Positions 1 through 64,000 of a DNA stretch of 64,000 nucleotides are shown piece after piece. The translations under genes and the position numbers were made by a program. This stretch comes from Streptomyces sp. NBC_00341 (GTDB taxonomy: Bacteria > Actinomycetota > Actinomycetes > Streptomycetales > Streptomycetaceae): contig NZ_CP108002.1 in assembly GCF_041435055.1 (NCBI RefSeq), forward strand, positions 7,998,001 through 8,062,000, read 5' to 3'. The notes beneath the pieces were generated by a model. That model ran no database searches. It worked only from the letters and a program-made list of their open reading frames with translations, and had not been told where the DNA came from. Position 1 is the first letter of the stretch. Each line of letters starts with the position of its first letter.

Positions 1-2476
1 TGTCCCCGTCGGCCACGAGCGCCAGCCGGGCCGGACCCGCGGAGGACCGCGTACCGGAGTCCAGCGCGGCCAGCACCTCCTGACGGTCCGCCCCGGAGAA
101 GACGTGCAGACGTGGTGCCGTGCCCCGCAGCCACGCCAGGGCGTCCCCCGCGCGCAGCCGTACGCTCACGGCCGGCCCCTCCAGGGGTACGGACACGGCC
201 AGCGCCGTGTGGGCGACGGCCGCGGCGTCCGCGGGCCCGCCGGGACGGGGCACCGCGCGGTGCTGGAGCGAGAGCGCCGCGACCGCGACGGATACCAGCC
301 CGGACGCGGCATGGGCACGCCCGAACACCGACGACGGATCGAACACCGCGTCGGGGCCGTCCCCGATGACCATGTCGGGTTCCCCCGCGGCCCCCTCATC
401 CAGCAGGGCCACGACCGTGTCGCCGTCCCTGCGCGCGGCCTCCAGGGGCTTGAGGACCAGGACGACGGCCGCGTCCCCGGGCTCGTCCTCGCGGCCGAGC
501 TCCCGCAGGGCGGCCCGGTGGACCGCCTCGCAGGACAGGTCGGCGGCACCGACGAGAGCGGCGTCGGCCTCCCCGGAACGGATGGCCCGGACCGCGAGCT
601 CCAGCGCGACCAGACCGGACGCCTCCTCCGCGGACACCGTGAATCCGGGCCCTGCCAGGTCCAGTTGGGTGCTGATGCGGTTCGCCGCGAGGTTCGGCAT
701 GCTGCCCACCACCCCTTCCGCCGTCATCGGGGGAGTGAACGCCTCCCGGGCGGCATCCGCCGACGGACCGGTGGCGGGCGCCCCAGAGCGCTCCAGCCAG
801 AACGGCACCCGCCAGCGGGCACCCGCGCGGGCCACCTGGGGGTCCACCCCGGTTCCGATGACCACCATGGTCCGCTCGCGGGGCAGGCTCACCTTCCGTA
901 CGGCCTCCCGGGCGGCCTCCAGCACCAGGAGCTGATGCGGCACGGCCCGTCCCAGGGCCAGCGGCGGGAAGCACAGGTCCGTCAGCCGCACGGCGATCTC
1001 CGCGACGGGGCCGCGCCGTTCACCACCCAGCACCGCCCGGCGCAGGTCCTCGGTGGACGTGCCCTCGCCGACCCTGGCCCCGATGGCCACGATCGCCACC
1101 TGTGCCGGAGCCGGGGCGGGGGCGGCCGGGCCACCGCGTCGCAGGGCGGACGTGGGAACGGCGTCCGGCGGGTCCACGATCAGGTGGGCGTTGGTGCCGC
1201 CGAACCCGAACGCGCTCACCGCCGCCCGCCGCGGCCCCGTCCACTCCTCCGCGGCGGTCAGCACCCGCAACGGGGTGCCCGCCAGCGCGTCCAGCGGCCG
1301 CTGGGCGCCGAGCGTCGCCGGGCGGACCCCCGCCCGCATCGCCCCGAGCACCTTCAGCAGCCCCGCCACGCCCGCAGCGGCCAGCAGGTGCCCGACGTTC
1401 GACTTGGCCGAACCGATGGGCACGTCGTCCGCCGACCCGAAGACCCGGGCCATGCCGCGCGCCTCCACCGCGTCACCGACCGGTGTCCCCGTCGCGTGGC
1501 ACTCGACGAGCGACACCGACTCCGGCGGTACCCCCGCCACGTCGTACGCCAGCCGCATGGCCCGCACCTGGCCCTCCTGCGACGGGCTGATCAGTCCGGA
1601 ACCACGACCGTCGTTGGACAGCCCCACCCCGCGGATCACGCCGAACACCGGCAGGCCGGCGGCGCGGGCCTCTGACAGCCGCATCAGGGCGACGAACCCG
1701 GCGCCCTCGCCGTGCACCAGCCCGTCCGCGTCCCGGTGGAACGGGCGGCTGCGCCCGGTGCGGCTGGTCGCGGACAGCCCGCAGAACCCCACGTGGAGGT
1801 AGAGCGGATCGGGGCGGCTCACCGCGCCCGCGACCATCAGGTCTGCCGTACCGTCGTGCAGCCGGTCGCACGCCAGCTTGATCGCGTACAACGAGGACGC
1901 GCAGGCGGCGTCGAGCGACCACGCCCCTGCACCGAGGCCGAGCGCGTCGGCCGCGATCCGGGCGGGCAGCCCGGACGAGAAGCGGTTGCGGGCGTCGGGG
2001 CGAGCGCCGGTACCCGCCAGCAGGGCGTCGCGGAGCGGCGGTTGCTGCGCGGACAGCCAGACGTGCTCGGCGAAGGCCGCCCCGGCGGGTGTCGGATACG
2101 ACAGGTTCCCCAGTACCAGGCCGCCGCGCGGCAGCGGGCCGGTGCGGCCCGCCTCCGTGAGCGCCTGCCGCACCCCGTACAGGACCCAGTGGAAGAGCGG
2201 GTCCAGCGACGCGATCTGCTCCGGGGCGATCCGGAAGCCGCTCGGATCGAAGACGGATTCGAACCCGTGGACGTATCCGCCGACGTCGGTCCAGGTGCGG
2301 TCGAGATGGTCGTCCACCGAACCCATGGCCCAGTGGCGCGGCAACCGCCACCGGTCCGCGGGGGCGGCCGACAGGCTCGGACGGCCGGCGGCGATGTTCT
2401 CCCAGAACGTGTCCGGGTCGAGCGCGCCGGGCAGCACGCAGCCCCGGCCTACGACGGCGATGGGTTCGACAGGCAT
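1..2476 (-). CDS. PfaC-like polyketide/fatty-acid synthase, KS-CLF part (3' end beyond window)
   Basis: About 825 codons are visible and the C-terminus is outside the window. The first half is a complete ketosynthase: the active-site loop DAACASSLY puts the nucleophile at about Cys192, with catalytic histidines in ECHATGTPVGD (about His327) and KSNVGHLLAAAG. The second half repeats the thiolase fold, but where the cysteine should be it reads TVSAEEASG, with Glu at about residue 618, so it is a chain-length-factor-like, non-condensing subunit. A KS-CLF didomain is the N-terminal layout of PfaC in polyunsaturated fatty acid synthases, where dehydratase domains follow; those would lie off the window. 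The ATG start begins MPVEPIAVVGRGC, the usual start of a KS domain. It lies 68 bp downstream of the PfaA-like gene in the same operon. The family is secure; PfaC rather than an HglC-type relative is inferred. Confidence 0.88.
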   Translation of the reverse strand, partial: MPVEPIAVVGRGCVLPGALDPDTFWENIAAGRPSLSAAPADRWRLPRHWAMGSVDDHLDRTWTDVGGYVHGFESVFDPSGFRIAPEQIASLDPLFHWVLYGVRQALTEAGRTGPLPRGGLVLGNLSYPTPAGAAFAEHVWLSAQQPPLRDALLAGTGARPDARNRFSSGLPARIAADALGLGAGAWSLDAACASSLYAIKLACDRLHDGTADLMVAGAVSRPDPLYLHVGFCGLSATSRTGRSRPFHRDADGLVHGEGAGFVALMRLSEARAAGLPVFGVIRGVGLSNDGRGSGLISPSQEGQVRAMRLAYDVAGVPPESVSLVECHATGTPVGDAVEARGMARVFGSADDVPIGSAKSNVGHLLAAAGVAGLLKVLGAMRAGVRPATLGAQRPLDALAGTPLRVLTAAEEWTGPRRAAVSAFGFGGTNAHLIVDPPDAVPTSALRRGGPAAPAPAPAQVAIVAIGARVGEGTSTEDLRRAVLGGERRGPVAEIAVRLTDLCFPPLALGRAVPHQLLVLEAAREAVRKVSLPRERTMVVIGTGVDPQVARAGARWRVPFWLERSGAPATGPSADAAREAFTPPMTAEGVVGSMPNLAANRISTQLDLAGPGFTVSAEEASGLVALELAVRAIRSGEADAALVGAADLSCEAVHRAALRELGREDEPGDAAVVLVLKPLEAARRDGDTVVALLDEGAAGEPDMVIGDGPDAVFDPSSVFGRAHAASGLVSVAVAALSLQHRAVPRPGGPADAAAVAHTALAVSVPLEGPAVSVRLRAGDALAWLRGTAPRLHVFSGADRQEVLAALDSGTRSSAGPARLALVADGD

Positions 2477-2544
2477 GCGGGTCTCACTTCACGGCAGGGC
2501 GGAGGCCGGGGCGGGATCAGGAGGGCGGGATCAGGAGGGCGGGG

Positions 2545-5500
2545 TCAGGAGGGGCGGCGGACGAGTTCGACACCGATCAGTTCCAGCCGGACGGACCCGT
2601 CGGCATCGATCAGTGCCGCGTCGCAGCGTGCCCCCGCGTCGTGGACCTTCCGCCCCCGCACCACACACCGCACGGTGCCGTCCACCGGGCCGCGCCGGTA
2701 CACCCTGCACTCGGCGACGGCCATCGGCAGCGTCGCCGAGCCGAGCACCTCCTCGCCCCAGAGCAGGGCGAGTTGCAGCGCGCCGTCCACGGCGGCCGGA
2801 TCGAGCGGCCAGTAGTGCTCACCCGGCCAGTCCAGGGCGCGCAGGCCCGCGGCGGTCGCCTCCGCGCCAAGCTCCGAGACGCCGTGCACCGAGCGCAGTG
2901 CCTGGAAGCGGGGACCGTGGAAGAGGACCTTCCCGTCGTACGACTCGGCCCGCGCGAGCGGCTCCAGGCCGTCCGGGACATCCCAGGCGGCCGCATCGGG
3001 GCTGCCGTCCCCGGTGTCCAGGACCGCCCGGAAGTGCGCCGAGCCGTCCTCGCCCAGCAGCTCCGCCTCCAGCTCCCGGAACGAACCGGGCGTCCGGCCG
3101 CAGACCACGGTGATCCGGTGGCCCGCGCCGCGCAGTTCGGGCAGGGCGTACGTCTTGTAGACCCGCAGATCGCGCAGAACCAGCTGTCCGGCATCCGGCA
3201 GCCAGGCCGTGGCCGCGGCGGCGAACCAGTTCAGGACCATGGCCACGGGCAGCACGGGAACCCCGGCGGGCGCGTGGTCGGCCAGCTGCGGAAGGGTGTC
3301 GGAGCGGAGCAGCACCTGTGCGCGACGCGGATCGGCCGCCGGGGACAGGGCGGCCGGATCGTCCCCGGCGGTCAGCACGACGCGGGCTTCCCCGGCGGCT
3401 CCGGCCAGCTCGGCCGTGAAGGCCGCGGCGCCCTGGTCCAGGGGGATGAGCGGGACCCCGGACCGGTCGAAGTGCGCGGCCAGCGCCGGGGAGACCATGC
3501 CGCCCTGCCAGGGGCCCCAGGCCACGCACCGCACCAGACAGCCGGGGCGGCGGGACTGTTCGGCCGACGCGACCTGGTGGAGCACCTCATTGGCCATCGC
3601 GTAGTCGCCCTGGCCCGGATTGCCGAACACGGCGGCCACGGAGGAGAAGAGGCAGATCGTGTCCAGGGGGTCGTCCGCCGTCGCTGCCAGGAGCGCCCGC
3701 AGACCGTCCACCTTGGTGGACATCACCCGCTCTGCCTGATCGTCGGTCTTGTCGGCGATCAGGCTGTCGGCCAGCACCCCCGCGCCGTGCACGATGCCGG
3801 TGACCGGCCCCCACGTCTCGCGTACGTCGCACAGGGCGGCGGCGAGGGCGGCACCGTCGCGGGCGTCCACCCGGACGTACCGGACGGGCGATCCCGCGGC
3901 CTCCAGCCCCGCCACCGTCGCCCGCACCTCGCGCGCGGCCAGGATCTCCCGGGCCCGCTCCGCGATCCGGGCGGGCGACGTGTCCGCCGCGTCCGGGCCG
4001 GAGCGTTCCGCGAGCAGCCGGGTGAGGGCCGGTTCGTCGGTCGCGGAGGCCAGCCCGGCGGGCTCGGCGGCCTGCTCGGTCCTGCCGAGCAGCACGATCC
4101 GCGGACGGTGGGCCCTGGCCAGGTCGAGCAGCGCCGCGGCGGTCACCCCCCGGGCCCCTCCGGTGGCCACGATCACCGAATCGGAGGAGATCCGCGGCGC
4201 GCCGCCGGGCGTCACCCGCTCGGGTACCAGCCGCAGGAGGGTGCGGGTGCCGTCCGCGCGCAGGCCCACCTCCGGGTCGGTTCCGCCTTCGAGCAGTTCC
4301 CGCACGATCGCGGCGGCGACCTCCTCGTCGCCCCGGCCGCCGCGCCGGCAGTCGATGACCCTGACCGAGGCGTCCGGCCACTCCTTCGCCGCGGTCCTGG
4401 CCAGACCGGCGACCCCGCCCAGCCACGCACGGCCGGGTTCGCCACCCCCGAGCCCGAAGTCGCCCCCGGTGTCCTGGACGGTCACGAACAACCCGCCGCC
4501 CCCGGCCGTTCCTGCCGCGGAGACCGCACGCGCCGCGCGCAGCGCCGAGCGGTGGACCTCCCGGGCCCCGTCCGGCGTGGCGTCCGAGGTGAGCGCGCCG
4601 AGATGGATGACCGCTCGCGCGTCCGCGGGCACCTCCGTCTCGGCGGTGGCGTCCACGCCGTGTTCCGCCAGCTTCCGCGCGACGACTGCGGCCGTCGCGG
4701 ACCCGGCCGTCCCGCCGCCGGTCACCACGACGGGCCCGTCGAGCAGGCCCGCCGTGGCCAGCCCGGACGGCGGCGACTCCACGGCGCGCGGGACCAGCCT
4801 GGTCAGCGGCGTCCGCTCGTCGGATCCGGTGCGCGGGGCGGGCGGCGCGGATGTCGCGGCGGTGCCGGCGACTTCGGTGCTTCCAGCGGATCCGGGAGGT
4901 TCGACGGCCTCCGGCGCGGTGGTCCCGGGAGACGGGGCGCCGTCGGTGAGCGCGTCCACGATCTCGCGCAGCGTACGGAGCTTGCCGAGCCGGCCGATGT
5001 CGCCCGCTCCGACGTCGCGCACCTCTCGGCGCATGACAGAGAGGATCTCGACGCGCTTGATCGAGTCGACGCCCAGATCTGCCTCCAGCTCCATGTCCAT
5101 GTTGAGCATGGCGGCGGGATAGCCGGTGAGCCGGGCCACCACGGAGAGCAGCAACTCCTCCAGCTCCGAGGGCGACAGGGACATCGCGCCATCGGCGGGG
5201 TCGGGGTCGGGGCCGGGAGCCTGGACAGGGACGGCTGCCGGTGCGGACGCGGGCGGGGGCACCGCTGCCGGCACAGCGCTCACGGCCGGAGCCGAGGGAG
5301 CCGGGGGAGCTGACGGAGCCACCGGTGCGGGTGCGGGTCGTGGCGAGGAGGAGCGGGGGAGCGGCAGTGGCGGCGCGGGGACGGACACGTCCAGGCCTCC
5401 GCCGGCGTACCCGTCCGGAGCCCCGGCTGCGGGCACTTCCGTGGCCCCGCCCGGGTGCGTTCCCCCGAGCATGGCGGCCAGGGTCGTCTCGGTCATCCGC

Positions 5501-8500
5501 AGGAAGGCGATGTGGCTGTCCGTCAGCATGCGCTGGCAGGCCGCGTGGGCCTGCGCCGTCTGCCGCTGGACACTCTCGACGGCGGCGTACCAGCTGCCGT
5601 CGGGGGCGGCCTCGGCCCCGGGCGCCGGTTCGAGCTCCGGCTGCCACGGCGCGGAAGCCGTCCCGTACTCAGAAGGCTGCGGGGGGTGGACCGGGGAGGG
5701 GACGTACGCGGGCATGGGGACCGCCGGGGTGTCGGACGCGGATACGGATACGGGGGCGGGCCGGGACCGGTGCTCCGGCTCGGGCTCCGGCTCGTACTCC
5801 GGAGCGGGCGGCGGTTCGGCGGACGCGGCGCGAGGTGGCGGGAACTGACCGCAGTTGGCTCCGCTGATCTTCACGGTCATTCGGGGTTCGTGCTCCTTCG
5901 CTGGGCCCTCGTGGGCGTACGACGCCCAGAGAGTGTCGAGATCGAGGGCGACGCCGCGTACGGCGAGTTCCCCGAGCGCGGCGTGCAGGGTGTCGGCGCC
6001 GGGCCGGGCCGGCCGGTCCAGGGGGACGGCCGCGTGCTCGCGGTCACCGAGGATCTGTCCGACCAGACCGGTAAGCGCCGCGCCCGCGCCGACCTCGACG
6101 AAGGTCCGTACCCCGGCCGCGTACATGGCCTCGATCTGGTCCTGGAAGAGCACCGGCGAGGAGACATGGCGGGCGATCCGGCTGCGTACCTCCTCGGGCG
6201 ACGACGGGTACGGCGCCGCGTCCGCGTTGCCGTAGACCTCGGTCCGGGGCCCGGTGAGAGGCACCGTGCGCAGGTACTCGGCGAGCGGCTCGACTACCGG
6301 CCGGACCAACGGACTGTGGAACGCGGTCGACGCCGCCAGCCGGCGGGTGCCGGTCCCGTCGGCCGAGAACGCCTTCTCGGCCCGCGCGATCGCCTCGGAA
6401 GAGCCGGAAAGCACCACCTGGCGCGGCGAGTTGTGGTTGGCCGGCCAGATGTCGCCGAACCCGCCGCCGGCCAGTACCTGAGCCACGTGCGCGCGGTCCG
6501 CCGCCACCGCCAGCATCCCGCCAGGGGCGAGCGCCGCCTCTCGCATCAGCTCACCGCGGCGGCGGGCCAGATCCACCAGCGAGCCGGCGTCCAGAACTCC
6601 CGCGCAGTGCAGCGCCACCAGCTCTCCGAAGCTGTGGCCCGCTACGCAGTCCGGCCGAAGACCCAGCTCGCGCACCACCGCCAGCAGCGCGAGAGCGTGC
6701 ACCGCCAACGCGGGCTGCGCCCACTCGGTGGCGTCCAGCAGGTCCCGCCGGGCGGCCCGCTCCCCGTCGGTGAAGGCGGGCGGCGGGAACACCACCCGGT
6801 GCAGAGGACGTCCGTCGAAGCGGGCGCCGCCGAGCCGGTCCCACACGGCCTGGGCGGTCGGCGCCAGCATCGCGAGACCGTCGCCCATCCCGACGTACTG
6901 GGACCCCTGTCCCGGGAACAGGAAGCCGATGCGGCCGGGTTCGGCGTCCCCGGACGCGTACCGGACACCGGCGGGCGTCGAGAACGCGTCACCGGGGCGC
7001 CGCCGGATCAGGGCGAGGGCCTGCGCGTGCTTCTCCCGCAAGTCGTCGGCATCGGTGGCGACGACGGCCAGCCGCATCCGGGCGGCCGACGAGAAGGAGC
7101 TGTGGCTCTCCCGTGCCAGTGCGGCCAGCGGACGGCCGTCGTCGGCCCTCGGTGCCACGAGGCCGGCCGGGGAATCGCCGCTGAACAGGACGAGCTCGCT
7201 CGGGGCGGAGCGGTGGCGCAGAGCCGTACGGCCCCCGGCGCCTCCGGGCGCGTACTCCTCGAGCGTGACGTGGAAGTTGCTGCCGCCGAAACCGAAGCTC
7301 GACACCGACGCCCGGCGTGGATGCCCGGCGGGCCGCACCCACGGGCGGGTCTCGGTGTTGACGTAGAACGGGCCGTCCGCGGCGGCTGCCGCCGGGTTCG
7401 GCCGGTCGACCTTCACGGTCGGCGGCAGCACCTTGTGGTGCAGAGCCATGACGGCCTTCAGCAGCCCCGCCGCGCCCGCCGCGCACTTGGTGTGGCCGAT
7501 CTGCGACTTGACCGAGCCGATGGCGCACCACTGGCCGTCCGTACGGCCCGTCGCGCCGAACACCTCGTTGAGCGCGGTCAGTTCGGCGGTGTCCCCGGCC
7601 TTCGTGCCGGTCCCGTGCGCCTCCACCAGCTCCACGGTCTCCGGCCCGTAACCCGCCTCCTCGTAGGCGCGGCGCAGGGCCCGCGCCTGGCCGTCGGGGA
7701 GCGGGGCGTAGATCGCCGTGCTCCTGCCGTCGGACGATGTGCCGATGCCCCGGATCACGGCGTGGATCCGGTCGCCGTCCCGCTCCGCGTCGGCCAGCCG
7801 CTTCAAGGCGTACATGACCACCGCTTCGCCCAGCATGGTGCCGTCGGCCGAGGCCGAGAACGGCCGGCAGTCGCCGCTGGGAGACAGGGCGGGCGTCTTG
7901 GAGAAGCACAGGAACATGCCGATGTCGTTCCCGGTGTCCACGCCTCCGCTGATCACCAGATCGGCCCGGCCGAGGGACAGTTCACCGACCGAGGTCGACA
8001 GGGCCGCCAGCGAGCTGGCGCAGGCGGCGTCGGTGGTGTGGTTGATGCCGTGCAGGTCGAACCGGTTGGCGATCCGGCCCGCGACCACGTTGCCGAGCAG
8101 TCCGGGGAAGGTCGATTCCCGCCACGGCGCGAAGCTGGCCGAGATGCGGTCGCACACGGCCTGTGCCTCGGTCTCACCGAGTCCGCTCTCCCGCAGCGCC
8201 GCGAGCCACACCGGGCGCTGGGCGCGCCCGTACATGTGCGGGAGCAGTTCCAGGGCGGCGGCGCCGAGGACCACACCGGTCCGGTCCCGGTCGACCCCGG
8301 CAGGACCGCCCGCGTCCTTCAGTACCTGGTCGGCGACCATCAGGGCGAGCAGCTGGGAGGTGTCGGTCGTCGGCAGGCTGGTGGGCGGCACCCCGTACGC
8401 CATTGGGTCGAAGTCGACCTCCGGCAGGAAGGCGCCCCGACGGGCGTACGTCTTGTCGGGGGCGGCCGGGTCCGGGTCGTAGTGGTCCGCCACGCTCCAG

Positions 8501-8640
8501 CGCGAAGCGGGCACCTCGGTCATCAGATCGTGGCCGCCGGTCACGATCCGCCAGTAGCCGGCCGCGTCCGTCGCGCCGGGCACCAGGGCTCCTACGCCGA
8601 CCACGGCGACGGGGACCTGGCGGTGGGGTGGGCCGGGCAC
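2545..8640 (-). CDS. PfaA-like multidomain synthase KS-AT-ACP-KR-DH
   Basis: A 2031-residue iterative type I synthase of the PUFA/secondary-lipid class. Domain order: KS about 8-460 (Cys207 in DAACASSLAAL, His342 in EAHGTGTKAGD, and KSQIGHTKCAAG); AT about 570-880 (FPGQGSQYVGMG, nucleophile Ser670 in GHSFGEL); a Pro/Glu-rich linker; one ACP (phosphopantetheine site Ser1193 in LGVDSIKRVE); KR about 1485-1790 (ATGGARGV, then FSSVAAVFGNPGQGDYA with the catalytic Ser and Tyr); and a C-terminal dehydratase-like hotdog region to the end. Marine PfaA proteins usually carry five or more tandem ACPs, so a single ACP is notable. The start is GTG with a strong GGAGGAG ribosome site 5 bp upstream; codons further upstream overlap the previous gene out of frame and are rejected. 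It is co-directional with its neighbours with 56-68 bp gaps, so one operon is likely. The product is unknown. Confidence 0.93.
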   Translation of the reverse strand: MPGPPHRQVPVAVVGVGALVPGATDAAGYWRIVTGGHDLMTEVPASRWSVADHYDPDPAAPDKTYARRGAFLPEVDFDPMAYGVPPTSLPTTDTSQLLALMVADQVLKDAGGPAGVDRDRTGVVLGAAALELLPHMYGRAQRPVWLAALRESGLGETEAQAVCDRISASFAPWRESTFPGLLGNVVAGRIANRFDLHGINHTTDAACASSLAALSTSVGELSLGRADLVISGGVDTGNDIGMFLCFSKTPALSPSGDCRPFSASADGTMLGEAVVMYALKRLADAERDGDRIHAVIRGIGTSSDGRSTAIYAPLPDGQARALRRAYEEAGYGPETVELVEAHGTGTKAGDTAELTALNEVFGATGRTDGQWCAIGSVKSQIGHTKCAAGAAGLLKAVMALHHKVLPPTVKVDRPNPAAAAADGPFYVNTETRPWVRPAGHPRRASVSSFGFGGSNFHVTLEEYAPGGAGGRTALRHRSAPSELVLFSGDSPAGLVAPRADDGRPLAALARESHSSFSSAARMRLAVVATDADDLREKHAQALALIRRRPGDAFSTPAGVRYASGDAEPGRIGFLFPGQGSQYVGMGDGLAMLAPTAQAVWDRLGGARFDGRPLHRVVFPPPAFTDGERAARRDLLDATEWAQPALAVHALALLAVVRELGLRPDCVAGHSFGELVALHCAGVLDAGSLVDLARRRGELMREAALAPGGMLAVAADRAHVAQVLAGGGFGDIWPANHNSPRQVVLSGSSEAIARAEKAFSADGTGTRRLAASTAFHSPLVRPVVEPLAEYLRTVPLTGPRTEVYGNADAAPYPSSPEEVRSRIARHVSSPVLFQDQIEAMYAAGVRTFVEVGAGAALTGLVGQILGDREHAAVPLDRPARPGADTLHAALGELAVRGVALDLDTLWASYAHEGPAKEHEPRMTVKISGANCGQFPPPRAASAEPPPAPEYEPEPEPEHRSRPAPVSVSASDTPAVPMPAYVPSPVHPPQPSEYGTASAPWQPELEPAPGAEAAPDGSWYAAVESVQRQTAQAHAACQRMLTDSHIAFLRMTETTLAAMLGGTHPGGATEVPAAGAPDGYAGGGLDVSVPAPPLPLPRSSSPRPAPAPVAPSAPPAPSAPAVSAVPAAVPPPASAPAAVPVQAPGPDPDPADGAMSLSPSELEELLLSVVARLTGYPAAMLNMDMELEADLGVDSIKRVEILSVMRREVRDVGAGDIGRLGKLRTLREIVDALTDGAPSPGTTAPEAVEPPGSAGSTEVAGTAATSAPPAPRTGSDERTPLTRLVPRAVESPPSGLATAGLLDGPVVVTGGGTAGSATAAVVARKLAEHGVDATAETEVPADARAVIHLGALTSDATPDGAREVHRSALRAARAVSAAGTAGGGGLFVTVQDTGGDFGLGGGEPGRAWLGGVAGLARTAAKEWPDASVRVIDCRRGGRGDEEVAAAIVRELLEGGTDPEVGLRADGTRTLLRLVPERVTPGGAPRISSDSVIVATGGARGVTAAALLDLARAHRPRIVLLGRTEQAAEPAGLASATDEPALTRLLAERSGPDAADTSPARIAERAREILAAREVRATVAGLEAAGSPVRYVRVDARDGAALAAALCDVRETWGPVTGIVHGAGVLADSLIADKTDDQAERVMSTKVDGLRALLAATADDPLDTICLFSSVAAVFGNPGQGDYAMANEVLHQVASAEQSRRPGCLVRCVAWGPWQGGMVSPALAAHFDRSGVPLIPLDQGAAAFTAELAGAAGEARVVLTAGDDPAALSPAADPRRAQVLLRSDTLPQLADHAPAGVPVLPVAMVLNWFAAAATAWLPDAGQLVLRDLRVYKTYALPELRGAGHRITVVCGRTPGSFRELEAELLGEDGSAHFRAVLDTGDGSPDAAAWDVPDGLEPLARAESYDGKVLFHGPRFQALRSVHGVSELGAEATAAGLRALDWPGEHYWPLDPAAVDGALQLALLWGEEVLGSATLPMAVAECRVYRRGPVDGTVRCVVRGRKVHDAGARCDAALIDADGSVRLELIGVELVRRPS

Positions 8641-8696
8641 GGTCTCTCCTCCGGATCGGGCTGTCGTTGCTGACGCCGGGGCGGCGCCGGTCCCGC

Positions 8697-10304
8697 TCAC
8701 GCCAGCTCGCGAGGCGGGAAGCTGAACGCCTCGGCCGTCAAGGGGACGCCGTAGGTGCGCAGTTGATGGGCGCGCGTGACGACCGCGGCCCCTTCGAGCA
8801 GGTTGAGCGCGATCTGCACCACGGACCGGTTCGCCGGCGCGGCCAGGAACGTGCCCGCCACCCACTGGTTGAACGCGCCCATCGCCGGACCGCACCAGAT
8901 CTGGTAGTCGGCCCGCCGCGATCCCTCGCCGGTGATCGCCCACTGGCTGGAGCTCCCCAGGTACCAGCGGAAGACCAGGGCCATCCGGTGCTTCGGATCC
9001 GTCTCCGCACGGGTGATCTCCGCAGGATCGCGCCGGGCCCAGAACGCGCGGGTGCGCTGCCAGATCTCGTCGAACGGGGCGCGCAGCACGTCCCGTTCGA
9101 TCGAGGCCCGCAGCGCGGCCGGGATCTCCTCCAGCGAACCGTGGGCCCGGTACGCGGAATGGAGCCGTCCGGCCCGCTGGGCGAACATCGTTCCCCGGGA
9201 GAGCACTTGCAGCTTCACGCCCAGTTCGAACATGTCGGCCGCCGGTGCCATGGTCACATCGGAGATGTCCGCGTCGCAGAGCATCGCCTTGGCCTCGTCG
9301 GACAGGCCCGCCTCTGTCGCCGTCTGGTTCACGGAGCCGATGACGACGTAGGACGCGCCGAGGGCGAAGGCGGCGGCCACCGCGTCCGGTGTGCCGAGGC
9401 CGCCGGCCGCGCCGATCCGGACCGGCCGGGGGTAACCGAACCGGCGGCACAGGGTGTCGCGCAGGGCCGCGATCCTCGGCAGCAGGGCCTGGAGCGGCCG
9501 GTTGTCGGTGTGCCCGCCGCTGTCCGCCTCCACGGTGATGTCCTCGGCCACCGGCACCAGAGCGGCCAGCTCGGCCTCCTGCCGGGTCAGCTTTCCCCGC
9601 GCGACGAGCTGGTCCAGCAGCACGGGCGGAGCGGGGGAGAGGAACCTCTCGGCCACCTCGGGCCGGGAGACCTTGGCGAGCAGGCGGGCGCGCCGGACGA
9701 TGGCGCCATCCGGGTCCCGGCGCAGCCCGTGCGCGGAGCACAGCACGACGGCCGGGGTCAGCTCCATGAACGCCGAGGCGGAGATCCGGGGGACCCCGGC
9801 GCTCACCAGCAACTCGGCTACACGGAACTCCAGTTCCGGTTCGGCCGGTGAGTGGATGAGGTTGACACCCCAGTTGCCGCGGGTGTCCAGCTCCCGCGCG
9901 AGGGCGTGCACGGCCCGTTCCACATCGGGATAGGCCAGCCCCCCTGCCCCGAAGAAGCCGAGCATCTCCGCCCGTGCCATGGCCGAGACCATCCGGGTGG
10001 TCGCGATGCCGTTCGCCATCTCCCCCGCGACATAGGGGAAGCGGACACCGTGCGCCTCGCAGAAGGTGCGGCCGCCGAGCCACTCGGGGTACAGCGGCGG
10101 CAGCGTGCCGAGCACCGGGCCGTCGGGTACCGGGCCGGTCGCGATCCCCAGCTCACGGCCGTCCGGCGCACTGACGACGTGGACGGGTCTCCGGATCTGC
10201 CGGGCACGGGCGGTGATCTCCGCGGGCGAGAAGACGGGCGCGAAGACGGGCGAGGGGACCGGCGGGGACGCGGCGGGGGCGCCGGGAACGGTGAGGACGG
10301 ACAC
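8697..10304 (-). CDS. PfaD-like FMN-dependent trans-acting enoyl reductase
   Basis: A 535-residue protein of the PfaD family (nitronate-monooxygenase-like TIM barrel with FMN). In PUFA synthases and trans-AT polyketide systems this enzyme reduces the enoyl-ACP double bond in trans. The central barrel shows GAAGGLGTPDAVAAAF and SYVVIGSVNQTATEAGLS, followed by the family's C-terminal region with KLQVLSRGTMFAQRAGRLH and LGSSSQWA. Its presence explains why the adjacent PfaA-like protein shows no enoyl reductase domain. The start is GTG with GGAG 7 bp upstream, 54 bp after the reductase gene and 56 bp before the megasynthase gene. Length is typical for the family. Function is secure at family level; the substrate is the ACP-bound intermediate of the adjacent synthase by inference. 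Confidence 0.93.
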   Translation of the reverse strand: MSVLTVPGAPAASPPVPSPVFAPVFSPAEITARARQIRRPVHVVSAPDGRELGIATGPVPDGPVLGTLPPLYPEWLGGRTFCEAHGVRFPYVAGEMANGIATTRMVSAMARAEMLGFFGAGGLAYPDVERAVHALARELDTRGNWGVNLIHSPAEPELEFRVAELLVSAGVPRISASAFMELTPAVVLCSAHGLRRDPDGAIVRRARLLAKVSRPEVAERFLSPAPPVLLDQLVARGKLTRQEAELAALVPVAEDITVEADSGGHTDNRPLQALLPRIAALRDTLCRRFGYPRPVRIGAAGGLGTPDAVAAAFALGASYVVIGSVNQTATEAGLSDEAKAMLCDADISDVTMAPAADMFELGVKLQVLSRGTMFAQRAGRLHSAYRAHGSLEEIPAALRASIERDVLRAPFDEIWQRTRAFWARRDPAEITRAETDPKHRMALVFRWYLGSSSQWAITGEGSRRADYQIWCGPAMGAFNQWVAGTFLAAPANRSVVQIALNLLEGAAVVTRAHQLRTYGVPLTAEAFSFPPRELA

Positions 10305-10358
10305 GCAAGGGCTCCAACGGGAGAGGACGTGAGCTGGTCAGGCGTAAGGGTCTGCTGG

Positions 10359-11501
10359 TCAGGCGTGCGGAAGGACGTCCGGGGAAGCGCCCGGCGCCGG
10401 GGCGAGGGGCCGGCCCCTCTGGGCGAGACCGGACCAGAGGTAGTCCAGGCCCACCGGGGCGGAGGCCGCCGACGGCCCCAGCCGGGTCCTGACCCGGGTG
10501 TCGTCGAACCGCCGCCGGTGGGCGAGGTAGGCCGTCATTCCCGGATAGAACTCCAGCAGGGCCTCCAGGGCCGACGGGGTGTCCGGCTTGGCGGCGACCA
10601 GTTCGATCGAGAGCGGGACCAGCCGCTCCAGCAGGGTCACGACCGTGGGCACGGGCACATCGCGGTCGTGGACGACGTGGTACGTGTCGACGCCGCCCGA
10701 GGGCGTCAGCCCGGCCAGCCGCACCATGACCTCGGCCGCGTGCTCCACCTGCAGCAGATTCAGCCGCCCTTGCGGCTGCCCCACTGTCCGGATGAGCGGG
10801 CGGCCGGCCGGGCCGCCGGGCTCTCCGGGACCGGCGCTGCACCGCGCGTCCCGCAGGATCCGTTCGATGACCTGCAGCGGGTGCGAGGGCAGTTCGGGGT
10901 GCGGCGGCAGATCCGTGACGAGGATGCTCGGCCGCAGGACCAGGGCCGGGCGGCCGTGCTTCCGCGACCACGCGTGCACCAGCAGCTCCGCTTCGTACTT
11001 GGACCGCTCGTAGGCGTTCTCGAAGCCGCAGGAGTCGTCCAGCTCGTCCTCGTACGCCACTCCGTCCCGCCGCGCCCCGGCGACGAACGCGGTGCTCACG
11101 TGACGGATCAGGGGTGCCCGGCGGCCCGCGGCCGCCAGCTCCAGCACGTGCCGGGTCCCCTCGACGTTGATCCGGCGCAGCTCGGGCAGGTCCCCCTCCA
11201 GGTTGATGCTGCCCGCGCTGTGCCAGATCGTGCCCAGACCGTCGGCCAGCTTCTGGAACGCCCGTCCGGACAGTCCCAGCCGGGGCTGTGCCAGATCGGT
11301 CTCCACCACTCGCAGCCGGCCGGGGAGCTCGGCGGTGAACGCCTCCGGCGAGCCGGTCAGTTCGAAGAACCGGGTGATGCGGCGCAGCGCGTCGGCCGAC
11401 CCCGCGTGGGCCAGAACCGTCACGGAGTGGTGCGTGCCGAGCAGGCGGCGTAACAGGCGCAGTCCGAGAAATCCGGTGGCGCCGGTGAGGGCGACGTGCA
11501 C
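10359..11501 (-). CDS. Thioester-reductase-like extended SDR (PF07993 type)
   Basis: A 380-residue NAD(P)-dependent reductase. The N-terminal Rossmann motif GATGFLG, the VSTAFVAG segment and the YxxSK-type catalytic site (AYERSKYEAE) place it with stand-alone thioester reductase/fatty-acyl reductase domains of the male-sterility family. Such enzymes release carrier-bound acyl chains reductively as aldehydes or alcohols; HetM of heterocyst glycolipid synthesis is a known example next to a PUFA-like synthase. No carrier domain is fused. The chosen start is GTG (VHVALTGATG) because TTGGAG lies 8 bp upstream, nearly identical to the ribosome site of the next gene; longer readings add a low-complexity Arg/Pro leader. 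It is the first gene of the leftward operon, so it probably defines how the product leaves the synthase. Confidence 0.86.
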   Translation of the reverse strand: MHVALTGATGFLGLRLLRRLLGTHHSVTVLAHAGSADALRRITRFFELTGSPEAFTAELPGRLRVVETDLAQPRLGLSGRAFQKLADGLGTIWHSAGSINLEGDLPELRRINVEGTRHVLELAAAGRRAPLIRHVSTAFVAGARRDGVAYEDELDDSCGFENAYERSKYEAELLVHAWSRKHGRPALVLRPSILVTDLPPHPELPSHPLQVIERILRDARCSAGPGEPGGPAGRPLIRTVGQPQGRLNLLQVEHAAEVMVRLAGLTPSGGVDTYHVVHDRDVPVPTVVTLLERLVPLSIELVAAKPDTPSALEALLEFYPGMTAYLAHRRRFDDTRVRTRLGPSAASAPVGLDYLWSGLAQRGRPLAPAPGASPDVLPHA

Positions 11502-12358
11502 GGGTGTGGCTCCAAGGGCGGTGAGAGGGCGGTCCCGGGACCGGGTGCGGGGTGCCGCCGTTGCGGCGACCGGGTGCGTGCGGAGTGGGATGCCACCGGC
11601 CGCCCTGCGGGGCGGAGTGCCACTGGCGGTCGCGTCGCGCGGTGCTGTTCGGTGCTCGCGGGTGCCTCCGGTGCCCCCGTCCGGCAGGGGTTCCCCGGGC
11701 CTGCCCCAGGCCGGTGACCTCCGGCGCACGGCACACAATGTCAGACGGCGGGCGGGCCGAGAGCCCCGATTCCCCCTGCTCACCCGAACGAAGTACGCCG
11801 CACCGCGAACCGTGCGGGCCGCACGCCCGGGAGGACTTCACCCCTGGCCGGGCCGCCCCGGTGAACGCGACGGCGGGACACGGGCGGAGCCGCACGGGCG
11901 CCGTCCTCCTTTCGGGGGAACCTGCCGGTGGGGGGCCTCGACCGGCCGGGGGACTCGGACGAGGCAGCCGGGGTCCGCCGCGTCGTCGGCGGGTGCCGGT
12001 GGCGCGGGGCGGCAGGCCAATCACGGCACGGGAACACGGGCCGTGGACGGCTGCGCGGCGGATGCGGCCGACCGCACCGGGATCCGCCCGAACCGGGTTG
12101 CCGAGGCCGGTTCGGAACACGGGTGCCGGGCGGACCGGCTCCGACCGGTGGCCATTCTGTTGTCCGGCCGGTCCGGGCCTGCGTTGCGCTGCGGCCGACC
12201 GGGGCGGACGGCCCGGCGTCGGTGGCCTCCTGCCGTACGCCCGTTCGCGCTACCCGTTTTTCGCGCACTGTCTCACCTGCCGCGGGTGCTGTCGCCCAAC
12301 TGCGGCCCCGCGGTCGCCCTGCCATGGCCTTCGGCCAGAATCGGAGCCCCGAATCCCC
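11502..12358. other. 857-bp divergent intergenic region
   Basis: This lies between the leftward synthase operon and the rightward acyltransferase gene and should contain both promoters. It is extremely G+C rich, apart from a slightly less rich patch (cgtttttcgcgc) about 100 bp before the acyltransferase. I saw no convincing -10/-35 pair, operator palindrome or small gene. Open frames crossing it have poor codon use and no homology I recognise. Confidence 0.5.
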
Positions 12359-13726
12359 ATGCCTGATCTTGAACAGTCCGCAGAGCCTACTGAGTCCGTT
12401 CAGCCCGAGCCGCCCGCGTCCTGCGAGCGCTCCGCTCCGTCCGTTCCCTCGCCCCGCCACCCCACGCACTCGGTCGACCGAGCGTTTCTCAGCATGGAGC
12501 GGCGGCGGCCCGATGTCCGCTGGGACGCCGGCGGTGTCGCGTACCTCAGCGGTCCGCCCCCGGCTCTGTCGGACCTGCGCGCGTACGTGGGCTTCCGCCT
12601 CGGCGGGCTGCCCCTGCACACGAGCCGGGTCGAGGGCGGACGGCGGCCCCGGTGGCAGCCCGACACGGAGTTCGACATCGAACAGCATGTCCACGAGGTG
12701 GTCGCCGACGGCCCCGCCGCCTGGGACTCCGCCCTGCACACCGCACTCAACGCCCCGTTCGCACCCGGGGTTCTGTGGGGGGTCTGGCTGGTCCACGGGC
12801 ACGAACCCGACGCGTACGCCGTCTGCTATCGCTTCCGTCACGCCTGCCAGGACGGTTCGGCCGCCGCCATGACCTTCCGCGCCATGCTGGGCGAGGGGGA
12901 GCCGTCGGCGCGCCCGGTGCCGGGCCGGAGCCGTCGGGCCGGGGTGCCCCGGCGGGTCGGCGCGGCCGTCGGGCTGGCCACGAAGTTCGTGGCGGGCACC
13001 CTCGCGGTTCGGGGGCACCGCCCGGATGCCGTCTTCACCCCCTCGGGGGAGCGGCGGCTGTGGCGCGGGCGGGTACCGGCGGACACCCTGCGCCGGATCG
13101 GCGCCGCACGCGGCGGCTCCGCCCATGACGTGCATCTGGCCGCACTCGCCGGGGCGTTGGCCGTCTGGTCGGCCCGCTCCGGCGTACCGCTCCCTCGGGT
13201 GACGGCCGTGCTGCCCATCGACGCGCGCCGTCCCGACGAGGACCAGACGTGGGGGAACCGCTGCTTCGCCGTGCCGCTGGAGCTGCCGGTGCGGACCGGC
13301 TCCGAGGACCCGGACGGGACCGGCGCCGGTCCCGCCGCACTGCGGCGACTGGACCATGTCATGGCGACGACCCGGAAGTTGCGGGGCGAGGCGTGGCGGC
13401 AGGCCATCCAGGACCTGGTCCGCTTCATGCCGGGCCGCCCCACCGAGTGGTATCTGCGACGGATCCTCTCCCCGCGCGTCACCAACGTCATGGCCACCTC
13501 CATGCCGCTCGCCGAGAAGGGGAGCCTGGGCGAGACGCAGGTGACGGGCACCGCCCTGTTGCCCCTGGTCGTGCCCGGACACCTCTTCGGGGTGGGGCTC
13601 TCCTTCTTCGGCGACTGGGCCGAGGTGTCGTTCGTGGCCGATGGCGCCCTTCCGCTCGGGGAGGCGCTGCCGGAGCTGTGGGAGCGGGCGGTGGGCGAGC
13701 TGGAGGAGAACACGGCGCCGGTCTGA
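12359..13726 (+). CDS. Wax ester synthase/diacylglycerol acyltransferase (WS/DGAT)-like protein
   Basis: A 455-residue acyltransferase of the WS/DGAT superfamily, which transfers acyl chains from a CoA (or carrier) thioester to fatty alcohols or diacylglycerol at the membrane or lipid-droplet surface. The start of the fold (VDRAFLSME, equivalent to LDAxFLxME), NAPFAPGVLWGVWLV, the C-terminal GNRCFAVPLEL and TNVMATSMPL are family hallmarks. The catalytic HHxxxDG motif reads RHACQDG: the second His, Asp and Gly are kept but the first His is Arg. The ATG start leaves about 45 Pro/Ser-rich residues before the domain; GGAG is 13 bp upstream, a little far. It is divergent from the lipid-synthase operon, which suggests that it esterifies that product. 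Activity is uncertain because of the altered motif. Confidence 0.82.
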   Translation: MPDLEQSAEPTESVQPEPPASCERSAPSVPSPRHPTHSVDRAFLSMERRRPDVRWDAGGVAYLSGPPPALSDLRAYVGFRLGGLPLHTSRVEGGRRPRWQPDTEFDIEQHVHEVVADGPAAWDSALHTALNAPFAPGVLWGVWLVHGHEPDAYAVCYRFRHACQDGSAAAMTFRAMLGEGEPSARPVPGRSRRAGVPRRVGAAVGLATKFVAGTLAVRGHRPDAVFTPSGERRLWRGRVPADTLRRIGAARGGSAHDVHLAALAGALAVWSARSGVPLPRVTAVLPIDARRPDEDQTWGNRCFAVPLELPVRTGSEDPDGTGAGPAALRRLDHVMATTRKLRGEAWRQAIQDLVRFMPGRPTEWYLRRILSPRVTNVMATSMPLAEKGSLGETQVTGTALLPLVVPGHLFGVGLSFFGDWAEVSFVADGALPLGEALPELWERAVGELEENTAPV

Positions 13727-13766
13727 GGCGGCCGGGCGTTCGCGGCCGGTCAGCGCGCGGAGCGGA

Positions 13767-15155
13767 TCACGGGACCTCTGCTGCCGGACCGGGACGGGCG
13801 GCGGCCACCGCCGGCAGGGGCGGGACGGCGCCGCGTGCCCGGCGCCGGCCCGCCCGGAGCTCCCGGCGAAGGGCCCGCTGGTAGGAGCGGATGTCGATCT
13901 CGATTCCGTGGCGGTAGCTGGGCGCGTAGGCGCGTTCATGGGACCGCCGCTCGCGGCCGATCGCCCGCGTCATGTCCTGCGGCGACGGCAGGGCGACCGT
14001 TCCCGTGATCAGACCGGCGACCCATTCCGCCTGCGGTTCGAGCAACGGGAAGGCCGCGCCGGCGGGTTGGGCGAGCCCCATGAAGTAGAGGCCCGGGAGC
14101 CTCGGCGGCACGGTACGCAGATAGAGCTCTGTGCGGCCGTCCCGGGCCGCGAAGACGGCGGGGTCCAGGAAGGGGAAGGAGAGGGAGTATCCGGTGGCGT
14201 ACACCACGGCGTCCACGGGTTCGCGGCTGCCGTCGGTGAAGTCCGCCGTGTTCCGGCCGAAGGAGCTGACGCCGGGCTTGGGCGTCACCGCGCCACGGGC
14301 CAGCTGGACGAGCAGCTCGTCCGAGGTGGACGGGTGGGCGGCGAGGGGCCCGCGGACCGGTTCGGCCAGCCCGTACTGAGCCGGGCCGCCTCGGGTCAGC
14401 CGCAGGAGGAGCGCCATCGCCGGGCCCTTGAGGAATCCTGGGATACGGGACAGCGGGCTCCGCACCAGGTGGTCCGCCGGCCGGCCGAGCAGCATCTTGG
14501 GGAACACGTGCGTCGCCTCGCGTGCGGAGAGGAAGGTCCGGGCCGCCGTTCGCGAGATCTCCGCCGCGATCTCGCAGGCCGAGTTGCCCATGCCGATCAC
14601 CAGGACCCGCCGGCCGGTGTACGCCTCGGGGGAACGGTAGTCGTGCGAGTGGAGGGCGGATCCCCCGAACTCCTCGGCCCCCGGCACGGCGGGGCCGGGC
14701 AGGCGCGGGTCCCAGTGGTGCCCGTTGGCCACCACCACTTCGGTGTACCGCCGCGTCGTCACCTCCGCCGCCGTGTCCCCGCGGCACCGTCGGCCGACCT
14801 CCCAGCCGCCGTCGTCCAGGGGCCGCACCGAGGTGACCTCCGTGCCGAACGTGATGTGACGGTGCAGGGCGAACGTCGCGGCGTAGTCCTCCAGGTAGGC
14901 GAGGACCTTGCTGTGGTGCGGGAAGACCGGGTAGGCCTTTGGCATCGGCAGCGAGGAGAACGACATGCTCTCCTTCGAGATGTTCGCGTGCAGCGACGCG
15001 TACACCCCCGACATGCCGTTGTCGTTGCCGTACCGCCAGAGCCCGCCGATGCCCGAACCCGCCTCGAAGCAGTCGAACGGAACACCGCGCGAGGCGAGGA
15101 CCTTGCTCGCGGCCAGGCCGGACGGACCCGCTCCGATCACACACGTTCTCCGCAT
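13767..15155 (-). CDS. Flavin-containing monooxygenase
   Basis: A 462-residue class B flavoprotein monooxygenase. The FAD site is GAGPSGLAAS at the N-terminus. The FMO fingerprint FxGxxxHSxxY appears as FGGSALHSHDY near residue 160, and the second Rossmann motif for NADPH is GMGNSACEIA. The enzymes use NADPH and O2 to oxygenate nitrogen, sulfur or ketone groups, or to hydroxylate. ATG is chosen because GAAGGGG lies about 9 bp upstream and the FAD motif follows directly. It is convergent with the WS/DGAT-like gene (40 bp between ends) and divergent from the ABC transporter. Its placement between a lipid synthase and an exporter suggests a tailoring role, which is inference. Confidence 0.9.
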   Translation of the reverse strand: MRRTCVIGAGPSGLAASKVLASRGVPFDCFEAGSGIGGLWRYGNDNGMSGVYASLHANISKESMSFSSLPMPKAYPVFPHHSKVLAYLEDYAATFALHRHITFGTEVTSVRPLDDGGWEVGRRCRGDTAAEVTTRRYTEVVVANGHHWDPRLPGPAVPGAEEFGGSALHSHDYRSPEAYTGRRVLVIGMGNSACEIAAEISRTAARTFLSAREATHVFPKMLLGRPADHLVRSPLSRIPGFLKGPAMALLLRLTRGGPAQYGLAEPVRGPLAAHPSTSDELLVQLARGAVTPKPGVSSFGRNTADFTDGSREPVDAVVYATGYSLSFPFLDPAVFAARDGRTELYLRTVPPRLPGLYFMGLAQPAGAAFPLLEPQAEWVAGLITGTVALPSPQDMTRAIGRERRSHERAYAPSYRHGIEIDIRSYQRALRRELRAGRRRARGAVPPLPAVAAARPGPAAEVP

Positions 15156-15458
15156 GGCTGACCGCCCCTTCGCCTGCACCGGGCACGGTGCTCCGGAGCG
15201 GGTCACGCTATCCACCCCACGGTCCACGGAACCGGTCTTCGGCAGCGGACCCGTCGCGCGGATGACCACGTCGTGCACCGGGTTGACGACAGCGGCACGG
15301 GCGCTCTCTCCGGCACCGTTTCCGCTGCCCGGCCTGCTCGTTGGGCACGGGCGGACCGGACGCGCCACCGAACGCCCGGCCGACGTATCCCCGTACACCG
15401 GCAGGACGCGGGCTGCTCCCGCGGCCGACAGCCGTACCCGGCACGACGGAGCGACACC
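15156..15458. other. 303-bp divergent spacer between monooxygenase and ABC transporter genes
   Basis: It should hold the promoters for both flanking genes. A TTGACG hexamer occurs near 15280 but no matching -10 element is placed correctly. I see no palindrome, terminator or small gene. Confidence 0.4.
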
Positions 15459-16073
15459 ATGGACGTCACAGATGTGCACCACTCCTACCGCCAGCGCGAA
15501 GTCCTCCGGGGCGTCGACCTCCGGCTACGGCCGGGCACCCTCGCCGGCATCGTCGGGGAGAACGGCTCGGGCAAGACCACTCTGCTGAAGATCGTCTCCG
15601 GTGAGCTCAGGCCGGACCGGGGTTCGGTGCGCCACCGGGGCAGGTTCGGCTACTGCCCGCAGTCCGTGGTCCTGGACGACTCCTTCACCGTCCGCCAGCA
15701 CCTCGACTTCTTCAGGAGCGCGTTCGGGCTTGCGGACCTGCGGCTGGCCGAGGAGGTGATGGAGGTCCTGGCCTTCACGGAGTACCTCGACCAGCGTGCG
15801 GGCCTGCTCAGCGGGGGCTCCCGGCAGAAGCTGAACCTGACCCTCGCGCTCATGCACGATCCGGACGTCCTGCTGCTGGACGAGCCCTACCAGGGTTTCG
15901 ACTGGGAGACGTATCTGCGCTTCTGGGAACTGGCGACCAGGCTGCGCGACGCCGGGCGCTCGGTGCTGGTCGTCTCCCACCTGGCGTACGACATCGACCG
16001 GCTCGACGTGCTCTGGCGCCTGGAGAACGGCCGCCTGCACTGCCAGGAACCCCGTGCGGAGGCGGCGGCATGA
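15459..16073 (+). CDS. ABC transporter ATP-binding protein
   Basis: A 204-residue nucleotide-binding subunit, short for the family but complete. Walker A is GENGSGKTTLLK (residues about 31-42), the signature is LSGGSRQKLN, Walker B is DVLLLDEP, and a switch histidine is seen in VVSHLAYD. The ATG start has GGAG 7 bp upstream. It overlaps the permease gene by 4 bp, so the two are translationally coupled and form one ABC-2-type exporter. It lies beside the lipid-synthase locus and is a candidate exporter of its product; this is inferred from location only. Confidence 0.93.
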   Translation: MDVTDVHHSYRQREVLRGVDLRLRPGTLAGIVGENGSGKTTLLKIVSGELRPDRGSVRHRGRFGYCPQSVVLDDSFTVRQHLDFFRSAFGLADLRLAEEVMEVLAFTEYLDQRAGLLSGGSRQKLNLTLALMHDPDVLLLDEPYQGFDWETYLRFWELATRLRDAGRSVLVVSHLAYDIDRLDVLWRLENGRLHCQEPRAEAAA

Positions 16074-16945
16074 GGCGGCACTGGTCCCTGTTCGTCACGG
16101 CGTCGCGGTACGCGTTGATCGGGCACACCCGCAACCGCTTCGCGATGCTGCTGGTGGTCGTGTACATCCCCGTATGGATCGCCCTCGCCTATGTGACCAT
16201 CCCGGACCGGCCCGCCCCGTTCCGGCTGCGGGCCACCGGCGAGGTGCTGTCCCCGCCGGGCAACCACCTGACCCAGATCACCGGCGCGCTGAACGCGGTC
16301 ACGCTGATCGCCGGATTCATGATGTTCGCCGCCACCTTCACCGGAGGCGCCTTCGACCGCCGGCTCGCGATGGCCGGCTACCCCCGGTATCACCTGGTCC
16401 TCGCCAAGCTCTCGGCGCTCACGCTGGTCTGTGCCGCCATCGCCGGGTACGCCACGGTCGCCGTCGGATTCTCCTGGCCGCCGCGGCAGCCCCTCCTGCT
16501 CGCCGCCGCGCTGTTCTGCGCGGCGCTGACCTACGGTGCGCTCGGCGTGGTCTTCGGATCGGTACTCCGCCGAGAGGTGGAGGGCATGTTCGCCATTCTG
16601 ATGATCAGCATCCTCGACGTCGCGCTGCAGAACCCCCTCTCCAGCTCCGGGTCCGACAGCGCGGTGGTGCGCTTCCTGCCGACGTACGGAGCTGTGCAGG
16701 CCGGCATGTCGGCGGCGTTCTCCGACGCGTCGGCCGTCCAGGGCCTCGTGATCCAGGGCCTCTGGCTCATCGCTGCCGCGTCAGCCGGGTTCCTGGTCTT
16801 CCGCCGGCGGACCGGAAACGCGCTCCCGCCGGAAAGGCGGCCATGGATCCCGGCCCCCCACGGGCGGGCAGCGGCCGGGGACACCCCCGCGCCCCTGCCC
16901 TCGGCGGAGCCCGGACCGTCGGCGGAGCACGTACGGCCCACCTGA
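16070..16945 (+). CDS. ABC-2-type transporter permease
   Basis: A 291-residue membrane subunit with about six hydrophobic segments, including MLLVVVYIPVWIALAYV, LIAGFMMFAATFTGGAF, LLAAALFCAALTYGALGVVF and LWLIAAASAGFLVF. It follows the ATPase with an ATGA overlap and would form the transmembrane pore in the cytoplasmic membrane. The last 45 residues are a hydrophilic Pro/Arg-rich tail. No other transport gene is adjacent. Confidence 0.88.
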   Translation: MRRHWSLFVTASRYALIGHTRNRFAMLLVVVYIPVWIALAYVTIPDRPAPFRLRATGEVLSPPGNHLTQITGALNAVTLIAGFMMFAATFTGGAFDRRLAMAGYPRYHLVLAKLSALTLVCAAIAGYATVAVGFSWPPRQPLLLAAALFCAALTYGALGVVFGSVLRREVEGMFAILMISILDVALQNPLSSSGSDSAVVRFLPTYGAVQAGMSAAFSDASAVQGLVIQGLWLIAAASAGFLVFRRRTGNALPPERRPWIPAPHGRAAAGDTPAPLPSAEPGPSAEHVRPT

Positions 16946-17128
16946 ACACCGGACCGACGGCAGGGCTGTTGATGTCCCTGTCGCACGGACGCCCGACGCC
17001 TCTTTGTGCCACCGTCCGGTCCGCGGAAAGGAGCCGTGACCTGCGGGACGCGGTGATCGTTCAGTAGCCGCCGGGCGCCGACGCGGTGCCCGGACCGACA
17101 GATCCTTCCGTGCAAGGAGCACCACTCC

Positions 17129-17692
17129 ATGACTCTTTCGCGTACCGTCCGGCGCAGCGTCCTGACCGCGGCTCTGCTGTCCGTCTCCGCGCTGACCGTC
17201 TCCTCCAGCGCCGTGGCCGAGCCCGCCGCCCGCGCCGCCGCCCCGGCCGCCGCACAGGCGGCGCCGCTGCCGCCCGCGTGCCAGGAGGCGCTGCTCGAAA
17301 CCCTGGACAAGTTCCCTGTCGTGGACTTCACCGTCCCCGACAAGGCAAAGAACGCCCTGCTGGCTGAAGTGCTGGGGCTGAGCGAGGCCGATCAGGCGGC
17401 CTTCACCGAGGCGGGTTGCGCGGCCTGGAACACCTGGGCGACCGACAACGGCCAGGCGGTCGCCACGGACCTGGACACCCGCTACCGGAACGCCGCCGCG
17501 CCCGCCTGCAACAAGTTCGCCAAGGCCTCGATCGGGTCGCTCAAGAAGTTCGCCCCGAACGTACCCGCCGCGACCCGTGACCTGGAGGCGCTGGCCAAGA
17601 AGGTCTGGAAGAGCGCCATGGAGAAGCTCGCCGCGGACGCCACCAACGCCGACTGCCGCGCGGCCTACAACGGGGTGAAGGCCGGCTGGTAG
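17129..17692 (+). CDS. Small secreted four-cysteine protein of unknown function
   Basis: A 187-residue protein with a clear Sec signal peptide: a basic N-terminus, a hydrophobic core (AALLSVSALTVSSSAVA) and a likely cleavage after AVA or a little later. The mature part is Ala-rich and helical, with four cysteines (PACQE, AGCAAW, APACNK, NADCRA) that could form two disulfides after export. It starts at ATG with AAGGAG nine bases upstream. A strong terminator follows. I do not recognise a named domain; similar small exported proteins are common in Streptomyces. Confidence 0.85.
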   Translation: MTLSRTVRRSVLTAALLSVSALTVSSSAVAEPAARAAAPAAAQAAPLPPACQEALLETLDKFPVVDFTVPDKAKNALLAEVLGLSEADQAAFTEAGCAAWNTWATDNGQAVATDLDTRYRNAAAPACNKFAKASIGSLKKFAPNVPAATRDLEALAKKVWKSAMEKLAADATNADCRAAYNGVKAGW

Positions 17693-17702
17693 CCGACACG
17701 GA

Positions 17703-17740
17703 GCGTGGGTCCGGTCCGCAGAGGCGGACCGGACCCACGC
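17703..17740 (+). terminator. Intrinsic-type terminator hairpin
   Basis: A perfect 17-bp inverted repeat with a 4-nt AGAG loop begins 10 bp after the stop codon of the secreted-protein gene. There is no T-run, as is usual in Streptomyces. It could also act on the convergent small membrane protein gene. Confidence 0.85.
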
Positions 17741-17822
17741 CCCTGCGCCGGGGACGGCATGGCTCGGGGCGGGCCCGACGCGCGGATCCGGATCGGCATG
17801 TGGCCGGCGCGGGTCCGGACCG

Positions 17823-18092
17823 TCATGAGGCCAGCAGGGCCCCGAGCACCATGCCGCCGACCAGGCCCACGGCGCTGACCACGATGGCGATCACCGCGAG
17901 CCGCTCGTGCCGGACGGTCTGGGCGACTATGGCCAGGACCAGAGCGACCACGCCGAAGACGATCGGCAGGAAGACGAGCGAGATCACTCCCAGCACCATC
18001 GCGATGATGCTCAGCACGTTGCCTGTCGCCGCGGGCCGGGGTGCGCCGTGGGGCTGGTGGCCGGTCTGGTGGTCGCCGTACTTCGTCGTCAT
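17823..18092 (-). CDS. Small DUF4190-like membrane protein
   Basis: An 89-residue protein with a hydrophilic Pro/His-rich N-terminus and two hydrophobic segments (VLSIIAMVLGVISLVFLPIVFG, split by short polar residues from VVALVLAIVAQ, and IAIVVSAVGLVGGMVLGALLA). This fits the DUF4190 family of small actinobacterial membrane proteins, whose function is unknown. The ATG start is supported by AAAGGAG six bases upstream. It is divergent from the SDR gene. Confidence 0.78.
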   Translation of the reverse strand: MTTKYGDHQTGHQPHGAPRPAATGNVLSIIAMVLGVISLVFLPIVFGVVALVLAIVAQTVRHERLAVIAIVVSAVGLVGGMVLGALLAS

Positions 18093-18349
18093 GACCCACT
18101 CCTTTGTGATCGGCCTGAGGCCTGGTCCGGTGATGACCGGCTTGAACCTCGGTTGCCCCGAACTCCCCTATGAACACCTCGACTTGAGTCCGGTGCAGGC
18201 GGCGGCCGTGCGCTGCTGGGGCCGGAGTGCGGCAGTGGGGCGGGCGGGGTGTCACGAGAGACGCGCACGTGGCCAAGGAGGCGATCAATCGACTGTTCGC
18301 GGGTGATTGATCCTGATTGATTCTGATTCATCCGGGGAAAGCGACTTCC

Positions 18350-19144
18350 ATGCTCGTCAATCTCTCCGGAAAATCAGCCCTGGTCACCGGCTCCACGCAG
18401 GGAATCGGTGCGGCGATCGCCGCCGGTCTCGCGGCGGCGGGCGCCCGTGTCGCGGTCAACGGCCGCAGCGCCGATTCGGTGGCGGCTGCCATCGAGCGGC
18501 TGCGCGAACACTGCCCGGAGGCGGAGTTCGTCGCCGCGCCGGGCGACATCGCGACCGAGGACGGCGCCCGGCAGGTGCGGGACGCGCTGCCGCACGCCGA
18601 CATCCTCGTCAACAATCTCGGCATCTTCGGCGCCCAGCCGGCGCTGGAGATCAGCGACGACGACTGGCGCCGCTACTTCGAGGTCAATGTGCTGGCCGCG
18701 ATCCGCATGACCCGGGCGTATCTGCCGGGCATGAAGGAGAACGGCTGGGGCCGCGTGCAGTACATCGCCAGCGACTCGGCGGTGGTCATCCCGGCGGAGA
18801 TGATCCACTACGGCGTGTCCAAGACGGCACTGCTGGCCGTCGCCCGCGGCTTCGCGAAGGACGCCGCGGGCACGGGGGTCACGGTCAACTCCGTCATCGC
18901 CGGCCCGACGCACACGGGCGGGGTCGAGGACTTCGTCTACGAGCTGGTCGACAAGGACCTTCCGTGGGACGAGGCGCAGCGCGAGTTCATGCGCACGCAC
19001 CGGCCGCAGTCGCTGCTCCAGCGCCTCATCGAGCCCGAGGAGATCGCCCACATGGTGGTCTACCTGGCCTCCTCGTTCGCCTCCGCGACCACGGGCGGCG
19101 CCCTGCGGGTGGACGGCGGCTACGTGGACTCGATCCTGCCCTGA
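18350..19144 (+). CDS. Classical short-chain dehydrogenase/reductase
   Basis: A 264-residue SDR. The cofactor motif is TGSTQGIG, followed by NNLGIFG (NNxG), the catalytic Ser in IASDSAVV, and YGVSK (Tyr-x3-Lys). It ends with GGALRVDGGYVDS, the typical C-terminal closing of FabG-like SDRs. The ATG start is preferred over an upstream TTG because GGGGAAAG precedes it and the N-terminus matches the family. It stands alone between divergent and unrelated genes, so the substrate cannot be predicted. Confidence 0.9.
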   Translation: MLVNLSGKSALVTGSTQGIGAAIAAGLAAAGARVAVNGRSADSVAAAIERLREHCPEAEFVAAPGDIATEDGARQVRDALPHADILVNNLGIFGAQPALEISDDDWRRYFEVNVLAAIRMTRAYLPGMKENGWGRVQYIASDSAVVIPAEMIHYGVSKTALLAVARGFAKDAAGTGVTVNSVIAGPTHTGGVEDFVYELVDKDLPWDEAQREFMRTHRPQSLLQRLIEPEEIAHMVVYLASSFASATTGGALRVDGGYVDSILP

Positions 19145-19300
19145 CCCTGCCGGCCACCGGGCCCCGCTCGGCCGGGTGCACCGCCTTCCGAGGGGGCACC
19201 GTCGCGGAGACAGCTGTCCCGCACCCCGTGTGAACTGCAGTTTTCTGGGAAACGGCTTGAAGACAGGATCCGCAACCGGAGCCGAACCAGGAGACCCCCG

Positions 19301-20092
19301 GTGGTGTACAAGGAAGACCGTGCGCAGCACATGAGGGACGACCTCGAAGCTGCCATAGGCCACTACATGGTGGCTGTCGCCGGCAGACTTCTCGATGAAG
19401 GCCTCCCGGTCTCCTCCATTTCCTCGTACGGGGCCTATGACGACCCCAGCCAGGACGCGTTCGGGGCGGACGTGGAAGGAAGCGTGGAGTTCACCCGCAC
19501 CTTCCGGCGAAAGGTGTTCGGTGAGGGCCGGGACGCAGGGCTTCTCTGGTGCGGCGTTTCGGGGTGGTGCTTCTTCTCCATACCGGAGGGGGCAGGTCGG
19601 ACGCTCATGGATTCTGCTCGATGGATGGGGGGCGGGCTGACGCCCGACCCCGGCCGAGTGGCTGCATTCCTCTCCGAGGTCCAGCTGGATCCCGAATTCT
19701 CGGGAAGCGACGAGCGACCCTTCTATCGCGCTCCGCACGCGAGCCCGAGATCACTTCTGCAGCGGCTCGCCTTCTTTGGCACCGACGGCGGAAGTGCGGA
19801 TTCATCGGATTACGACAGCCGATTCGACCGCTTGCGGATCGATTCCTGTCAGAAGCGTGTGGTGAGCGCTCTGACCTCCGAGAAGCAAGAGGTCGTCGAG
19901 GTGGCGTTGCGCAGTGGCGAGCTGCAGGCGTTGCTGGGATTCCTGGAGTACGTCGAGGGGGCGGCGCCGAGTGACGACGCACGGGAGATGGCGCGGAGAC
20001 TGTGCTCCGACCTCTCCTTGAGGGCGCGGGACGGACGTGAGGGCCTCGACACGCATCGCGAGGCCCTCACGTATGCGGAGGAACAGCGATAG
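19301..20092 (+). CDS. Hypothetical protein (263 aa)
   Basis: A soluble 263-residue protein beginning at GTG with AGGAG seven bases upstream; an in-frame ATG 30 bp later is an alternative. There is no signal peptide or membrane segment. The N-terminal half contains DDLEAAIGHYMVAVAG and a Trp/Gly-rich stretch (LLWCGVSGWCFFS). The C-terminal half is helical and charged. Codon use is less extreme in G/C than in the neighbours, so it may be a recent arrival. It resembles actinobacterial DUF6292-type proteins in general character, but I cannot assign it. It precedes the gas-vesicle cluster without evident functional link. Confidence 0.72.
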   Translation: MVYKEDRAQHMRDDLEAAIGHYMVAVAGRLLDEGLPVSSISSYGAYDDPSQDAFGADVEGSVEFTRTFRRKVFGEGRDAGLLWCGVSGWCFFSIPEGAGRTLMDSARWMGGGLTPDPGRVAAFLSEVQLDPEFSGSDERPFYRAPHASPRSLLQRLAFFGTDGGSADSSDYDSRFDRLRIDSCQKRVVSALTSEKQEVVEVALRSGELQALLGFLEYVEGAAPSDDAREMARRLCSDLSLRARDGREGLDTHREALTYAEEQR

Positions 20093-20252
20093 CTGTCAGA
20101 GCCACGAAATGCCGTCCGGTCTCGTGCGACATTCGCCGCCCGCGCGAAACCGCTTGGGGTTGGAGCCCTGACAGACGCCCGGTCCGCGTGCCGACGCACT
20201 CCGATGGTTCCGCTCAAGATGCGCGGTCGACGGGAGTGACGAGACTGGCCTT

Positions 20253-20576
20253 ATGGCAGAACGACGTCGCACACAGGCCGGGAGTTCCAAGACGGCTACT
20301 GCTTCCCGTCCCCGGCGACCGGCACGGGGGCCGGAGCATGCGGCTCGCGCTGCCAGCAAGAGCCTGGAGGGGCTGATCGGCCATCCCGCGGAGGGGGTCT
20401 CCGCCGTGCGGCGCGAGGACGACGGATGGTGCGTGGTGGTGGACGTGCTCGAAGTGCCACGGATCCCCGACACCACAAGCCTCCTCGCCTCTTACGAGGT
20501 GCAGCTGGACCTGGAAGGCGAACTCCTGCAATACCGCAGGGTCCGGCGCTACCGACGTGGTGCAGCCGACGAGTGA
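20253..20576 (+). CDS. gvpO: Gas vesicle protein GvpO
   Basis: A 107-residue GvpO: a basic Arg-rich N-terminus, then the conserved domain with SLEGLIGHPAEGVSAV, DGWCVVVDVLEVPRIPDT and SLLASYEVQLD, ending YRRVRRY. It is the first gene of the Streptomyces-type gvp cluster. The ribosome site is weak (nearest purine-rich run is about 15 bp away), so expression may be low. GvpO is conserved in actinobacterial and halophilic clusters; its exact role in vesicle assembly is unclear. Confidence 0.9.
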   Translation: MAERRRTQAGSSKTATASRPRRPARGPEHAARAASKSLEGLIGHPAEGVSAVRREDDGWCVVVDVLEVPRIPDTTSLLASYEVQLDLEGELLQYRRVRRYRRGAADE

Positions 20577-20609
20577 TCCGCGCTTTGCTCCCTGTTGGAA
20601 GGACTCTCC

Positions 20610-21065
20610 ATGACCGCGACCACCTACACGGACGAGGTAGTGGCCTGCCCGCCCCGCGCCGGAACGTTGTACGACGTGCTGGAGCTCATTCTCGACCGTG
20701 GCATGGTCATCGACGTATTCATCCGGGTTTCGCTGGTAGGTATCGAGATCCTGAAGATCGACGCGCGCATCGTCGTCGCGAGTGTGGACACGTACCTGCG
20801 CTTCGCGGAGGCGTGCAACCGGCTCGACCTTGAGCGTGATTCCGGCAGCACCACCATTCCCGAGCTTCTCGGTGGCGGTGTGGCGAAGTCCGTGGGGAAG
20901 CGCAAGGTGCGAAACGCGGCCGAGACCGTGGGCGACACCGTACGCAAAGCAGTAGGTGGTGGCGACGACTCGTCCGAGGAAGCGGACGAGCCGCAGGAGC
21001 GCCCGAAGAAGCGACGCGCGCCCGCCCGCAGCGGCGAGAGCCGACGACGGCGCGCGGAGGCATGA
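20610..21065 (+). CDS. gvpA: Gas vesicle structural protein GvpA with long C-terminal tail
   Basis: A 151-residue GvpA-family protein. Residues about 18-75 form the vesicle-wall fold: LYDVLELILDRGMVIDVFIRVS written as helix-turn, then LVGIEILKIDARIVVASVDTYLRFAEA. The remaining 75 residues are a charged tail (acidic then Lys/Arg-rich), absent from cyanobacterial GvpA but usual in Streptomyces. ATG is chosen because AAGGA lies seven bases upstream; an in-frame start 15 bp earlier is less well placed. It overlaps gvpF by 4 bp. Confidence 0.95.
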   Translation: MTATTYTDEVVACPPRAGTLYDVLELILDRGMVIDVFIRVSLVGIEILKIDARIVVASVDTYLRFAEACNRLDLERDSGSTTIPELLGGGVAKSVGKRKVRNAAETVGDTVRKAVGGGDDSSEEADEPQERPKKRRAPARSGESRRRRAEA

Positions 21066-21823
21066 GCGTGAGCGCGGCAACCGACGGCGTCTACGTCTAC
21101 GCGATCCTGCGGTCCGCGACGGCGCTGCCCAAGGACGCGGTCGGCGTCGGATCGCCACCGGCAGCTCTCAGGGTCATCGGTCAGGGCCTGCTGGAGGCGG
21201 TCGTCAGCGACGCGCCGCCGAAGCTCCGCGCCCGCCGACGCGATCTGCTGGCACACCAGGACCTTCTGATGCGACTGGCCGACGACGGGCCGGTGCTCCC
21301 CATGCGGTTCGGAATGGTCGCGGCGGACGAGCAGACGGTCCTCGCGCAGCTGGCAGCTGACGAATCCGGGTATGCCGCCACCCTGGACCGACTCGCGGGC
21401 CGTATCGAGATCAACGTCAAGGTCCTTCCCGCGCAGAACGCACTGGAAGCACTCGTCACCGAGGAGAAGAACGTGCGGCAGCTCCGTGCGGCAGCTCGGC
21501 GAAACCCGGGGTACGAGGCCAGCGTCCGGCTGGGCGAAGCCATCGCCGGTGCCCTCAACCGGCGGGCGGCCGCAGCGGGGCAGCAAATCCTTCGTGAGCT
21601 CGCACCTGCTGCTCGGGCGGCCGCCCCGGGGCCGGAGGTCCCGGGATGCGTGCTGAACGAGTCCTTCCTCGTCGACCGGGCCGAGAGCGAAGCCTTCCTC
21701 TCGCGGGCCCGGGACCTCGGTGCCACGTTTCGGGAGCATGCGGAGATCCGGTCCGTCGGCCCGCTTCCCTGCTACAGCTTCGTTTCGGCACAGGCCCGGC
21801 CCGTGCTCGTGGGTGGGAAATGA
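21062..21823 (+). CDS. gvpF: Gas vesicle protein GvpF
   Basis: A 253-residue GvpF/GvpL-family protein. The N-terminus YVYAILRS starts the first alpha/beta domain; PVLPMRFGMV is the family's signature in the middle; EINVKVLP begins the second domain; and CYSFV closes it near the C-terminus. GvpF binds GvpA and is thought to prevent premature assembly. ATGA overlap with gvpA implies coupled translation. It is one of two GvpF/L paralogues in the cluster. Confidence 0.93.
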   Translation: MSVSAATDGVYVYAILRSATALPKDAVGVGSPPAALRVIGQGLLEAVVSDAPPKLRARRRDLLAHQDLLMRLADDGPVLPMRFGMVAADEQTVLAQLAADESGYAATLDRLAGRIEINVKVLPAQNALEALVTEEKNVRQLRAAARRNPGYEASVRLGEAIAGALNRRAAAAGQQILRELAPAARAAAPGPEVPGCVLNESFLVDRAESEAFLSRARDLGATFREHAEIRSVGPLPCYSFVSAQARPVLVGGK

Positions 21824-21824
21824 C

Positions 21825-22079
21825 ATGGGACTGATCACCGGTCTGCTCACGCTCCCGATCGCGCCGGTGCGCGGCGTGGTCTGGGTCGCGGAGAAGCTCA
21901 ATGACACTGCCGAGCGCGAGCTGCACGACCCTGCCGTGTTGCGCACGCAGTTGGCCGTACTCAATCAGGAACTTGAATCCGGAGACATCAGCCTGGAGGA
22001 GTTCGAACGCGAAGAGGAACGCTTGCTTGACCGCCTGCACGCCGTAAGGGTCGGCCCGGCACAGAGTGATCGAAGGTGA
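21825..22079 (+). CDS. gvpG: Gas vesicle protein GvpG
   Basis: An 84-residue GvpG. It shows the typical start GLITGLLTLPIAPVRGVVWV, then a helical region LNDTAERELHDPAVLRTQL and LEEFEREEERLLDRL. It is a small accessory protein of vesicle assembly. ATG follows the gvpF stop after a single base, so translation is probably coupled. Confidence 0.92.
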   Translation: MGLITGLLTLPIAPVRGVVWVAEKLNDTAERELHDPAVLRTQLAVLNQELESGDISLEEFEREEERLLDRLHAVRVGPAQSDRR

Positions 22080-22086
22080 CGAACTG

Positions 22087-23088
22087 ATGGAAGACCAGAC
22101 GAAGTTGACCCTCGCGGTCGCAGTAGTCGGCGGCTATGTGCTGGGCCGGACCAAAAAGGGGCGAGTGGCTCTCAGCGTCGCGACCTACCTCGCCGGCCGG
22201 CGCTTCGGCCTGGAGCCCCGCCAACTCGCCGCAGAGGGTATGCGCCGACTCGGCGAGGTCCCCCAGGTCGCCGAACTTCAGGAACAGCTCAGAGGCGAGG
22301 TTCTCGACGCCGGCCGCAAGGCCGTGACCGCCGCCGCCAACCGCAGCATGAGCACGCTGGCCGGTTCGATCAGCGAGCGTACGGCTCGTCTCCTCGAACC
22401 GCCGAGCGACGAGAACGAGGACGAGGACGAGAACGAGGACGAGAACGAGGACGACGAGTACGAGTACGAGGGCGAGGGCGACGAGGAGCCTGAGGACGAG
22501 GACCAGGAGTACGAGGACGAAGAGTACGAGGAGGAGCCGGATGAGGGTGAGGAAGAGGATGAGCAGCCAGTAGAGGACGAGGACGAAGAAGAGGACGAAG
22601 AAGAGGACGACGAAGAGGACGACGAAGAACCCGAGGAAGAGCCCGAGGAAGAACCCGAGGAGCCGGAGGAGAAGCAGCCGAGAAGGCGCACCTCTCGCCG
22701 GGCGTCGTCGGGCCCGGCCAGGAGCGGTGGGGGCGGCGAAACGTCCCGGACCGGCAAGGCCCCGGCCAAGAAGACGGCTGCCTCCAAGAAGGCGGCTCCG
22801 GCGAAGAAGGCGGCGGCCAAAACGTCTGCCTCGGCCAAGAAGACCGCTGCAAAGAAGACCGCCCCGGCGAAGAAGACGGCTGCCAAGAAGGCGGCCCCGG
22901 CCAAGAAGACGGCTGCAAAGAAGGCGGCCCCGGCGAAGAAGGCGGCGGCCAAGAAGTCCGGCGGCTCGGCGAAGAAGACCGCTGCGAAGAAGACCGCTCC
23001 GGCGAAGAAGGCGGCAGCCAAGAAGACGGCAGCAGGCAAGTCATCGTCGAAGCGGGCCGCATCCAAGCGCACCAGCGGTCGGAGGTAG
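22087..23088 (+). CDS. gvpY: GvpY: membrane-like N-terminus with acidic and histone-like basic blocks
   Basis: A 333-residue protein at the gvpY position of the Streptomyces cluster. Residues 1-105 are ordered (LTLAVAVVGGYVLGRTKKG, then LAGRRFGLEPRQL and amphipathic helices). Residues about 108-198 are almost only Asp and Glu with Tyr, Pro and Asn. Residues about 226-333 repeat KKAAPAKKTA-type units like a histone H1 tail. The DNA of the two blocks is correspondingly repetitive (GAGGAC and AAGAAG runs) and could be unstable. ATG is supported by AAGGTGA. The role is unknown; the charged blocks could self-associate or bind vesicle proteins or nucleic acid, which is inference. Confidence 0.85.
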   Translation: MEDQTKLTLAVAVVGGYVLGRTKKGRVALSVATYLAGRRFGLEPRQLAAEGMRRLGEVPQVAELQEQLRGEVLDAGRKAVTAAANRSMSTLAGSISERTARLLEPPSDENEDEDENEDENEDDEYEYEGEGDEEPEDEDQEYEDEEYEEEPDEGEEEDEQPVEDEDEEEDEEEDDEEDDEEPEEEPEEEPEEPEEKQPRRRTSRRASSGPARSGGGGETSRTGKAPAKKTAASKKAAPAKKAAAKTSASAKKTAAKKTAPAKKTAAKKAAPAKKTAAKKAAPAKKAAAKKSGGSAKKTAAKKTAPAKKAAAKKTAAGKSSSKRAASKRTSGRR

Positions 23089-23094
23089 CGAGTC

Positions 23095-24219
23095 ATGGCC
23101 AGGACGGAAAACGCAGAGCCTGAGTCGGAAGAGACCGAAGAGCCCGACGAGACCGAAGAGACCGACGAGTCCGGAATGGGCAAACTCCGCGGCGAGCTGT
23201 CCAACTTCCTCAGCGCGCAAGTGGAGAAGCTCGCGGAGAAGGCAGGGGACAAGCTGACCGATGTCACCGGCCAGCTGACCGATGTCGCGGAGAACGGCGG
23301 CTCATTGCCGGCCATCGGCTCCCGCATACTCCAGGGCGACTCCCCGGCGAAGGCGTTCGTCTCGGAGAAGGCCAAGGGCGTCAAGGACAACGTCGTGGAG
23401 AAGGCCAAGGAGGCCTTCGGCGGCGGCAAGGGCAAACGTAAGGCGAGCGGCGGAAAGATCATGAACATCATCGAGGTCCTCGATGTGGGAGTGCCGCTCC
23501 GTACCGCTTACGACCACTGGACCCAGTACGACCAGTTCAGCAGCTTCGCCAAGGGCGTGCGCGATGTCTCGATGGACGAAGAGATGTCGAGCGACTGGAA
23601 GGTCAAGGTGGGGCCCTCCTCCCGCAGCTTCAAGGCAACGGTCCAGGAGCAGGTCCCCGACGATCGCATTGTCTGGACCTCCGAGGGCGCCAAGGGGACG
23701 ACGCGAGGCGTGGTGAGCTTCCACGAACTGGCACCGTCCCTCACCCGCATCGTCCTGGTCATCGAGTACTACCCGTCCGGCTTCTTCGAGAAGACGGGCA
23801 ACCTCTGGCGGGTGCAAGGACGCCGGATCCGGCTCGACTTCAAGCACTTCCAGCGGTACGTCACGCTCACGGACGAGGAGCCGGACGGGTGGCGTGGTGA
23901 GATCCGCGACGGAGAAGTAGTCGTGTCGCACGAAGAGGCCATGGAAGAGGAAGAAGCGGAGAACGAGGAAGACCCGGAGGGGGAGGAGGAAGAGGATGAG
24001 GACGAGTGGGATGAGGAGGACGACGGTGATGACGAGGAACCGCTGACGGACGAGGACGACGAGGAGGAGCCGGACGAGGACGACGAAGAGGAGGAAGAAG
24101 AGGAGGAAGAGGAGGAGCCGGAAGAGGAAGAGCCGGAAGAGGAAGAAGAGGACGAGGCACCGCGCAGAAGGCGGACCCCGTCCGCGAAGCAGCGATCACG
24201 GAGAGCACGAAGTGACTGA
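23095..24219 (+). CDS. gvpZ: GvpZ: SRPBCC (cyclase/START-like) protein with acidic tails
   Basis: A 374-residue protein. The first 35 residues are acidic, then comes a helical stretch (KLRGELSNFLSAQVEKL), an SRPBCC/polyketide-cyclase-like domain from about residue 122 to 260 (IIEVLDVGVPLRTAYDHW, VSFHELAPSLTRIVLVIEYY), and a very acidic C-terminal tail (about 280-360) ending in a short basic patch. Its ribosome site GGAGG overlaps the end of gvpY. SRPBCC folds bind hydrophobic ligands; a link to hydrophobic vesicle proteins is plausible but unproven. Confidence 0.87.
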   Translation: MARTENAEPESEETEEPDETEETDESGMGKLRGELSNFLSAQVEKLAEKAGDKLTDVTGQLTDVAENGGSLPAIGSRILQGDSPAKAFVSEKAKGVKDNVVEKAKEAFGGGKGKRKASGGKIMNIIEVLDVGVPLRTAYDHWTQYDQFSSFAKGVRDVSMDEEMSSDWKVKVGPSSRSFKATVQEQVPDDRIVWTSEGAKGTTRGVVSFHELAPSLTRIVLVIEYYPSGFFEKTGNLWRVQGRRIRLDFKHFQRYVTLTDEEPDGWRGEIRDGEVVVSHEEAMEEEEAENEEDPEGEEEEDEDEWDEEDDGDDEEPLTDEDDEEEPDEDDEEEEEEEEEEEPEEEEPEEEEEDEAPRRRRTPSAKQRSRRARSD

Positions 24220-24553
24220 TCTCGACTTCCGGCAGGACGCTTCCTATCCCGTGGCCGGGCCGCAGAACACCAACCTGGCGGACATCCTGGAGCGTGTTCT
24301 CGACAAGGGCATCGTGATCGCCGGGGACATCAAGATCGACCTTCTCGACATCGAGCTGCTCACCATTCGCCTGAGGCTCTTCGTAGCGTCCGTGGACACG
24401 GCGAAGAAGGCCGGGATCGACTGGTGGGAGACCGATCCGGCGCTCAGCTCTCACGCGGCGAGGGACGCCCTGAAGGACGAGAACCGGGAGTTGCGGGCGC
24501 GGATCGAGGCACTTGAATCGGGCTCCGAAGAGACATCGCCGGATCCGCGATGA
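24212..24553 (+). CDS. gvpJ: Gas vesicle protein GvpJ (GvpA paralogue)
   Basis: A 113-residue member of the GvpA/J family. NLADILERVLDKGIVIAG and IKIDLLDIELLTIRLRL form the core, followed by VASVDTAKKAGIDWWE, which marks GvpJ rather than GvpA, and a coiled-coil-prone C-terminus. It begins at GTG inside the end of gvpZ (8-bp overlap) with GGAGAG upstream. It is a minor vesicle component or nucleator. Confidence 0.9.
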   Translation: MTDLDFRQDASYPVAGPQNTNLADILERVLDKGIVIAGDIKIDLLDIELLTIRLRLFVASVDTAKKAGIDWWETDPALSSHAARDALKDENRELRARIEALESGSEETSPDPR

Positions 24554-25395
24554 GCCAGGGAGAGGAAGAGCAGGGGCTCATGACGGAGTGCGGCTCGGGC
24601 GTCTCGGAGACGCACGCAACCTACGTCTTCGCGGTCTGCCGCACGGAGGGGAACCCCGATGTGGACGGTCTTACCGGGGTCGCACAGGGCGAACCGGTGC
24701 GGTGCCTCCGCATCGGTTCACTCACAGCGGTCGTGCAGACCGTTCGAGGGGCTGACTTCTCGGACGAGGCCTGGCAGCAACGGCTGACCGACGAGGCCGA
24801 ACTCGAACGGTACGCGCGTGCCCACCATGAGGTCGTCTCGGCCGTCGCTGCCCGCTGTCCCACGGTCCCCCTGCCGCTGGCCACGTTGTACAACGGGGAC
24901 GAGAGGGCCGCATTCGCGCTCGCCGGTGAGTCGACACGCTTTCGTGCAGCGCTGCGGCGTATCGCGCAGCACGCCGAATGGGGAATCAAAGTCTACGCAC
25001 CCGTCTCGCGGAGCGCGGGCGACGGGATCCCGGAGGAGCGGACGGCTGTGGCGGCGGGCAGGGTGGCCCCGGCCCCTGGAGCGGGTAGAGCCTACCTGGA
25101 GCGCAAGCGCGGCCTCCAGTCGCGGCGTGAGCAGCGGCAGACGGATTCCTTGCGGCTCGCGGACGCCGTGGACGCGGACGTGAGCCGCCTTGCCACGGAG
25201 TCCCGCCGGCTCCGGCCGCACGGCAACGGAGCGGTTGACGACCAGAGCGTTCAGGTCCTGAACGCCACCTATCTGGTCGCGGCGCATCGGGCCGCCGAGC
25301 TGGACCTGCTGGTTGCCGGCTTGCGGGAACGCACCGGTGCGCACATCGAGGTCTCTGGTCCCTGGGTGCCCTACTCCTTCGTGGGCGAGGTGTAG
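24550..25395 (+). CDS. gvpL: Gas vesicle protein GvpL (GvpF/L family)
   Basis: A 281-residue second GvpF/L paralogue. The N-terminal domain starts at THATYVFAVCR; the middle motif is PTVPLPLATLYNGDE; the second domain starts EWGIKVYAPV; and the C-terminus ends in GPWVPYSFVGEV. It overlaps gvpJ by 4 bp. An internal ATG 30 bp downstream has a better purine-rich leader and could be the true start. It is more divergent from gvpF than a recent duplicate would be. Confidence 0.88.
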   Translation: MSQGEEEQGLMTECGSGVSETHATYVFAVCRTEGNPDVDGLTGVAQGEPVRCLRIGSLTAVVQTVRGADFSDEAWQQRLTDEAELERYARAHHEVVSAVAARCPTVPLPLATLYNGDERAAFALAGESTRFRAALRRIAQHAEWGIKVYAPVSRSAGDGIPEERTAVAAGRVAPAPGAGRAYLERKRGLQSRREQRQTDSLRLADAVDADVSRLATESRRLRPHGNGAVDDQSVQVLNATYLVAAHRAAELDLLVAGLRERTGAHIEVSGPWVPYSFVGEV

Positions 25396-25398
25396 TCC

Positions 25399-25626
25399 GT
25401 GACGCACGAACCAGTTCCGTGGGATGGTCCCGGCGGCTTGAGCGGCCCGATCGGCGTGCCGCTGGTCGATCTGCTGGACCGTGTGCTGGCGACCGGGGTG
25501 GTCGTGAGCGGTGACCTGGTCATCGCAATCGCCGACGTACCGCTCGTACGTGTCTCACTCCATGCGCTGCTGTCATCGGTCAACGAGCGTGTTCCCGCCC
25601 CCTGGGCCGACAGCGGTCCGCTGTGA
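25399..25626 (+). CDS. gvpS: Gas vesicle protein GvpS (short GvpA paralogue)
   Basis: A 75-residue GvpA-family protein: VPLVDLLDRVLATGVVVSG, DLVIAIADVPLVRVSLHALL and SSVNER. It lacks the charged tails of GvpA and GvpJ. GTG start follows the gvpL stop by 3 bp. It is the third GvpA-type protein of the cluster and probably a minor structural component. Confidence 0.87.
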   Translation: MTHEPVPWDGPGGLSGPIGVPLVDLLDRVLATGVVVSGDLVIAIADVPLVRVSLHALLSSVNERVPAPWADSGPL

Positions 25627-25901
25627 CGGGCTCACGAGTGGACCTGGATTCCGAGAAGATGGGGCGCGATCTGGTCACCCTGGTACTCACGGTGGTCGAA
25701 CTCCTCAGGCAGTTGATGGAGCGGCAGGCCCTGCGGCGCATCGACCAGGGCGATCTGACCGACGACCAGACCGATGAGATCGGCACGACCCTGATGATGC
25801 TCGATCAGCGCATGGCAGAGCTCTGCGAGCAGCACGGGGTACGGATGGAAGACCTGAATCTCGATCTCGGCCCCCTGGGTTCCCTCCTGCCCCGTGACTG
25901 A
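25623..25901 (+). CDS. gvpK: Gas vesicle protein GvpK
   Basis: A 92-residue GvpK. The family helix appears as LVTLVLTVVELLRQLMERQA, followed by RRIDQGDLTDDQTDEIGTT and MLDQRMAELCEQHG, ending LNLDLGPLGSLL. It overlaps gvpS by 4 bp (GTGA) and closes the ten-gene cluster. The family is needed for vesicle formation; its mechanism is unclear. Confidence 0.92.
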   Translation: MTGSRVDLDSEKMGRDLVTLVLTVVELLRQLMERQALRRIDQGDLTDDQTDEIGTTLMMLDQRMAELCEQHGVRMEDLNLDLGPLGSLLPRD

Positions 25902-26063
25902 GGGCGGAGCCAGGGAGCGGCGGACACGGAAATGCGCTGTGCCTCCAGGGCACTCGAATGGCGCATGTGGGGATCTTGGAGCACCGTGGGAGGGGGCACG
26001 GGTGGCGGAAAACGTCCGCCGCGTTCGGCTGGCCCCTCCCAGAACTCTCGCTGCGAGGTACTC

Positions 26064-26531
26064 ATGGCGACGAACGGCAGTGAAAACGGAACGGCACTCG
26101 GATCGAGCGGATCGTCGGGCGGAACCAAGGGGACGACGGTCATCGCGGATACCGTGGTCTCGACGATCGCGGGGATAGCGGTACGTGAGACCGACGGGGT
26201 CCACGCCATCGGCGGGGGAGCCTCCAGGGCTGTGGGTGCGATGAGGGACAAGGTGTCCCGCTCCAACGACCCGGGCCGCGGAGTGAAGGTCGAGGTGGGC
26301 GAGAAGCAGGCCGCCGTCGACGTCGACATCGTGGTCGAGTACGGAACTCTCATCGTGGACACCGCGAAGAAGATTCGCGTCCATGTCACCGATGCGGTGG
26401 AGACGATGACTGGGCTGGAAGTCGTCGAGATCAACATCAAGGTTCTTGATGTCTACGTGCCGGGGGACGACGACAGCTCGGACGACGACGAGGAAAAGGC
26501 CGCTCCTGAGAGGTCGCGCCGCGTTCAGTGA
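26064..26531 (+). CDS. Asp23/Gls24 family envelope-stress protein
   Basis: A 155-residue Asp23-family protein. The conserved core runs from GTTVIADTVVSTIAGIAVRE through VHAIGGGAS, VEVGEKQAAVDVDIVVEYG and IRVHVTDAVETMTGLEVVEI to NIKVLDVYV. It has a Gly/Ser-rich N-terminal tail and an acidic C-terminal tail, like the gvpY/gvpZ tails in composition. It lies 162 bp after gvpK. The family associates with the membrane and stress response in Gram-positive bacteria. Whether it belongs to the gas-vesicle unit is open. Confidence 0.88.
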   Translation: MATNGSENGTALGSSGSSGGTKGTTVIADTVVSTIAGIAVRETDGVHAIGGGASRAVGAMRDKVSRSNDPGRGVKVEVGEKQAAVDVDIVVEYGTLIVDTAKKIRVHVTDAVETMTGLEVVEINIKVLDVYVPGDDDSSDDDEEKAAPERSRRVQ

Positions 26532-26569
26532 GGCGGCGAACCCAGGGGATGACCGACACGGACTGCCGC

Positions 26570-26829
26570 TCATGGGCCGTCGTGACCGAGAGCCGCGGCC
26601 AGCCCGGCTTCCACTTCGGTGAGCCGGGCCCGGTCGGTGGCCAGGGCGGCGTAGCGCCAATCGGTGCCGCGGTCCAGGCGGTCAGTTCCTGTCGCGCGGG
26701 GCCGGACAGGTCGGTGAGGGGCGAACGGTAGCCCGCGAAGGAGCCACCGCTCATGCGCAGCTCGCCGTCGTACACCACCTCGGTCAGGTCTCCGGTGACG
26801 TGCCCCTGAGCGCTGACGGCCCTGGTCAT
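26570..26829 (-). pseudogene. Small gene with a frameshift near 26685
   Basis: Reading starts at ATG (MTRAVSAQGHVTGDLTEVVY) overlapping the upstream gene by 4 bp. The codons are good until about LTAW. From there the coding signal (strong G/C at third position) continues in the next frame as LDRGTDWRYAALATDRARL to AALGHDGP and a TGA. One missing base, probably a C near 26685, explains the break. Without repair the frame runs on with poor codons into the Asp23 gene. The repaired product would be about 87 residues. No family recognised; its coupling to a diiron oxidase gene suggests a partner. A sequencing error is possible. Confidence 0.7.
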
Positions 26830-27872
26830 GGGCTGCCGGGATGCTCTGCGGCTGCTGCCAGTGGGACGCGCAGGGCGGACCGTCCGCCCCGCCAGGCCGC
26901 CAGCAAGAGCGCACCCAGTCTGTCTTCGAGCAGACCGGTGGCCCTGATGCCGAAGGCCACGTCGGCGTCCAGGCCGGGCTCCGTCGTCAGAAGAGGGTCG
27001 ATCACCTCCAGACGGACGACTTGCTCGTGCACCGCGTCGGCCTCGACGTGCTCGTCGTAGAAGCGCGCGGCGGCCGGCCCGGCACCGGTGCGCCGCATCG
27101 CCTTCGCGAGTCGCCGGGAGCCGGGGGAGGACGTCACCTCCACCGCGGCGAAGTGGCCCACGAGAGCGCCGCGCAACGCCCGGTGCAGACCGAACAATGA
27201 CATGACGTTGACCGTGCACAGCCCCTGCGCGGGGGCCGCGTCCAGATAGGCGCCGTAGGCGTGGTCCAGGCCGAGGTCGTCCATCAGGTCGGCGAAGAGC
27301 CGGGCGTGGATGTCTTCGGCGCGTCCGGCGCCGAACTCGTCGTACTCGACCGCGGCCATGGCCGCCTTCGCGCGGCCGTGCAGCCGCGGGATGACCCAGG
27401 CGTGCGGATCGGCTTCCTTCAGGTGGTAGAGGGAACGGAGTGCCGAGTATTCCCGGACCTGCCACAGCAGACCCTCGCTCTGCAGGAAGTCGCTCACGCC
27501 GGTGCCGTCGTCAACGGCCGGTTCGGTGAGGATCGCGGCGAGGGCGTCGCGGGTGTCGGCTTCCCCCGGCACGTCGGTGCGCAAGGCGGTCAGGAAACGG
27601 CGTTCCAGCGCACCGCGCAGCCGCAGCAGGTCGGGATCCCACTCACGGTCGTCACCGACTCCGTGGAATCCCTGGTAGTGCAACTCGTAGAGCACGTAGA
27701 GCGCGAGCTGGAGATCGTCGCCGTACGGCTCGGCCTCGGACACGGCCTGTGGGTCCACCAGGGGTGCGTGTCCGTCCCGCAGGGCCGACAGGACGGCGCC
27801 GGAGAGCACGCCGCGCGACGTGGGCAGCGCAGGGCTGGTGGCGCGCGATTCGAGGTAGAGCGCGGTAGTCAT
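26826..27872 (-). CDS. Iron-containing redox enzyme family protein (heme-oxygenase-like diiron fold)
   Basis: A 348-residue all-helical protein of the iron-containing redox enzyme family. The metal-binding pattern ExHxxxDxxHE appears as DEHVEADAVHEQVV near residue 275, and an earlier helix ALYVLYELHYQGFHG provides further His/Glu ligands. Such proteins use a non-heme diiron centre for oxidative chemistry. ATG is coupled to the CDGSH gene by a 4-bp overlap, and the stop overlaps the next start by 4 bp. The substrate is unknown. Confidence 0.87.
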   Translation of the reverse strand: MTTALYLESRATSPALPTSRGVLSGAVLSALRDGHAPLVDPQAVSEAEPYGDDLQLALYVLYELHYQGFHGVGDDREWDPDLLRLRGALERRFLTALRTDVPGEADTRDALAAILTEPAVDDGTGVSDFLQSEGLLWQVREYSALRSLYHLKEADPHAWVIPRLHGRAKAAMAAVEYDEFGAGRAEDIHARLFADLMDDLGLDHAYGAYLDAAPAQGLCTVNVMSLFGLHRALRGALVGHFAAVEVTSSPGSRRLAKAMRRTGAGPAAARFYDEHVEADAVHEQVVRLEVIDPLLTTEPGLDADVAFGIRATGLLEDRLGALLLAAWRGGRSALRVPLAAAAEHPGSP

Positions 27873-28120
27873 GCTGTCGCACCTGATTCCGGGTCGGTGG
27901 CGGCGTCGGTCCCGGTCCCGGCGGTCGGGGCCGCGCGGCTGCGGTGGCTGGTGTCGCACCAGGGGTAGCTGCGGCTGCGACGGCAGGTGCACACCGCCAC
28001 CATGAAGCGCTCGGAGGTGACAGCCACACCGTCATGCCCGGTGACAGTCACGGGCCCCTCCACCAGGAGCGGTCCGCTGCGTTCGAGGCGGACACGGCGG
28101 ATGTCAGATTTGTCGCGCAC
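27869..28120 (-). CDS. CDGSH-type iron-sulfur protein
   Basis: An 83-residue protein with the mitoNEET-type signature CxCx2Sx3PxCDxxH, seen as CTCRRSRSYPWCDTSH, which binds a redox-active 2Fe-2S cluster through three Cys and one His. The N-terminal half provides the beta-rich part (GPLLVEGPVTVTGHDG). It starts at GTG and overlaps the upstream methyltransferase gene by 17 bp and the downstream diiron gene by 4 bp. It may pass electrons to the diiron enzyme; this is inferred from the coupling. Confidence 0.92.
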   Translation of the reverse strand: MRDKSDIRRVRLERSGPLLVEGPVTVTGHDGVAVTSERFMVAVCTCRRSRSYPWCDTSHRSRAAPTAGTGTDAATDPESGATA

Positions 28121-28781
28121 GGATGACCACCAACTCCTCTTTGTCCTGTTCTGTGTGGTTCATCAGTCCCTGATCGCGCAGCCACGGCAGTCGGGAGTGC
28201 AGGACGGGGCCGAGGGGGACGAGCCCGCGGTCGACGACCTCCGCGTCGAGGTGTGCCCGTGCGAGGACATCGATCGTGGTCTGGACACCGCACATTTCCG
28301 AATGGACCATGAGCAGTGTTCCGCCGGGTCGCAGCACGGTCGCGGCGGTCGCGCACACCCGGTCGACGACGGCCCGGCCATCCGGGCCGCCGTCCCACGC
28401 GCGGGCCCTGCCCCGCAACGGCGGCCGTGCGGCGGGCGCGGGAACGTACGGGGGGTTACTGATCACCATGTCGTACTGACTCGCGTCGAGAGCGGACAGA
28501 TCGCGGTAGCGGACGGTGATCCGGCTGCGGTGGAGGGCGGCGTTCACCCTGGCGCACAGCACGGCCCGGTGCGAGATGTCGATGGCGGTCACGCGGGCGC
28601 CCAGCCGGGCGGCGTGGACTGCCAGGGCCCCGCTGCCGGTCCCCAGTTCCAGGAGACGTGTCCCGGGGGTGATGTTCTCCCGGGCCACGGCCCGCATGAG
28701 GAGGTGCGTGTCGTGTTGCGGACTGTAGACGCCCGGCACTGTCAGCATGCGCCGTGGCCTGCTCCGCGGTGGTACGGCCAT
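28104..28781 (-). CDS. HemK2/MTQ2-like protein methyltransferase
   Basis: A 225-residue class I SAM-dependent methyltransferase. The SAM-binding motif is LLELGTGSGALAVHAA, the acidic loop is VTAIDIS, and the catalytic NPPY (MVISNPPYVP) is the signature of N5-glutamine or related N-methyltransferases. Family proteins start with a motif like VPGVYSPQHDTHLL, seen here at residue 13. The ATG start has a modest AGAGG site; a start 30 bp later is possible. It is the first gene of the overlapping trio with the CDGSH and diiron proteins. The target protein is unknown. Confidence 0.88.
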   Translation of the reverse strand: MAVPPRSRPRRMLTVPGVYSPQHDTHLLMRAVARENITPGTRLLELGTGSGALAVHAARLGARVTAIDISHRAVLCARVNAALHRSRITVRYRDLSALDASQYDMVISNPPYVPAPAARPPLRGRARAWDGGPDGRAVVDRVCATAATVLRPGGTLLMVHSEMCGVQTTIDVLARAHLDAEVVDRGLVPLGPVLHSRLPWLRDQGLMNHTEQDKEELVVIRARQI

Positions 28782-28999
28782 GGCCGCCTCTCGCCCTCGT
28801 AGGGGCGGCGACTGATCGCCGCCCGTCCAGGATGGGCCGCGCGCGGGCCGGGCGCCATTCCGGCGTTGCTGGTCCGCGTCCGGCACGCCTTGTACCGAGG
28901 CCGGACCAATCCGGTCATGCATCACAGCAGCCTCCCTGGGTTCGGGGGTCTCCTGCCCACCGAAACGGAAGCAACCACCGCTGACGCGACCGGTGACCT

Positions 29000-29446
29000 C
29001 TAATCCGGGTGCGTGGAGGTGCCGGGGGCGCCGCCCAGGGGGCGGCGGCCCCGCTTCAGTTCGGCTTCGTACAGGTGGTCACAGCCCTGGGCGAGCCTCT
29101 GGACCAGTTGCTGCTCGATCTCGGTGAAGGGGCGGTAATAGGTCCGGTTGTAGGCCTCGATGAGCTGGAAGGTCCAGTGGCCCGGGATTACGTTGCGGCC
29201 GAGGACCTCACGTTCGACGAGGTCGGCGTCCAGGTCGTGGCCGGCCTCGCGCAGGAGCCGGACCGCGTCGCCGACGGCGAAGTCGGCGCTGCCGGTCAGT
29301 TGATGGAAGTCGTACAGCGCGCCGCGGGCGCGTTCGGTCGTCTCCAGCGCCTTGGACAGGGCGCCCAGCGCTTCGACGGTCTTGTCGCTGACTCCTTCGG
29401 GACGACGGTGTGTGGTGTCCGGGTCGCTGTTCCGCTCATCGCTCAC
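29000..29446 (-). CDS. Hypothetical helical protein
   Basis: A 148-residue cytoplasmic protein. The N-terminus is Asp/Arg-rich, then mostly helical (TVEALGALSKALETTERAR, YDFHQLTGSADFAVGDAV). A conserved-looking segment VIPGHWTFQLIEAYNRTYY follows, and it ends in a polar tail. The GTG start is preferred for an AGG site eight bases upstream; an earlier start would add ten residues. Not recognised as a named domain. It is divergent from the zinc dehydrogenase gene. Confidence 0.72.
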   Translation of the reverse strand: MSDERNSDPDTTHRRPEGVSDKTVEALGALSKALETTERARGALYDFHQLTGSADFAVGDAVRLLREAGHDLDADLVEREVLGRNVIPGHWTFQLIEAYNRTYYRPFTEIEQQLVQRLAQGCDHLYEAELKRGRRPLGGAPGTSTHPD

Positions 29447-29599
29447 GCCGTACCTATGCCCCGAGCCCGCACACACCTACCTGCCGGTCACCGGTCCCCC
29501 CGTGGCAGCCTGCCGGAATGCGCCCAGCCGTGAAGGGCGCGACAGTGAAGTGCGGAGCGCCATTGGCTGCGGCCGGGATTTTCTCTCGAGAGGATTCGC

Positions 29600-30787
29600 A
29601 TGATGCGCGCACTGACCTGGCAAGGCAAAAGGGACGTCCGGGTGGAGACCGTTCCGGATCCGCGGATCGAGGACCCGACGGACATCATCGTCCGGATCAC
29701 GTCCACCGGCATCTGCGGCTCGGACCTGCACCTTTACGAAGTCCTGGGCCCCTACCTCGACCCCGGAGACATTCTCGGCCACGAGCCCATGGGGATCGTG
29801 GAGGAGGTCGGCCCCCAGGTGACCTCGCTCGCCCCCGGGGACCGTGTAGTCGTCCCCTTCAATATCTCGTGCGGGCACTGTTACATGTGCGACCGGGGGC
29901 TGCACTCCCAGTGTGAGACCACGCAGGTCCGCGAGCGGGGCATGGGAGCCGCCCTCTTCGGCTACACCAAGCTCTACGGCCAGGTGCCCGGTGGCCAGGC
30001 GGAGCTGCTGCGGGTTCCCTTCGGAGACAGCCTGCCGGTCAAGGTGCCGCACGGGCCGGCGGACGACCGGTTCGTCTACCTGTCCGACGTACTGCCCACC
30101 GCCTGGCAGGCCGTGGAGTACGCGGCGATCCCGCCCGGCGGGTCCGTCACCGTCCTGGGGCTCGGGCCGATCGGTGCGATGGCGGCGCGGATCGCCAGGC
30201 ACCGGGGCGCGGGCCTGGTGGTGGGCGTCGATCTCGTGCCCGACCGGCTGTCCCGCGCCGCCGCCGACGGGGTGCTCTGCCTCGACCTGCGCCGGCACGG
30301 CAAGGAACTCGGCGACGCCATCCGCGATCTCACCGACGGACGGGGCACCGACGCGGTGATCGACGCGGTCGGCATGGAGGCGCACGGCGCACCCGTGGCG
30401 AAAGCGGCGCACGGGGCCGTGGGGCTGCTGCCCGACGCTCTGGCGGAACGGCTCATGGAAACGGCGGGCGTGGACCGCCTGGCCGCCGTCCGGGCGGCGA
30501 TCGACGTGGTGCGCAGGGGCGGCACGGTCTCGGTGTCCGGCGTGTACGGCGGCGCGGCCGACCCCCTGCCGATGCTGACCATGTTCGACAAGCAGATCCA
30601 GCTCCGGATGGGGCAGGCCAACGTCAGACGCTGGGTCGACGACATCCTCCCGCTGCTCACGGACGAGGACCCGTTGGGCGTCGACGACTTCGCGACGCAC
30701 CGTCTGCCGCTCGAAGAGGGGCCGCAGGCGTACAAGACCTTCCAGGACAAGCGTGACGGGATGATCAAAACGTTGCTGATCCCCTGA
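29600..30787 (+). CDS. Zinc-dependent alcohol/formaldehyde dehydrogenase family (MDR)
   Basis: A 395-residue medium-chain dehydrogenase. The catalytic zinc ligands are in GICGSDLH and GHEPMGIVEEVG. The structural zinc site is CGHCYMCDRGLHSQC (Cx2Cx2Cx7C). The NAD-binding motif is VLGLGPIGAMAA with a following acidic residue in GVDLVPDRL, which favours NAD. Overall it matches the glutathione-independent formaldehyde dehydrogenase/threonine-dehydrogenase-like subgroup. Starts at the first of two ATGs after AGAGGATT. The SRPBCC gene follows 59 bp later on the same strand. Confidence 0.92.
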   Translation: MMRALTWQGKRDVRVETVPDPRIEDPTDIIVRITSTGICGSDLHLYEVLGPYLDPGDILGHEPMGIVEEVGPQVTSLAPGDRVVVPFNISCGHCYMCDRGLHSQCETTQVRERGMGAALFGYTKLYGQVPGGQAELLRVPFGDSLPVKVPHGPADDRFVYLSDVLPTAWQAVEYAAIPPGGSVTVLGLGPIGAMAARIARHRGAGLVVGVDLVPDRLSRAAADGVLCLDLRRHGKELGDAIRDLTDGRGTDAVIDAVGMEAHGAPVAKAAHGAVGLLPDALAERLMETAGVDRLAAVRAAIDVVRRGGTVSVSGVYGGAADPLPMLTMFDKQIQLRMGQANVRRWVDDILPLLTDEDPLGVDDFATHRLPLEEGPQAYKTFQDKRDGMIKTLLIP

Positions 30788-30846
30788 GCGCGGTGCCCGA
30801 GCGGCCCGGCGGAGGCGGACGCCGCCCAACGAGACGTGGAGGACCG

Positions 30847-31302
30847 ATGGCCGTACGACATCGATTGATCGAAAGCCCCGTGGACGATGTCTGGGCGGTT
30901 CTGGCCGACGGCAGGCGGTACGCGGACTGGGTGGTGGGGACGTCGGAGTCGCGTCCTGAGGACGGAGAGTGGCCGCAGGTCGGCTCCAGCATCACGTACA
31001 CCGTCCGGGTCGGCCCGTGGTCGGTGGCCGGAAGCACCGTCGTTCGGCGCCGCGAGCCTCCCGAAGTGCTGGAACTGGAGGTCGACAGCGGGTGGCTCGG
31101 CACCGCCCGGATCGCCCTGGAGGTCCGGCCGTGGGGCGAGAACACCCTGGTGACCATCGATGAACACCCGCTGCGCGGACCGGCCGGAAAGCTGCACAAC
31201 ACAGCCGTGGACGCGCTGATCCAACTACGCCACCGCAGCATGCTCGCCCGACTGGCCGACACCGTCGAGACGGCCCCGCAGGGCAGACGCAAGACCGGCT
31301 GA
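30847..31302 (+). CDS. SRPBCC family protein
   Basis: A 151-residue START-like protein: IESPVDDVWAVLADGRRYADWV is the standard opening of the fold, with ITYTVRVGPWSV and TLVTIDEHPLRGPA following. It is a ligand-binding fold with no conserved catalytic site visible. ATG with GGAGG four bases upstream. It sits 42 bp before the CrtI-like flavoprotein, so an operon with it and the dehydrogenase is likely. Confidence 0.88.
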   Translation: MAVRHRLIESPVDDVWAVLADGRRYADWVVGTSESRPEDGEWPQVGSSITYTVRVGPWSVAGSTVVRRREPPEVLELEVDSGWLGTARIALEVRPWGENTLVTIDEHPLRGPAGKLHNTAVDALIQLRHRSMLARLADTVETAPQGRRKTG

Positions 31303-31344
31303 AGTCCGCCCGGCCCCCGGAACGGCGAGCACGTGGAGGTACCG

Positions 31345-32925
31345 ATGCCGGACGCGGTGGTGGTCGGCGCGGGGCCCAATGGTCTCGTGGCGGCGAACCT
31401 TCTTGTCGACGCGGGATGGACCGTGGAGGTGCTTGAGGCGCAGCCGGAGCCGGGCGGCGCGGTCCGTAGTGACCGGGGCGTCCATCCCGACTACGTGAGC
31501 GACCTGTTCAGTGCCTTCTACCCGCTGGCGGCCGCCTCCCCGGTACTGGCGGGGCTGGACCTGCGCGCCGAAGGGCTCAGCTGGAGCCGTGCCCCGCGCG
31601 TCCTGGCACACCCGCTGCCGGACGGCCGCTGCGCGCTTCTCGAACGTGGAGCCGAGGAGACGGCGGAGGGCCTGGACATGTTCGCCGCGGGCGACGGTGC
31701 CGCCTGGCTCGACCTGTACGGCACGTGGAACCGCCTGGGTCCGGACCTTCTGCGCGCCCTGTTCACCCCCTTCCCGCCGGTGCGGTCCGGTGTTCGGCTG
31801 GCGGCCGGGCTCCGGGCGGCCGGCGGTCTGCGCCTGGCGCGGATGCTGTTGCTGCCCGTCCGTCGCCTGGGGGAGGAACAGTTTCGCGGCGAGGCCGCCA
31901 GGCTCCTGCTCGCGGGCAACGCGCTGCACGCGGACCTCGGGCCCGAAGCGGCGGGCAGCGGGGGCTTCGGGTGGCTGATGTCCATGCTCGGACAGACCTA
32001 CGGATTTCCGGTGCCGGTCGGAGGAGCCGGTGCGCTCACCGCCGCTCTGGTGCGGCGCCTGGAGCGGCACGGAGGCGTGGTCCGCTGCGGGAAGCGTGTC
32101 GACGAGATCGTCGTACGCGGCGGACGAGCCGTCGGCGTACGCACAGCGGAGGGTGAGTCCGTACCGGCGTCCCGTGCCGTGCTGGCCGATGTGTCCGCGC
32201 CCGCGCTCTACGGTGAACTGGTCGACGCGCGGTACCTCCCCGGCCGGCTGCTGAAGGACCTGCACGGGTTCCAATGGGACTACGCCACGTTCAAGGTCGA
32301 CTGGGCACTGACCGGCCGCGTGCCCTGGACCGCCGCTGGGGCCGGCTCGGCGGGCACGGTCCACCTGGCCGACGGGGTCGACGGGCTCACCCGCTTCGCC
32401 GCGCAGATCGCGACGGGCCGGGTTCCCGACCACCCCTTCCTCCTCGTCGGGCAGATGACCACGGCCGACGCCACCCGTTCACCGGCCGGCACCGAATCGG
32501 CGTGGGCCTACACCCATGTCCCGCACCTGATCAAGGGGGACGCGGGCGAGGACGGCCTGACAGGGCGGTGGGACCGGCGTGAACAGGAAGCGATGGCCGA
32601 CCGCATGGAGGCCGAGGTGGAACGGCGGGCCCCCGGATTCCGTTCCCTCATCACCGCCCGGCGCATCCTCGCACCGCCCACCCTTGAGTCCATGGACGCC
32701 AACCTGCACGGCGGCGCGATCAACGGCGGAACCGCGGCTGCCCACCAGCAGTTGGTGTTCCGGCCGACTCCGGGTACCGGGCGGCCGGAAACGCCGGTGA
32801 AGGGCCTCTACCTCGCCTCGGCCTCCGCACACCCCGGCGGCGGGGTCCATGGGGCCCCCGGCGCGAACGCCGCGCAGGCCGCGCTGCGCGGCGTGCGTTC
32901 TGTGCGCCGCCTTAGCGGCCGGTGA
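31345..32925 (+). CDS. NAD(P)/FAD-dependent oxidoreductase, phytoene-desaturase-like
   Basis: A 526-residue flavoprotein of the CrtI/carotenoid oxidoreductase type. FAD motif VVVGAGPNGLVAANLL with a following Glu in VEVLEAQPEPGGAVRS; the middle carries GGAGALTAALVRRLERHGG; the C-terminal FAD region is GLYLASASAHPGGGVHGAPG, characteristic of this group. ATG chosen for GTGGAGG five bases upstream. No crtB/crtE genes are present, so carotenoid desaturation is not supported; proteins of this subgroup often have unknown substrates. It is convergent with the SDR gene. Confidence 0.88.
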   Translation: MPDAVVVGAGPNGLVAANLLVDAGWTVEVLEAQPEPGGAVRSDRGVHPDYVSDLFSAFYPLAAASPVLAGLDLRAEGLSWSRAPRVLAHPLPDGRCALLERGAEETAEGLDMFAAGDGAAWLDLYGTWNRLGPDLLRALFTPFPPVRSGVRLAAGLRAAGGLRLARMLLLPVRRLGEEQFRGEAARLLLAGNALHADLGPEAAGSGGFGWLMSMLGQTYGFPVPVGGAGALTAALVRRLERHGGVVRCGKRVDEIVVRGGRAVGVRTAEGESVPASRAVLADVSAPALYGELVDARYLPGRLLKDLHGFQWDYATFKVDWALTGRVPWTAAGAGSAGTVHLADGVDGLTRFAAQIATGRVPDHPFLLVGQMTTADATRSPAGTESAWAYTHVPHLIKGDAGEDGLTGRWDRREQEAMADRMEAEVERRAPGFRSLITARRILAPPTLESMDANLHGGAINGGTAAAHQQLVFRPTPGTGRPETPVKGLYLASASAHPGGGVHGAPGANAAQAALRGVRSVRRLSGR

Positions 32926-32964
32926 GCCGCAGCGGAGCACCGGCCACGAACGGGAGCCCGAGGG

Positions 32965-33840
32965 TCAGGCATGCGCCGGTCCGGTCCCCTCCGCCGCGCG
33001 TCCGCCGGCCCCCAGCAGTCCCGTCGCTTCGAACGGCGATCGCGTCAGCTCCCGGCGTGTCAGCACCGAGACCAGCCCCGGCAGACCGCCTCGCACCGCC
33101 TGGACACTCCGGAGCCACCCGGGCACATATACGGAAGGTGCCCGCCGTTCGACCGCGCCGACCACGAGTCGGGCCACGTACTCCGGGGCGTAGGTCTTGC
33201 GCGCAGGCGGAGGCATATGGGCCCGAAGCTCGCGCAGCACACGGTGCTGGTCGGCATCGCGGATCATATCGGTGTCGATCCAGTTCAGATACGCGATGCC
33301 CACGCTGACCCGGTGCGGGGCCAGTTCGGCGCGCAGGGCGTGGGAGAAGGACTCCACGCCCGCCTTGGACGCGCAGTACGCACTCATCATCGGTGCGGCG
33401 CCGATGGACGCGAGCGAGGCGATCTGCTGGTAGTGACCGCGGGTGCGGAGCAGCTGCGGCAGGAAGGTCCGCGCCGTGATCGCGCTGCCCACGAGGTTGA
33501 CCTCGATCACGCGCCGCCAGGTGTCCGGATCGGAGTCGGCGAACGGACCTCCCTCCGCCACTCCGGCATTGGCGACGACGGCCGAGACGGGGCCCAGCCG
33601 ACGGCCCACCTCTTCGGCGACGCGGGCCATCGCCTCGTCGTCGGTGACGTCCACGTGCCAGTGGAGTGACTCCGTGGGCAGTCCTGCGGCGGTCCGGGCG
33701 AGCTCGTCGCCCTCCAGGCCGAGCAGGGCCACGCGGACGCCCCGCCCGGACAGTTGGCGGGCGACAGCCGCACCGAGGCCACGTGCGGCTCCGGTCACCA
33801 CGGCTGTACGGCCGCTCAGGACGGACTTTCGGTCCGACAC
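32965..33840 (-). CDS. Short-chain dehydrogenase/reductase
   Basis: A 291-residue SDR: TGAARGLG cofactor motif, NAGVAEGGPF, catalytic Ser in IASLASIGAAP and YCASK. C-terminal region TRSPFEATG and an Ala-rich tail are typical of membrane-associated SDRs acting on lipids or steroids. GTG start with AGGAG five bases upstream. It is divergent from the photolyase gene and convergent with the flavoprotein gene. Confidence 0.9.
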   Translation of the reverse strand: MSDRKSVLSGRTAVVTGAARGLGAAVARQLSGRGVRVALLGLEGDELARTAAGLPTESLHWHVDVTDDEAMARVAEEVGRRLGPVSAVVANAGVAEGGPFADSDPDTWRRVIEVNLVGSAITARTFLPQLLRTRGHYQQIASLASIGAAPMMSAYCASKAGVESFSHALRAELAPHRVSVGIAYLNWIDTDMIRDADQHRVLRELRAHMPPPARKTYAPEYVARLVVGAVERRAPSVYVPGWLRSVQAVRGGLPGLVSVLTRRELTRSPFEATGLLGAGGRAAEGTGPAHA

Positions 33841-34202
33841 GGGAACTCCTGCGGATCGGCGTCTTCGGGAATGGTCACAGGCAGCGGACACGTGTGTGCG
33901 TCAAGAGCGGAATGAGGAGCACGCTGCTCGACGCCATGATGTCACCGTATGGAATGCCGCGCTCACGTTGAGTCGGTGCGGGTACTCCGGCGGCGGCGGT
34001 CCGCGCCGGGGAGGGCATCCCAGGAAAGCCTGACGCAGCGGGCGCAGAGTCGGCTTAGCCGTGCGCGGCGCCTGGCGTGTGCCGCCCGCGCCCCGCGCCG
34101 TCGTGCGCTTTGATCTGTGGTGGGGAGGCGCGCGGTGCGGATCGGTCCGGCGGGCACCGCGTGTCACCGGCCGGGCAGCAGTCCGTCAAGGGAGCGTTCG
34201 GC
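33841..34202. other. 362-bp divergent intergenic region before the photolyase gene
   Basis: It should contain the promoters for the SDR and photolyase genes. A GGGTAC hexamer (about 33982) resembles a SigB-type -10 box, but the matching -35 spacing is not right. No hairpin or small gene was found. Confidence 0.4.
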
Positions 34203-35741
34203 ATGGGCAAGGAAGAATCCGGCACGCCCCACTGGCTGTTCGGTGATCAGCTCGGCCCGCATTTCATCGACCCGGCGCACGGCGGCCCGCACCGGGACGC
34301 GCCGCTGCTGATGATCGAGTCCCGTAACGTCCTGCGCAGGAGGCGCTTCCACCGCGCCAAGGCGCACCTGCTCCTGTCGGCGATGCGCCATCGGGCCGCG
34401 GAGCTCGGTGATCGGGTCCGGTACGTCAAGGCGGATACGTACCGGCAAGGACTGCGTGAGGCGGTGGGCGACGCCCGGGTGACCGTCCACCACCCCACAT
34501 CCCGTACGGCCCACGCCTTCGTACGCGGGTTGCCCTCGGTGCGGGTTCTGCCGGCGCGTGGCTTCCTCGTGAGCCATGACGACTTCAAGGCGTGGGCGGA
34601 CGGCCGCGCCTCGAAGCAGCTTCGTCAGGAGGACTTCTACCGATGGGTCCGCCGGACGCACGGTCTGCTGATGGAGGGCGACCGGCCCGCCGGCGGCCGC
34701 TGGAACCTGGACCACGACAACCGGCAGCCCCCGCCTCGCGGCGTCACCGAGCTGGGCGCACCGGCACCGTACCGGCCCCGGGAGAGCGAGATCGACGACG
34801 AGGTGCGGTCCGACCTGGACCGGTGGTCGCGCGACGGGGACGTGGAGTTCGTCGGCGATGACGCACCACGCCGGTTCCCGGCCACGCGCCGGGAGGCGCT
34901 CGCCGCACTCCGCCGCTTCGTGGAGCACCGGCTCGCCACGTTCGGCGAACACGAGGACGCGGTTCTGGCCGGGGACCCGACGATGAGCCACAGTCTGCTG
35001 TCCACGTCGCTCAACCTCGGACTGCTGGACCCCGCCGAATGCGTCGAGCGGGCGGAGACCGGATGGCGGTCGGGCGGTGTGCCGCTCAACAGCGCCGAGG
35101 GGTTCGTGCGGCAGATCGCCGGGTGGCGCGAGTTCGTCTGGCATGTCTACTGGTACTTCGACGAGCGGTACCGAACGAGCAACGTTCTGCGTCACCGCGA
35201 GCCACTGCCCGACTGGTTCACAGAACTGTCCCCGGACGGCACCGGGGCGAACTGCCTCTCCCACGTCCTGGAACAGGTCAGGACGACAGGCTGGACCCAT
35301 CACATTCCCCGCCTGATGATCCTGGGCAGTTTCGCCCTCCAGCGGGGCTGGGATCCCCGGGCCGTCACCGACTGGTTCCACCGCAGCTTCGTCGACGGCT
35401 ACGACTGGGTCATGGTCCCGAACGTGGTGGGCATGTCGCAGTACGCCGACGGGGGCCGCATGACCACCAAGCCCTATACGTCCGGGGGCGCCTACATCGA
35501 CCGCATGAGCGACCTCTGCGGCCCCTGCCGGTACGACCCGTCCGTACGGGTCGGCGAGGACGCCTGCCCCTTCACTGCCGGATACTGGAACCTCCTGCAC
35601 CGCCACCGTGACCGGTTCGAACGCAACGCGCGGATGACCCGGGCGGTGCGAGGTCTGGACAGGCTCCGCGATCTCGACGCCCTCCTGGAGCAGGAGCGCG
35701 AACGCCGCGCAGATGGACCGGGGGCAGGACGAAGGCGTTGA
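34203..35741 (+). CDS. Cryptochrome/photolyase of the iron-sulfur (6-4) type (DPRP, PF04244)
   Basis: A 512-residue photolyase-related flavoprotein. The start (WLFGDQLGPHF) is characteristic of the DPRP branch. FAD-domain segments include DPTMSHSLLSTSLNLGLL, GWREFVWHVYW, and VVGMSQYADGG. Four cysteines at residues 351, 439, 442 and 455 correspond one residue shifted to the four that hold the 4Fe-4S cluster in Agrobacterium PhrB, a prokaryotic (6-4) photolyase. It should repair UV (6-4) photoproducts using light and FAD. ATG is supported by AAGGGAG; earlier in-frame codons extend into the promoter region. Confidence 0.93.
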   Translation: MGKEESGTPHWLFGDQLGPHFIDPAHGGPHRDAPLLMIESRNVLRRRRFHRAKAHLLLSAMRHRAAELGDRVRYVKADTYRQGLREAVGDARVTVHHPTSRTAHAFVRGLPSVRVLPARGFLVSHDDFKAWADGRASKQLRQEDFYRWVRRTHGLLMEGDRPAGGRWNLDHDNRQPPPRGVTELGAPAPYRPRESEIDDEVRSDLDRWSRDGDVEFVGDDAPRRFPATRREALAALRRFVEHRLATFGEHEDAVLAGDPTMSHSLLSTSLNLGLLDPAECVERAETGWRSGGVPLNSAEGFVRQIAGWREFVWHVYWYFDERYRTSNVLRHREPLPDWFTELSPDGTGANCLSHVLEQVRTTGWTHHIPRLMILGSFALQRGWDPRAVTDWFHRSFVDGYDWVMVPNVVGMSQYADGGRMTTKPYTSGGAYIDRMSDLCGPCRYDPSVRVGEDACPFTAGYWNLLHRHRDRFERNARMTRAVRGLDRLRDLDALLEQERERRADGPGAGRRR

Positions 35742-35862
35742 CGGTGATGCCCACCACCGCGCCGGTCAGCGTCTCCAGGAGCCGGTGACCGACCGTGGAC
35801 GTGCTGGACGATCCTGCGGTGATCACGAAAAGGCCGTGCTCGCGCCGAGGAGGCCCTGTCTT
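35700..35862 (-). pseudogene. Remnant of a FUSC/aromatic-acid-exporter gene
   Basis: In one minus frame the residues GLFVITA, GHRLLETLTGAVVGITVNAF and VLPPVHLRG match the last membrane segments of FUSC-family transporters, where a VITAG, RLLDTLIGxxVGxxVN and APPVHLR pattern is typical. Only about 50 residues are recognisable, no start is present, and the downstream part overlaps the end of the photolyase gene in another frame. It appears to be a decayed fragment. It lies tail to tail with the photolyase gene. Confidence 0.6.
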
Positions 35863-36057
35863 CCGAGAGGGACTGGACGAGGGTGTCCCGCTCGGGCCCG
35901 GACTCCTTGACCGCGCTGTGCACGGACCGCCGGACCGCAGCCCACTCGCGAATGCCGCGAGAACGCTGCCCGCGCCCGCGGCTCGTTATAAGGTGGAAAG
36001 ACTGCCCTTGACCTGCAAAAAGCGCAGGCAGGGAGCTGAGGAATCAGGGGTATATCG

Positions 36058-36483
36058 ATGATGCGCACCATGTTCAAATCAAAAATCCACCGGGCCACCG
36101 TGACCCAGGCCGACCTGCACTACGTCGGTTCCGTCACCATCGACGCCGAGCTGATGGAGGCCGCGGATCTGCTCCCCGGCGAGCTCGTGCACATCGTGGA
36201 CATCGACAACGGGGCCCGGCTGGAGACGTACGTCATCGAGGGCGAACGCGGCTCCGGAGTCATCGGGATCAACGGCGCCGCCGCCCACCTCGTCCGCCCC
36301 GGTGACCTGGTCATCCTGATCAGCTACGCGCAGGTCGACGACGCCGAGGCGCGCAGCCTGGTCCCGAGCGTCGTCCACGTCGACGCGGGCAACCGGATCG
36401 TCGCGCTCGGCGCCGACGCCTCCGCTCCCGTCCCGGGCACCGACACCGCGCGCAGCCCGCACGCCGTCCCCGCGGCACGCTGA
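36058..36483 (+). CDS. panD: Aspartate 1-decarboxylase precursor
   Basis: A 141-residue PanD. It makes beta-alanine from L-aspartate for pantothenate and coenzyme A synthesis. The self-cleavage site YVGS is present (Gly24-Ser25 counting from the first Met), where Ser25 becomes the pyruvoyl cofactor. Other family features are [28 protein letters not shown] and VILISYAQV. Two ATGs are tandem; AGGGG lies seven bases before the first. The panB/panC genes are not nearby. Its C-terminus has about 15 extra Ala/Pro residues. Confidence 0.95.
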
Positions 36484-36513
36484 AGCGACCGACCCAACGA
36501 AGGAGCAGCCGAC

Positions 36514-36876
36514 ATGGCGGACCTGAGCGGCCAGGACGGACCCGATATCCGTGACGACCGGGCGGCGGGCAGGCTGCTCGCGTACGAGGACGGCACGGCC
36601 GCCGGGGTCATCGTGTACTTCGTGATGGACGGGGCCCCCGCCGCGCTCGTCGCCGTACACACGGTCGTCGAGCCGGGGCACGAGGGCAAGGGGATCGGGA
36701 GCGCCCTGGTCAGGGAGTTCTACGCGATGGCGGGCCGTGACGGAGTCCCCGTCGTACCGCTGTGCCCGTACGCCGCGAAGTGGGCGTCGCGCCATCCCGA
36801 CGAGGCACCGCAGGCCCCGGCCGCACTGGTGGAGCGGGCGAAGGAACAGCTCGCGTCGCGTCCCGAGCTGTACTGA
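36514..36876 (+). CDS. GNAT-like N-acetyltransferase (YjdJ/PF14542 type)
   Basis: A 120-residue minimal GNAT protein. The acetyl-CoA loop is EPGHEGKGIGSALV, preceded by AGVIVYFVMDG and followed by PLCPYAAKWASRHPD, all typical of the YjdJ/human GTLF3B group. ATG with AAGGAG upstream (10 bp), 30 bp after panD, so probably co-transcribed. The substrate is unknown. Confidence 0.9.
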   Translation: MADLSGQDGPDIRDDRAAGRLLAYEDGTAAGVIVYFVMDGAPAALVAVHTVVEPGHEGKGIGSALVREFYAMAGRDGVPVVPLCPYAAKWASRHPDEAPQAPAALVERAKEQLASRPELY

Positions 36877-36941
36877 TCCCCGGCGCCGGTGGTCCCCGGC
36901 CCGAACTGATCCCCGGCGGCGGGGCCGATAGCGTCCCGCCC

Positions 36942-37601
36942 ATGTCCCTCGCTCTGCTGCACACCTCCCCGGCCCATGTCCCGGTCTTCGACGCCCTGCG
37001 CGACGCCGGCCATCCGGGGCTCGCGCTGCGCCACCTCGTGCACGAGGGGCTCCTCGACCGGGCCGGGGAGTGCGGGCCGCAGTCGGTGACGGGCGAGATC
37101 GAGGCGGCGCTCGCCGGTGCGGTCGCCGCGGGGGCCACCGCGGTGCTCTGTACGTGCTCGACGATCGGCGGCGTCGCGGAGTCGCTCGGCCCCGCGCTCG
37201 GCGTCCCGGTGCTGCGGGTCGACCGCCCGATGGCTGCCGTCGCGGCCCGTGCGGAGCGGGTGACCGTCATCGTGGCAGTCGCCTCCACCGCGGCGCCCAC
37301 CCTTGCGCTGATCGCGGAGGAGGCGGACGCGGCGGGCCGGCGTCCGGCGGTCGTGCGCACCGTGCTGGTCGAGGGCGCCTGGGAGCGCTTCGAGGCGGGC
37401 GAGCGCGACGGGTACCTGGATCTGGTGGCCGAGGCCGCCGACGCGGTGGCGGACGCCGATGTGATCGTGCTGGCCCAGGCGTCCATGGCCGATGCCGTCA
37501 CCCGTACGGTCACCCGGATTCCGGTGCTCTCCAGTCCGCGGCCGGGGCTGGCCGCCGCGGCGGCGGTGGCCGCTTCGGTGGGCCGGGCGGATCTTTCGTA
37601 G
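36942..37601 (+). CDS. Aspartate/glutamate racemase family protein
   Basis: A 219-residue protein of the Asp/Glu/hydantoin racemase superfamily. The first active-site loop is CTCSTIGG (Cys70, Cys72). Where the second catalytic Cys normally stands (LGCAGM) this protein reads LAQASM, so true racemisation by the two-cysteine mechanism is doubtful. PVLRVDRPM and PVLSSPRPGLAAA are other family segments. No good ribosome site is visible upstream of ATG. It lies 65 bp after the GNAT gene. Confidence 0.82.
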   Translation: MSLALLHTSPAHVPVFDALRDAGHPGLALRHLVHEGLLDRAGECGPQSVTGEIEAALAGAVAAGATAVLCTCSTIGGVAESLGPALGVPVLRVDRPMAAVAARAERVTVIVAVASTAAPTLALIAEEADAAGRRPAVVRTVLVEGAWERFEAGERDGYLDLVAEAADAVADADVIVLAQASMADAVTRTVTRIPVLSSPRPGLAAAAAVAASVGRADLS

Positions 37602-37685
37602 GCCGAACGTATGGACTCGCCGGGCGCGGGCAGCCGCTCCGGGAGACGGTGGAGGAGATCCACCCAGACCGTTCGGAGGACCGAG

Positions 37686-37910
37686 ATGACCCATCCGTTT
37701 CCCGACCCCGTTCCGCCCTCGCCCACCCCGGGTCCCATTCCGGGCCCGCCCCAGCCGCTGCCGGAGCCGGAGCCCGTGCCGCCGGGTCCGGGGCCGGCCC
37801 CGCCCGTCCCCACGCCGCCGGGCCCCTCGCCCGACCCGATCCCGCAGCCGCCCGCGCCGAATCCCGAGCCGGTGCCGCCGCCGGAGCCGGAGCCCTCACC
37901 GGTGGGCTGA
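37686..37910 (+). CDS. Very proline-rich small protein
   Basis: A 74-residue protein of which roughly half the residues are proline, in PxP and PEPEP patterns. Despite the low complexity the ATG has a strong GGAGG five to six bases upstream, so translation is credible. No signal peptide or domain. It precedes a convergent terminator. Confidence 0.6.
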   Translation: MTHPFPDPVPPSPTPGPIPGPPQPLPEPEPVPPGPGPAPPVPTPPGPSPDPIPQPPAPNPEPVPPPEPEPSPVG

Positions 37911-37991
37911 CCCGTGCGGGGGACACACGCGGGGGACCGGCCGCCGCAGTCCCTGCCCACCGGCGGCTCGATGAACACCGCCGCTCTCCGT

Positions 37992-38033
37992 GCTCATGCC
38001 GGAGGCTCACCGCCACGAGCCTCCGGCATGAGC
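37992..38033 (-). terminator. Hairpin terminator after the encapsulin gene
   Basis: A perfect 17-bp inverted repeat around an 8-nt loop, six bases beyond the encapsulin stop codon. It can serve both the leftward encapsulin operon and the rightward proline-rich gene. Confidence 0.85.
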
Positions 38034-38038
38034 CGCGA

Positions 38039-38836
38039 TCAGGCGATGATCGGGACGACGGCCTCCGGCGTCAGCATCCGGAACGTGAACGACTGGTGGA
38101 AGTACAGGCTGACCGTCGTCGCGTCGTGCTCCTGATAGCCGATCGACAGATCCTCGCCCAGGCACAGCTCGAAGTCGCCGCCCCGGGTGGACAGCAGCAC
38201 CCCGCCCGCCACCGCCGGCGCCCACAGGATCTGGTCGTCGAGCAGCCGGGCCAGATGGGTGGAGACGGGATATCCGTGGTCGGACGTCTCGGTCGCCTCC
38301 GTGAACGCGTCCGCGCCCAGCAGCAGCCGGTAGGGCCCGTCGACACCGGCCAGCCGCAGCTGGGTCAGCGCCTGGCTGACGGTGGCCGGATAGTCCCGGG
38401 CGTCCGCCGGCAGCGGCAGCGGGGTGTGTGAGGAACCGTCCCGCAGACCGGTGATCCCGGCCGCCGCGTAGCCGTCGATGAGCGCCATGTCCTCCGCGAA
38501 CGCACAGGTCCGGGCGGCGTCCTTGACCGGCTGCCAGTCACTGTCGTCGGAGCCGCGCTCGACATCGTCCACCGCCGCCCTGCTCAGCGTGAACGGCACC
38601 CGCCACTCGATGACCGGCACCGAGGTGCGGGCGCGGGCCAGCACGTTCGGAGTGGGCGGGTCGATCTCCCGGAGGTGGCCGTCACCGACGGCCGCCAGCC
38701 CCGGGCCCTCGGGCCCGCTGACGTCGACGACGCGACGGCCCGCCAGATGGCGGCTGAAGGTGCGCCGGGCCTCCTCCTCGATCTGGTCCCAGGCGGCTTG
38801 CGTGACGGGGGCGAGTGCGCGGTGGAGGTTGTTCAT
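38039..38836 (-). CDS. Encapsulin nanocompartment shell protein (family 1)
   Basis: A 265-residue HK97-fold shell protein. It starts with MNNLHRALAPVTQAAWDQI, the conserved N-terminal arm, and contains GRRVVDVSGPEGPGLAAV, DAFTEATETSDHGYPV, and SIGYQEHDATTVSLYFHQS near the end. Many copies assemble into an icosahedral protein cage. The ATG overlaps the DyP stop codon (TGATG), so both are translated in a coupled way; a GTG one codon earlier is an alternative start. The upstream peroxidase is its cargo. Confidence 0.95.
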   Translation of the reverse strand: MNNLHRALAPVTQAAWDQIEEEARRTFSRHLAGRRVVDVSGPEGPGLAAVGDGHLREIDPPTPNVLARARTSVPVIEWRVPFTLSRAAVDDVERGSDDSDWQPVKDAARTCAFAEDMALIDGYAAAGITGLRDGSSHTPLPLPADARDYPATVSQALTQLRLAGVDGPYRLLLGADAFTEATETSDHGYPVSTHLARLLDDQILWAPAVAGGVLLSTRGGDFELCLGEDLSIGYQEHDATTVSLYFHQSFTFRMLTPEAVVPIIA

Positions 38837-39912
38837 CACTGGGCGCTTTCTTGCAGGCTGCCGATGTGCAGCGAACCGTCACGGGAGCCCGGCGGGATCA
38901 GGGCCTGCGCCGCCGGCGCGGACGCCGGCTCCGGCAGGGCCCCGGTCCCGCTCTCTGCGGACGCGGGCGACGGCGGCGGGGCGTCGAGGAAGTCGGCGCC
39001 GGGGGCGTGGAAGAGCGTGCCGGTGACCGCTGTCGAGAAGTCGAGGATGCGGTCGTGGGTGCCGGGGGGACTGCCCAGGAACATGTTCCGGAGCATCTGT
39101 TCGGTGACGCCGGGGTCGGCGGCGTACCCGATGAAGTACGTACCGAACTCACCCTGCCCGAAGCTGCCGAACGGCATGTTGGCACGCAGGATGTCGCGCT
39201 CCGTGCCGTCCGGGTCCGTGATGGTGTTCAGCGCCACGTGGGAGTCGGCGGGTTTGACGTCGTCGGCGAACTCGATGTCGGTGAACTTGGTCCGCCCGAT
39301 CACCTGCTCCTGCTCCTCGGTGCTCAGCGCGTTCCACGACGTCAGATCGTGCAGGTACTTCTGCACGACGACATAACTGCCGCCCGCGAAGTCCGGGTCC
39401 TCGTCACCGACCAGCGCCGCCGAGAGCGCGTCCGGACCCACCGGGTTCTCGGTGCCGTCGACGAAGCCCAGCAGATCCCGGTGGTCGAAGTAGCGGAACC
39501 CGTGCGTCTCGTCCACGACCTTCACCGCACCGCCGAGCCGGCCGAGCAGCTGGGAGGCCCACTCGTAGCACACGTCCATCCGCTCGGCCCGGATGTGGAA
39601 CAGCAGGTCGCCCGGGGTGGCGGGGGCGTGGTGGCGGGGCCCGCGCAGTTCCTGGAAGGGATGGAGCGAGGCGGGACGCGGTCCCGTGAACAGCCGGCCC
39701 CAGGCATCGGAGCCGAACCCGGTCACACAGGCCAGTCCGGAGCCGGGGAAGCGGAACCCGATGGAGCGGGCGAGGGCCGCCAGATCCGGCAGCGCCTCGC
39801 GGACAGCGGGCTCACCGCCCGGCTCGATCGTGGCGACCAGGATCAGCGCGGCACTGGTCAGCGGTGCGACGACGGGCTGCGCCGCGGCCGCTTCCTCGGT
39901 GGTCCCGGGCAT
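38836..39912 (-). CDS. Dye-decolourising (DyP) peroxidase with encapsulin targeting peptide
   Basis: A 358-residue heme peroxidase of the DyP family. The GxxDG motif appears as LLGFVDGTENP, with a distal Asp; HVALNTI and MPFGSFGQGEFGTYFIGYA are further family features, and an Arg and His for the heme are present. After residue 310 there is a Pro/Ala-rich linker that ends in DGSLHIGSLQ, matching the encapsulin cargo-loading peptide (SLxIGSLK-like). It would be packed inside the shell made by the next gene. ATG is chosen; no strong ribosome site is visible. Confidence 0.95.
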   Translation of the reverse strand: MPGTTEEAAAAQPVVAPLTSAALILVATIEPGGEPAVREALPDLAALARSIGFRFPGSGLACVTGFGSDAWGRLFTGPRPASLHPFQELRGPRHHAPATPGDLLFHIRAERMDVCYEWASQLLGRLGGAVKVVDETHGFRYFDHRDLLGFVDGTENPVGPDALSAALVGDEDPDFAGGSYVVVQKYLHDLTSWNALSTEEQEQVIGRTKFTDIEFADDVKPADSHVALNTITDPDGTERDILRANMPFGSFGQGEFGTYFIGYAADPGVTEQMLRNMFLGSPPGTHDRILDFSTAVTGTLFHAPGADFLDAPPPSPASAESGTGALPEPASAPAAQALIPPGSRDGSLHIGSLQESAQ

Positions 39913-40053
39913 GCGGCGGCTCCATGAGGTGGCGTGGGCGACAAGGCGGTACGGCGGTACCCGCGCGGGTGCGGATGGCGGGGCCCGCTGCCACTTACCC
40001 ACATCCGGCAAGGCGCCGCACCCCGGCGCGTCCGACCGGGCGACATCCGCGCC

Positions 40054-40164
40054 GGTCCCTTGCAGGCGTGGTCTTGCGGGGCCCCGTTCCGGTCCCTTGC
40101 CCACGTGGTCTTGCGGCGTCCCGGTCTGCTCCCTTGCCCGCGTGGCCTTGCGGCACCCCGGTCC
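40054..40164. repeat. Three tandem copies of a 37-bp repeat
   Basis: Units start with ggtcccttgc (third copy gctcccttgc), continue through a cgtggtcttgcgg core and end ccccggt-like. The copies begin at 40054, 40091 and 40128. They lie directly downstream of the mgtC stop codon. No homologous repeat was seen elsewhere in the window. Confidence 0.85.
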
Positions 40165-40166
40165 GT

Positions 40167-40922
40167 TCACTCGTCCGCGAGGTCGCTCCGGCTGCACGCC
40201 AGCACCCCGGTGGTGCCCGACAGCCGGGCCATCAGGGCGTCCGGATCGCCCCTGCCCTGCACGCTGAGCGCGACCTCGACGGTCCGCTCGGGCGGGGGCA
40301 CGGTCTCCGACCGGCGACGGTGCCGGAACATCCCCTCGCCGTCGGCGGCGAGCGTGGTCAGTTCGGAGATCGCGAACCCCGCCTCCGTGCAGTGCTTGAC
40401 CAGCTCCCGCAGCGCGCCCACCCCCTCCGTGTAGGTGATCCGGTAGCCGATCGAGGCGTTGCGCAGCGCCGGGAGCCGGTGGGCCAGCGGGCGGACGCCG
40501 TACGACACCAGGAAGTAGGCGAGCGTGGCGAGGGTGGCGAGCACGGGCAGCCCCGCGCCGGCCGCGCAGCCGACCGCCGCGGTCAGCCAGATCGACGCGG
40601 CCGTGGTCAGCCCCTTGACCGAGCCGCGGTGGACGAAGATGACACCACCGCCGATGAACCCGAGCCCGGAGACGATCTGCGCCGCCACCCGGGACGGGTC
40701 CAACTCGACCTGCCCGGTGACCAGTACGTCGGAGAAGCCGAACTTGCTGACCAGGGTGAAAAGCGCGGCCCCGAGCCCGACGATCGTGTACGTGCGCAGA
40801 CCGGCCGCCTTCTGGCGGATCTCGCGTTCGATCCCGATCGCGCAGGAGAGCCCGAACGCGATGCCGAACTGCGCCGCGTGCGTCCAGTTCTGGCCGAACG
40901 GTTCATTGATGTCGATTGCCAC
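40167..40922 (-). CDS. MgtC/SapB family membrane protein
   Basis: A 251-residue protein. The N-terminal half has the MgtC domain: GIEREIRQKAAGLRTYTIV, then IVSGLGFIGGGVIF and GLTTAASIWLTAAVGCAAG, with about four or five membrane segments. The C-terminal 90 residues form a soluble ACT-like domain. MgtC proteins affect magnesium and phosphate homeostasis or ATP synthase activity. GTG start with GGAGG four to five bases upstream. Monocistronic by context. Confidence 0.92.
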   Translation of the reverse strand: MAIDINEPFGQNWTHAAQFGIAFGLSCAIGIEREIRQKAAGLRTYTIVGLGAALFTLVSKFGFSDVLVTGQVELDPSRVAAQIVSGLGFIGGGVIFVHRGSVKGLTTAASIWLTAAVGCAAGAGLPVLATLATLAYFLVSYGVRPLAHRLPALRNASIGYRITYTEGVGALRELVKHCTEAGFAISELTTLAADGEGMFRHRRRSETVPPPERTVEVALSVQGRGDPDALMARLSGTTGVLACSRSDLADE

Positions 40923-41437
40923 AGAGCCTCCGATCCCCTTGGGACCTTCCGGGCAGCCGGCCGCCGGAAGGAAAGCGCCGTCACTCCGCCGTGCCGGGCG
41001 GCGCGACGGTTGCGGCGGCGCGATGCTCCACCGTACCGGCCGCCCTCACCCGGCCCGGGGCGCGTTACGGCTCGTCAGGTCTGTGGCGTCCGGGAGGCGC
41101 CGTCGAGCAGCGGGGAGTGGGCGGCACTCAGGTCGCGGGCCGGTGCCGGATCAATCCGTCGGTGTCGCAGAGCACCGAGTCGATGATACGGGCAGGCATG
41201 ACCGGCTCTCCGTCCGCCGGCCGCCGGCACACGGCTGTCGGCCGGTGACCTGGCCGGGACACCGACGGCACCCGCCGTCTGCACCACCCGCGTCACCCCA
41301 AGGGCTTTCCCGCGCCCCGCCGTAGTGCCCCTGCGGGGCGTCGGAGGGGTGTGCACCGTACGGTCGGGGCCGGTGGGCGCGACATCGCGCGCAAACGTTT
41401 CCGGCAGCCGACGCCGGGACCCTGCGGAAGATGTGAC
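40923..41437. other. 515-bp intergenic region with a possible 23-codon ORF
   Basis: It separates the divergent mgtC and DJ-1/PfpI genes. On the minus strand a short ORF (41128-41199) starts at ATG with GGAG eight bases upstream and encodes MPARIIDSVLCDTDGLIRHR followed by three residues and a stop. It resembles the start of a HAD-type hydrolase (DxDGxxR) and may be a remnant. No riboswitch-like structure for Mg2+ was recognised. Confidence 0.4.
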
Positions 41438-42133
41438 ATGGCAAAGATTCTTTTCGTGATGACCGGTTCCGACCACTGGACGCTCGCCGACGGGTCCCTG
41501 CACCCGACCGGCTTCTGGGCCGAGGAGGCAGTCGCCCCGTACGAGAGGTTCAAGGCCGCCGGGTACGAGATCGTCGTCGCCACCCCCGGCGGCGTGGTGC
41601 CGACCGTCGACCGGGGGAGCCTGGCGCCGGAGTTCAACGACGGCCAGGAGAACGCCGACCGGGTGGCGAGCGTCCTCGCCTCCATGAGCGAACTCCAGCA
41701 GCCGCTGGACCTGGCGGACGTGGACCCGGCGGACTACGCGGCGGTGTTCTACCCCGGCGGCCACGGCCCGATGGAGGACCTGGCGGTGAACTCGGACTCC
41801 GGGCGGCTGCTGATCAGCGCTCTGGAGTCGGGCCTGCCCCTCGGCATCGTCTGCCACGCCCCGGCCGCCGTGCTGGCCGCCACGAAGGACGACGGGACCA
41901 ACGCGTTCGCCGGCTACCGGCTCACCGGCTTCACCAACACGGAGGAGAGCCAGGCCGGATTCGCGGACAAGGCCGCGTGGCTGCTCCAGGACCGCCTGGT
42001 GGAGATCGGCACCGATTTCCAGGAGGGCGAGCCGTGGGCCCCGTACGTGGTCGTCGACCGCAATCTGGTCACCGGCCAGAACCCCGCCTCCGCCGCCCCG
42101 CTCGCGGGCGAGCTGCTCAAGAAGCTCGCCTGA
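41438..42133 (+). CDS. DJ-1/PfpI family (type 1 glutamine amidotransferase-like, Hsp31 group)
   Basis: A 231-residue protein. It starts with MAKILFVMTGSDHWTL, then has GFWAEEAVAPYERFKAAGYE, GGHGPMEDLAV, the nucleophile elbow GIVCHAPAAV with the reactive Cys, and TNTEESQAGF. This matches the Hsp31-like branch (glyoxalase III/chaperone). ATG with GGAAG upstream. It stands alone; a role in detoxification of glyoxals or stress is inferred from the family. Confidence 0.9.
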   Translation: MAKILFVMTGSDHWTLADGSLHPTGFWAEEAVAPYERFKAAGYEIVVATPGGVVPTVDRGSLAPEFNDGQENADRVASVLASMSELQQPLDLADVDPADYAAVFYPGGHGPMEDLAVNSDSGRLLISALESGLPLGIVCHAPAAVLAATKDDGTNAFAGYRLTGFTNTEESQAGFADKAAWLLQDRLVEIGTDFQEGEPWAPYVVVDRNLVTGQNPASAAPLAGELLKKLA

Positions 42134-42261
42134 TCCGTCGGGCCGGCCGAGCGGGAACACGTACCGGAAACTCCGCTCGGAGGAACTGATATCCCGGCCG
42201 CCCTCGGCGGTCTCCCAGTCATCGGGCATCATCGGCGGCCTACAGGACAGGGACCTAATTC

Positions 42262-43938
42262 ATGAGCAGTCATCACCACACGGTGGATCCGGTGCCACTG
42301 GTGATCGCCGCGCGCAACGGGGACGCGGGGGCGCAGGACGCACTGGCCAGTGCGTACCTCCCGCTCGTCTACAACATCGTGGGCCGGGCGCTGAACGGTT
42401 CCGCGGACGTCGACGACGTGGTGCAGGAGACCATGCTCCGCGCACTGGACGGCCTCGGCGGTCTGCGCACCCCGGAGAGCTTCCGCTCCTGGCTGGTGGC
42501 GATCGCGATGAACCAGATACGTGCGCACTGGCGGGACCGCGATATCGCGCCCGGCACGCTGGAGGAGGCCGGAGAGATCGCTGACCCGGGGGCCGACTTC
42601 GTCGACCTGACGATGATGCGCCTGCAGCTGTCCGGGCAGCGCCGGGAGACGGCGTGCGCGACGCGGTGGCTGGAGCCGGACGACCTGGGCCTGCTGTCGC
42701 TGTGGTGGCTGGAGTGCGCCGGGGAGCTGACCCGGACCGAGGTGGCCGGGGCGCTGGAGCTCTCGCCGCAGTACGCGGCGGTCCGGGTGCAGCGGATGAA
42801 GGCGCGGCTGGAGACGGCCCGTGTCGTCGTGCGGGCACTCGGTGCGCAGCCGCCGTGCGAGGAACTCCGCGGCGTCTGCGCGGCCTGGGACGGCCGCCCC
42901 TCCGCGCTGTGGCGCAAACGAATAGCCCGGCACGCCCGTGAGTGCTTCCGGTGCTCCGGGCTGTGGAGCGGCCTGATGCCCGCGGAGGGCCTGCTGGCCG
43001 GACTGGCGCTGGTCGCCGTACCCGCGGCGCTCCTCGTGCGGTGGCCCGCCGGGGACGACACCGCACCGGTCGCCGCCGCACACGCCCTCGACGCCGCGGC
43101 GGGCGACGGCGCGACAACCGCCCGGCCCGGCCGGCACCGCTCCGGGGGCGGGCGGCACACGGGCGGCCGTACCCCCTCCCGCGCCGCCGCCCGCCGACGG
43201 CGGCGGATCCAGCGCCGGGCGGTCGGCGGCGCGGTGGTGGTGGCGTGCATGACCGGCGGAGGCCTCTGGTACGCCTCCCTCGGGCCCGGAGCGGGGACCG
43301 GGGGAGACAGCGCATCGAGCACGTCGGCGGAGCCCATCACGGATCTCACGGCGTCCGGAAGCCCCGCCACCACCTCATCGCCGTCGCCGGCATCCGCCTC
43401 GCCCTCACCCTCGGCCTCTGCCTCACCGTCCAAGTCCAAGAAGCGGAGCGCCTCCACACCCCCGGCCCGCACACCGCACAAGAGCGTCGCCCCGGCGCCG
43501 AAGAAGGCGCCCGCACCGCGTCCGTCGAGCACCCCCGCCACGCCACCCGCCCCCGAGGGCGACACGGCCCAGGTCGTCGCCCTGGTCAACCAGGAGCGGG
43601 CGACAGCGGGATGCGGACCCGTCGAGGAGGACCCGCAGCTCACGGACGCGGCGCTGCGGCACTCCGACGACATGGCCGCCCGCGACTTCTTCGAGCACAC
43701 CAACCCCGACGGCGCCGACCCCGGACGCCGCATCACCGACGCGGGCTACCACTGGTCGACGTACGGCGAGAACATAGCCCGGGGCCAGCAGACTCCCGCA
43801 TCGGTGATGGAGTCCTGGATGAACAGTCCGGGCCACCGCGCCAACATCCTCAACTGTGACTTCAAGGACATCGGCATCGGCATCCACCAGGGACCGGGCG
43901 GACCGTGGTGGACCCAGGACTTCGGCGCGAAGATGTGA
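42262..43938 (+). CDS. Sigma-70 family factor fused to zinc-finger-like, membrane and CAP domains
   Basis: A 558-residue multidomain protein. Residues about 10-90 are sigma region 2 (ALNGSADVDDVVQETMLRAL, SWLVAIAMNQIRAHWR); about 130-195 form sigma region 4 with a helix-turn-helix (LTRTEVAGALELSPQYAAVR). Residues 224-231 read HARECFRC, the HxxxCxxC motif of zinc-binding anti-sigma domains. A hydrophobic stretch (LLAGLALVAVPAALLV) follows, then an Arg-rich segment before a second one (AVGGAVVVACMTGGGLWYA, about 321-340), a Ser/Pro/Lys linker, and a CAP/SCP domain from about 434 (VNQERATAGCGP, HSDDMAARDFFEHTNP, GENIARGQ, NSPGHRANIL). This suggests a membrane-tethered sigma factor with an extracellular domain. 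ATG start after AGGACAGGGA. Confidence 0.9.
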   Translation: MSSHHHTVDPVPLVIAARNGDAGAQDALASAYLPLVYNIVGRALNGSADVDDVVQETMLRALDGLGGLRTPESFRSWLVAIAMNQIRAHWRDRDIAPGTLEEAGEIADPGADFVDLTMMRLQLSGQRRETACATRWLEPDDLGLLSLWWLECAGELTRTEVAGALELSPQYAAVRVQRMKARLETARVVVRALGAQPPCEELRGVCAAWDGRPSALWRKRIARHARECFRCSGLWSGLMPAEGLLAGLALVAVPAALLVRWPAGDDTAPVAAAHALDAAAGDGATTARPGRHRSGGGRHTGGRTPSRAAARRRRRIQRRAVGGAVVVACMTGGGLWYASLGPGAGTGGDSASSTSAEPITDLTASGSPATTSSPSPASASPSPSASASPSKSKKRSASTPPARTPHKSVAPAPKKAPAPRPSSTPATPPAPEGDTAQVVALVNQERATAGCGPVEEDPQLTDAALRHSDDMAARDFFEHTNPDGADPGRRITDAGYHWSTYGENIARGQQTPASVMESWMNSPGHRANILNCDFKDIGIGIHQGPGGPWWTQDFGAKM

Positions 43939-43957
43939 GCCGGTCCGGCTCACCCCG

Positions 43958-45397
43958 TCAGCTCTCGACCTCGGTCCTGTCGCCGCCCCAGAGGGTGTGG
44001 AAGACGCCGTCGCGGTCGACCCTGCGGTAGGTGTGGGCGCCGAAGTAGTCGCGCTGGCCTTGGGTGAGCGCGGCGGGCAGGCGTTCGGCGCGCAGCGAGT
44101 CGTAGTAGGCGAGGGTGGCGGCGAAGGCGGGCGTGGGGACGCCCTGGGTGACGGCGGTGGCGACGACGGCGCGCCAGTCGTCCTGTGCGGCGGCGATCTC
44201 CCGGGCGAAGCTCTCGTCGGCCAGCAGGCTCGGCAGATCTGCCCGCGCCTCGTAGGCGCTGGTGATCCGGTCGAGGAACGCGGCCCGGATGATGCAGCCG
44301 CCGCGCCAGATCGCGGCGACCCTGCCGAGGTCGATGTCCCAGTCGTACGTCTCGCTGCCGGCCGCGATCTCGTGGAAGCCCTGCGTGTAGGAGACGATCT
44401 TCGAGGCGTACAGGGCCTGCTCGACCTGGTCGGCGAACGCCGCCGCCTCGTCCTTGCCGAGCCTGCGGGCGGTCGGTCCGGCGAGGTGGCGTGAGGCTTC
44501 GCGGAGCGCGGCGTGGCCGGAGACGGAACGGGCGAAGACGGCCTCGGCGATCGCGGAGACGGGAACACCCAGGTCCAGGGCGATCTGCACGGTCCAGCGG
44601 CCGGTGCCCTTCTGCTCCGCCTGGTCGAGCACCACGTCCACGAAGGGCTTGCCGGTCGCCGCGTCCACCTGGGAGAGGACCTCCGCGGTGATCTCGATGA
44701 GATAGGAGTCCAGGCGCCCGGTGTTCCAGGTGCGGAAGGTGTCCGCGATCTGCGCGGGGGAGTAACCCGCCACGTCGCGGAGCAGCTGGTAGGCCTCACC
44801 GATCAGCTGCATGTCCGCGTACTCGATGCCGTTGTGCGTCATCTTCACGAAATGACCGGCACCGTCGGGGCCGATGTGCGTGACGCACGGCGCCCCGTCC
44901 TTGGCCTTCGCGGAGATCTTCTCCAGCATCGGCCCGAGCGAGGCGTACGACTCGTCGCTGCCGCCCGGCATGATGCTCGGCCCGTTCAGCGCGCCCTCCT
45001 CGCCGCCCGAGATGCCGGCGCCGACGAAGTGGATACCGCGTTCGCGCAGCTCCCTCTCCCGGCGGCGGGTGTCCTCGAAGTGGGCGTTCCCGCCGTCGAT
45101 GATGACGTCGCCCTCCTCCAGCAGCGCCGCGAACTCCTGGATCACCGCGTCCGTGGGCTCGCCCGCCTTCACCATGACGACCAGGCGCCGGGGCCGTTCC
45201 AGCGACTCGACGAACTCCTGCGGCGTGTGCGCCGCGATGAAGGTCCCCTCGTCACCGAAGTCCTCGACCAGGGCATCGGTCTTCGCCGCCGTGCGGTTGT
45301 GCACCGCGACGGTGAAGCCGTTGCGGGCGAAGTTGCGGGCGAGGTTGCGGCCCATCACCGCGAGCCCGGTGACGCCGATCTGCGCGGTGCCGCTCAT
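43958..45397 (-). CDS. gndA: 6-phosphogluconate dehydrogenase (decarboxylating)
   Basis: A 479-residue long-form Gnd of the pentose phosphate pathway: 6-phosphogluconate plus NADP to ribulose 5-phosphate, CO2 and NADPH. NADP motif GVTGLAVMGRNLA (GxAxMGxN), then VHNRT; substrate/catalytic segments GAGISGGEEGA, KMTHNGIEYADMQ and the C-terminal region GAHTYRRVDRDG. Length matches the NADP-type E. coli/sheep class. ATG with AGGAG eight bases upstream. The convergent sigma-CAP gene ends only 19 bp away. Confidence 0.95.
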   Translation of the reverse strand: MSGTAQIGVTGLAVMGRNLARNFARNGFTVAVHNRTAAKTDALVEDFGDEGTFIAAHTPQEFVESLERPRRLVVMVKAGEPTDAVIQEFAALLEEGDVIIDGGNAHFEDTRRRERELRERGIHFVGAGISGGEEGALNGPSIMPGGSDESYASLGPMLEKISAKAKDGAPCVTHIGPDGAGHFVKMTHNGIEYADMQLIGEAYQLLRDVAGYSPAQIADTFRTWNTGRLDSYLIEITAEVLSQVDAATGKPFVDVVLDQAEQKGTGRWTVQIALDLGVPVSAIAEAVFARSVSGHAALREASRHLAGPTARRLGKDEAAAFADQVEQALYASKIVSYTQGFHEIAAGSETYDWDIDLGRVAAIWRGGCIIRAAFLDRITSAYEARADLPSLLADESFAREIAAAQDDWRAVVATAVTQGVPTPAFAATLAYYDSLRAERLPAALTQGQRDYFGAHTYRRVDRDGVFHTLWGGDRTEVES

Positions 45398-45434
45398 CTG
45401 GGTGCTCCTGCAATCTGTCAGGGGAGGCCGGGAC

Positions 45435-45464
45435 GCTGAGATGTCGCGATGCTGAGATGTCGCG
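45435..45464. repeat. Two direct copies of a 14-bp element before gnd
   Basis: The sequence gctgagatgtcgcg occurs at 45435 and 45451 (16-bp period), 38-67 bp upstream of the gnd start. The location fits a regulator-binding tandem site or promoter element, but no known consensus was matched. Confidence 0.6.
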
Positions 45465-45623
45465 TTGTCCAGTATGGATACCGGACCGGCGGACGGCCTG
45501 TTCAGCCGGGCAGGCGGGTGCGCGCCGCCCTCCCGGGCGCCTCGCACCGTCCTCCGTTCCCTCCCGTGCCCCGCTCGCTCGTCTTGACACTCGCTGAGCG
45601 GCGGCGCAACACTGGTTCCGGTT

Positions 45624-45639
45624 GGGAGAGCGCTCTCCC
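45624..45639. promoter_or_regulatory. LacI-type operator GGGAGAGCGCTCTCCC
   Basis: A perfect 16-bp palindrome with the GAGAGCGCTCTC core seen also near the LacI/GH3 genes. It lies 227 bp upstream of gnd. A TTGACA hexamer lies about 35 bp before it on the plus strand, reading towards the convergent GH1 gene, with no intact rightward gene to serve. Confidence 0.75.
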
Positions 45640-45720
45640 GGACGGGTTTCGCACCCGGCCGGGATGCCGATCCCGCAGGCCGCCCGCGCCGTCCCATCCC
45701 CGCTGTCGGTGCGGTGAGGA

Positions 45721-45760
45721 AGTCCGCGGTGGTCACGGCAATCCGTGACCACCGCGGACT
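45721..45760. terminator. Strong hairpin between gnd and GH1 genes
   Basis: A perfect 18-bp stem with a CAAT loop. It is one of two consecutive hairpins downstream of the GH1 gene and probably blocks read-through from the leftward sugar operon into the gnd promoter region. Confidence 0.8.
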
Positions 45761-45801
45761 CATGCCCGGACCCGGCTGTGGGCCGATTCCCGGTGGAAAC
45801 G

Positions 45802-45847
45802 CGAAACCTCCGGCCGCGGCGGTCGTCCGCCGAGGCCGGAGGTTTCG
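45802..45847 (-). terminator. Long hairpin terminator after the GH1 gene
   Basis: A 14-bp outer stem and a 6-bp inner stem, separated by one G-A mismatch, with a TCGT loop. It begins 24 bp after the GH1 stop codon and is the likely main terminator of the leftward sugar operon. Confidence 0.85.
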
Positions 45848-45871
45848 GCCGGCCACCAGGGCCGGCCGGGC

Positions 45872-47254
45872 TCAGGCGGCTCTGCCCGAACGGCCCGCCC
45901 CGGCCTCGCGGATCAGCTCGGCGTAGCGCCTGCCACTGCTCTTGACCGTGCGGCGCTGCGTCGCGTAGTCCACGTGGACCAGGCCGAAGCGCTTGTCGTA
46001 GCCGTACGCCCACTCGAAGTTGTCCAGCAGCGACCAGGCGAAGTACCCGGCCAGCGGCGCGCCCTTGCGGACGGCGCGCGCACAGGCGGCGAGGTGCTCC
46101 TCCAGGTACTGGGTGCGCTCCGGGTCGTGCACCGAACCGTCGGCCAGGACGACGTCCTGGTACGCCGAGCCGTTCTCGGTGACGTAGATGCGCTCGACGC
46201 CGTACTCCTCGGTCAGGCGCAGCAGCAGCTGCTCCAGGCCCTGGGCGTGCACCTCCCAGTCCATGTGGGTGTGGCGGGAGCCGGGGAGGTAGACCTGCTT
46301 GGCGTGCGGGACGGGACCGGTCGCGTCGGCGGTGACGACCTGGCGGAAGTAGTAGTTCACGCCCATCCAGTCGAGCGGTGCCGAGATGAGGTCCATGTCG
46401 CCGTCCCCGACCGGGAGTTCGACGCCGTACAGGTCGACCATGTCCTGCGGGTAGCCGCGCCCGAGGATCGGGTCGAGCCACCAGCGGTTGATGTGCCCGT
46501 CGCCGCGCACGGCGGCGGCGCGGTCCGCCTCGCGGTCGGTGGCGGCCTCCACCGGGCTCAGGTTGTTGACGATGCCGACGCGGGCGTCCGAGGACGCGGC
46601 GCGGATCGCCTGCACGGCGAGACCGTGCCCGAGGTGCAGGTGGTACGAGGCCCGTACGGCGGCGGTCAGGTCGGTGAGACCCGGCGCCATGGTGCCCTCC
46701 AGGTGACCGATCCAGGCCGAGCAGAGCGGCTCGTTGAGGGTCGCCCAGTCCTTCACCCGGTCGCCGAGGCGCTCCACGACGGCCGAGGTGTACGTGGCGA
46801 AGTGCTCGGCCGTCTCCCGGACCGTCCAGCCGCCCCGGTCCTGGAGCGCCTGCGGCAGGTCCCAGTGGTACAGCGTGGCGAACGGGGTGATTCCCGCGTC
46901 GAGGAGCCCGTCGACCAGCCGGTCGTAGAAGTCGAGCCCGGCCTTGTTGACGGGGCCGTCGCCGCCCGGGACGATCCTCGGCCAGGCGAGCGAGAAGCGG
47001 TACGCGCCCGCTCCCACCTCCTTGATCAGGCCGATGTCCTCCGGCACCCGGTGGTAGTGGTCGCAGGCCACGTCCCCGGTGTCGTTTCCGGCGATCTTGC
47101 CCGGGATGTGGGAGAAGGTGTCCCAGATCGACGGGGCGCGGCCGTCCTCCGCCACGGCGCCCTCGATCTGGTACGCGGCGGTGGCGACGCCCCAGGTGAA
47201 GTCGGCCGGGAGGGCGCTGAGGTCGTTCACGGACTTCCTTTCCGAAGTGGTCAC
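45872..47254 (-). CDS. GH1 family beta-glucosidase
   Basis: A 460-residue cytoplasmic glycoside hydrolase family 1 enzyme. The acid/base Glu is in ATLNEPLC, the nucleophile Glu in YVTENGSA, and the N-terminal signature is [15 protein letters not shown]. It would split imported beta-glucosides such as cello-oligosaccharides. GTG start overlaps the permease stop by 4 bp (GTGA) with GGGAG seven bases upstream; a second GTG eight codons later with GGAAG is possible. It is the last gene of the ABC-transport operon, so it acts on the transported sugar. Confidence 0.95.
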
Positions 47255-48159
47255 TTGACGGCTCCCGCCGTGAGGCCCGCGACGAGGTACCGCTGGAGCA
47301 GCAGGAACCCGGCGACGATCGGGACGCTGACGACGAGCGAGGCGGCCATGACCTGGTTCCAGTACACGTCGTTCTGGGTGGCGTAGCCCTGGAGGCCGAC
47401 GGCCAGGGTGCGGGTGGTGTCGTTGGTCATGACGGACGCGAAGAGCACCTCGCCCCAGGCCGTCATGAAGGCGTACACGGCGACGGCGACGATGCCCGGC
47501 ACGGCGGCCGGCACGACGACCCGGAACAGGGCGCCGAGCGGTCCGCAGCCGTCCACCAGGGCCGCCTCGTCCAGATCCTTCGGGATCGAGTCGAAGTAGC
47601 CGATGAGCATCCAGATGGAGAACGGCAGCGAGAACGTCAGATACGTGAGGATCAGTCCGCCGCGCGAGCCGTACAGCGCGATGCCGGTGCTGTTCCCGAT
47701 GTTGACGAAGATCAGGAACAGCGGGAGCAGGAAGAGGATGCCGGGGAACATCTGGGTGGAGAGCACCGTGACGGTGAAGACGCGCTTGCCGCGGAACTTG
47801 TAGCGGCTCACGGCGTACGCGGAGAACACCGCGATGATCACCGAGAGGACCGTCGCCGAACCCGCCACGACCAGCGAGTTGACGAAGTACCGGGCCAGCG
47901 GGACGGTGTCCCAGATGTCGAAGTACGGCTGGACCGTCAGCCCGGACGGTATCCAGTGGAACTTCCCCGAGACGTCCTGGAGCGGCTTGAGCGAACTGCT
48001 GATCATCACGTAGACGGGCAGCAGCGCGAAGGCGGCCAGGAAGGTCAGGATGACGCGGCGGGTCCAGAGGAAGGACTGCGGGGCGGCCATCGGGGACCGC
48101 CTCCGGGCCCGGGACTTCGACGCCCCGGGTGCCACGGCCGACTGGGCATTGCTAGGCAT
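47251..48159 (-). CDS. Carbohydrate ABC transporter permease (MalG/CebG type)
   Basis: A 302-residue inner-membrane permease with six predicted segments. The EAA loop that contacts the ATPase is [21 protein letters not shown] 35-residue basic N-terminus precedes the first segment. It overlaps the upstream permease gene by 8 bp and the GH1 gene by 4 bp. No ATPase gene is in the operon; such Streptomyces transporters usually share the multitask ATPase MsiK encoded elsewhere. Confidence 0.93.
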
Positions 48160-49162
48160 CGGTGCCCTTCCTTCCGCGTGAGGTGATGAGCAGGTAGCCG
48201 GCCGTCACGAGCAGCAGGAAGAGCAGCAGGAGGACGGACATGGCGGATCCGGTGCCGAAGTTCCAGGTGACGAACGACGACTGGTAGATGTGGATCGAGA
48301 TCAGGTCCGCGTTCTCCGGCGCCGCCTTCCCGAACAGCACGTACGGGGTGTTGAAGTCGTTGAACGTCCACAGGAACAGGACGAGCACGAGGACCTGGTT
48401 GACCGGGCGCAGCGCGGGCAGGGTGATCTTGCGGATCTGCTGCCAGACGCCGGCGCCGTCGATCGCGGAGGCCTCGTACAGCTCGCGCGGGATGTTCTGG
48501 AGGCCCGCCATCACGATGAGGAAGGCGAACGGCCAGCCCTTCCAGACCGAGACGACGATCAGGGCGTAGATGCTGTTGTCACCGATCAGCCAGAAGGACG
48601 GCTGGTCGGTCAGCCCGAGCTGGTCGTGCAGCACGTGGTTGACCAGGCCGTTGTCCCGCTGGAACATGAACGCCCAGGTGATGACGGCCGCGTAGACCGG
48701 CAGGGCGTACGGCACGAGGAAGATCGCCCGGAGGAAGCCCCGGCCGCGGAAGTTCTCCTGCAGCATGATCGCCGCCGCGACCCCGAACAGCCAGGCCAGG
48801 CCGACGGCGAAGAACGTGAAGACACAGGTGACGAAGAACGAGTGGAGCAGCGCCTCGCCGATCGGGGCGTTGACGTCCACGGCGATCTTGTAGTTGTCGA
48901 AGCCGCTCCAGGGCGCTCCGCCCCAGTTGTTGATGTAGAACTGCGTGAGCTCGCGGAAGCTCATCACGATTCCGATAACCATCGGAATCACGTGGACGAG
49001 GAGTTCGAGCAGGACGGCCGGCAGGAGCAGGAGATAGGGCAGTCCGCCCTGGCGGATCCGGTCGGGGATGCGCGGCAGTCTCCTGCGCGCACCCCCGTTG
49101 CCCCGGCTCGTCACCCTGTCCGACTTTTCCGTCCGGCTGTCGGTGGTCACGGTGGCGGTCAT
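48152..49162 (-). CDS. Carbohydrate ABC transporter permease (MalF/CebF type)
   Basis: A 336-residue permease with a basic N-terminus and about six membrane segments. The EAA loop is LYEASAIDGAGVWQQIRKIT. It pairs with the next permease to form the channel. It starts at ATG 9 bp after the binding-protein gene. Confidence 0.93.
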   Translation of the reverse strand: MTATVTTDSRTEKSDRVTSRGNGGARRRLPRIPDRIRQGGLPYLLLLPAVLLELLVHVIPMVIGIVMSFRELTQFYINNWGGAPWSGFDNYKIAVDVNAPIGEALLHSFFVTCVFTFFAVGLAWLFGVAAAIMLQENFRGRGFLRAIFLVPYALPVYAAVITWAFMFQRDNGLVNHVLHDQLGLTDQPSFWLIGDNSIYALIVVSVWKGWPFAFLIVMAGLQNIPRELYEASAIDGAGVWQQIRKITLPALRPVNQVLVLVLFLWTFNDFNTPYVLFGKAAPENADLISIHIYQSSFVTWNFGTGSAMSVLLLLFLLLVTAGYLLITSRGRKGTDA

Positions 49163-49171
49163 GAGGGAGCC

Positions 49172-50485
49172 TTACTGCTGCATCGTCTGCTGGGCCTTTT
49201 CGAGGCGCGCCTTGACGGATTCGGTGGTCACGGGGCGTCCGGCTGCGGCGTCGGCCCACAGCTCCTTGACCGCCGTACCCACGGCCGTCTCGAACTGCGA
49301 CTCGTTCGGCACCTGCGGCAGCGGGGCGGCGCTCGTGGACAGGGTGTCGCGCAGGACCTTCAGGTCGGGGGCGGAGAACGCCTCGTCGGCCTGGGCGGTC
49401 TTGACCGGCGGAATCGACCCGTAGGTCTTGTTGAGCAGCTTCTGCTCGGCGTCGCTGGTCATGAACTTCACGAACTTCTTGGCGCCGTCGATGTTCTTGG
49501 TGTTCTTGAACACCGCCATGTTGATGCCGGCGACCATGGAGTTGGTGCTCTTGCCGGTGCCCGGGGTCCCGGCGGCGACGGGGACCGGGGCCGCGCCCCA
49601 GTCCTCGGGCTTCATGCCCTGGGAGGCGAAGGTGGAGGCGGCGGCCTGCCACAGCACCATCGCGGTCTTGCCCTTGGCGAAGTCCGTCAGGGACTGGTTC
49701 TGGGCGTACTCCGCGTTGCCCGGAGCGATGATCTTGTCCTTGGCCATGAAGTCGATGTACTGCTTCACGGCGGCGACGGCACCGTCGGAGGTGAAGGTCG
49801 CCTTGCCCGACTTGTCGAAGAAGTCCGCGCCGTGCTGCTGGCCCAGGACGAAGGTCTGGTGGATGTTGTTGGAGAGGTTGGAGCCCTCGGCGCCCAGCCC
49901 CCACTTGCCGTCCTTGGAGAGCTTCTTGCCGTCCGCGACCAGCTCGTCCCAGGTGGTCGGCGGCTTGCTGATGCCCGCCTCCGCGAAGCTCTTCTTGTTG
50001 TAGTAGAGGGCGTACGCGAGGGAGTACAGCGGCACCGCGGAGGGGTCCTTGTCCGCCGCGCCGGCCGAGGCGACCGCCGACTCGACGAAGCGGTCCCGGC
50101 CGCCGATCGCGTCGAAGTTCTCCTTGTTCCAGGGGAGCAGCGCGCCCGTCGCCTGAAGCGATGCCGACCAGGTGTTGCCGATGTTCAGCACGTCCGGGCC
50201 CTGCCCCGACGTGGTGGCGGCGAGGATCCGGTTGAGCAGATCGGCCCAGGGCACGACCTCCAGCTTGACCTTGATGCCGGTCTGCTTCTCGAACTTCTTC
50301 AGCTCGGGGGTGAGGATCTTCTTGTCGGCCTCGATGCTGGGGCCCTGGTTGGACGCCCAGTAGGTGAGGGTCTTCGGCGAATCGTTGCTGCCGCCCGAGG
50401 CGGACGAACCGCCTCCGCAGCCGGTGACGCCGGCGGCGATGGAGATCGCGAGGGTGACTGCTGCTGCGGCTCTGACGTTGCGCAT
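49172..50485 (-). CDS. Sugar-binding lipoprotein of the ABC transporter
   Basis: A 437-residue family 1 extracellular solute-binding protein. The signal peptide ends in a lipobox VTGC, so Cys23 should be lipidated and the protein anchored outside the membrane. LTYWASNQGPS and KKFEKQTGIKVKLEVVPWAD are typical of oligosaccharide binders, as is DVLNIGNTWSASLQATGALL. ATG follows AAAGGGG. It is the first and probably most expressed gene of the leftward operon. The GH1 partner suggests a beta-glucoside ligand. Confidence 0.93.
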   Translation of the reverse strand: MRNVRAAAAVTLAISIAAGVTGCGGGSSASGGSNDSPKTLTYWASNQGPSIEADKKILTPELKKFEKQTGIKVKLEVVPWADLLNRILAATTSGQGPDVLNIGNTWSASLQATGALLPWNKENFDAIGGRDRFVESAVASAGAADKDPSAVPLYSLAYALYYNKKSFAEAGISKPPTTWDELVADGKKLSKDGKWGLGAEGSNLSNNIHQTFVLGQQHGADFFDKSGKATFTSDGAVAAVKQYIDFMAKDKIIAPGNAEYAQNQSLTDFAKGKTAMVLWQAAASTFASQGMKPEDWGAAPVPVAAGTPGTGKSTNSMVAGINMAVFKNTKNIDGAKKFVKFMTSDAEQKLLNKTYGSIPPVKTAQADEAFSAPDLKVLRDTLSTSAAPLPQVPNESQFETAVGTAVKELWADAAAGRPVTTESVKARLEKAQQTMQQ

Positions 50486-50545
50486 GCTGGATGGCCCCTT
50501 TCCGGGGAGGAAGGCCGTGTTCGAGAACCGAACGGTCTTCAGGAC

Positions 50546-50568
50546 TTAATTTATGACGTGATTTAAGA
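50546..50568. promoter_or_regulatory. AT-rich inverted repeat, candidate ROK operator
   Basis: CTTAA and TTAAG arms spaced by 13 bases in an otherwise G+C-rich divergent spacer between the binding-protein and ROK genes. Sixteen of 23 positions are symmetric. Position (about 60 bp from both starts) fits an operator acting on both. Confidence 0.6.
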
Positions 50569-50630
50569 GGTGAGAGAAGGTCGCGTCAAGTCCCGCGGTC
50601 ACGGTATGTTGCGGGAAGGGAAGGAGCCAC

Positions 50631-51989
50631 ATGGCTGAGCGCAACAGACGGACCGTGCGTGACCTGCGACGGGGCAACCGGGCAAGGGTATTGCAACGGT
50701 TGTATTTCGACGGCCCGCTGAGCCGCCAGGAGCTCGGTCCCGCCACGGGGCTGAGCTCGGGTTCCATCAGCAACGTTGTTACGGAACTTGATGCCGAGGG
50801 CCTCCTGGAGGAGGCCGGAGTCGTCGATTCCGACGGCGGCCGCCCCCGCACACTGCTGCGCGTCGCGCCCGGGGGCGGTCTCCTGATCGGCATCGACATC
50901 GGGGAGACCCGGATCAGGGTGGAGCTCTTCGATCTCGCCCTCACCGAACTCGCCCGCACCGAAAGGCTGCTGGCCCAGCACGGTTACGACGTCAGCCGCA
51001 TCGTCGGCCACGTCCGCAGCGGGGTCGCCGATGTGCTGCGCGATGCCGGGGCCGATCCGCGCCGGCTGCTCGGCATCGGGATCGGCGTCCCGGGAATCAT
51101 CGAGCGGGACGCCCCGGAGGGCGCCGTCGGCGATGTGGGCTCCGTCGTCCACGGCCAGACGATCGACTGGAGCGCCGTCCCCTTCGAGCAGCTGCTCCGT
51201 GCGGCCGTCCGGGTCCCGCCCGAGGTGCCGTTCTTCATCGACAACGGCGCCAAGACGCTGGGCCAGGCCGAGATGTGGTTCGGCGGCGGCCGGGGTGCGG
51301 GAGCCTCGGCCATCGCGCTCATCGGCTCCGGCGTCGGAGCCTGCGTGAACCACGGCGACCTGCTCGACGAGGACCGCAGCAGCATGGCCCTCGAATGGGG
51401 TCACACCACCGTTCAGCTGCGCGGACGCCGCTGCCGGTGCGGCTCCATCGGCTGCCTGGAGGCGTACGCGGGCGCGGAGGCGATGCGCGAGCGCTGGCAC
51501 GAGGCGGGTGGCCCGCTCGCCGCCGACGCCGACGACGAGACCGCGCTCGCCGCGCTGCTGGCCGCGGCCTACCCCGGCCCCGGCGGCGAGCCCGACCCGC
51601 TGGCGGTGTCACTCCTGGACGAGACGGCCGAATGCCTGGGCGCCGCGCTGGGCGACCTGATCAACCTCTTCCTGCCCGAACGCATCCTGCTCGGCGGCTG
51701 GGCGGGCCTGCTGATCGGACCGCACCTGCTGCCGGACATCCGCCGCTACGCCCAGGAGTACGCGCTCCGGCACGCCGCGGCCCGCACCACGATCGAGATG
51801 GGCCGCCTCGGCCCCGACGCGGTCACGGTCGGCGCCGCGACGCTGCCGCTCGCCGACTTCCTCGCCAGGGGCGGCAGCCGCCCGGCCCCCGAGCCCCGGC
51901 CCAGCGCCCTCGCGCCGGGATTCCGGACCGCCGCGGACGCCGTACGCAAGCGGGAGCACCCGCACACCGCTTCGGACGCGACGGGCTGA
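50631..51989 (+). CDS. ROK family transcriptional regulator
   Basis: A 452-residue NagC/XylR-type regulator. Winged helix-turn-helix at about 12-75 (NRARVLQRLYFDGPLSRQEL, TGLSSGSISNVVTEL). The sugar-kinase-like ROK domain has GIDIGETRIRVELFD, GIGIGVPG and the zinc motif CRCGSIGCLEAYAG with a nearby EWGHTT. A 40-residue Pro/Ala tail ends the protein. ATG with AAGGAG seven bases upstream. It is divergent from the sugar transport/GH1 operon and probably represses it until its sugar ligand binds. Confidence 0.93.
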   Translation: MAERNRRTVRDLRRGNRARVLQRLYFDGPLSRQELGPATGLSSGSISNVVTELDAEGLLEEAGVVDSDGGRPRTLLRVAPGGGLLIGIDIGETRIRVELFDLALTELARTERLLAQHGYDVSRIVGHVRSGVADVLRDAGADPRRLLGIGIGVPGIIERDAPEGAVGDVGSVVHGQTIDWSAVPFEQLLRAAVRVPPEVPFFIDNGAKTLGQAEMWFGGGRGAGASAIALIGSGVGACVNHGDLLDEDRSSMALEWGHTTVQLRGRRCRCGSIGCLEAYAGAEAMRERWHEAGGPLAADADDETALAALLAAAYPGPGGEPDPLAVSLLDETAECLGAALGDLINLFLPERILLGGWAGLLIGPHLLPDIRRYAQEYALRHAAARTTIEMGRLGPDAVTVGAATLPLADFLARGGSRPAPEPRPSALAPGFRTAADAVRKREHPHTASDATG

Positions 51990-52112
51990 GGGGGCGTGAA
52001 CGGCGGCGCGGCGTGGCGCGCGGGCGGCGGCGTGGACGGCGCGGGGACCGGCGTGACGCGGCGTGGGACGGGCCCCGGACGGGGTGGGCGGGGCCGGCGC
52101 CGTTCCGGTGGC

Positions 52113-52166
52113 GTACGGGCTGTTCGCCGGGTACGGCGGTGTACGGGCCGTTCGCCGGGTACGGGT
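52113..52166. repeat. Two direct copies of a 28-bp element
   Basis: The unit gtacgggcygttcgccgggt occurs at 52113 and 52141 in the spacer after the ROK gene. A hypothetical gene ends at the second copy. No function inferred. Confidence 0.65.
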
Positions 52167-52732
52167 CAGTGCGGCGAGGACGACGACCGGCCCGTGGGAC
52201 GCCACGCGGCCGGCCAGACCACGTCCCGGGCCACGGACCCCGGGACGCCGAGATCGGCCCGAGCGTGCGCGACGTAGCGGTCCCGAGCCTGGCGGAACTC
52301 CAGATACGCCTGGTCCCAGTCCTGTTCGGCCTCCGTGGCGATCCCGCGGGCCAGGCACTCAAGCCGCCACACACAGTGGTCCAGCGTCTTCGAGGCGGTG
52401 TTCGCCTCGGTGTCACCGAGCAGCGCGAGCGTCTCGGAGAGCGCGGACCGGCGGGCCTCCAGCGCGCCGAGCTCCACGAGCATGCCGGGTGCCGGCTCCG
52501 GAGACGTCGGGCCCGGTGTCAGGCCGCGGGCGGCGGCCAGGGTCCGGTATCCGGCCGCCAGTTCCTTGACGGCGTGGGCGTACTCGGCGTAGGCCGTCAA
52601 CCGGCGTTCGTCCCACCGCACGGCCTGCTGCCTGCGCCACCTGGTCCGCTCGTTGAGGCTGGTCATCACGTACGACATGAGCGCCCCGAGGGCGACACCC
52701 GCGAGAGGGAGTATCCGGTCGGCCAGACTCAC
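52166..52732 (-). CDS. Hypothetical protein with one N-terminal membrane segment
   Basis: A 188-residue protein. A hydrophobic N-terminus (ILPLAGVALGALMSYVM) could anchor it, followed by an Arg-rich helix (NERTRWRRQQAVRWDERRL) and helical regions with coiled-coil character. It ends in a Ser/Pro tail. GTG start with GGAG six bases upstream. It resembles small actinobacterial membrane proteins of unknown function. It is downstream of the LacI-type gene on the same strand, separated by 146 bp. Confidence 0.78.
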   Translation of the reverse strand: MSLADRILPLAGVALGALMSYVMTSLNERTRWRRQQAVRWDERRLTAYAEYAHAVKELAAGYRTLAAARGLTPGPTSPEPAPGMLVELGALEARRSALSETLALLGDTEANTASKTLDHCVWRLECLARGIATEAEQDWDQAYLEFRQARDRYVAHARADLGVPGSVARDVVWPAAWRPTGRSSSSPH

Positions 52733-52878
52733 AGGGAACTCCGATCAGGTGGCGCGACGGCGCGGCGACCGCCCGATACTTTCCGCGGCGGCCGTGATCG
52801 CGCAACCCCGGACGTCGCGGGCCCGGTACGGACTCCTCGCCCCGGACAGCTCCTCCGACTCCTCGCGCCCGGCGGCTC

Positions 52879-53988
52879 CTACGCCGAGTCCCGCACCACC
52901 AGCGCCGGTTCGAAGATCACGGAGGTCGTCGCCCCGTCCGGCTTCGCCAGCCGTTCGATGAGCAGCCGGGCCATCTCGGCGGCCATCGCCTCGACGGGCT
53001 GCCGGATCGTGGTCAGGGGCGGGCGGCAGGCGGACGCCGCGCTGCTGTCGTCGAACCCGATCACCGCGACGTCCTCCGGCACCCGTTTCCCGTGTTCCCG
53101 CAGGACGTGGCAGGCGCCCACCGCCATCAGGTCGTTGGCCGCGAACACCGCGTCCACGTCCGGATGTTCGACCAGCAGCCGCTCCATCGCGGCCTCGCCG
53201 CTCTCCTGGGTGAACTGCCCCTCCGCGATCGGGATGTACGGGTGCCCGAGCCCCGTCATCGTGTCGCGGAAGCCCGCCAGCCGTTCCTGCCCGGCGGGTA
53301 CGTCGAGCGGGCCGGTGATGGTCGCGATGCGGCGGCAGCCCCGCGCCAGCAGATGCTCGGCCGCCAGCCGCGCCCCGTCCTGGTGGGCGAGGTCGACATA
53401 GCTGATCCGGACCGGGCGGGCCGGCCGCGCGTACAGCACCGCGGGCAGCCCCGCGTCCGTCAGCAGACCCGGCAGCGGGTCCTCCGCGTGCGTCGAGACG
53501 ACCAGCGCGCCGTCGGCGCTGCCCTGGCGGAGGAACGAGACCACGTCCTCCCGGGCCCGTGACGTCTCGGCGAACATCAGCACCGGGTGCATGCCGCGGG
53601 GCCGCAGGTAGTTGACCACTCCGGTCACCACCCGGCCGAAGAACGGGTCCGCGAACACCTGTGCGGTGAACGCGGAACCGCTGTCGGGCTCGCCGGCCTC
53701 CGCTGGCCCGGAGCCGGACGGGCGCGCCCCGTCCGCCGGTTCGCTCTCCACCCCGGCGCCCGAGACCACCAGCGCGATGGCGTCGGTGCGCCGGGTCACC
53801 AGCGAGCGCGCCGCGCGGTTGGGGGCGTATCCGGTGCTGGCGACCGCCCGGCGCACGGCCTCCTGGATCACCGGATCGACATTGCGTACTCCGTTGATCA
53901 CCCGGGAGACGGTGGCGCGGGAGACTCCGGCCGCCCTCGCCACGTCCTCCAGGGTGGGTGTACCGGCCGAGCGCAGATCATCCGTCAT
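52879..53988 (-). CDS. LacI family transcriptional regulator
   Basis: A 369-residue regulator. The DNA-binding domain is at about 12-60 (LEDVARAAGVSRATVSRVIN, hinge GYAPNRAARSLVTRR). The ligand domain contains a 40-residue low-complexity insertion near residue 80, then DPFFGRVVTGVVNYL, AANDLMAVGA, and VAVIGFDDSS. ATG has no ribosome site; a TATAAA box lies seven bases upstream, so the mRNA is probably leaderless. A GAGAGCGCTCTC operator overlaps the -35 region, suggesting autoregulation. The regulated GH3 gene is directly upstream on the same strand. Confidence 0.93.
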   Translation of the reverse strand: MTDDLRSAGTPTLEDVARAAGVSRATVSRVINGVRNVDPVIQEAVRRAVASTGYAPNRAARSLVTRRTDAIALVVSGAGVESEPADGARPSGSGPAEAGEPDSGSAFTAQVFADPFFGRVVTGVVNYLRPRGMHPVLMFAETSRAREDVVSFLRQGSADGALVVSTHAEDPLPGLLTDAGLPAVLYARPARPVRISYVDLAHQDGARLAAEHLLARGCRRIATITGPLDVPAGQERLAGFRDTMTGLGHPYIPIAEGQFTQESGEAAMERLLVEHPDVDAVFAANDLMAVGACHVLREHGKRVPEDVAVIGFDDSSAASACRPPLTTIRQPVEAMAAEMARLLIERLAKPDGATTSVIFEPALVVRDSA

Positions 53989-53995
53989 GAGCGCA

Positions 53996-54001
53996 TTTAT
54001 A
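53996..54001 (-). promoter_or_regulatory. -10 box of a leaderless LacI promoter
   Basis: TATAAA reads leftward with seven bases to the A of the ATG, the spacing expected when transcription starts at the start codon. There is no G+A-rich ribosome site before this ATG. It lies at the extreme 3' end of the GH3 gene. Confidence 0.6.
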
Positions 54002-56516
54002 GCACCGACGGAGAGCGCTCTCCATTACGGTGCGGCGCCTCCGGAACACCGGTGCCCGGCGAGGGTGCCGCCCCGGTCGCCGTCAGCGTCGCGCTGAGCG
54101 GCAGTTCGCCCGCCGAGCGGCCGGCCAGCAGCGTGAACCCGCCGGGCTCCGTCTCCCAGCCGTGCCGCTCGGCCGACCAGTGCGCCAGGGCCCGCCCGGA
54201 CACCCGCACCACCGCGACCACGCTCTCCCCGGGCCTCGCGCGGACGGCCGCGTATCCGATCAGCCGGCGCACCGGGCGTTCCACCGCGGACCCGCTCCTG
54301 GCGAGATAGACCTGGACCACCTCGCGGCCGGACCGGCGGCCCGTGTTGCGCACCCGTACCCGTACGTCGAACGGCTCCCCGGCCCGTACCCCGGCGGGGG
54401 CGGTCAGCTCCTCGTACTCCCACTCCGTGTAGCCCAGCCCGTGGCCGAACCAGTAGGCGGGCGCGGAGCCGGAGCGCAGCCAGGCCCGGTAGCCGATGTG
54501 CTGGCCCTCCTCGTAGCGCAGCCGCCCGTCGGGGGCGGGCAGGGTGTCGAGCACCGGTACGTCCTCCTGGGCGGCGCCCCAGGTGGTCGGCAGCCGGCCG
54601 CCCGGTTCCGCCCGGCCGAACAGTACGTCCGCCAGCCCGCCGCCGGCCTCCTGCCCCGGGAACCAGGCGAGCAGCAGTGCGGGCACCCGGGAGTGCCAGG
54701 GAAGGGCGACCGGGCCGCCCGAGTTGACCACGACCACCGTGCGCGGGTTGGCCCGCACCACGGCCCGGACGAGCGCGTCCTGCCCCTCGGGCAGTTCGAG
54801 GCTCTCGCGGTCGTGCCCCTCGGACTCGCTCTGCTCGGTGGTCCCCACGACCACCACGGCGACCTCCGCGGCCCGTGCGGCGGCCACGGCCTCCGCGAGC
54901 GCGGCGGACGCGTCCCCGGCGGGCGGGGCGGCGGCGAGGATCGTCGCGACTCCGGAACGCGGCGCGAGCGAGCGCAGCGCCACCACCTCCACCTCCTCGT
55001 CCGCCGCGAGTTCGGTCCGCGCGGCGTGCTCGGGCGGCGCGACGTGGACCCGGGTCGGATCGTCACTGTCCAGCGGGAAGGTCCCGGCCAGCACCTCCCG
55101 GCCGCCGACGGACAGCGAGATGTCGCCCCAGCCGCCCACCGCCCAGGTCCACACCCCGCCCACGGGCGGCCGGACCAGGGCCCGGATCTCCACGGCCGCG
55201 GCGCCCTCGACCGTGACGGAGGGCTCCACGATCCGGCCGGACAGCCGGTGCTCCGCGTGGAGTTCGGCCCCGCTCGCGTCCAGCAGCCGCACGAGCACGC
55301 CCGGTTCCCCCGACCGGGGGTCGCGCGACCAGTCCCGGCCGAGGGGGCGCGGCAGCGGCGACGGCGGCAGCCCGGGCCGGTAGGTCACCCGCACGTCCCC
55401 GCCCAGCGCCTCCTGGATCCCCGCCAGCGGAGTGACCACGGAGTCGGGAAAGACCTCCGCGCTGCCGCCGCCCTGGATCCGTACCGCAGAGGCGTGCGGG
55501 CCGATCACCGCGACCGTGCGCAGTGCCGCCGGATCGAGCGGGAGCAGCCGCCCGTCGTTGCGGAGCAGCACCGAACCGGCGGCGACGGCGCGGCGCAGCA
55601 GGGCGTGCCGGGCGGCGGGGGCCACCGCGGGCCGCCTGACCGGCCCGGGGGAGCCGAGCGCGCCCACGCGTCGCGCCAGCCGAAGCAGCCGCCGCACCTT
55701 GTCGTCGACCACCTCCGCGGGGACGAGCCCCCGCTCCAGGGCGGCGAGCAGGCCGGCCGCCCAGGGGCCGTCGGGTCCGGGCATCGCCAGGTCCTGTGCG
55801 GAGCGGGCGGTGTCCAGGAGGGTCCGTACGCCTCCCCAGTCCGAAACGACGGTCCCGTCGAATGCCCAGTCGCTCTTGAGAGGGCTCTCCAGCAGCGGGG
55901 ACGCGGACATCGTCACGCCGTCGACCTTGTTGTACGCCGACATCACGGCCCAGACCCCGGCCTCCACCGCGGCCTCGAAGGGGGCGAGGTAGACCTCGTG
56001 CAGGGTCTGCTCGTCCATGCGGACGTCGACGGTCAGCCGGTCCGTCTCGGCGTCGTTGGCGACGAAGTGCTTGGCGGTGGCGGCGACCCCGCCGGACTGG
56101 ATGCCCCTGATGAGCGCGGCCCCGGTCCGCCCGGTGAGCAGCGGGTCCTCGGAGAAGCACTCGAAGTGCCGCCCGCCCAGCGGGGAGCGGTGCAGGTTGA
56201 GGGTCGGGGCGAGGACCACGTCCACCCCCTTGCGGCGGGCCTCCGCGGCGAGCAGCGCGCCGAGGTCCGTGAGCAGCCGCTCGTCCCAGGAGGCGGCCAT
56301 CGCGGTCGGGGAGGGGAGCACGAGCGAGGTCTCGCGCTCGTCCCACGTCTCGCCACGCACCCCTGCGGGTCCGTCGGAGAGGGTGAGGGCGCGCAGTCCG
56401 ACAGCCGGTTCGGGGTGGGTGCGCCAGGTGCTCCCGCCGGTCAGCAGACGCACCTTCTGCGTGGCGTCGAGCTTCTCCAGCAGCGGATCGATCTCTTCGT
56501 CCGTCATGACGGCCAT
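53997..56516 (-). CDS. GH3 family beta-glucosidase-like enzyme with PA14 insert
   Basis: An 839-residue GH3 enzyme without signal peptide, thus cytoplasmic. The (beta/alpha)8 domain has GGSTWRTHP, LTLSDGPAGVRG, LAPTLNLHRSPLGGRHFECF and AKHFVANDAETDR; the nucleophile Asp is in VVSDWGG. A PA14-like domain is inserted at about 380-510 (LLDASGAELHAEHRLSGR, LSVGGREVLAG). The second sugar domain contains GTTEQSESEGHDRESLELP, and a fibronectin-III-like domain ends the protein. ATG chosen; another ATG nine bases downstream has better ribosome-site spacing. A GAGAGCGCTCTC operator lies 30-43 bp upstream. Confidence 0.93.
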   Translation of the reverse strand: MAVMTDEEIDPLLEKLDATQKVRLLTGGSTWRTHPEPAVGLRALTLSDGPAGVRGETWDERETSLVLPSPTAMAASWDERLLTDLGALLAAEARRKGVDVVLAPTLNLHRSPLGGRHFECFSEDPLLTGRTGAALIRGIQSGGVAATAKHFVANDAETDRLTVDVRMDEQTLHEVYLAPFEAAVEAGVWAVMSAYNKVDGVTMSASPLLESPLKSDWAFDGTVVSDWGGVRTLLDTARSAQDLAMPGPDGPWAAGLLAALERGLVPAEVVDDKVRRLLRLARRVGALGSPGPVRRPAVAPAARHALLRRAVAAGSVLLRNDGRLLPLDPAALRTVAVIGPHASAVRIQGGGSAEVFPDSVVTPLAGIQEALGGDVRVTYRPGLPPSPLPRPLGRDWSRDPRSGEPGVLVRLLDASGAELHAEHRLSGRIVEPSVTVEGAAAVEIRALVRPPVGGVWTWAVGGWGDISLSVGGREVLAGTFPLDSDDPTRVHVAPPEHAARTELAADEEVEVVALRSLAPRSGVATILAAAPPAGDASAALAEAVAAARAAEVAVVVVGTTEQSESEGHDRESLELPEGQDALVRAVVRANPRTVVVVNSGGPVALPWHSRVPALLLAWFPGQEAGGGLADVLFGRAEPGGRLPTTWGAAQEDVPVLDTLPAPDGRLRYEEGQHIGYRAWLRSGSAPAYWFGHGLGYTEWEYEELTAPAGVRAGEPFDVRVRVRNTGRRSGREVVQVYLARSGSAVERPVRRLIGYAAVRARPGESVVAVVRVSGRALAHWSAERHGWETEPGGFTLLAGRSAGELPLSATLTATGAAPSPGTGVPEAPHRNGERSPSVL
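54010..54023. promoter_or_regulatory. LacI-type operator GGAGAGCGCTCTCC
   Basis: A perfect 14-bp palindrome inside the last codons of the GH3 gene and over the predicted -35 region of the LacI gene. It would let the regulator repress its own promoter. Confidence 0.8.
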
Positions 56517-56543
56517 GTCCCTTCACCCCAGCGCTCCCCGTAG

Positions 56544-59470
<2,927 letters not shown>

Positions 59471-59701
59471 GTACACCACGATGGCCCTTCAAAGCCGCCG
59501 CGTCGTCGTCCCTGAGACGGCGATCCGGCGTACTGCTTTGGTAGTACGGCAGTGGTTACGGTGTCCTCCTCCCGACGGTAGTCCCCCCTGCGACCGACGT
59601 CAGAACGATCATCCCGTACGGATACGGTGGACCGCGAGCCGTGGCACTCCTGGTGTCCGCGGCGTCACGACAGGTGGCCGGAAGAGTGGAGGGGCAGCGC
59701 G

Positions 59702-60403
59702 ATGGAAGAGCCGGGAGCGGCCTCGGTGAGCGCGTTCTTCGCGCTCGGGGCGGCCCCGTCGCCGGACGAGGGACACCGCGCGCTGACCCGCCTGTACGAA
59801 GGCGACACGGAGCCGCTGACCTCCCGCATCGACACCGTCGCCGAGCGGCTCTGCACGGCCGAGCGCCGGGTGGCCGCCTCCGTCGCGCAGCTGGGCCTGG
59901 CCGCACGGCTGTGGTCCTGCGCGCTGGGCCCCGCGGCACTCTCGGGCCGTTTCCCGGACCTGCGGCCGGAGAACCTCCACTGGGACCCGAGCCGGCCGGC
60001 GCCCGAGGACCTGTGGACGGACTCCGCCGAGCTGCTGCCCGGCACCGCGGCCCGGATCAGGGACGTCGTCCAGTACGGCCATCTCGAACCGCTCGCCGCG
60101 GCGATCCGCCGCGACACGGCGGTCTCGCCCCGACTTCTGTGGGGCAACGCCGGATCCGCACTGGCCGGAACCGTACGCCAGCTGACCGGCTGGGCGCGTA
60201 CGCACGGCAGGCCGGACGTCGCCGCCCGCGCCAGAGCCCTGGCGGCCGAACTCTTCGACCACCACGAGCTGCGCGATACCGGCGCCCCGCACGGCCCGGG
60301 ATTCCGCCGGACCACCTGCTGCCTCTACTACCGCGTTCCGGGCGGCGGCCTGTGCGGCGACTGCGTCTTCGACAGCGCGCCCGGAGCGGCGGCGCGCGTA
60401 TAG
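59702..60403 (+). CDS. FhuF-like iron-sulfur protein
   Basis: A 233-residue protein. The C-terminus has CCLYYRVPGGGLCGDC, the CCx10CxxC motif that binds the 2Fe-2S cluster of FhuF-type ferric siderophore reductases. The N-terminal region is helical without export signal. It would reduce ferric siderophore complexes in the cytoplasm. ATG with GGAGGGG seven bases upstream. No siderophore uptake genes are adjacent. Confidence 0.87.
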   Translation: MEEPGAASVSAFFALGAAPSPDEGHRALTRLYEGDTEPLTSRIDTVAERLCTAERRVAASVAQLGLAARLWSCALGPAALSGRFPDLRPENLHWDPSRPAPEDLWTDSAELLPGTAARIRDVVQYGHLEPLAAAIRRDTAVSPRLLWGNAGSALAGTVRQLTGWARTHGRPDVAARARALAAELFDHHELRDTGAPHGPGFRRTTCCLYYRVPGGGLCGDCVFDSAPGAAARV

Positions 60404-60419
60404 ACCGTGTCCGATTCCC

Positions 60420-60787
60420 GCCCACTCGACCGTCCCGGCCGGTTCCGTGACCCGGACTACGCCCGCCAGTCCGACCGCTGGGAGGAGCGCTTCGCGCCGA
60501 GCGCGCGCCGAGGCGACCGCCACGACGAACGGCCCGAGGAACAGCAGCGTCGCCGCCACGCCGAGCGGGAGGCGGCCCACCGCGCAGTAGAAGGCCACGT
60601 TCATCACGGCCATCGCCGCGCCGTAGAGGACCATGCCGGCCCATTCCCGCCGCGTGTGGCCACGGCCCCTCGGACGCACCAGCACCATCAGGACGAGGGC
60701 GGCGCAGAGTTGCCCCCCGGCCATGGCAAGGCGCTGGCGGGATGCCTGATCCAGAACGAGATCGGGACCGAATAGGACCGCGTGCAC
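60420..60787 (-). pseudogene. Truncated EamA (RhtA-like) transporter
   Basis: Minus-strand reading gives LCAALVLMVLVRPRGR, MVLYGAAMAVMNVAFYCAVG and RLPLGVAATLLFLGPFVVAV, the second to fourth membrane segments of RhtA-type EamA transporters. The N-terminal segment and the whole C-terminal half are missing; after AVGLAGVV the frame runs into low-complexity codons antisense to the FhuF-like gene. It is probably a deletion remnant. Confidence 0.7.
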
Positions 60788-61157
60788 CGGGTCGGTCTGT
60801 GCGGCTGCTTGTAGCGGCGGAGCGCGCTTCAGTCCGAGGCTGCCGTGGGCGTCGGCCGCGGAGAGACCGACGCGCCGGTCGTCCGGGCACGGCCCGGCGC
60901 CGAGTGCCCAGAGGGCGCCTCCCTGCCTACCGAGTCCCTGGTCGCGGGCGTGCTGAAGGGCGGCGTGGCGGGGGTGCCTCCTGCCCCGTGCCGCGCCGAT
61001 GTGCCGCCGGTTTTCCCGGTGTTGTTCCCTCCGAAGAGTCGAATGTCATGCACCTGGACAGGGCCGTATCGGTCGTGCTGTCATGCCAACTGCCAATCCT
61101 TCCAACGTTGTACATCCTGTTGCAACGAGCCGCCACCCTTCCTCACAAGGAGGATCC
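60788..61157. other. Upstream region of the GH2 gene
   Basis: About 370 bp without a convincing gene. It ends with a very strong AAGGAGG ribosome site for the GH2 gene and contains the CAACGTTG element at 61103. Confidence 0.5.
61103..61110. promoter_or_regulatory. CAACGTTG operator-like palindrome upstream of the GH2 gene
   Basis: A short palindrome (C-CAACGTTG-T context), 48-55 bp before the GTG. The same core occurs before the last gene of the window as a 12-bp perfect palindrome. Confidence 0.55.
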
Positions 61158-63764
61158 GTGCGCATCAGAAAGAAGCTTGTCCTGCTGCTGGCCGCCGTCG
61201 TCGGCGCCGCGGGACTGTCCGCCGTACCCGCCGCCTCCGCGGCGGACCAGGACCCCGGGAGCCCGGCCGACGTGCATGGGCTCAAGGGGGAGTACTACAC
61301 CCAGTCCGCCCCGGGAGCCTTCGACTTCGGTGAGCTGAAGGCCACCGGATTCGACCCGGGCATCGACTTCCAGAGTCTGGAGTCGCGGCTGTCCTCGGCC
61401 ACCGGGCAGGCCGACGACGCCAGCATCCGGTGGACCGGGAAGATCGTGCCGGAGAAGTCCGGCGCCCACACCTTCTCCATGATCGGGGACAACGGTTTCC
61501 GTCTCTGGATCGACGGGAAGCCGGTCATCGATCACTGGGTCGACGACTGGGAGAAGGAACAGACTTCCGAGCCGGTCGAGTTGACCGCGGGCAAGGCCTA
61601 CGACTTCAAGGTCGAGTACTTCGAGCACGAGGGCGGCTCGAACCTCCACCTCAAGTGGACCGAGCCCGGCGGTACGAAGGTCCCGGTGCCGCAGTCCGCC
61701 TTCCGGCTGCCCGACGACTTCGCGTACGACGGGGCCATCGCCGCCACCGTGCTCGCGGACGGCCGCACTCTCAAGCTGGACTTCGCGCAGAAGCTCGGGA
61801 AGCTCCCGGCCGGCCTGGTGAACCACCTCGACGCCGTGATCGGTGGCGCCGAGTGGCCGCTCGGCGCGGTCAAGGCCGACCCGAAGGACCCGCGCAGCCT
61901 GACCGTCGCCCTCAAGGAACCGGTCGTCGGCAACAAGGCCGGCAACGCGACCGGTCTGGCCGACATCCGCTACGACGGCGACGGCGCCCTGGCCGGTGAG
62001 GACGGCAAGCAGGTCGGCGCCTTCTGGTCCAGCGGGCCGAACCACTCCACGCACGAGCTGAGCACGAAGTGGGCCGAAGAGGTGGGGCCGAAGAACGCGC
62101 TCCCCGAGTACCCGCGTCCCCAGCTCACCCGTGACAACTGGCAGAACCTCAACGGCTCCTGGGAGTTCGCCGCGGCGAAGGCGGGGGAGCGGCCCCCGGT
62201 GGGCAGGAAGCTCGGCGAGAAAATCCTCGTCCCGTATCCGGTCGAATCCCAGCTCTCCGGGATCGAACGGCACGAGGACCGCATGTGGTACCGCCGTACC
62301 TTCACCGTGCCCAAGAACTGGAAGGTCGGCTCGGGCAAGCGGCTCCAGCTCAACTTCGGCGCGGTCGACTGGCAGGCCGAGGTGTACGTCAACGGGCACA
62401 AGGTCACCGAACACAAGGGCGGCTACGACAAGTTCAGCGCCGATGTCACCGACGCGCTGAAGCCCGGCCGCACCCAGGAGCTGATCGTCGGCGTCTACGA
62501 CCCGACCGATGCCGAGGACGGCGAGAACCCGCCGATGGGCAAACAGCGCCTCGACCCCAGCGGCATCTGGTACACCCCGTCCTCCGGCATCTGGCAGACC
62601 GTCTGGATGGAGCCGGTCGCCGCCGACCACGCGGACTCGCTGAAGATCACCCCGGACGTCCCCGGCAAGAGCGTCGCCGTCGAGGTACGCGGCGCACGTG
62701 ACGGCGTCCCCGTCACCGCGACCGCGTACGACGGCAAGCGCAAGGTCGGCACGGCCACCGGGCGGACCGGATCCGCCCTGAAGGTGCGGATCCCGGACCC
62801 GCACCTGTGGTCCGCCGACGATCCGCACCTCTACCAGCTCAAGGTCTCCGTCGGCTCCGACCGGGTCGGCAGCTACTTCGGGATGCGGTCCATCGCCGTC
62901 GAGAAGGTGAACGGCACCCCGCGCACCGTTCTCAACGGCAAGCCGGTCTTCCTGATGGCCACCCTCGACCAGGGGTTCTGGCCGGACGGGCTGCACACCG
63001 CGCCCACCGACGAGGCACTCGCGTACGACCTGAAGATGCACAAGGCGATGGGCTTCAACTCGGTGCGCAAGCACATCAAGGTCGAGCCCGACCGCTGGTT
63101 CTACTGGGCGGACAAGCTGGGCCTGATGGTCTGGCAGGACATGCCGGCGATGAACACGGTGAACCCGTCGGCCGCCGCCCGCACCGAGTACGAGCACGAG
63201 ATGAAGGAGATGATCGACGAACACTCCAGCCACCCGTCCGTCGTCATGTGGGTCACCTTCAACGAGGGCTGGGGCCAGTACGACGAGGCCCGCATCGCCG
63301 ACCAGGCCAAGTCCTGGGACCCGACGCGCCTGGTCAACAGCATGTCCGGGATCAACCTGGGCGTCGACGGCGGCACCGGGGACATCATCGACGAGCACGG
63401 CTACCCGAGCCCGGCGCTGCCGAAGCCGGACGGTCAACGTGCCCTGATCAGCGGCGAGTACGGCGGACTGGGTCTGGCGGTACCCGGCCACGCCTGGGCC
63501 GTGCAGCAGTCGTACATCGCCGTCGACCCGGCCACCTACACGGACGACTACCTCGCCAAGCTCGACGAGGTGCACGCGCTCGCCTGCAAGGGCAGCAACG
63601 GCGCCGTGTACACGCAGATCTCCGACGTGGAGGGCGAGTTGAACGGTCTGCTCACCTACGACCGCAGGGTCGTCAAACCCGATGTGAAGCGGGTGCACGA
63701 CGCCCAGCAGGCGTTGATCCACGACGCCTCGCAGCCCGACGTGGCGGGATGCCCCACCGGCTGA
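61158..63764 (+). CDS. Secreted PA14-GH2 glycoside hydrolase
   Basis: An 868-residue exported enzyme. Signal peptide: basic RIRKK then LVLLLAAVVGAAGLSAVPA with cleavage after ASA. PA14 domain about 35-180 (GLKGEYYTQSAPGAFDFG, FSMIGDNGFRLWIDGKPVI). GH2 sugar-binding domain (DNWQNLNGSWEF, WYRRTFTVP, NFGAVDWQAEVYVNG), Ig-like domain, then the catalytic barrel: acid/base Glu in WVTFNEGWGQYD and nucleophile Glu in LISGEYGGLG. It likely hydrolyses a beta-linked sugar outside the cell. GTG start with AAGGAGG six bases upstream. A terminator follows. Confidence 0.93.
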   Translation: MRIRKKLVLLLAAVVGAAGLSAVPAASAADQDPGSPADVHGLKGEYYTQSAPGAFDFGELKATGFDPGIDFQSLESRLSSATGQADDASIRWTGKIVPEKSGAHTFSMIGDNGFRLWIDGKPVIDHWVDDWEKEQTSEPVELTAGKAYDFKVEYFEHEGGSNLHLKWTEPGGTKVPVPQSAFRLPDDFAYDGAIAATVLADGRTLKLDFAQKLGKLPAGLVNHLDAVIGGAEWPLGAVKADPKDPRSLTVALKEPVVGNKAGNATGLADIRYDGDGALAGEDGKQVGAFWSSGPNHSTHELSTKWAEEVGPKNALPEYPRPQLTRDNWQNLNGSWEFAAAKAGERPPVGRKLGEKILVPYPVESQLSGIERHEDRMWYRRTFTVPKNWKVGSGKRLQLNFGAVDWQAEVYVNGHKVTEHKGGYDKFSADVTDALKPGRTQELIVGVYDPTDAEDGENPPMGKQRLDPSGIWYTPSSGIWQTVWMEPVAADHADSLKITPDVPGKSVAVEVRGARDGVPVTATAYDGKRKVGTATGRTGSALKVRIPDPHLWSADDPHLYQLKVSVGSDRVGSYFGMRSIAVEKVNGTPRTVLNGKPVFLMATLDQGFWPDGLHTAPTDEALAYDLKMHKAMGFNSVRKHIKVEPDRWFYWADKLGLMVWQDMPAMNTVNPSAAARTEYEHEMKEMIDEHSSHPSVVMWVTFNEGWGQYDEARIADQAKSWDPTRLVNSMSGINLGVDGGTGDIIDEHGYPSPALPKPDGQRALISGEYGGLGLAVPGHAWAVQQSYIAVDPATYTDDYLAKLDEVHALACKGSNGAVYTQISDVEGELNGLLTYDRRVVKPDVKRVHDAQQALIHDASQPDVAGCPTG

Positions 63765-63772
63765 TCCGTACG

Positions 63773-63813
63773 ACCCGCTCCGGCCCGGCCCTCGCGGGCG
63801 GGCCGGAGCGGGT
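63773..63813 (+). terminator. Hairpin terminator after the GH2 gene
   Basis: A 15-bp perfect inverted repeat with an 11-nt loop starting 9 bp after the stop codon; no T-run. Confidence 0.85.
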
Positions 63814-63865
63814 CCGTCCGCCCTCTTGACGGGGGCTGACGGGGAACCAAGAATGATCGCGCTCT

Positions 63866-63877
63866 GACAACGTTGTC
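63866..63877. promoter_or_regulatory. Operator-like palindrome GACAACGTTGTC
   Basis: A perfect 12-bp palindrome 16-27 bp before the ATG of the last gene, close to the ribosome site. It contains the CAACGTTG core also found before the GH2 gene. Confidence 0.7.
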
Positions 63878-63892
63878 CGAAGGAGTATTCCC

Positions 63893-64000
63893 ATGCACCG
63901 GACCCCACGGCCGCGACTGCGCGGCCCGGCGGCCGCACTCGCGGCCGCAGCCCTCCTGGGCGGTGTCCTCACCACGGGGGCCACGGCCGAGGCCGCGCCG
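63893..64000 (+). CDS. Start of a secreted protein (cut by the window)
   Basis: Only 36 codons are visible: a basic start (MHRTPRPRLR) and an Ala/Leu-rich hydrophobic core ending TTGATAEAAP, a clear signal peptide. ATG with GAAGGAG seven bases upstream. The mature protein lies outside. The operator shared with the GH2 gene suggests another extracellular sugar enzyme. Confidence 0.8.
   Translation, partial: MHRTPRPRLRGPAAALAAAALLGGVLTTGATAEAAP

Follow-up and report, generated by a model that had tools for sequence, protein, structure and literature searches.

A conserved Streptomyces gene unit that combines a PUFA-type synthase, a thioester reductase and a divergent WS/DGAT-family acyltransferase, with a possible wax-type product

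Overview

Five genes of Streptomyces sp. NBC_00341, encoding a thioester reductase (TR), PfaD, PfaA, a fused PfaBC and a WS/DGAT-family acyltransferase (WSD), form one inherited unit. The whole set is best read as a dedicated secondary-lipid pathway leading to a neutral ester of the wax type, at a probability of about 0.48. The window, that is, the whole stretch of DNA analysed, comprises 64,000 nt of NZ_CP108002.1 (7,998,001 to 8,062,000), and the coordinates below are positions in it. Four genes run leftward and are opposed by the divergent WSD gene. The leftward TR, PfaD-, PfaA- and PfaC-like genes lie where a preliminary description of this DNA had placed them, and the domain and family profiles agree with its assignments. 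The unit exceeds the span of that description (1..13726), as its left border is at window position -4033 and its right border at 17692. Beyond the five genes, many loci include a small ABC transporter as well as a secreted protein, and about half include a flavin monooxygenase.

1..2476 in the window and on to -4033 (L010:967-7476), minus strand: pfaBC-like gene, 2169 aa
2545..8700, minus strand: pfaA-like gene (TIGR02813, 1151 bits, cut-off 1010)
8697..10304, minus strand: pfaD-like enoyl reductase gene (TIGR02814, 670 bits, cut-off 449)
10359..11501, minus strand: stand-alone TR, first gene of the presumed operon (Pfam NAD_binding_4, E 3.4e-44)
11502..12358, no strand: divergent intergenic region, conserved blocks 11718-11748, 11779-11796 and 11902-11919
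12359..13726, plus strand: WSD, divergent WS/DGAT-family acyltransferase, 455 aa, xHxCQDG motif
13767..15155, minus strand: class B flavin monooxygenase, optional member (FMO-like, E 8.9e-85)
15459..16073, plus strand: small ABC ATPase, frequent member (PF00005, 95 bits)
16070..16945, plus strand: ABC-2-type membrane protein, frequent member (weak PF12698 match, E 0.0018, below cut-off)
17129..17692, plus strand: apparently secreted 187-aa protein, frequent member (signal-peptide-like N terminus, read by eye)

Conservation of the Unit

The inheritance of WSD has been followed on a tree of PfaD sequences. In a 35-row clade of this tree (support 98/90), the WSD ortholog adjoins TR in 26 of the 27 assessable rows, and 7 of the 8 other genomes of the clade that could be searched also contain it; in all, it is present in 33 of the 34 genomes examined from the clade. 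Retention of the acyltransferase gene next to the synthase in relatives was the check put forward in the preliminary description, and the proposal has withstood it. When 12 cut-off rows are removed, the tree shows 2 changes of the WSD label versus 21 in shuffles, a history explained most simply by a single gain and a single loss.

Within the genus, WSD (E <= 1e-60) was found in 11 of 246 genomes, which are exactly those with a PfaD of at least 72% identity. TR adjoins PfaD in each of these genomes, and WSD adjoins TR in nine; in the other two it lies on a different contig, at its edge. PfaD-family genes (E <= 1e-60) are more widespread, occurring in 63 of the 246 genomes (17 at an identity of at least 64%), and the weaker matches may be part of other polyketide clusters. 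An orthologous WSD without TR was found in none of 67 scoreable loci. The conservation of the five-gene arrangement across the clade indicates more than chance, and co-inheritance with PfaD and TR rules out WSD as a chance neighbour. A plasmid-borne origin finds no support, the best matches in the plasmid collection being 61% (PfaD) and 30% (WSD) identical.

The genes to the left of the unit encode a 4-HFC-P synthase, an aldehyde dehydrogenase, an alcohol dehydrogenase, an AurF-type oxygenase and a ferredoxin-type reductase. It is highly improbable that these genes and the Pfa unit jointly produce a furan- or N-oxygenated lipid. Such a hybrid would fit their adjacency here and that of PfaC, 4-HFC-P synthase and aldehyde dehydrogenase in the nearest relative (L107). 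It would also fit the occurrence of the synthase in 8 of 11 genomes with this Pfa type versus 55 of 235 others, and in 20 of 31 Pfa genomes in a separate count, although kinship may explain both enrichments. Of 20 loci outside this genome, however, just one has 4-HFC-P synthase next to PfaC (1.5 kb flanks), and the synthase is absent to the right of PfaC in all 10 other neighbourhoods. In the neighbourhoods read, the left neighbours are adjacent just in NBC_00341 and its nearest relative, and they were rejected as a constant part of the unit. No gene recurs to the right of PfaBC in eleven neighbourhoods.

The Pfa Synthase

The KS, AT, ACP, KR, CLF, DH and ER domains of a PUFA-type (Pfa) synthase are encoded together in the unit. 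PfaA has the order KS-AT-ACP-KR-DH, with one ACP marked by a single LGxDS motif and a DH motif of the form HxxxGxxxxP, and the GTG start of its gene overlaps the stop of pfaD. The fused PfaBC has the order KS-CLF-AT-DH-DH, where the CLF call denotes a second KS stretch without the KS cysteine motif. It contains two FabA-type DH regions (FabA, 285 bits over three stretches), each with an HFxxDPxxPG motif, as well as a GYSSG motif. A PfaB-family stretch at residues 860-1183 scores 70 bits, under the 144-bit cut-off.

This architecture bears on the possibility that the genes encode an ordinary EPA-type PUFA synthase supplying membrane lipids, in keeping with the label of the S. coelicolor cluster. 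PfaA does pass the omega-3 PfaA model, and the S. coelicolor genes sco0124-0129 are listed as eicosapentaenoic acid, although their product is not demonstrated. However, the domain order is unlike both Type A, which has separate pfaB and pfaC and 4-6 ACPs (here one ACP and a fused PfaBC), and Type L, which has a fused pfaBC of the order KS-CLF-DH2-AT. Furthermore, reductive release would yield neither a free acid nor a CoA ester, and this explanation is considered very improbable. Type L of Shulse and Allen, found in S. coelicolor, and their Type M, found in Frankia and S. avermitilis, are likewise product-orphan actinobacterial Pfa sets, but the Type L order differs from the KS-CLF-AT-DH2 of Streptomyces sp. 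NBC_00341. The likeness to S. coelicolor drawn in the preliminary description is consequently a loose one.

The Thioester Reductase

TR possesses the NAD_binding_4 domain with the GxxGxxG and YxxxK motifs expected of a thioester reductase. Its Pfam score is above the cut-off, while the 131 bits obtained with the TIGR01746 thioester reductase model are under the cut-off of 213 bits. The best sequence match in the PDB is MxaA (E 8.6e-20), and the motif residues TG and YExSK are invariant in 43 aligned sequences. The sequence supports the earlier suggestion that reductive release leads to an aldehyde or fatty alcohol, and release of the chain by TR is very probable.

The Acyltransferase WSD

The earlier assignment of the divergent gene to the WS/DGAT family stands on PF03007 and the 7nxg profile, but the gene starts at 12359 and not with the frame at 11552. 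Long open reading frames of the earlier kind (the 11552 start and antisense frames) are high-GC shadow frames according to a codon model. WSD matches PF03007 (WS_DGAT_cat) over a partial stretch with 30.4 bits (cut-off 23.6), and its 103 bits against the NCBIfam WS/DGAT model TIGR02946 are under the 310-bit cut-off. The match of the single sequence to the solved WS/DGAT 7nxg is weak (E 9.7e-4). When 31 homologs, including three distant ones, are combined into a profile, this matches the bacterial WS/DGAT structures 7nxg and 6chj in two stretches (E 2.6e-23 and 7.9e-20). The Pfam score and the homology to a solved WS/DGAT place WSD in this superfamily.

Both histidines of the HHxxxDG motif are needed in WS/DGAT enzymes. 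A 2015 paper describes the motif as critical. As in 7nxg and 6chj, the second His and the DG are kept in the WSD family (102 of 102 homologs that span the motif). In contrast to those enzymes, the first His is not conserved (56 of 102), the N of the ND motif is replaced by H in 88 of 98 matched homologs and kept in 10, and the family is tied to a synthase operon. WSD does not carry the HHxxxDG and ND motifs of a canonical wax ester synthase/DGAT. Among the best 7996 candidates scored, the closest 105 homologs are 55-99% identical to WSD and the next three are 29-35% identical. The NCBI-named ones among the 105 are all Streptomyces, and no homolog outside the clade exceeds 35% identity among the scored candidates. 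Taken together, the departures from HHxxxDG and ND and the isolation of the clade suggest an altered substrate.

The altered motifs and the isolation of the clade also lend weight to a somewhat unlikely alternative, a non-wax ester or amide, in which WSD either caps the TR alcohol with an acyl group that is short or special, or moves the Pfa chain to a sugar, amine or polyol. The optional flavin monooxygenase and the ABC transporter likewise point to a decorated, secreted compound. However, no further head-group gene recurs in eleven neighbourhoods with families grouped by BLAST.

The Divergent Region and Optional Members

The best 18-base stretches of the TR-WSD gap are 0.88-0.94 identical in 12 sequences, versus a mean of 0.50. 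Since conservation in this 857-bp gap is confined to short blocks among gapped, unconserved stretches, a hidden coding gene is unlikely. The conserved blocks have been assigned to no known regulator.

The flavin monooxygenase is found in 12 of 26 WSD loci, the window included. The motif of Baeyer-Villiger monooxygenases is FxGxxxHxxxW(P/D), and the enzyme departs from it, its FGGSALHSHDY having the form FxGxxxHxxxY. The small ABC ATPase and the ABC-2-type membrane protein are each present at an identity of at least 80% in 18 of the 25 related loci that carry WSD, and at least six of the 25 lack the pair. The 187-aa, apparently secreted protein has no Pfam or NCBIfam match and occurs in 17 of these 25 loci; some of the remaining ones are truncated.

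Variant Pfa Loci

In seven related loci (L039-L044 and L047), TR and the synthase are present but an orthologous WSD is not; the best WSD matches in their genomes are 30-37% identical, and three genomes have none at E <= 1e-12. It follows that the core makes something without WSD. Two Frankiaceae loci (L074 and L075) also carry TR. Distant WS/DGAT genes are found upstream of TR in L043 and, with overlapping genes and an HHALLDG motif, between TR and PfaD in Actinophytocola (L083). The sets found around the Pfa core are TR; TR with WS/DGAT; an AMP-binding enzyme; and GPAT with an acyltransferase and WS/DGAT. These sequences suggest a PfaD-PfaA-PfaBC core around which release and head-group genes may be swapped.

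The last of these sets is that of Amycolatopsis (L059), where TR is absent and genes for a GPAT, a HAD/acyltransferase fusion and a distant WS/DGAT directly precede PfaD. It resembles a triacylglycerol set, in line with a quite improbable storage role of WSD, in which it would act as a diacylglycerol acyltransferase and put Pfa-derived fatty acids into triacylglycerol, with TR on a side path. However, the Amycolatopsis enzyme is just 27% identical to WSD, neither a GPAT nor an LPAAT was detected next to the Streptomyces sp. NBC_00341 unit, and the invariable company of TR in the scoreable loci also argues against this role.

Proposed Pathway and Comparison with Known Systems

The wax-ester reading suggests the following pathway. 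First, a long chain, which may be partly unsaturated, would be assembled by PfaA, PfaBC and PfaD on the one ACP that PfaA carries. Next, TR would use NAD(P)H to free this chain as a fatty aldehyde, or as a fatty alcohol after a second reduction. WSD would then join the released alcohol to an acyl group from an acyl-CoA or carrier-protein donor to give the wax-type neutral ester. The flavin monooxygenase may add an optional decoration step, and export of the product would fall to the ABC transporter and secreted protein in the loci that have them. That WSD esterifies the released alcohol is reasonably likely, a long-chain acyl partner, and hence a wax ester, has slightly less than even odds, and product export is proposed tentatively. 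Points that speak against the pathway are the changed WSD motifs, the sub-cut-off TIGR02946 and TIGR01746 scores, the weak single-sequence match to 7nxg, the loci that retain TR and synthase but no WSD, the Amycolatopsis WS/DGAT that lacks a TR partner and the WSD loci in which the ABC pair is missing.

A TR beside a PUFA-type synthase is already known from zeamine and heterocyst glycolipid biosynthesis. As claimed earlier, heterocyst glycolipid (hgl, Type F of Shulse and Allen) clusters pair a PUFA-like synthase with a reductase; according to the accessible parts of PMC8064123, HglB contains a thioester reductase domain and devBCA is a dedicated ABC exporter. In contrast to the present unit, the ACP and reductase are fused in HglB, the cluster has a glycosyltransferase, no WS/DGAT is named in those parts, and the PfaC DH domains are lacking according to PMC3098273. 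The zeamine genes zmn10-14 of Serratia plymuthica encode PfaA, PfaC and PfaD homologs together with Zmn14, a 412-aa stand-alone thioester reductase, but differ in an extra aminotransferase domain, a KR and an NRPS/PKS half, and the accessible text of PMC3547906 names no WS/DGAT. Among the matches listed in the open-licence PMC literature, no PUFA-type synthase is paired with a WS/DGAT.

A further likeness is to PapA5 and Mas of Mycobacterium. PapA5 belongs to the same acyltransferase superfamily as WS/DGAT, while Mas is no PUFA-type synthase and its alcohol partner, phthiocerol, is made elsewhere. In this system a chain on an iterative type I synthase is esterified onto a long alcohol, as described in PMC5064953. 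By analogy, one PUFA-type synthase might supply both halves of the wax, with WSD taking a second chain off the PfaA carrier for the TR alcohol, and the ester, exported by the ABC pair and secreted protein, might coat the cell surface much as the lipid envelope does in heterocysts, making it the Streptomyces counterpart; this extension is distinctly unlikely.

The unit offers a specific alternative to the eicosapentaenoic-acid label, namely a reduced, esterified long-chain lipid. Its product could be a wax-like lipid instead of the fish-oil fatty acid with which the related cluster is labelled.

Composition of the Five-Gene Unit

The window corresponds to C1:7998001-8062000 of a 9.06-Mb genome, whose closest named relatives belong to Streptomyces, and the unit within it combines a PUFA-type synthase with a stand-alone thioester reductase (TR) and a WS/DGAT-family acyltransferase (WSD). 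Its genes are as follows, with negative coordinates lying to the left of the window.

10359-11501, leftward: TR, with an NAD_binding_4 domain, GxxGxxG and YxxSK
8697-10304, leftward: PfaD, enoyl reductase
2545-8700, leftward: PfaA, KS-AT-ACP-KR-DH
2476 to -4033, leftward: PfaBC, KS-CLF-AT-DH-DH, 2169 aa
12359-13726, rightward: WSD, facing away from the four leftward genes

The fourth gene, PfaBC, is completed by sequence to the left of the window (L009, L010), and the GTG start codon of PfaA overlaps the PfaD stop. A motif search identified the KS cysteines of PfaA and of the first PfaBC KS, the serine of the ACP (of which PfaA has one), and the AT serine and DH histidine of PfaA. The GYSSG of the PfaBC AT and the HFxxDPxxPG of both PfaBC DH regions were read directly from the sequence. 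The best PDB sequence match of TR is MxaA. By analogy, a PUFA-type synthase acting with TR should deliver an aldehyde or alcohol. Precedents for such a pairing with a reductase are described in excerpts of papers on zeamine Zmn14 (PMC3547906) and HglB (PMC8064123), the latter stating that the enzymatic activity of HglB had not been explored.

Inheritance of TR and WSD

Related loci are the 80 retained from 357 relatives in a PfaD scan, and their genomes partly overlap the genus sample described below. At > 40% identity, WSD is present in 25 of the 80 and TR in 42; L083 is the one locus in which TR does not immediately precede PfaD. Thirteen loci have < 3.8 kb upstream of PfaD; among the 67 scoreable loci, TR occurs in 37 and WSD in 24, and every locus with an orthologous WSD also has TR.

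In the PfaD tree (81 rows), a Streptomycetaceae clade of 42 rows (support 98/94) contains TR in 38, the remaining four being cut off. Within a nested clade of 35 rows (98/90), eight of which are cut off, WSD adjoins TR in 26 of 27 assessable rows, window counted; the sole exception is L036. The sister clade of seven rows (L039-L044, L047) has TR and no orthologous WSD. When the tree was rerun with 69 rows, leaving out 12 cut-off rows, the WSD label required 2 changes (shuffled mean 21) and the TR label 5 (shuffled mean 22.5). With two changes, WSD was most simply gained once and displaced once. The history of TR is longer, and TR also occurs next to more distant PfaD genes (L073, L074, L075, L085) and in L083. 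A search of the genomes of L036 and seven cut-off rows recovered a WSD ortholog (75–86% identity) in seven of eight, the miss being L017; in the L036 genome it sits at a contig start. Consequently, 33 of 34 genomes of the 35-row clade carry a WSD ortholog (L015 lies outside this count). In the seven sister-clade genomes, the best matches to WSD are 35% (E 1.6e-58), 37%, 33% and 30% identical, and three have no match at E <= 1e-12.

The genus sample comprises 246 evenly drawn genomes, which as relatives are not independent of each other. PfaD relatives occur at E <= 1e-60 in 63, TR in 16 and WSD in 11. The 11 genomes with a PfaD >= 72% identical to that of the window are exactly the 11 with WSD, the window genome included. 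TR adjoins PfaD in all 11, and WSD adjoins TR in nine; in G147 and G178 WSD lies at the edge of a different contig. The next PfaD tier (64–67% identity) spans six genomes and seven places, with TR in two (G164, G250) and WSD in none of the six. A TR relative without PfaD was found in three genomes (G067, G183, G244). In a class sample of 296 genomes, PfaD occurs at E <= 1e-150 in 17, and no PfaD exceeds 66% identity outside the genus.

Borders and Flanking Genes

Across eleven neighborhoods (that of the window and ten others, two without WSD), no gene recurs at a fixed position within ~5–10 kb to the right of PfaBC. On the opposite side, the last shared gene encodes a 187-aa, apparently secreted protein. 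This gene is found in 17 of the 25 WSD loci, the ABC ATPase and ABC permease in 18 each and the FMO in 11 (shortened in L011), some loci being cut off; L045, L046 and L052 have WSD without the ABC pair, secreted protein or FMO. The FMO motif is FxGxxxHxxxY rather than the Baeyer-Villiger form. The apparently secreted protein (17129-17692), which matched no known family, has four cysteines that do not vary among 17 sequences. To the right of the cluster, a GvpL/GvpF gas vesicle protein gene lies at 21068-21823.

The stretch from -15208 to -4257 (L009:4792-15743) encodes an OYE-type reductase, a ferredoxin-type NAD(P)H reductase and an AurF-type N-oxygenase, together with a Zn alcohol dehydrogenase, an aldehyde dehydrogenase and a 4-HFC-P (furan) synthase. 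Among the loci read, this set lies next to PfaC only in the window genome and L107. The 4-HFC-P synthase occurs in 63 of the 246 genus genomes (three matches are weak, about E 1e-7), has the aldehyde dehydrogenase gene as its neighbor in 19 of the 20 loci that were inspected, and is enriched in genomes with the window's Pfa type (8/11) compared with the others (55/235). Shared ancestry may explain this enrichment, which makes a joint pathway with the Pfa unit slightly more probable, though still unlikely.

The 857-bp gap between TR and WSD contains conserved blocks at 11718-11748, 11779-11796 and 11902-11919, whose best stretches are 0.88–0.94 identical in 12 sequences (mean 0.50). The 49-bp step between the first two is kept in L021, L031, L034 and L036 (1–5 mismatches each). 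As L036 lacks an adjacent WSD, these two blocks belong to the TR side; the corresponding position in L045, L046, L052 and the sister clade showed neither of them.

Role of the Acyltransferase

Scoring of 7996 candidates gave at least 108 WSD homologs. Those designated P0008-P0112 are 55–99% identical to WSD, and all that NCBI names are Streptomyces; the remaining three are 29–35% identical. The single WSD sequence matches solved WS/DGATs weakly, while a profile of 31 sequences (the window's, 27 close and 3 distant) matches two of them in two stretches. The motif region is spanned by 102 of 105 close homologs (95 pattern-counted, seven read by eye; three are fragments), and H-x-x-Q-D-G is kept in all 102. 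At the position preceding this His, the counts are 56 H, 28 R, 7 E, 6 Q, 3 D and 2 L. Of 98 sequences matched at the ND motif, 88 have H in place of the N and 10 keep the N. These motif changes, and a score below the WS/DGAT cut-off, count against a plain wax synthase. One other PF03007 gene is present in the window genome, ~91 kb away.

WSD is proposed to act on the TR product, since the lineage acquired and then retained an acyltransferase from the wax-ester/DGAT superfamily. The lack of any locus with an orthologous WSD and no TR among the 67 scoreable ones points the same way, as does L083 (Actinophytocola gossypii), where TR, WS/DGAT and PfaD overlap in that order (L083:7474-11407). The L083 enzyme, with a canonical HHALLDG, is the nearest relative of WSD in another Pfa locus (30% identity), and this locus combines the same genes in an arrangement of its own. 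The sister-clade locus L043 has a WS/DGAT with HHTQMDG and a predicted length of 297 aa. For L059 (Amycolatopsis coloradensis), a role in triacylglycerol synthesis is plausible: there, a GPAT, a HAD/acyltransferase fusion and a canonical WS/DGAT (HHSSMDG) lie directly upstream of PfaD (L059:5168-9906) and no TR is found; these genes look like a triacylglycerol set devoted to the Pfa synthase. Such a role is less plausible for the window unit.

A PfaD-adjacent protein in Pseudonocardia and Amycolatopsis (L084:6444-9983, L081:6441-9989) fuses an amine-oxidase-like flavoprotein to an ACP and a thioesterase, the domains being those read in L084. Its neighbor belongs to a family identified in L048 as an AMP-binding enzyme, and the arrangement represents a further putative release module attached to the Pfa core.

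Relation to Known Systems

As excerpts of Shulse and Allen (PMC3098273) describe them, Types A and L both differ from the window unit. A 2026 survey of hybrid clusters (PMC13291983, in excerpt) reports a stand-alone TR for both zeamine and fabclavine, covers another clade of Streptomyces, and nowhere uses the term 'wax ester'. A search of open-licence papers did not find a PUFA-type synthase joined with a WS/DGAT. The window unit offers a clear genetic test.
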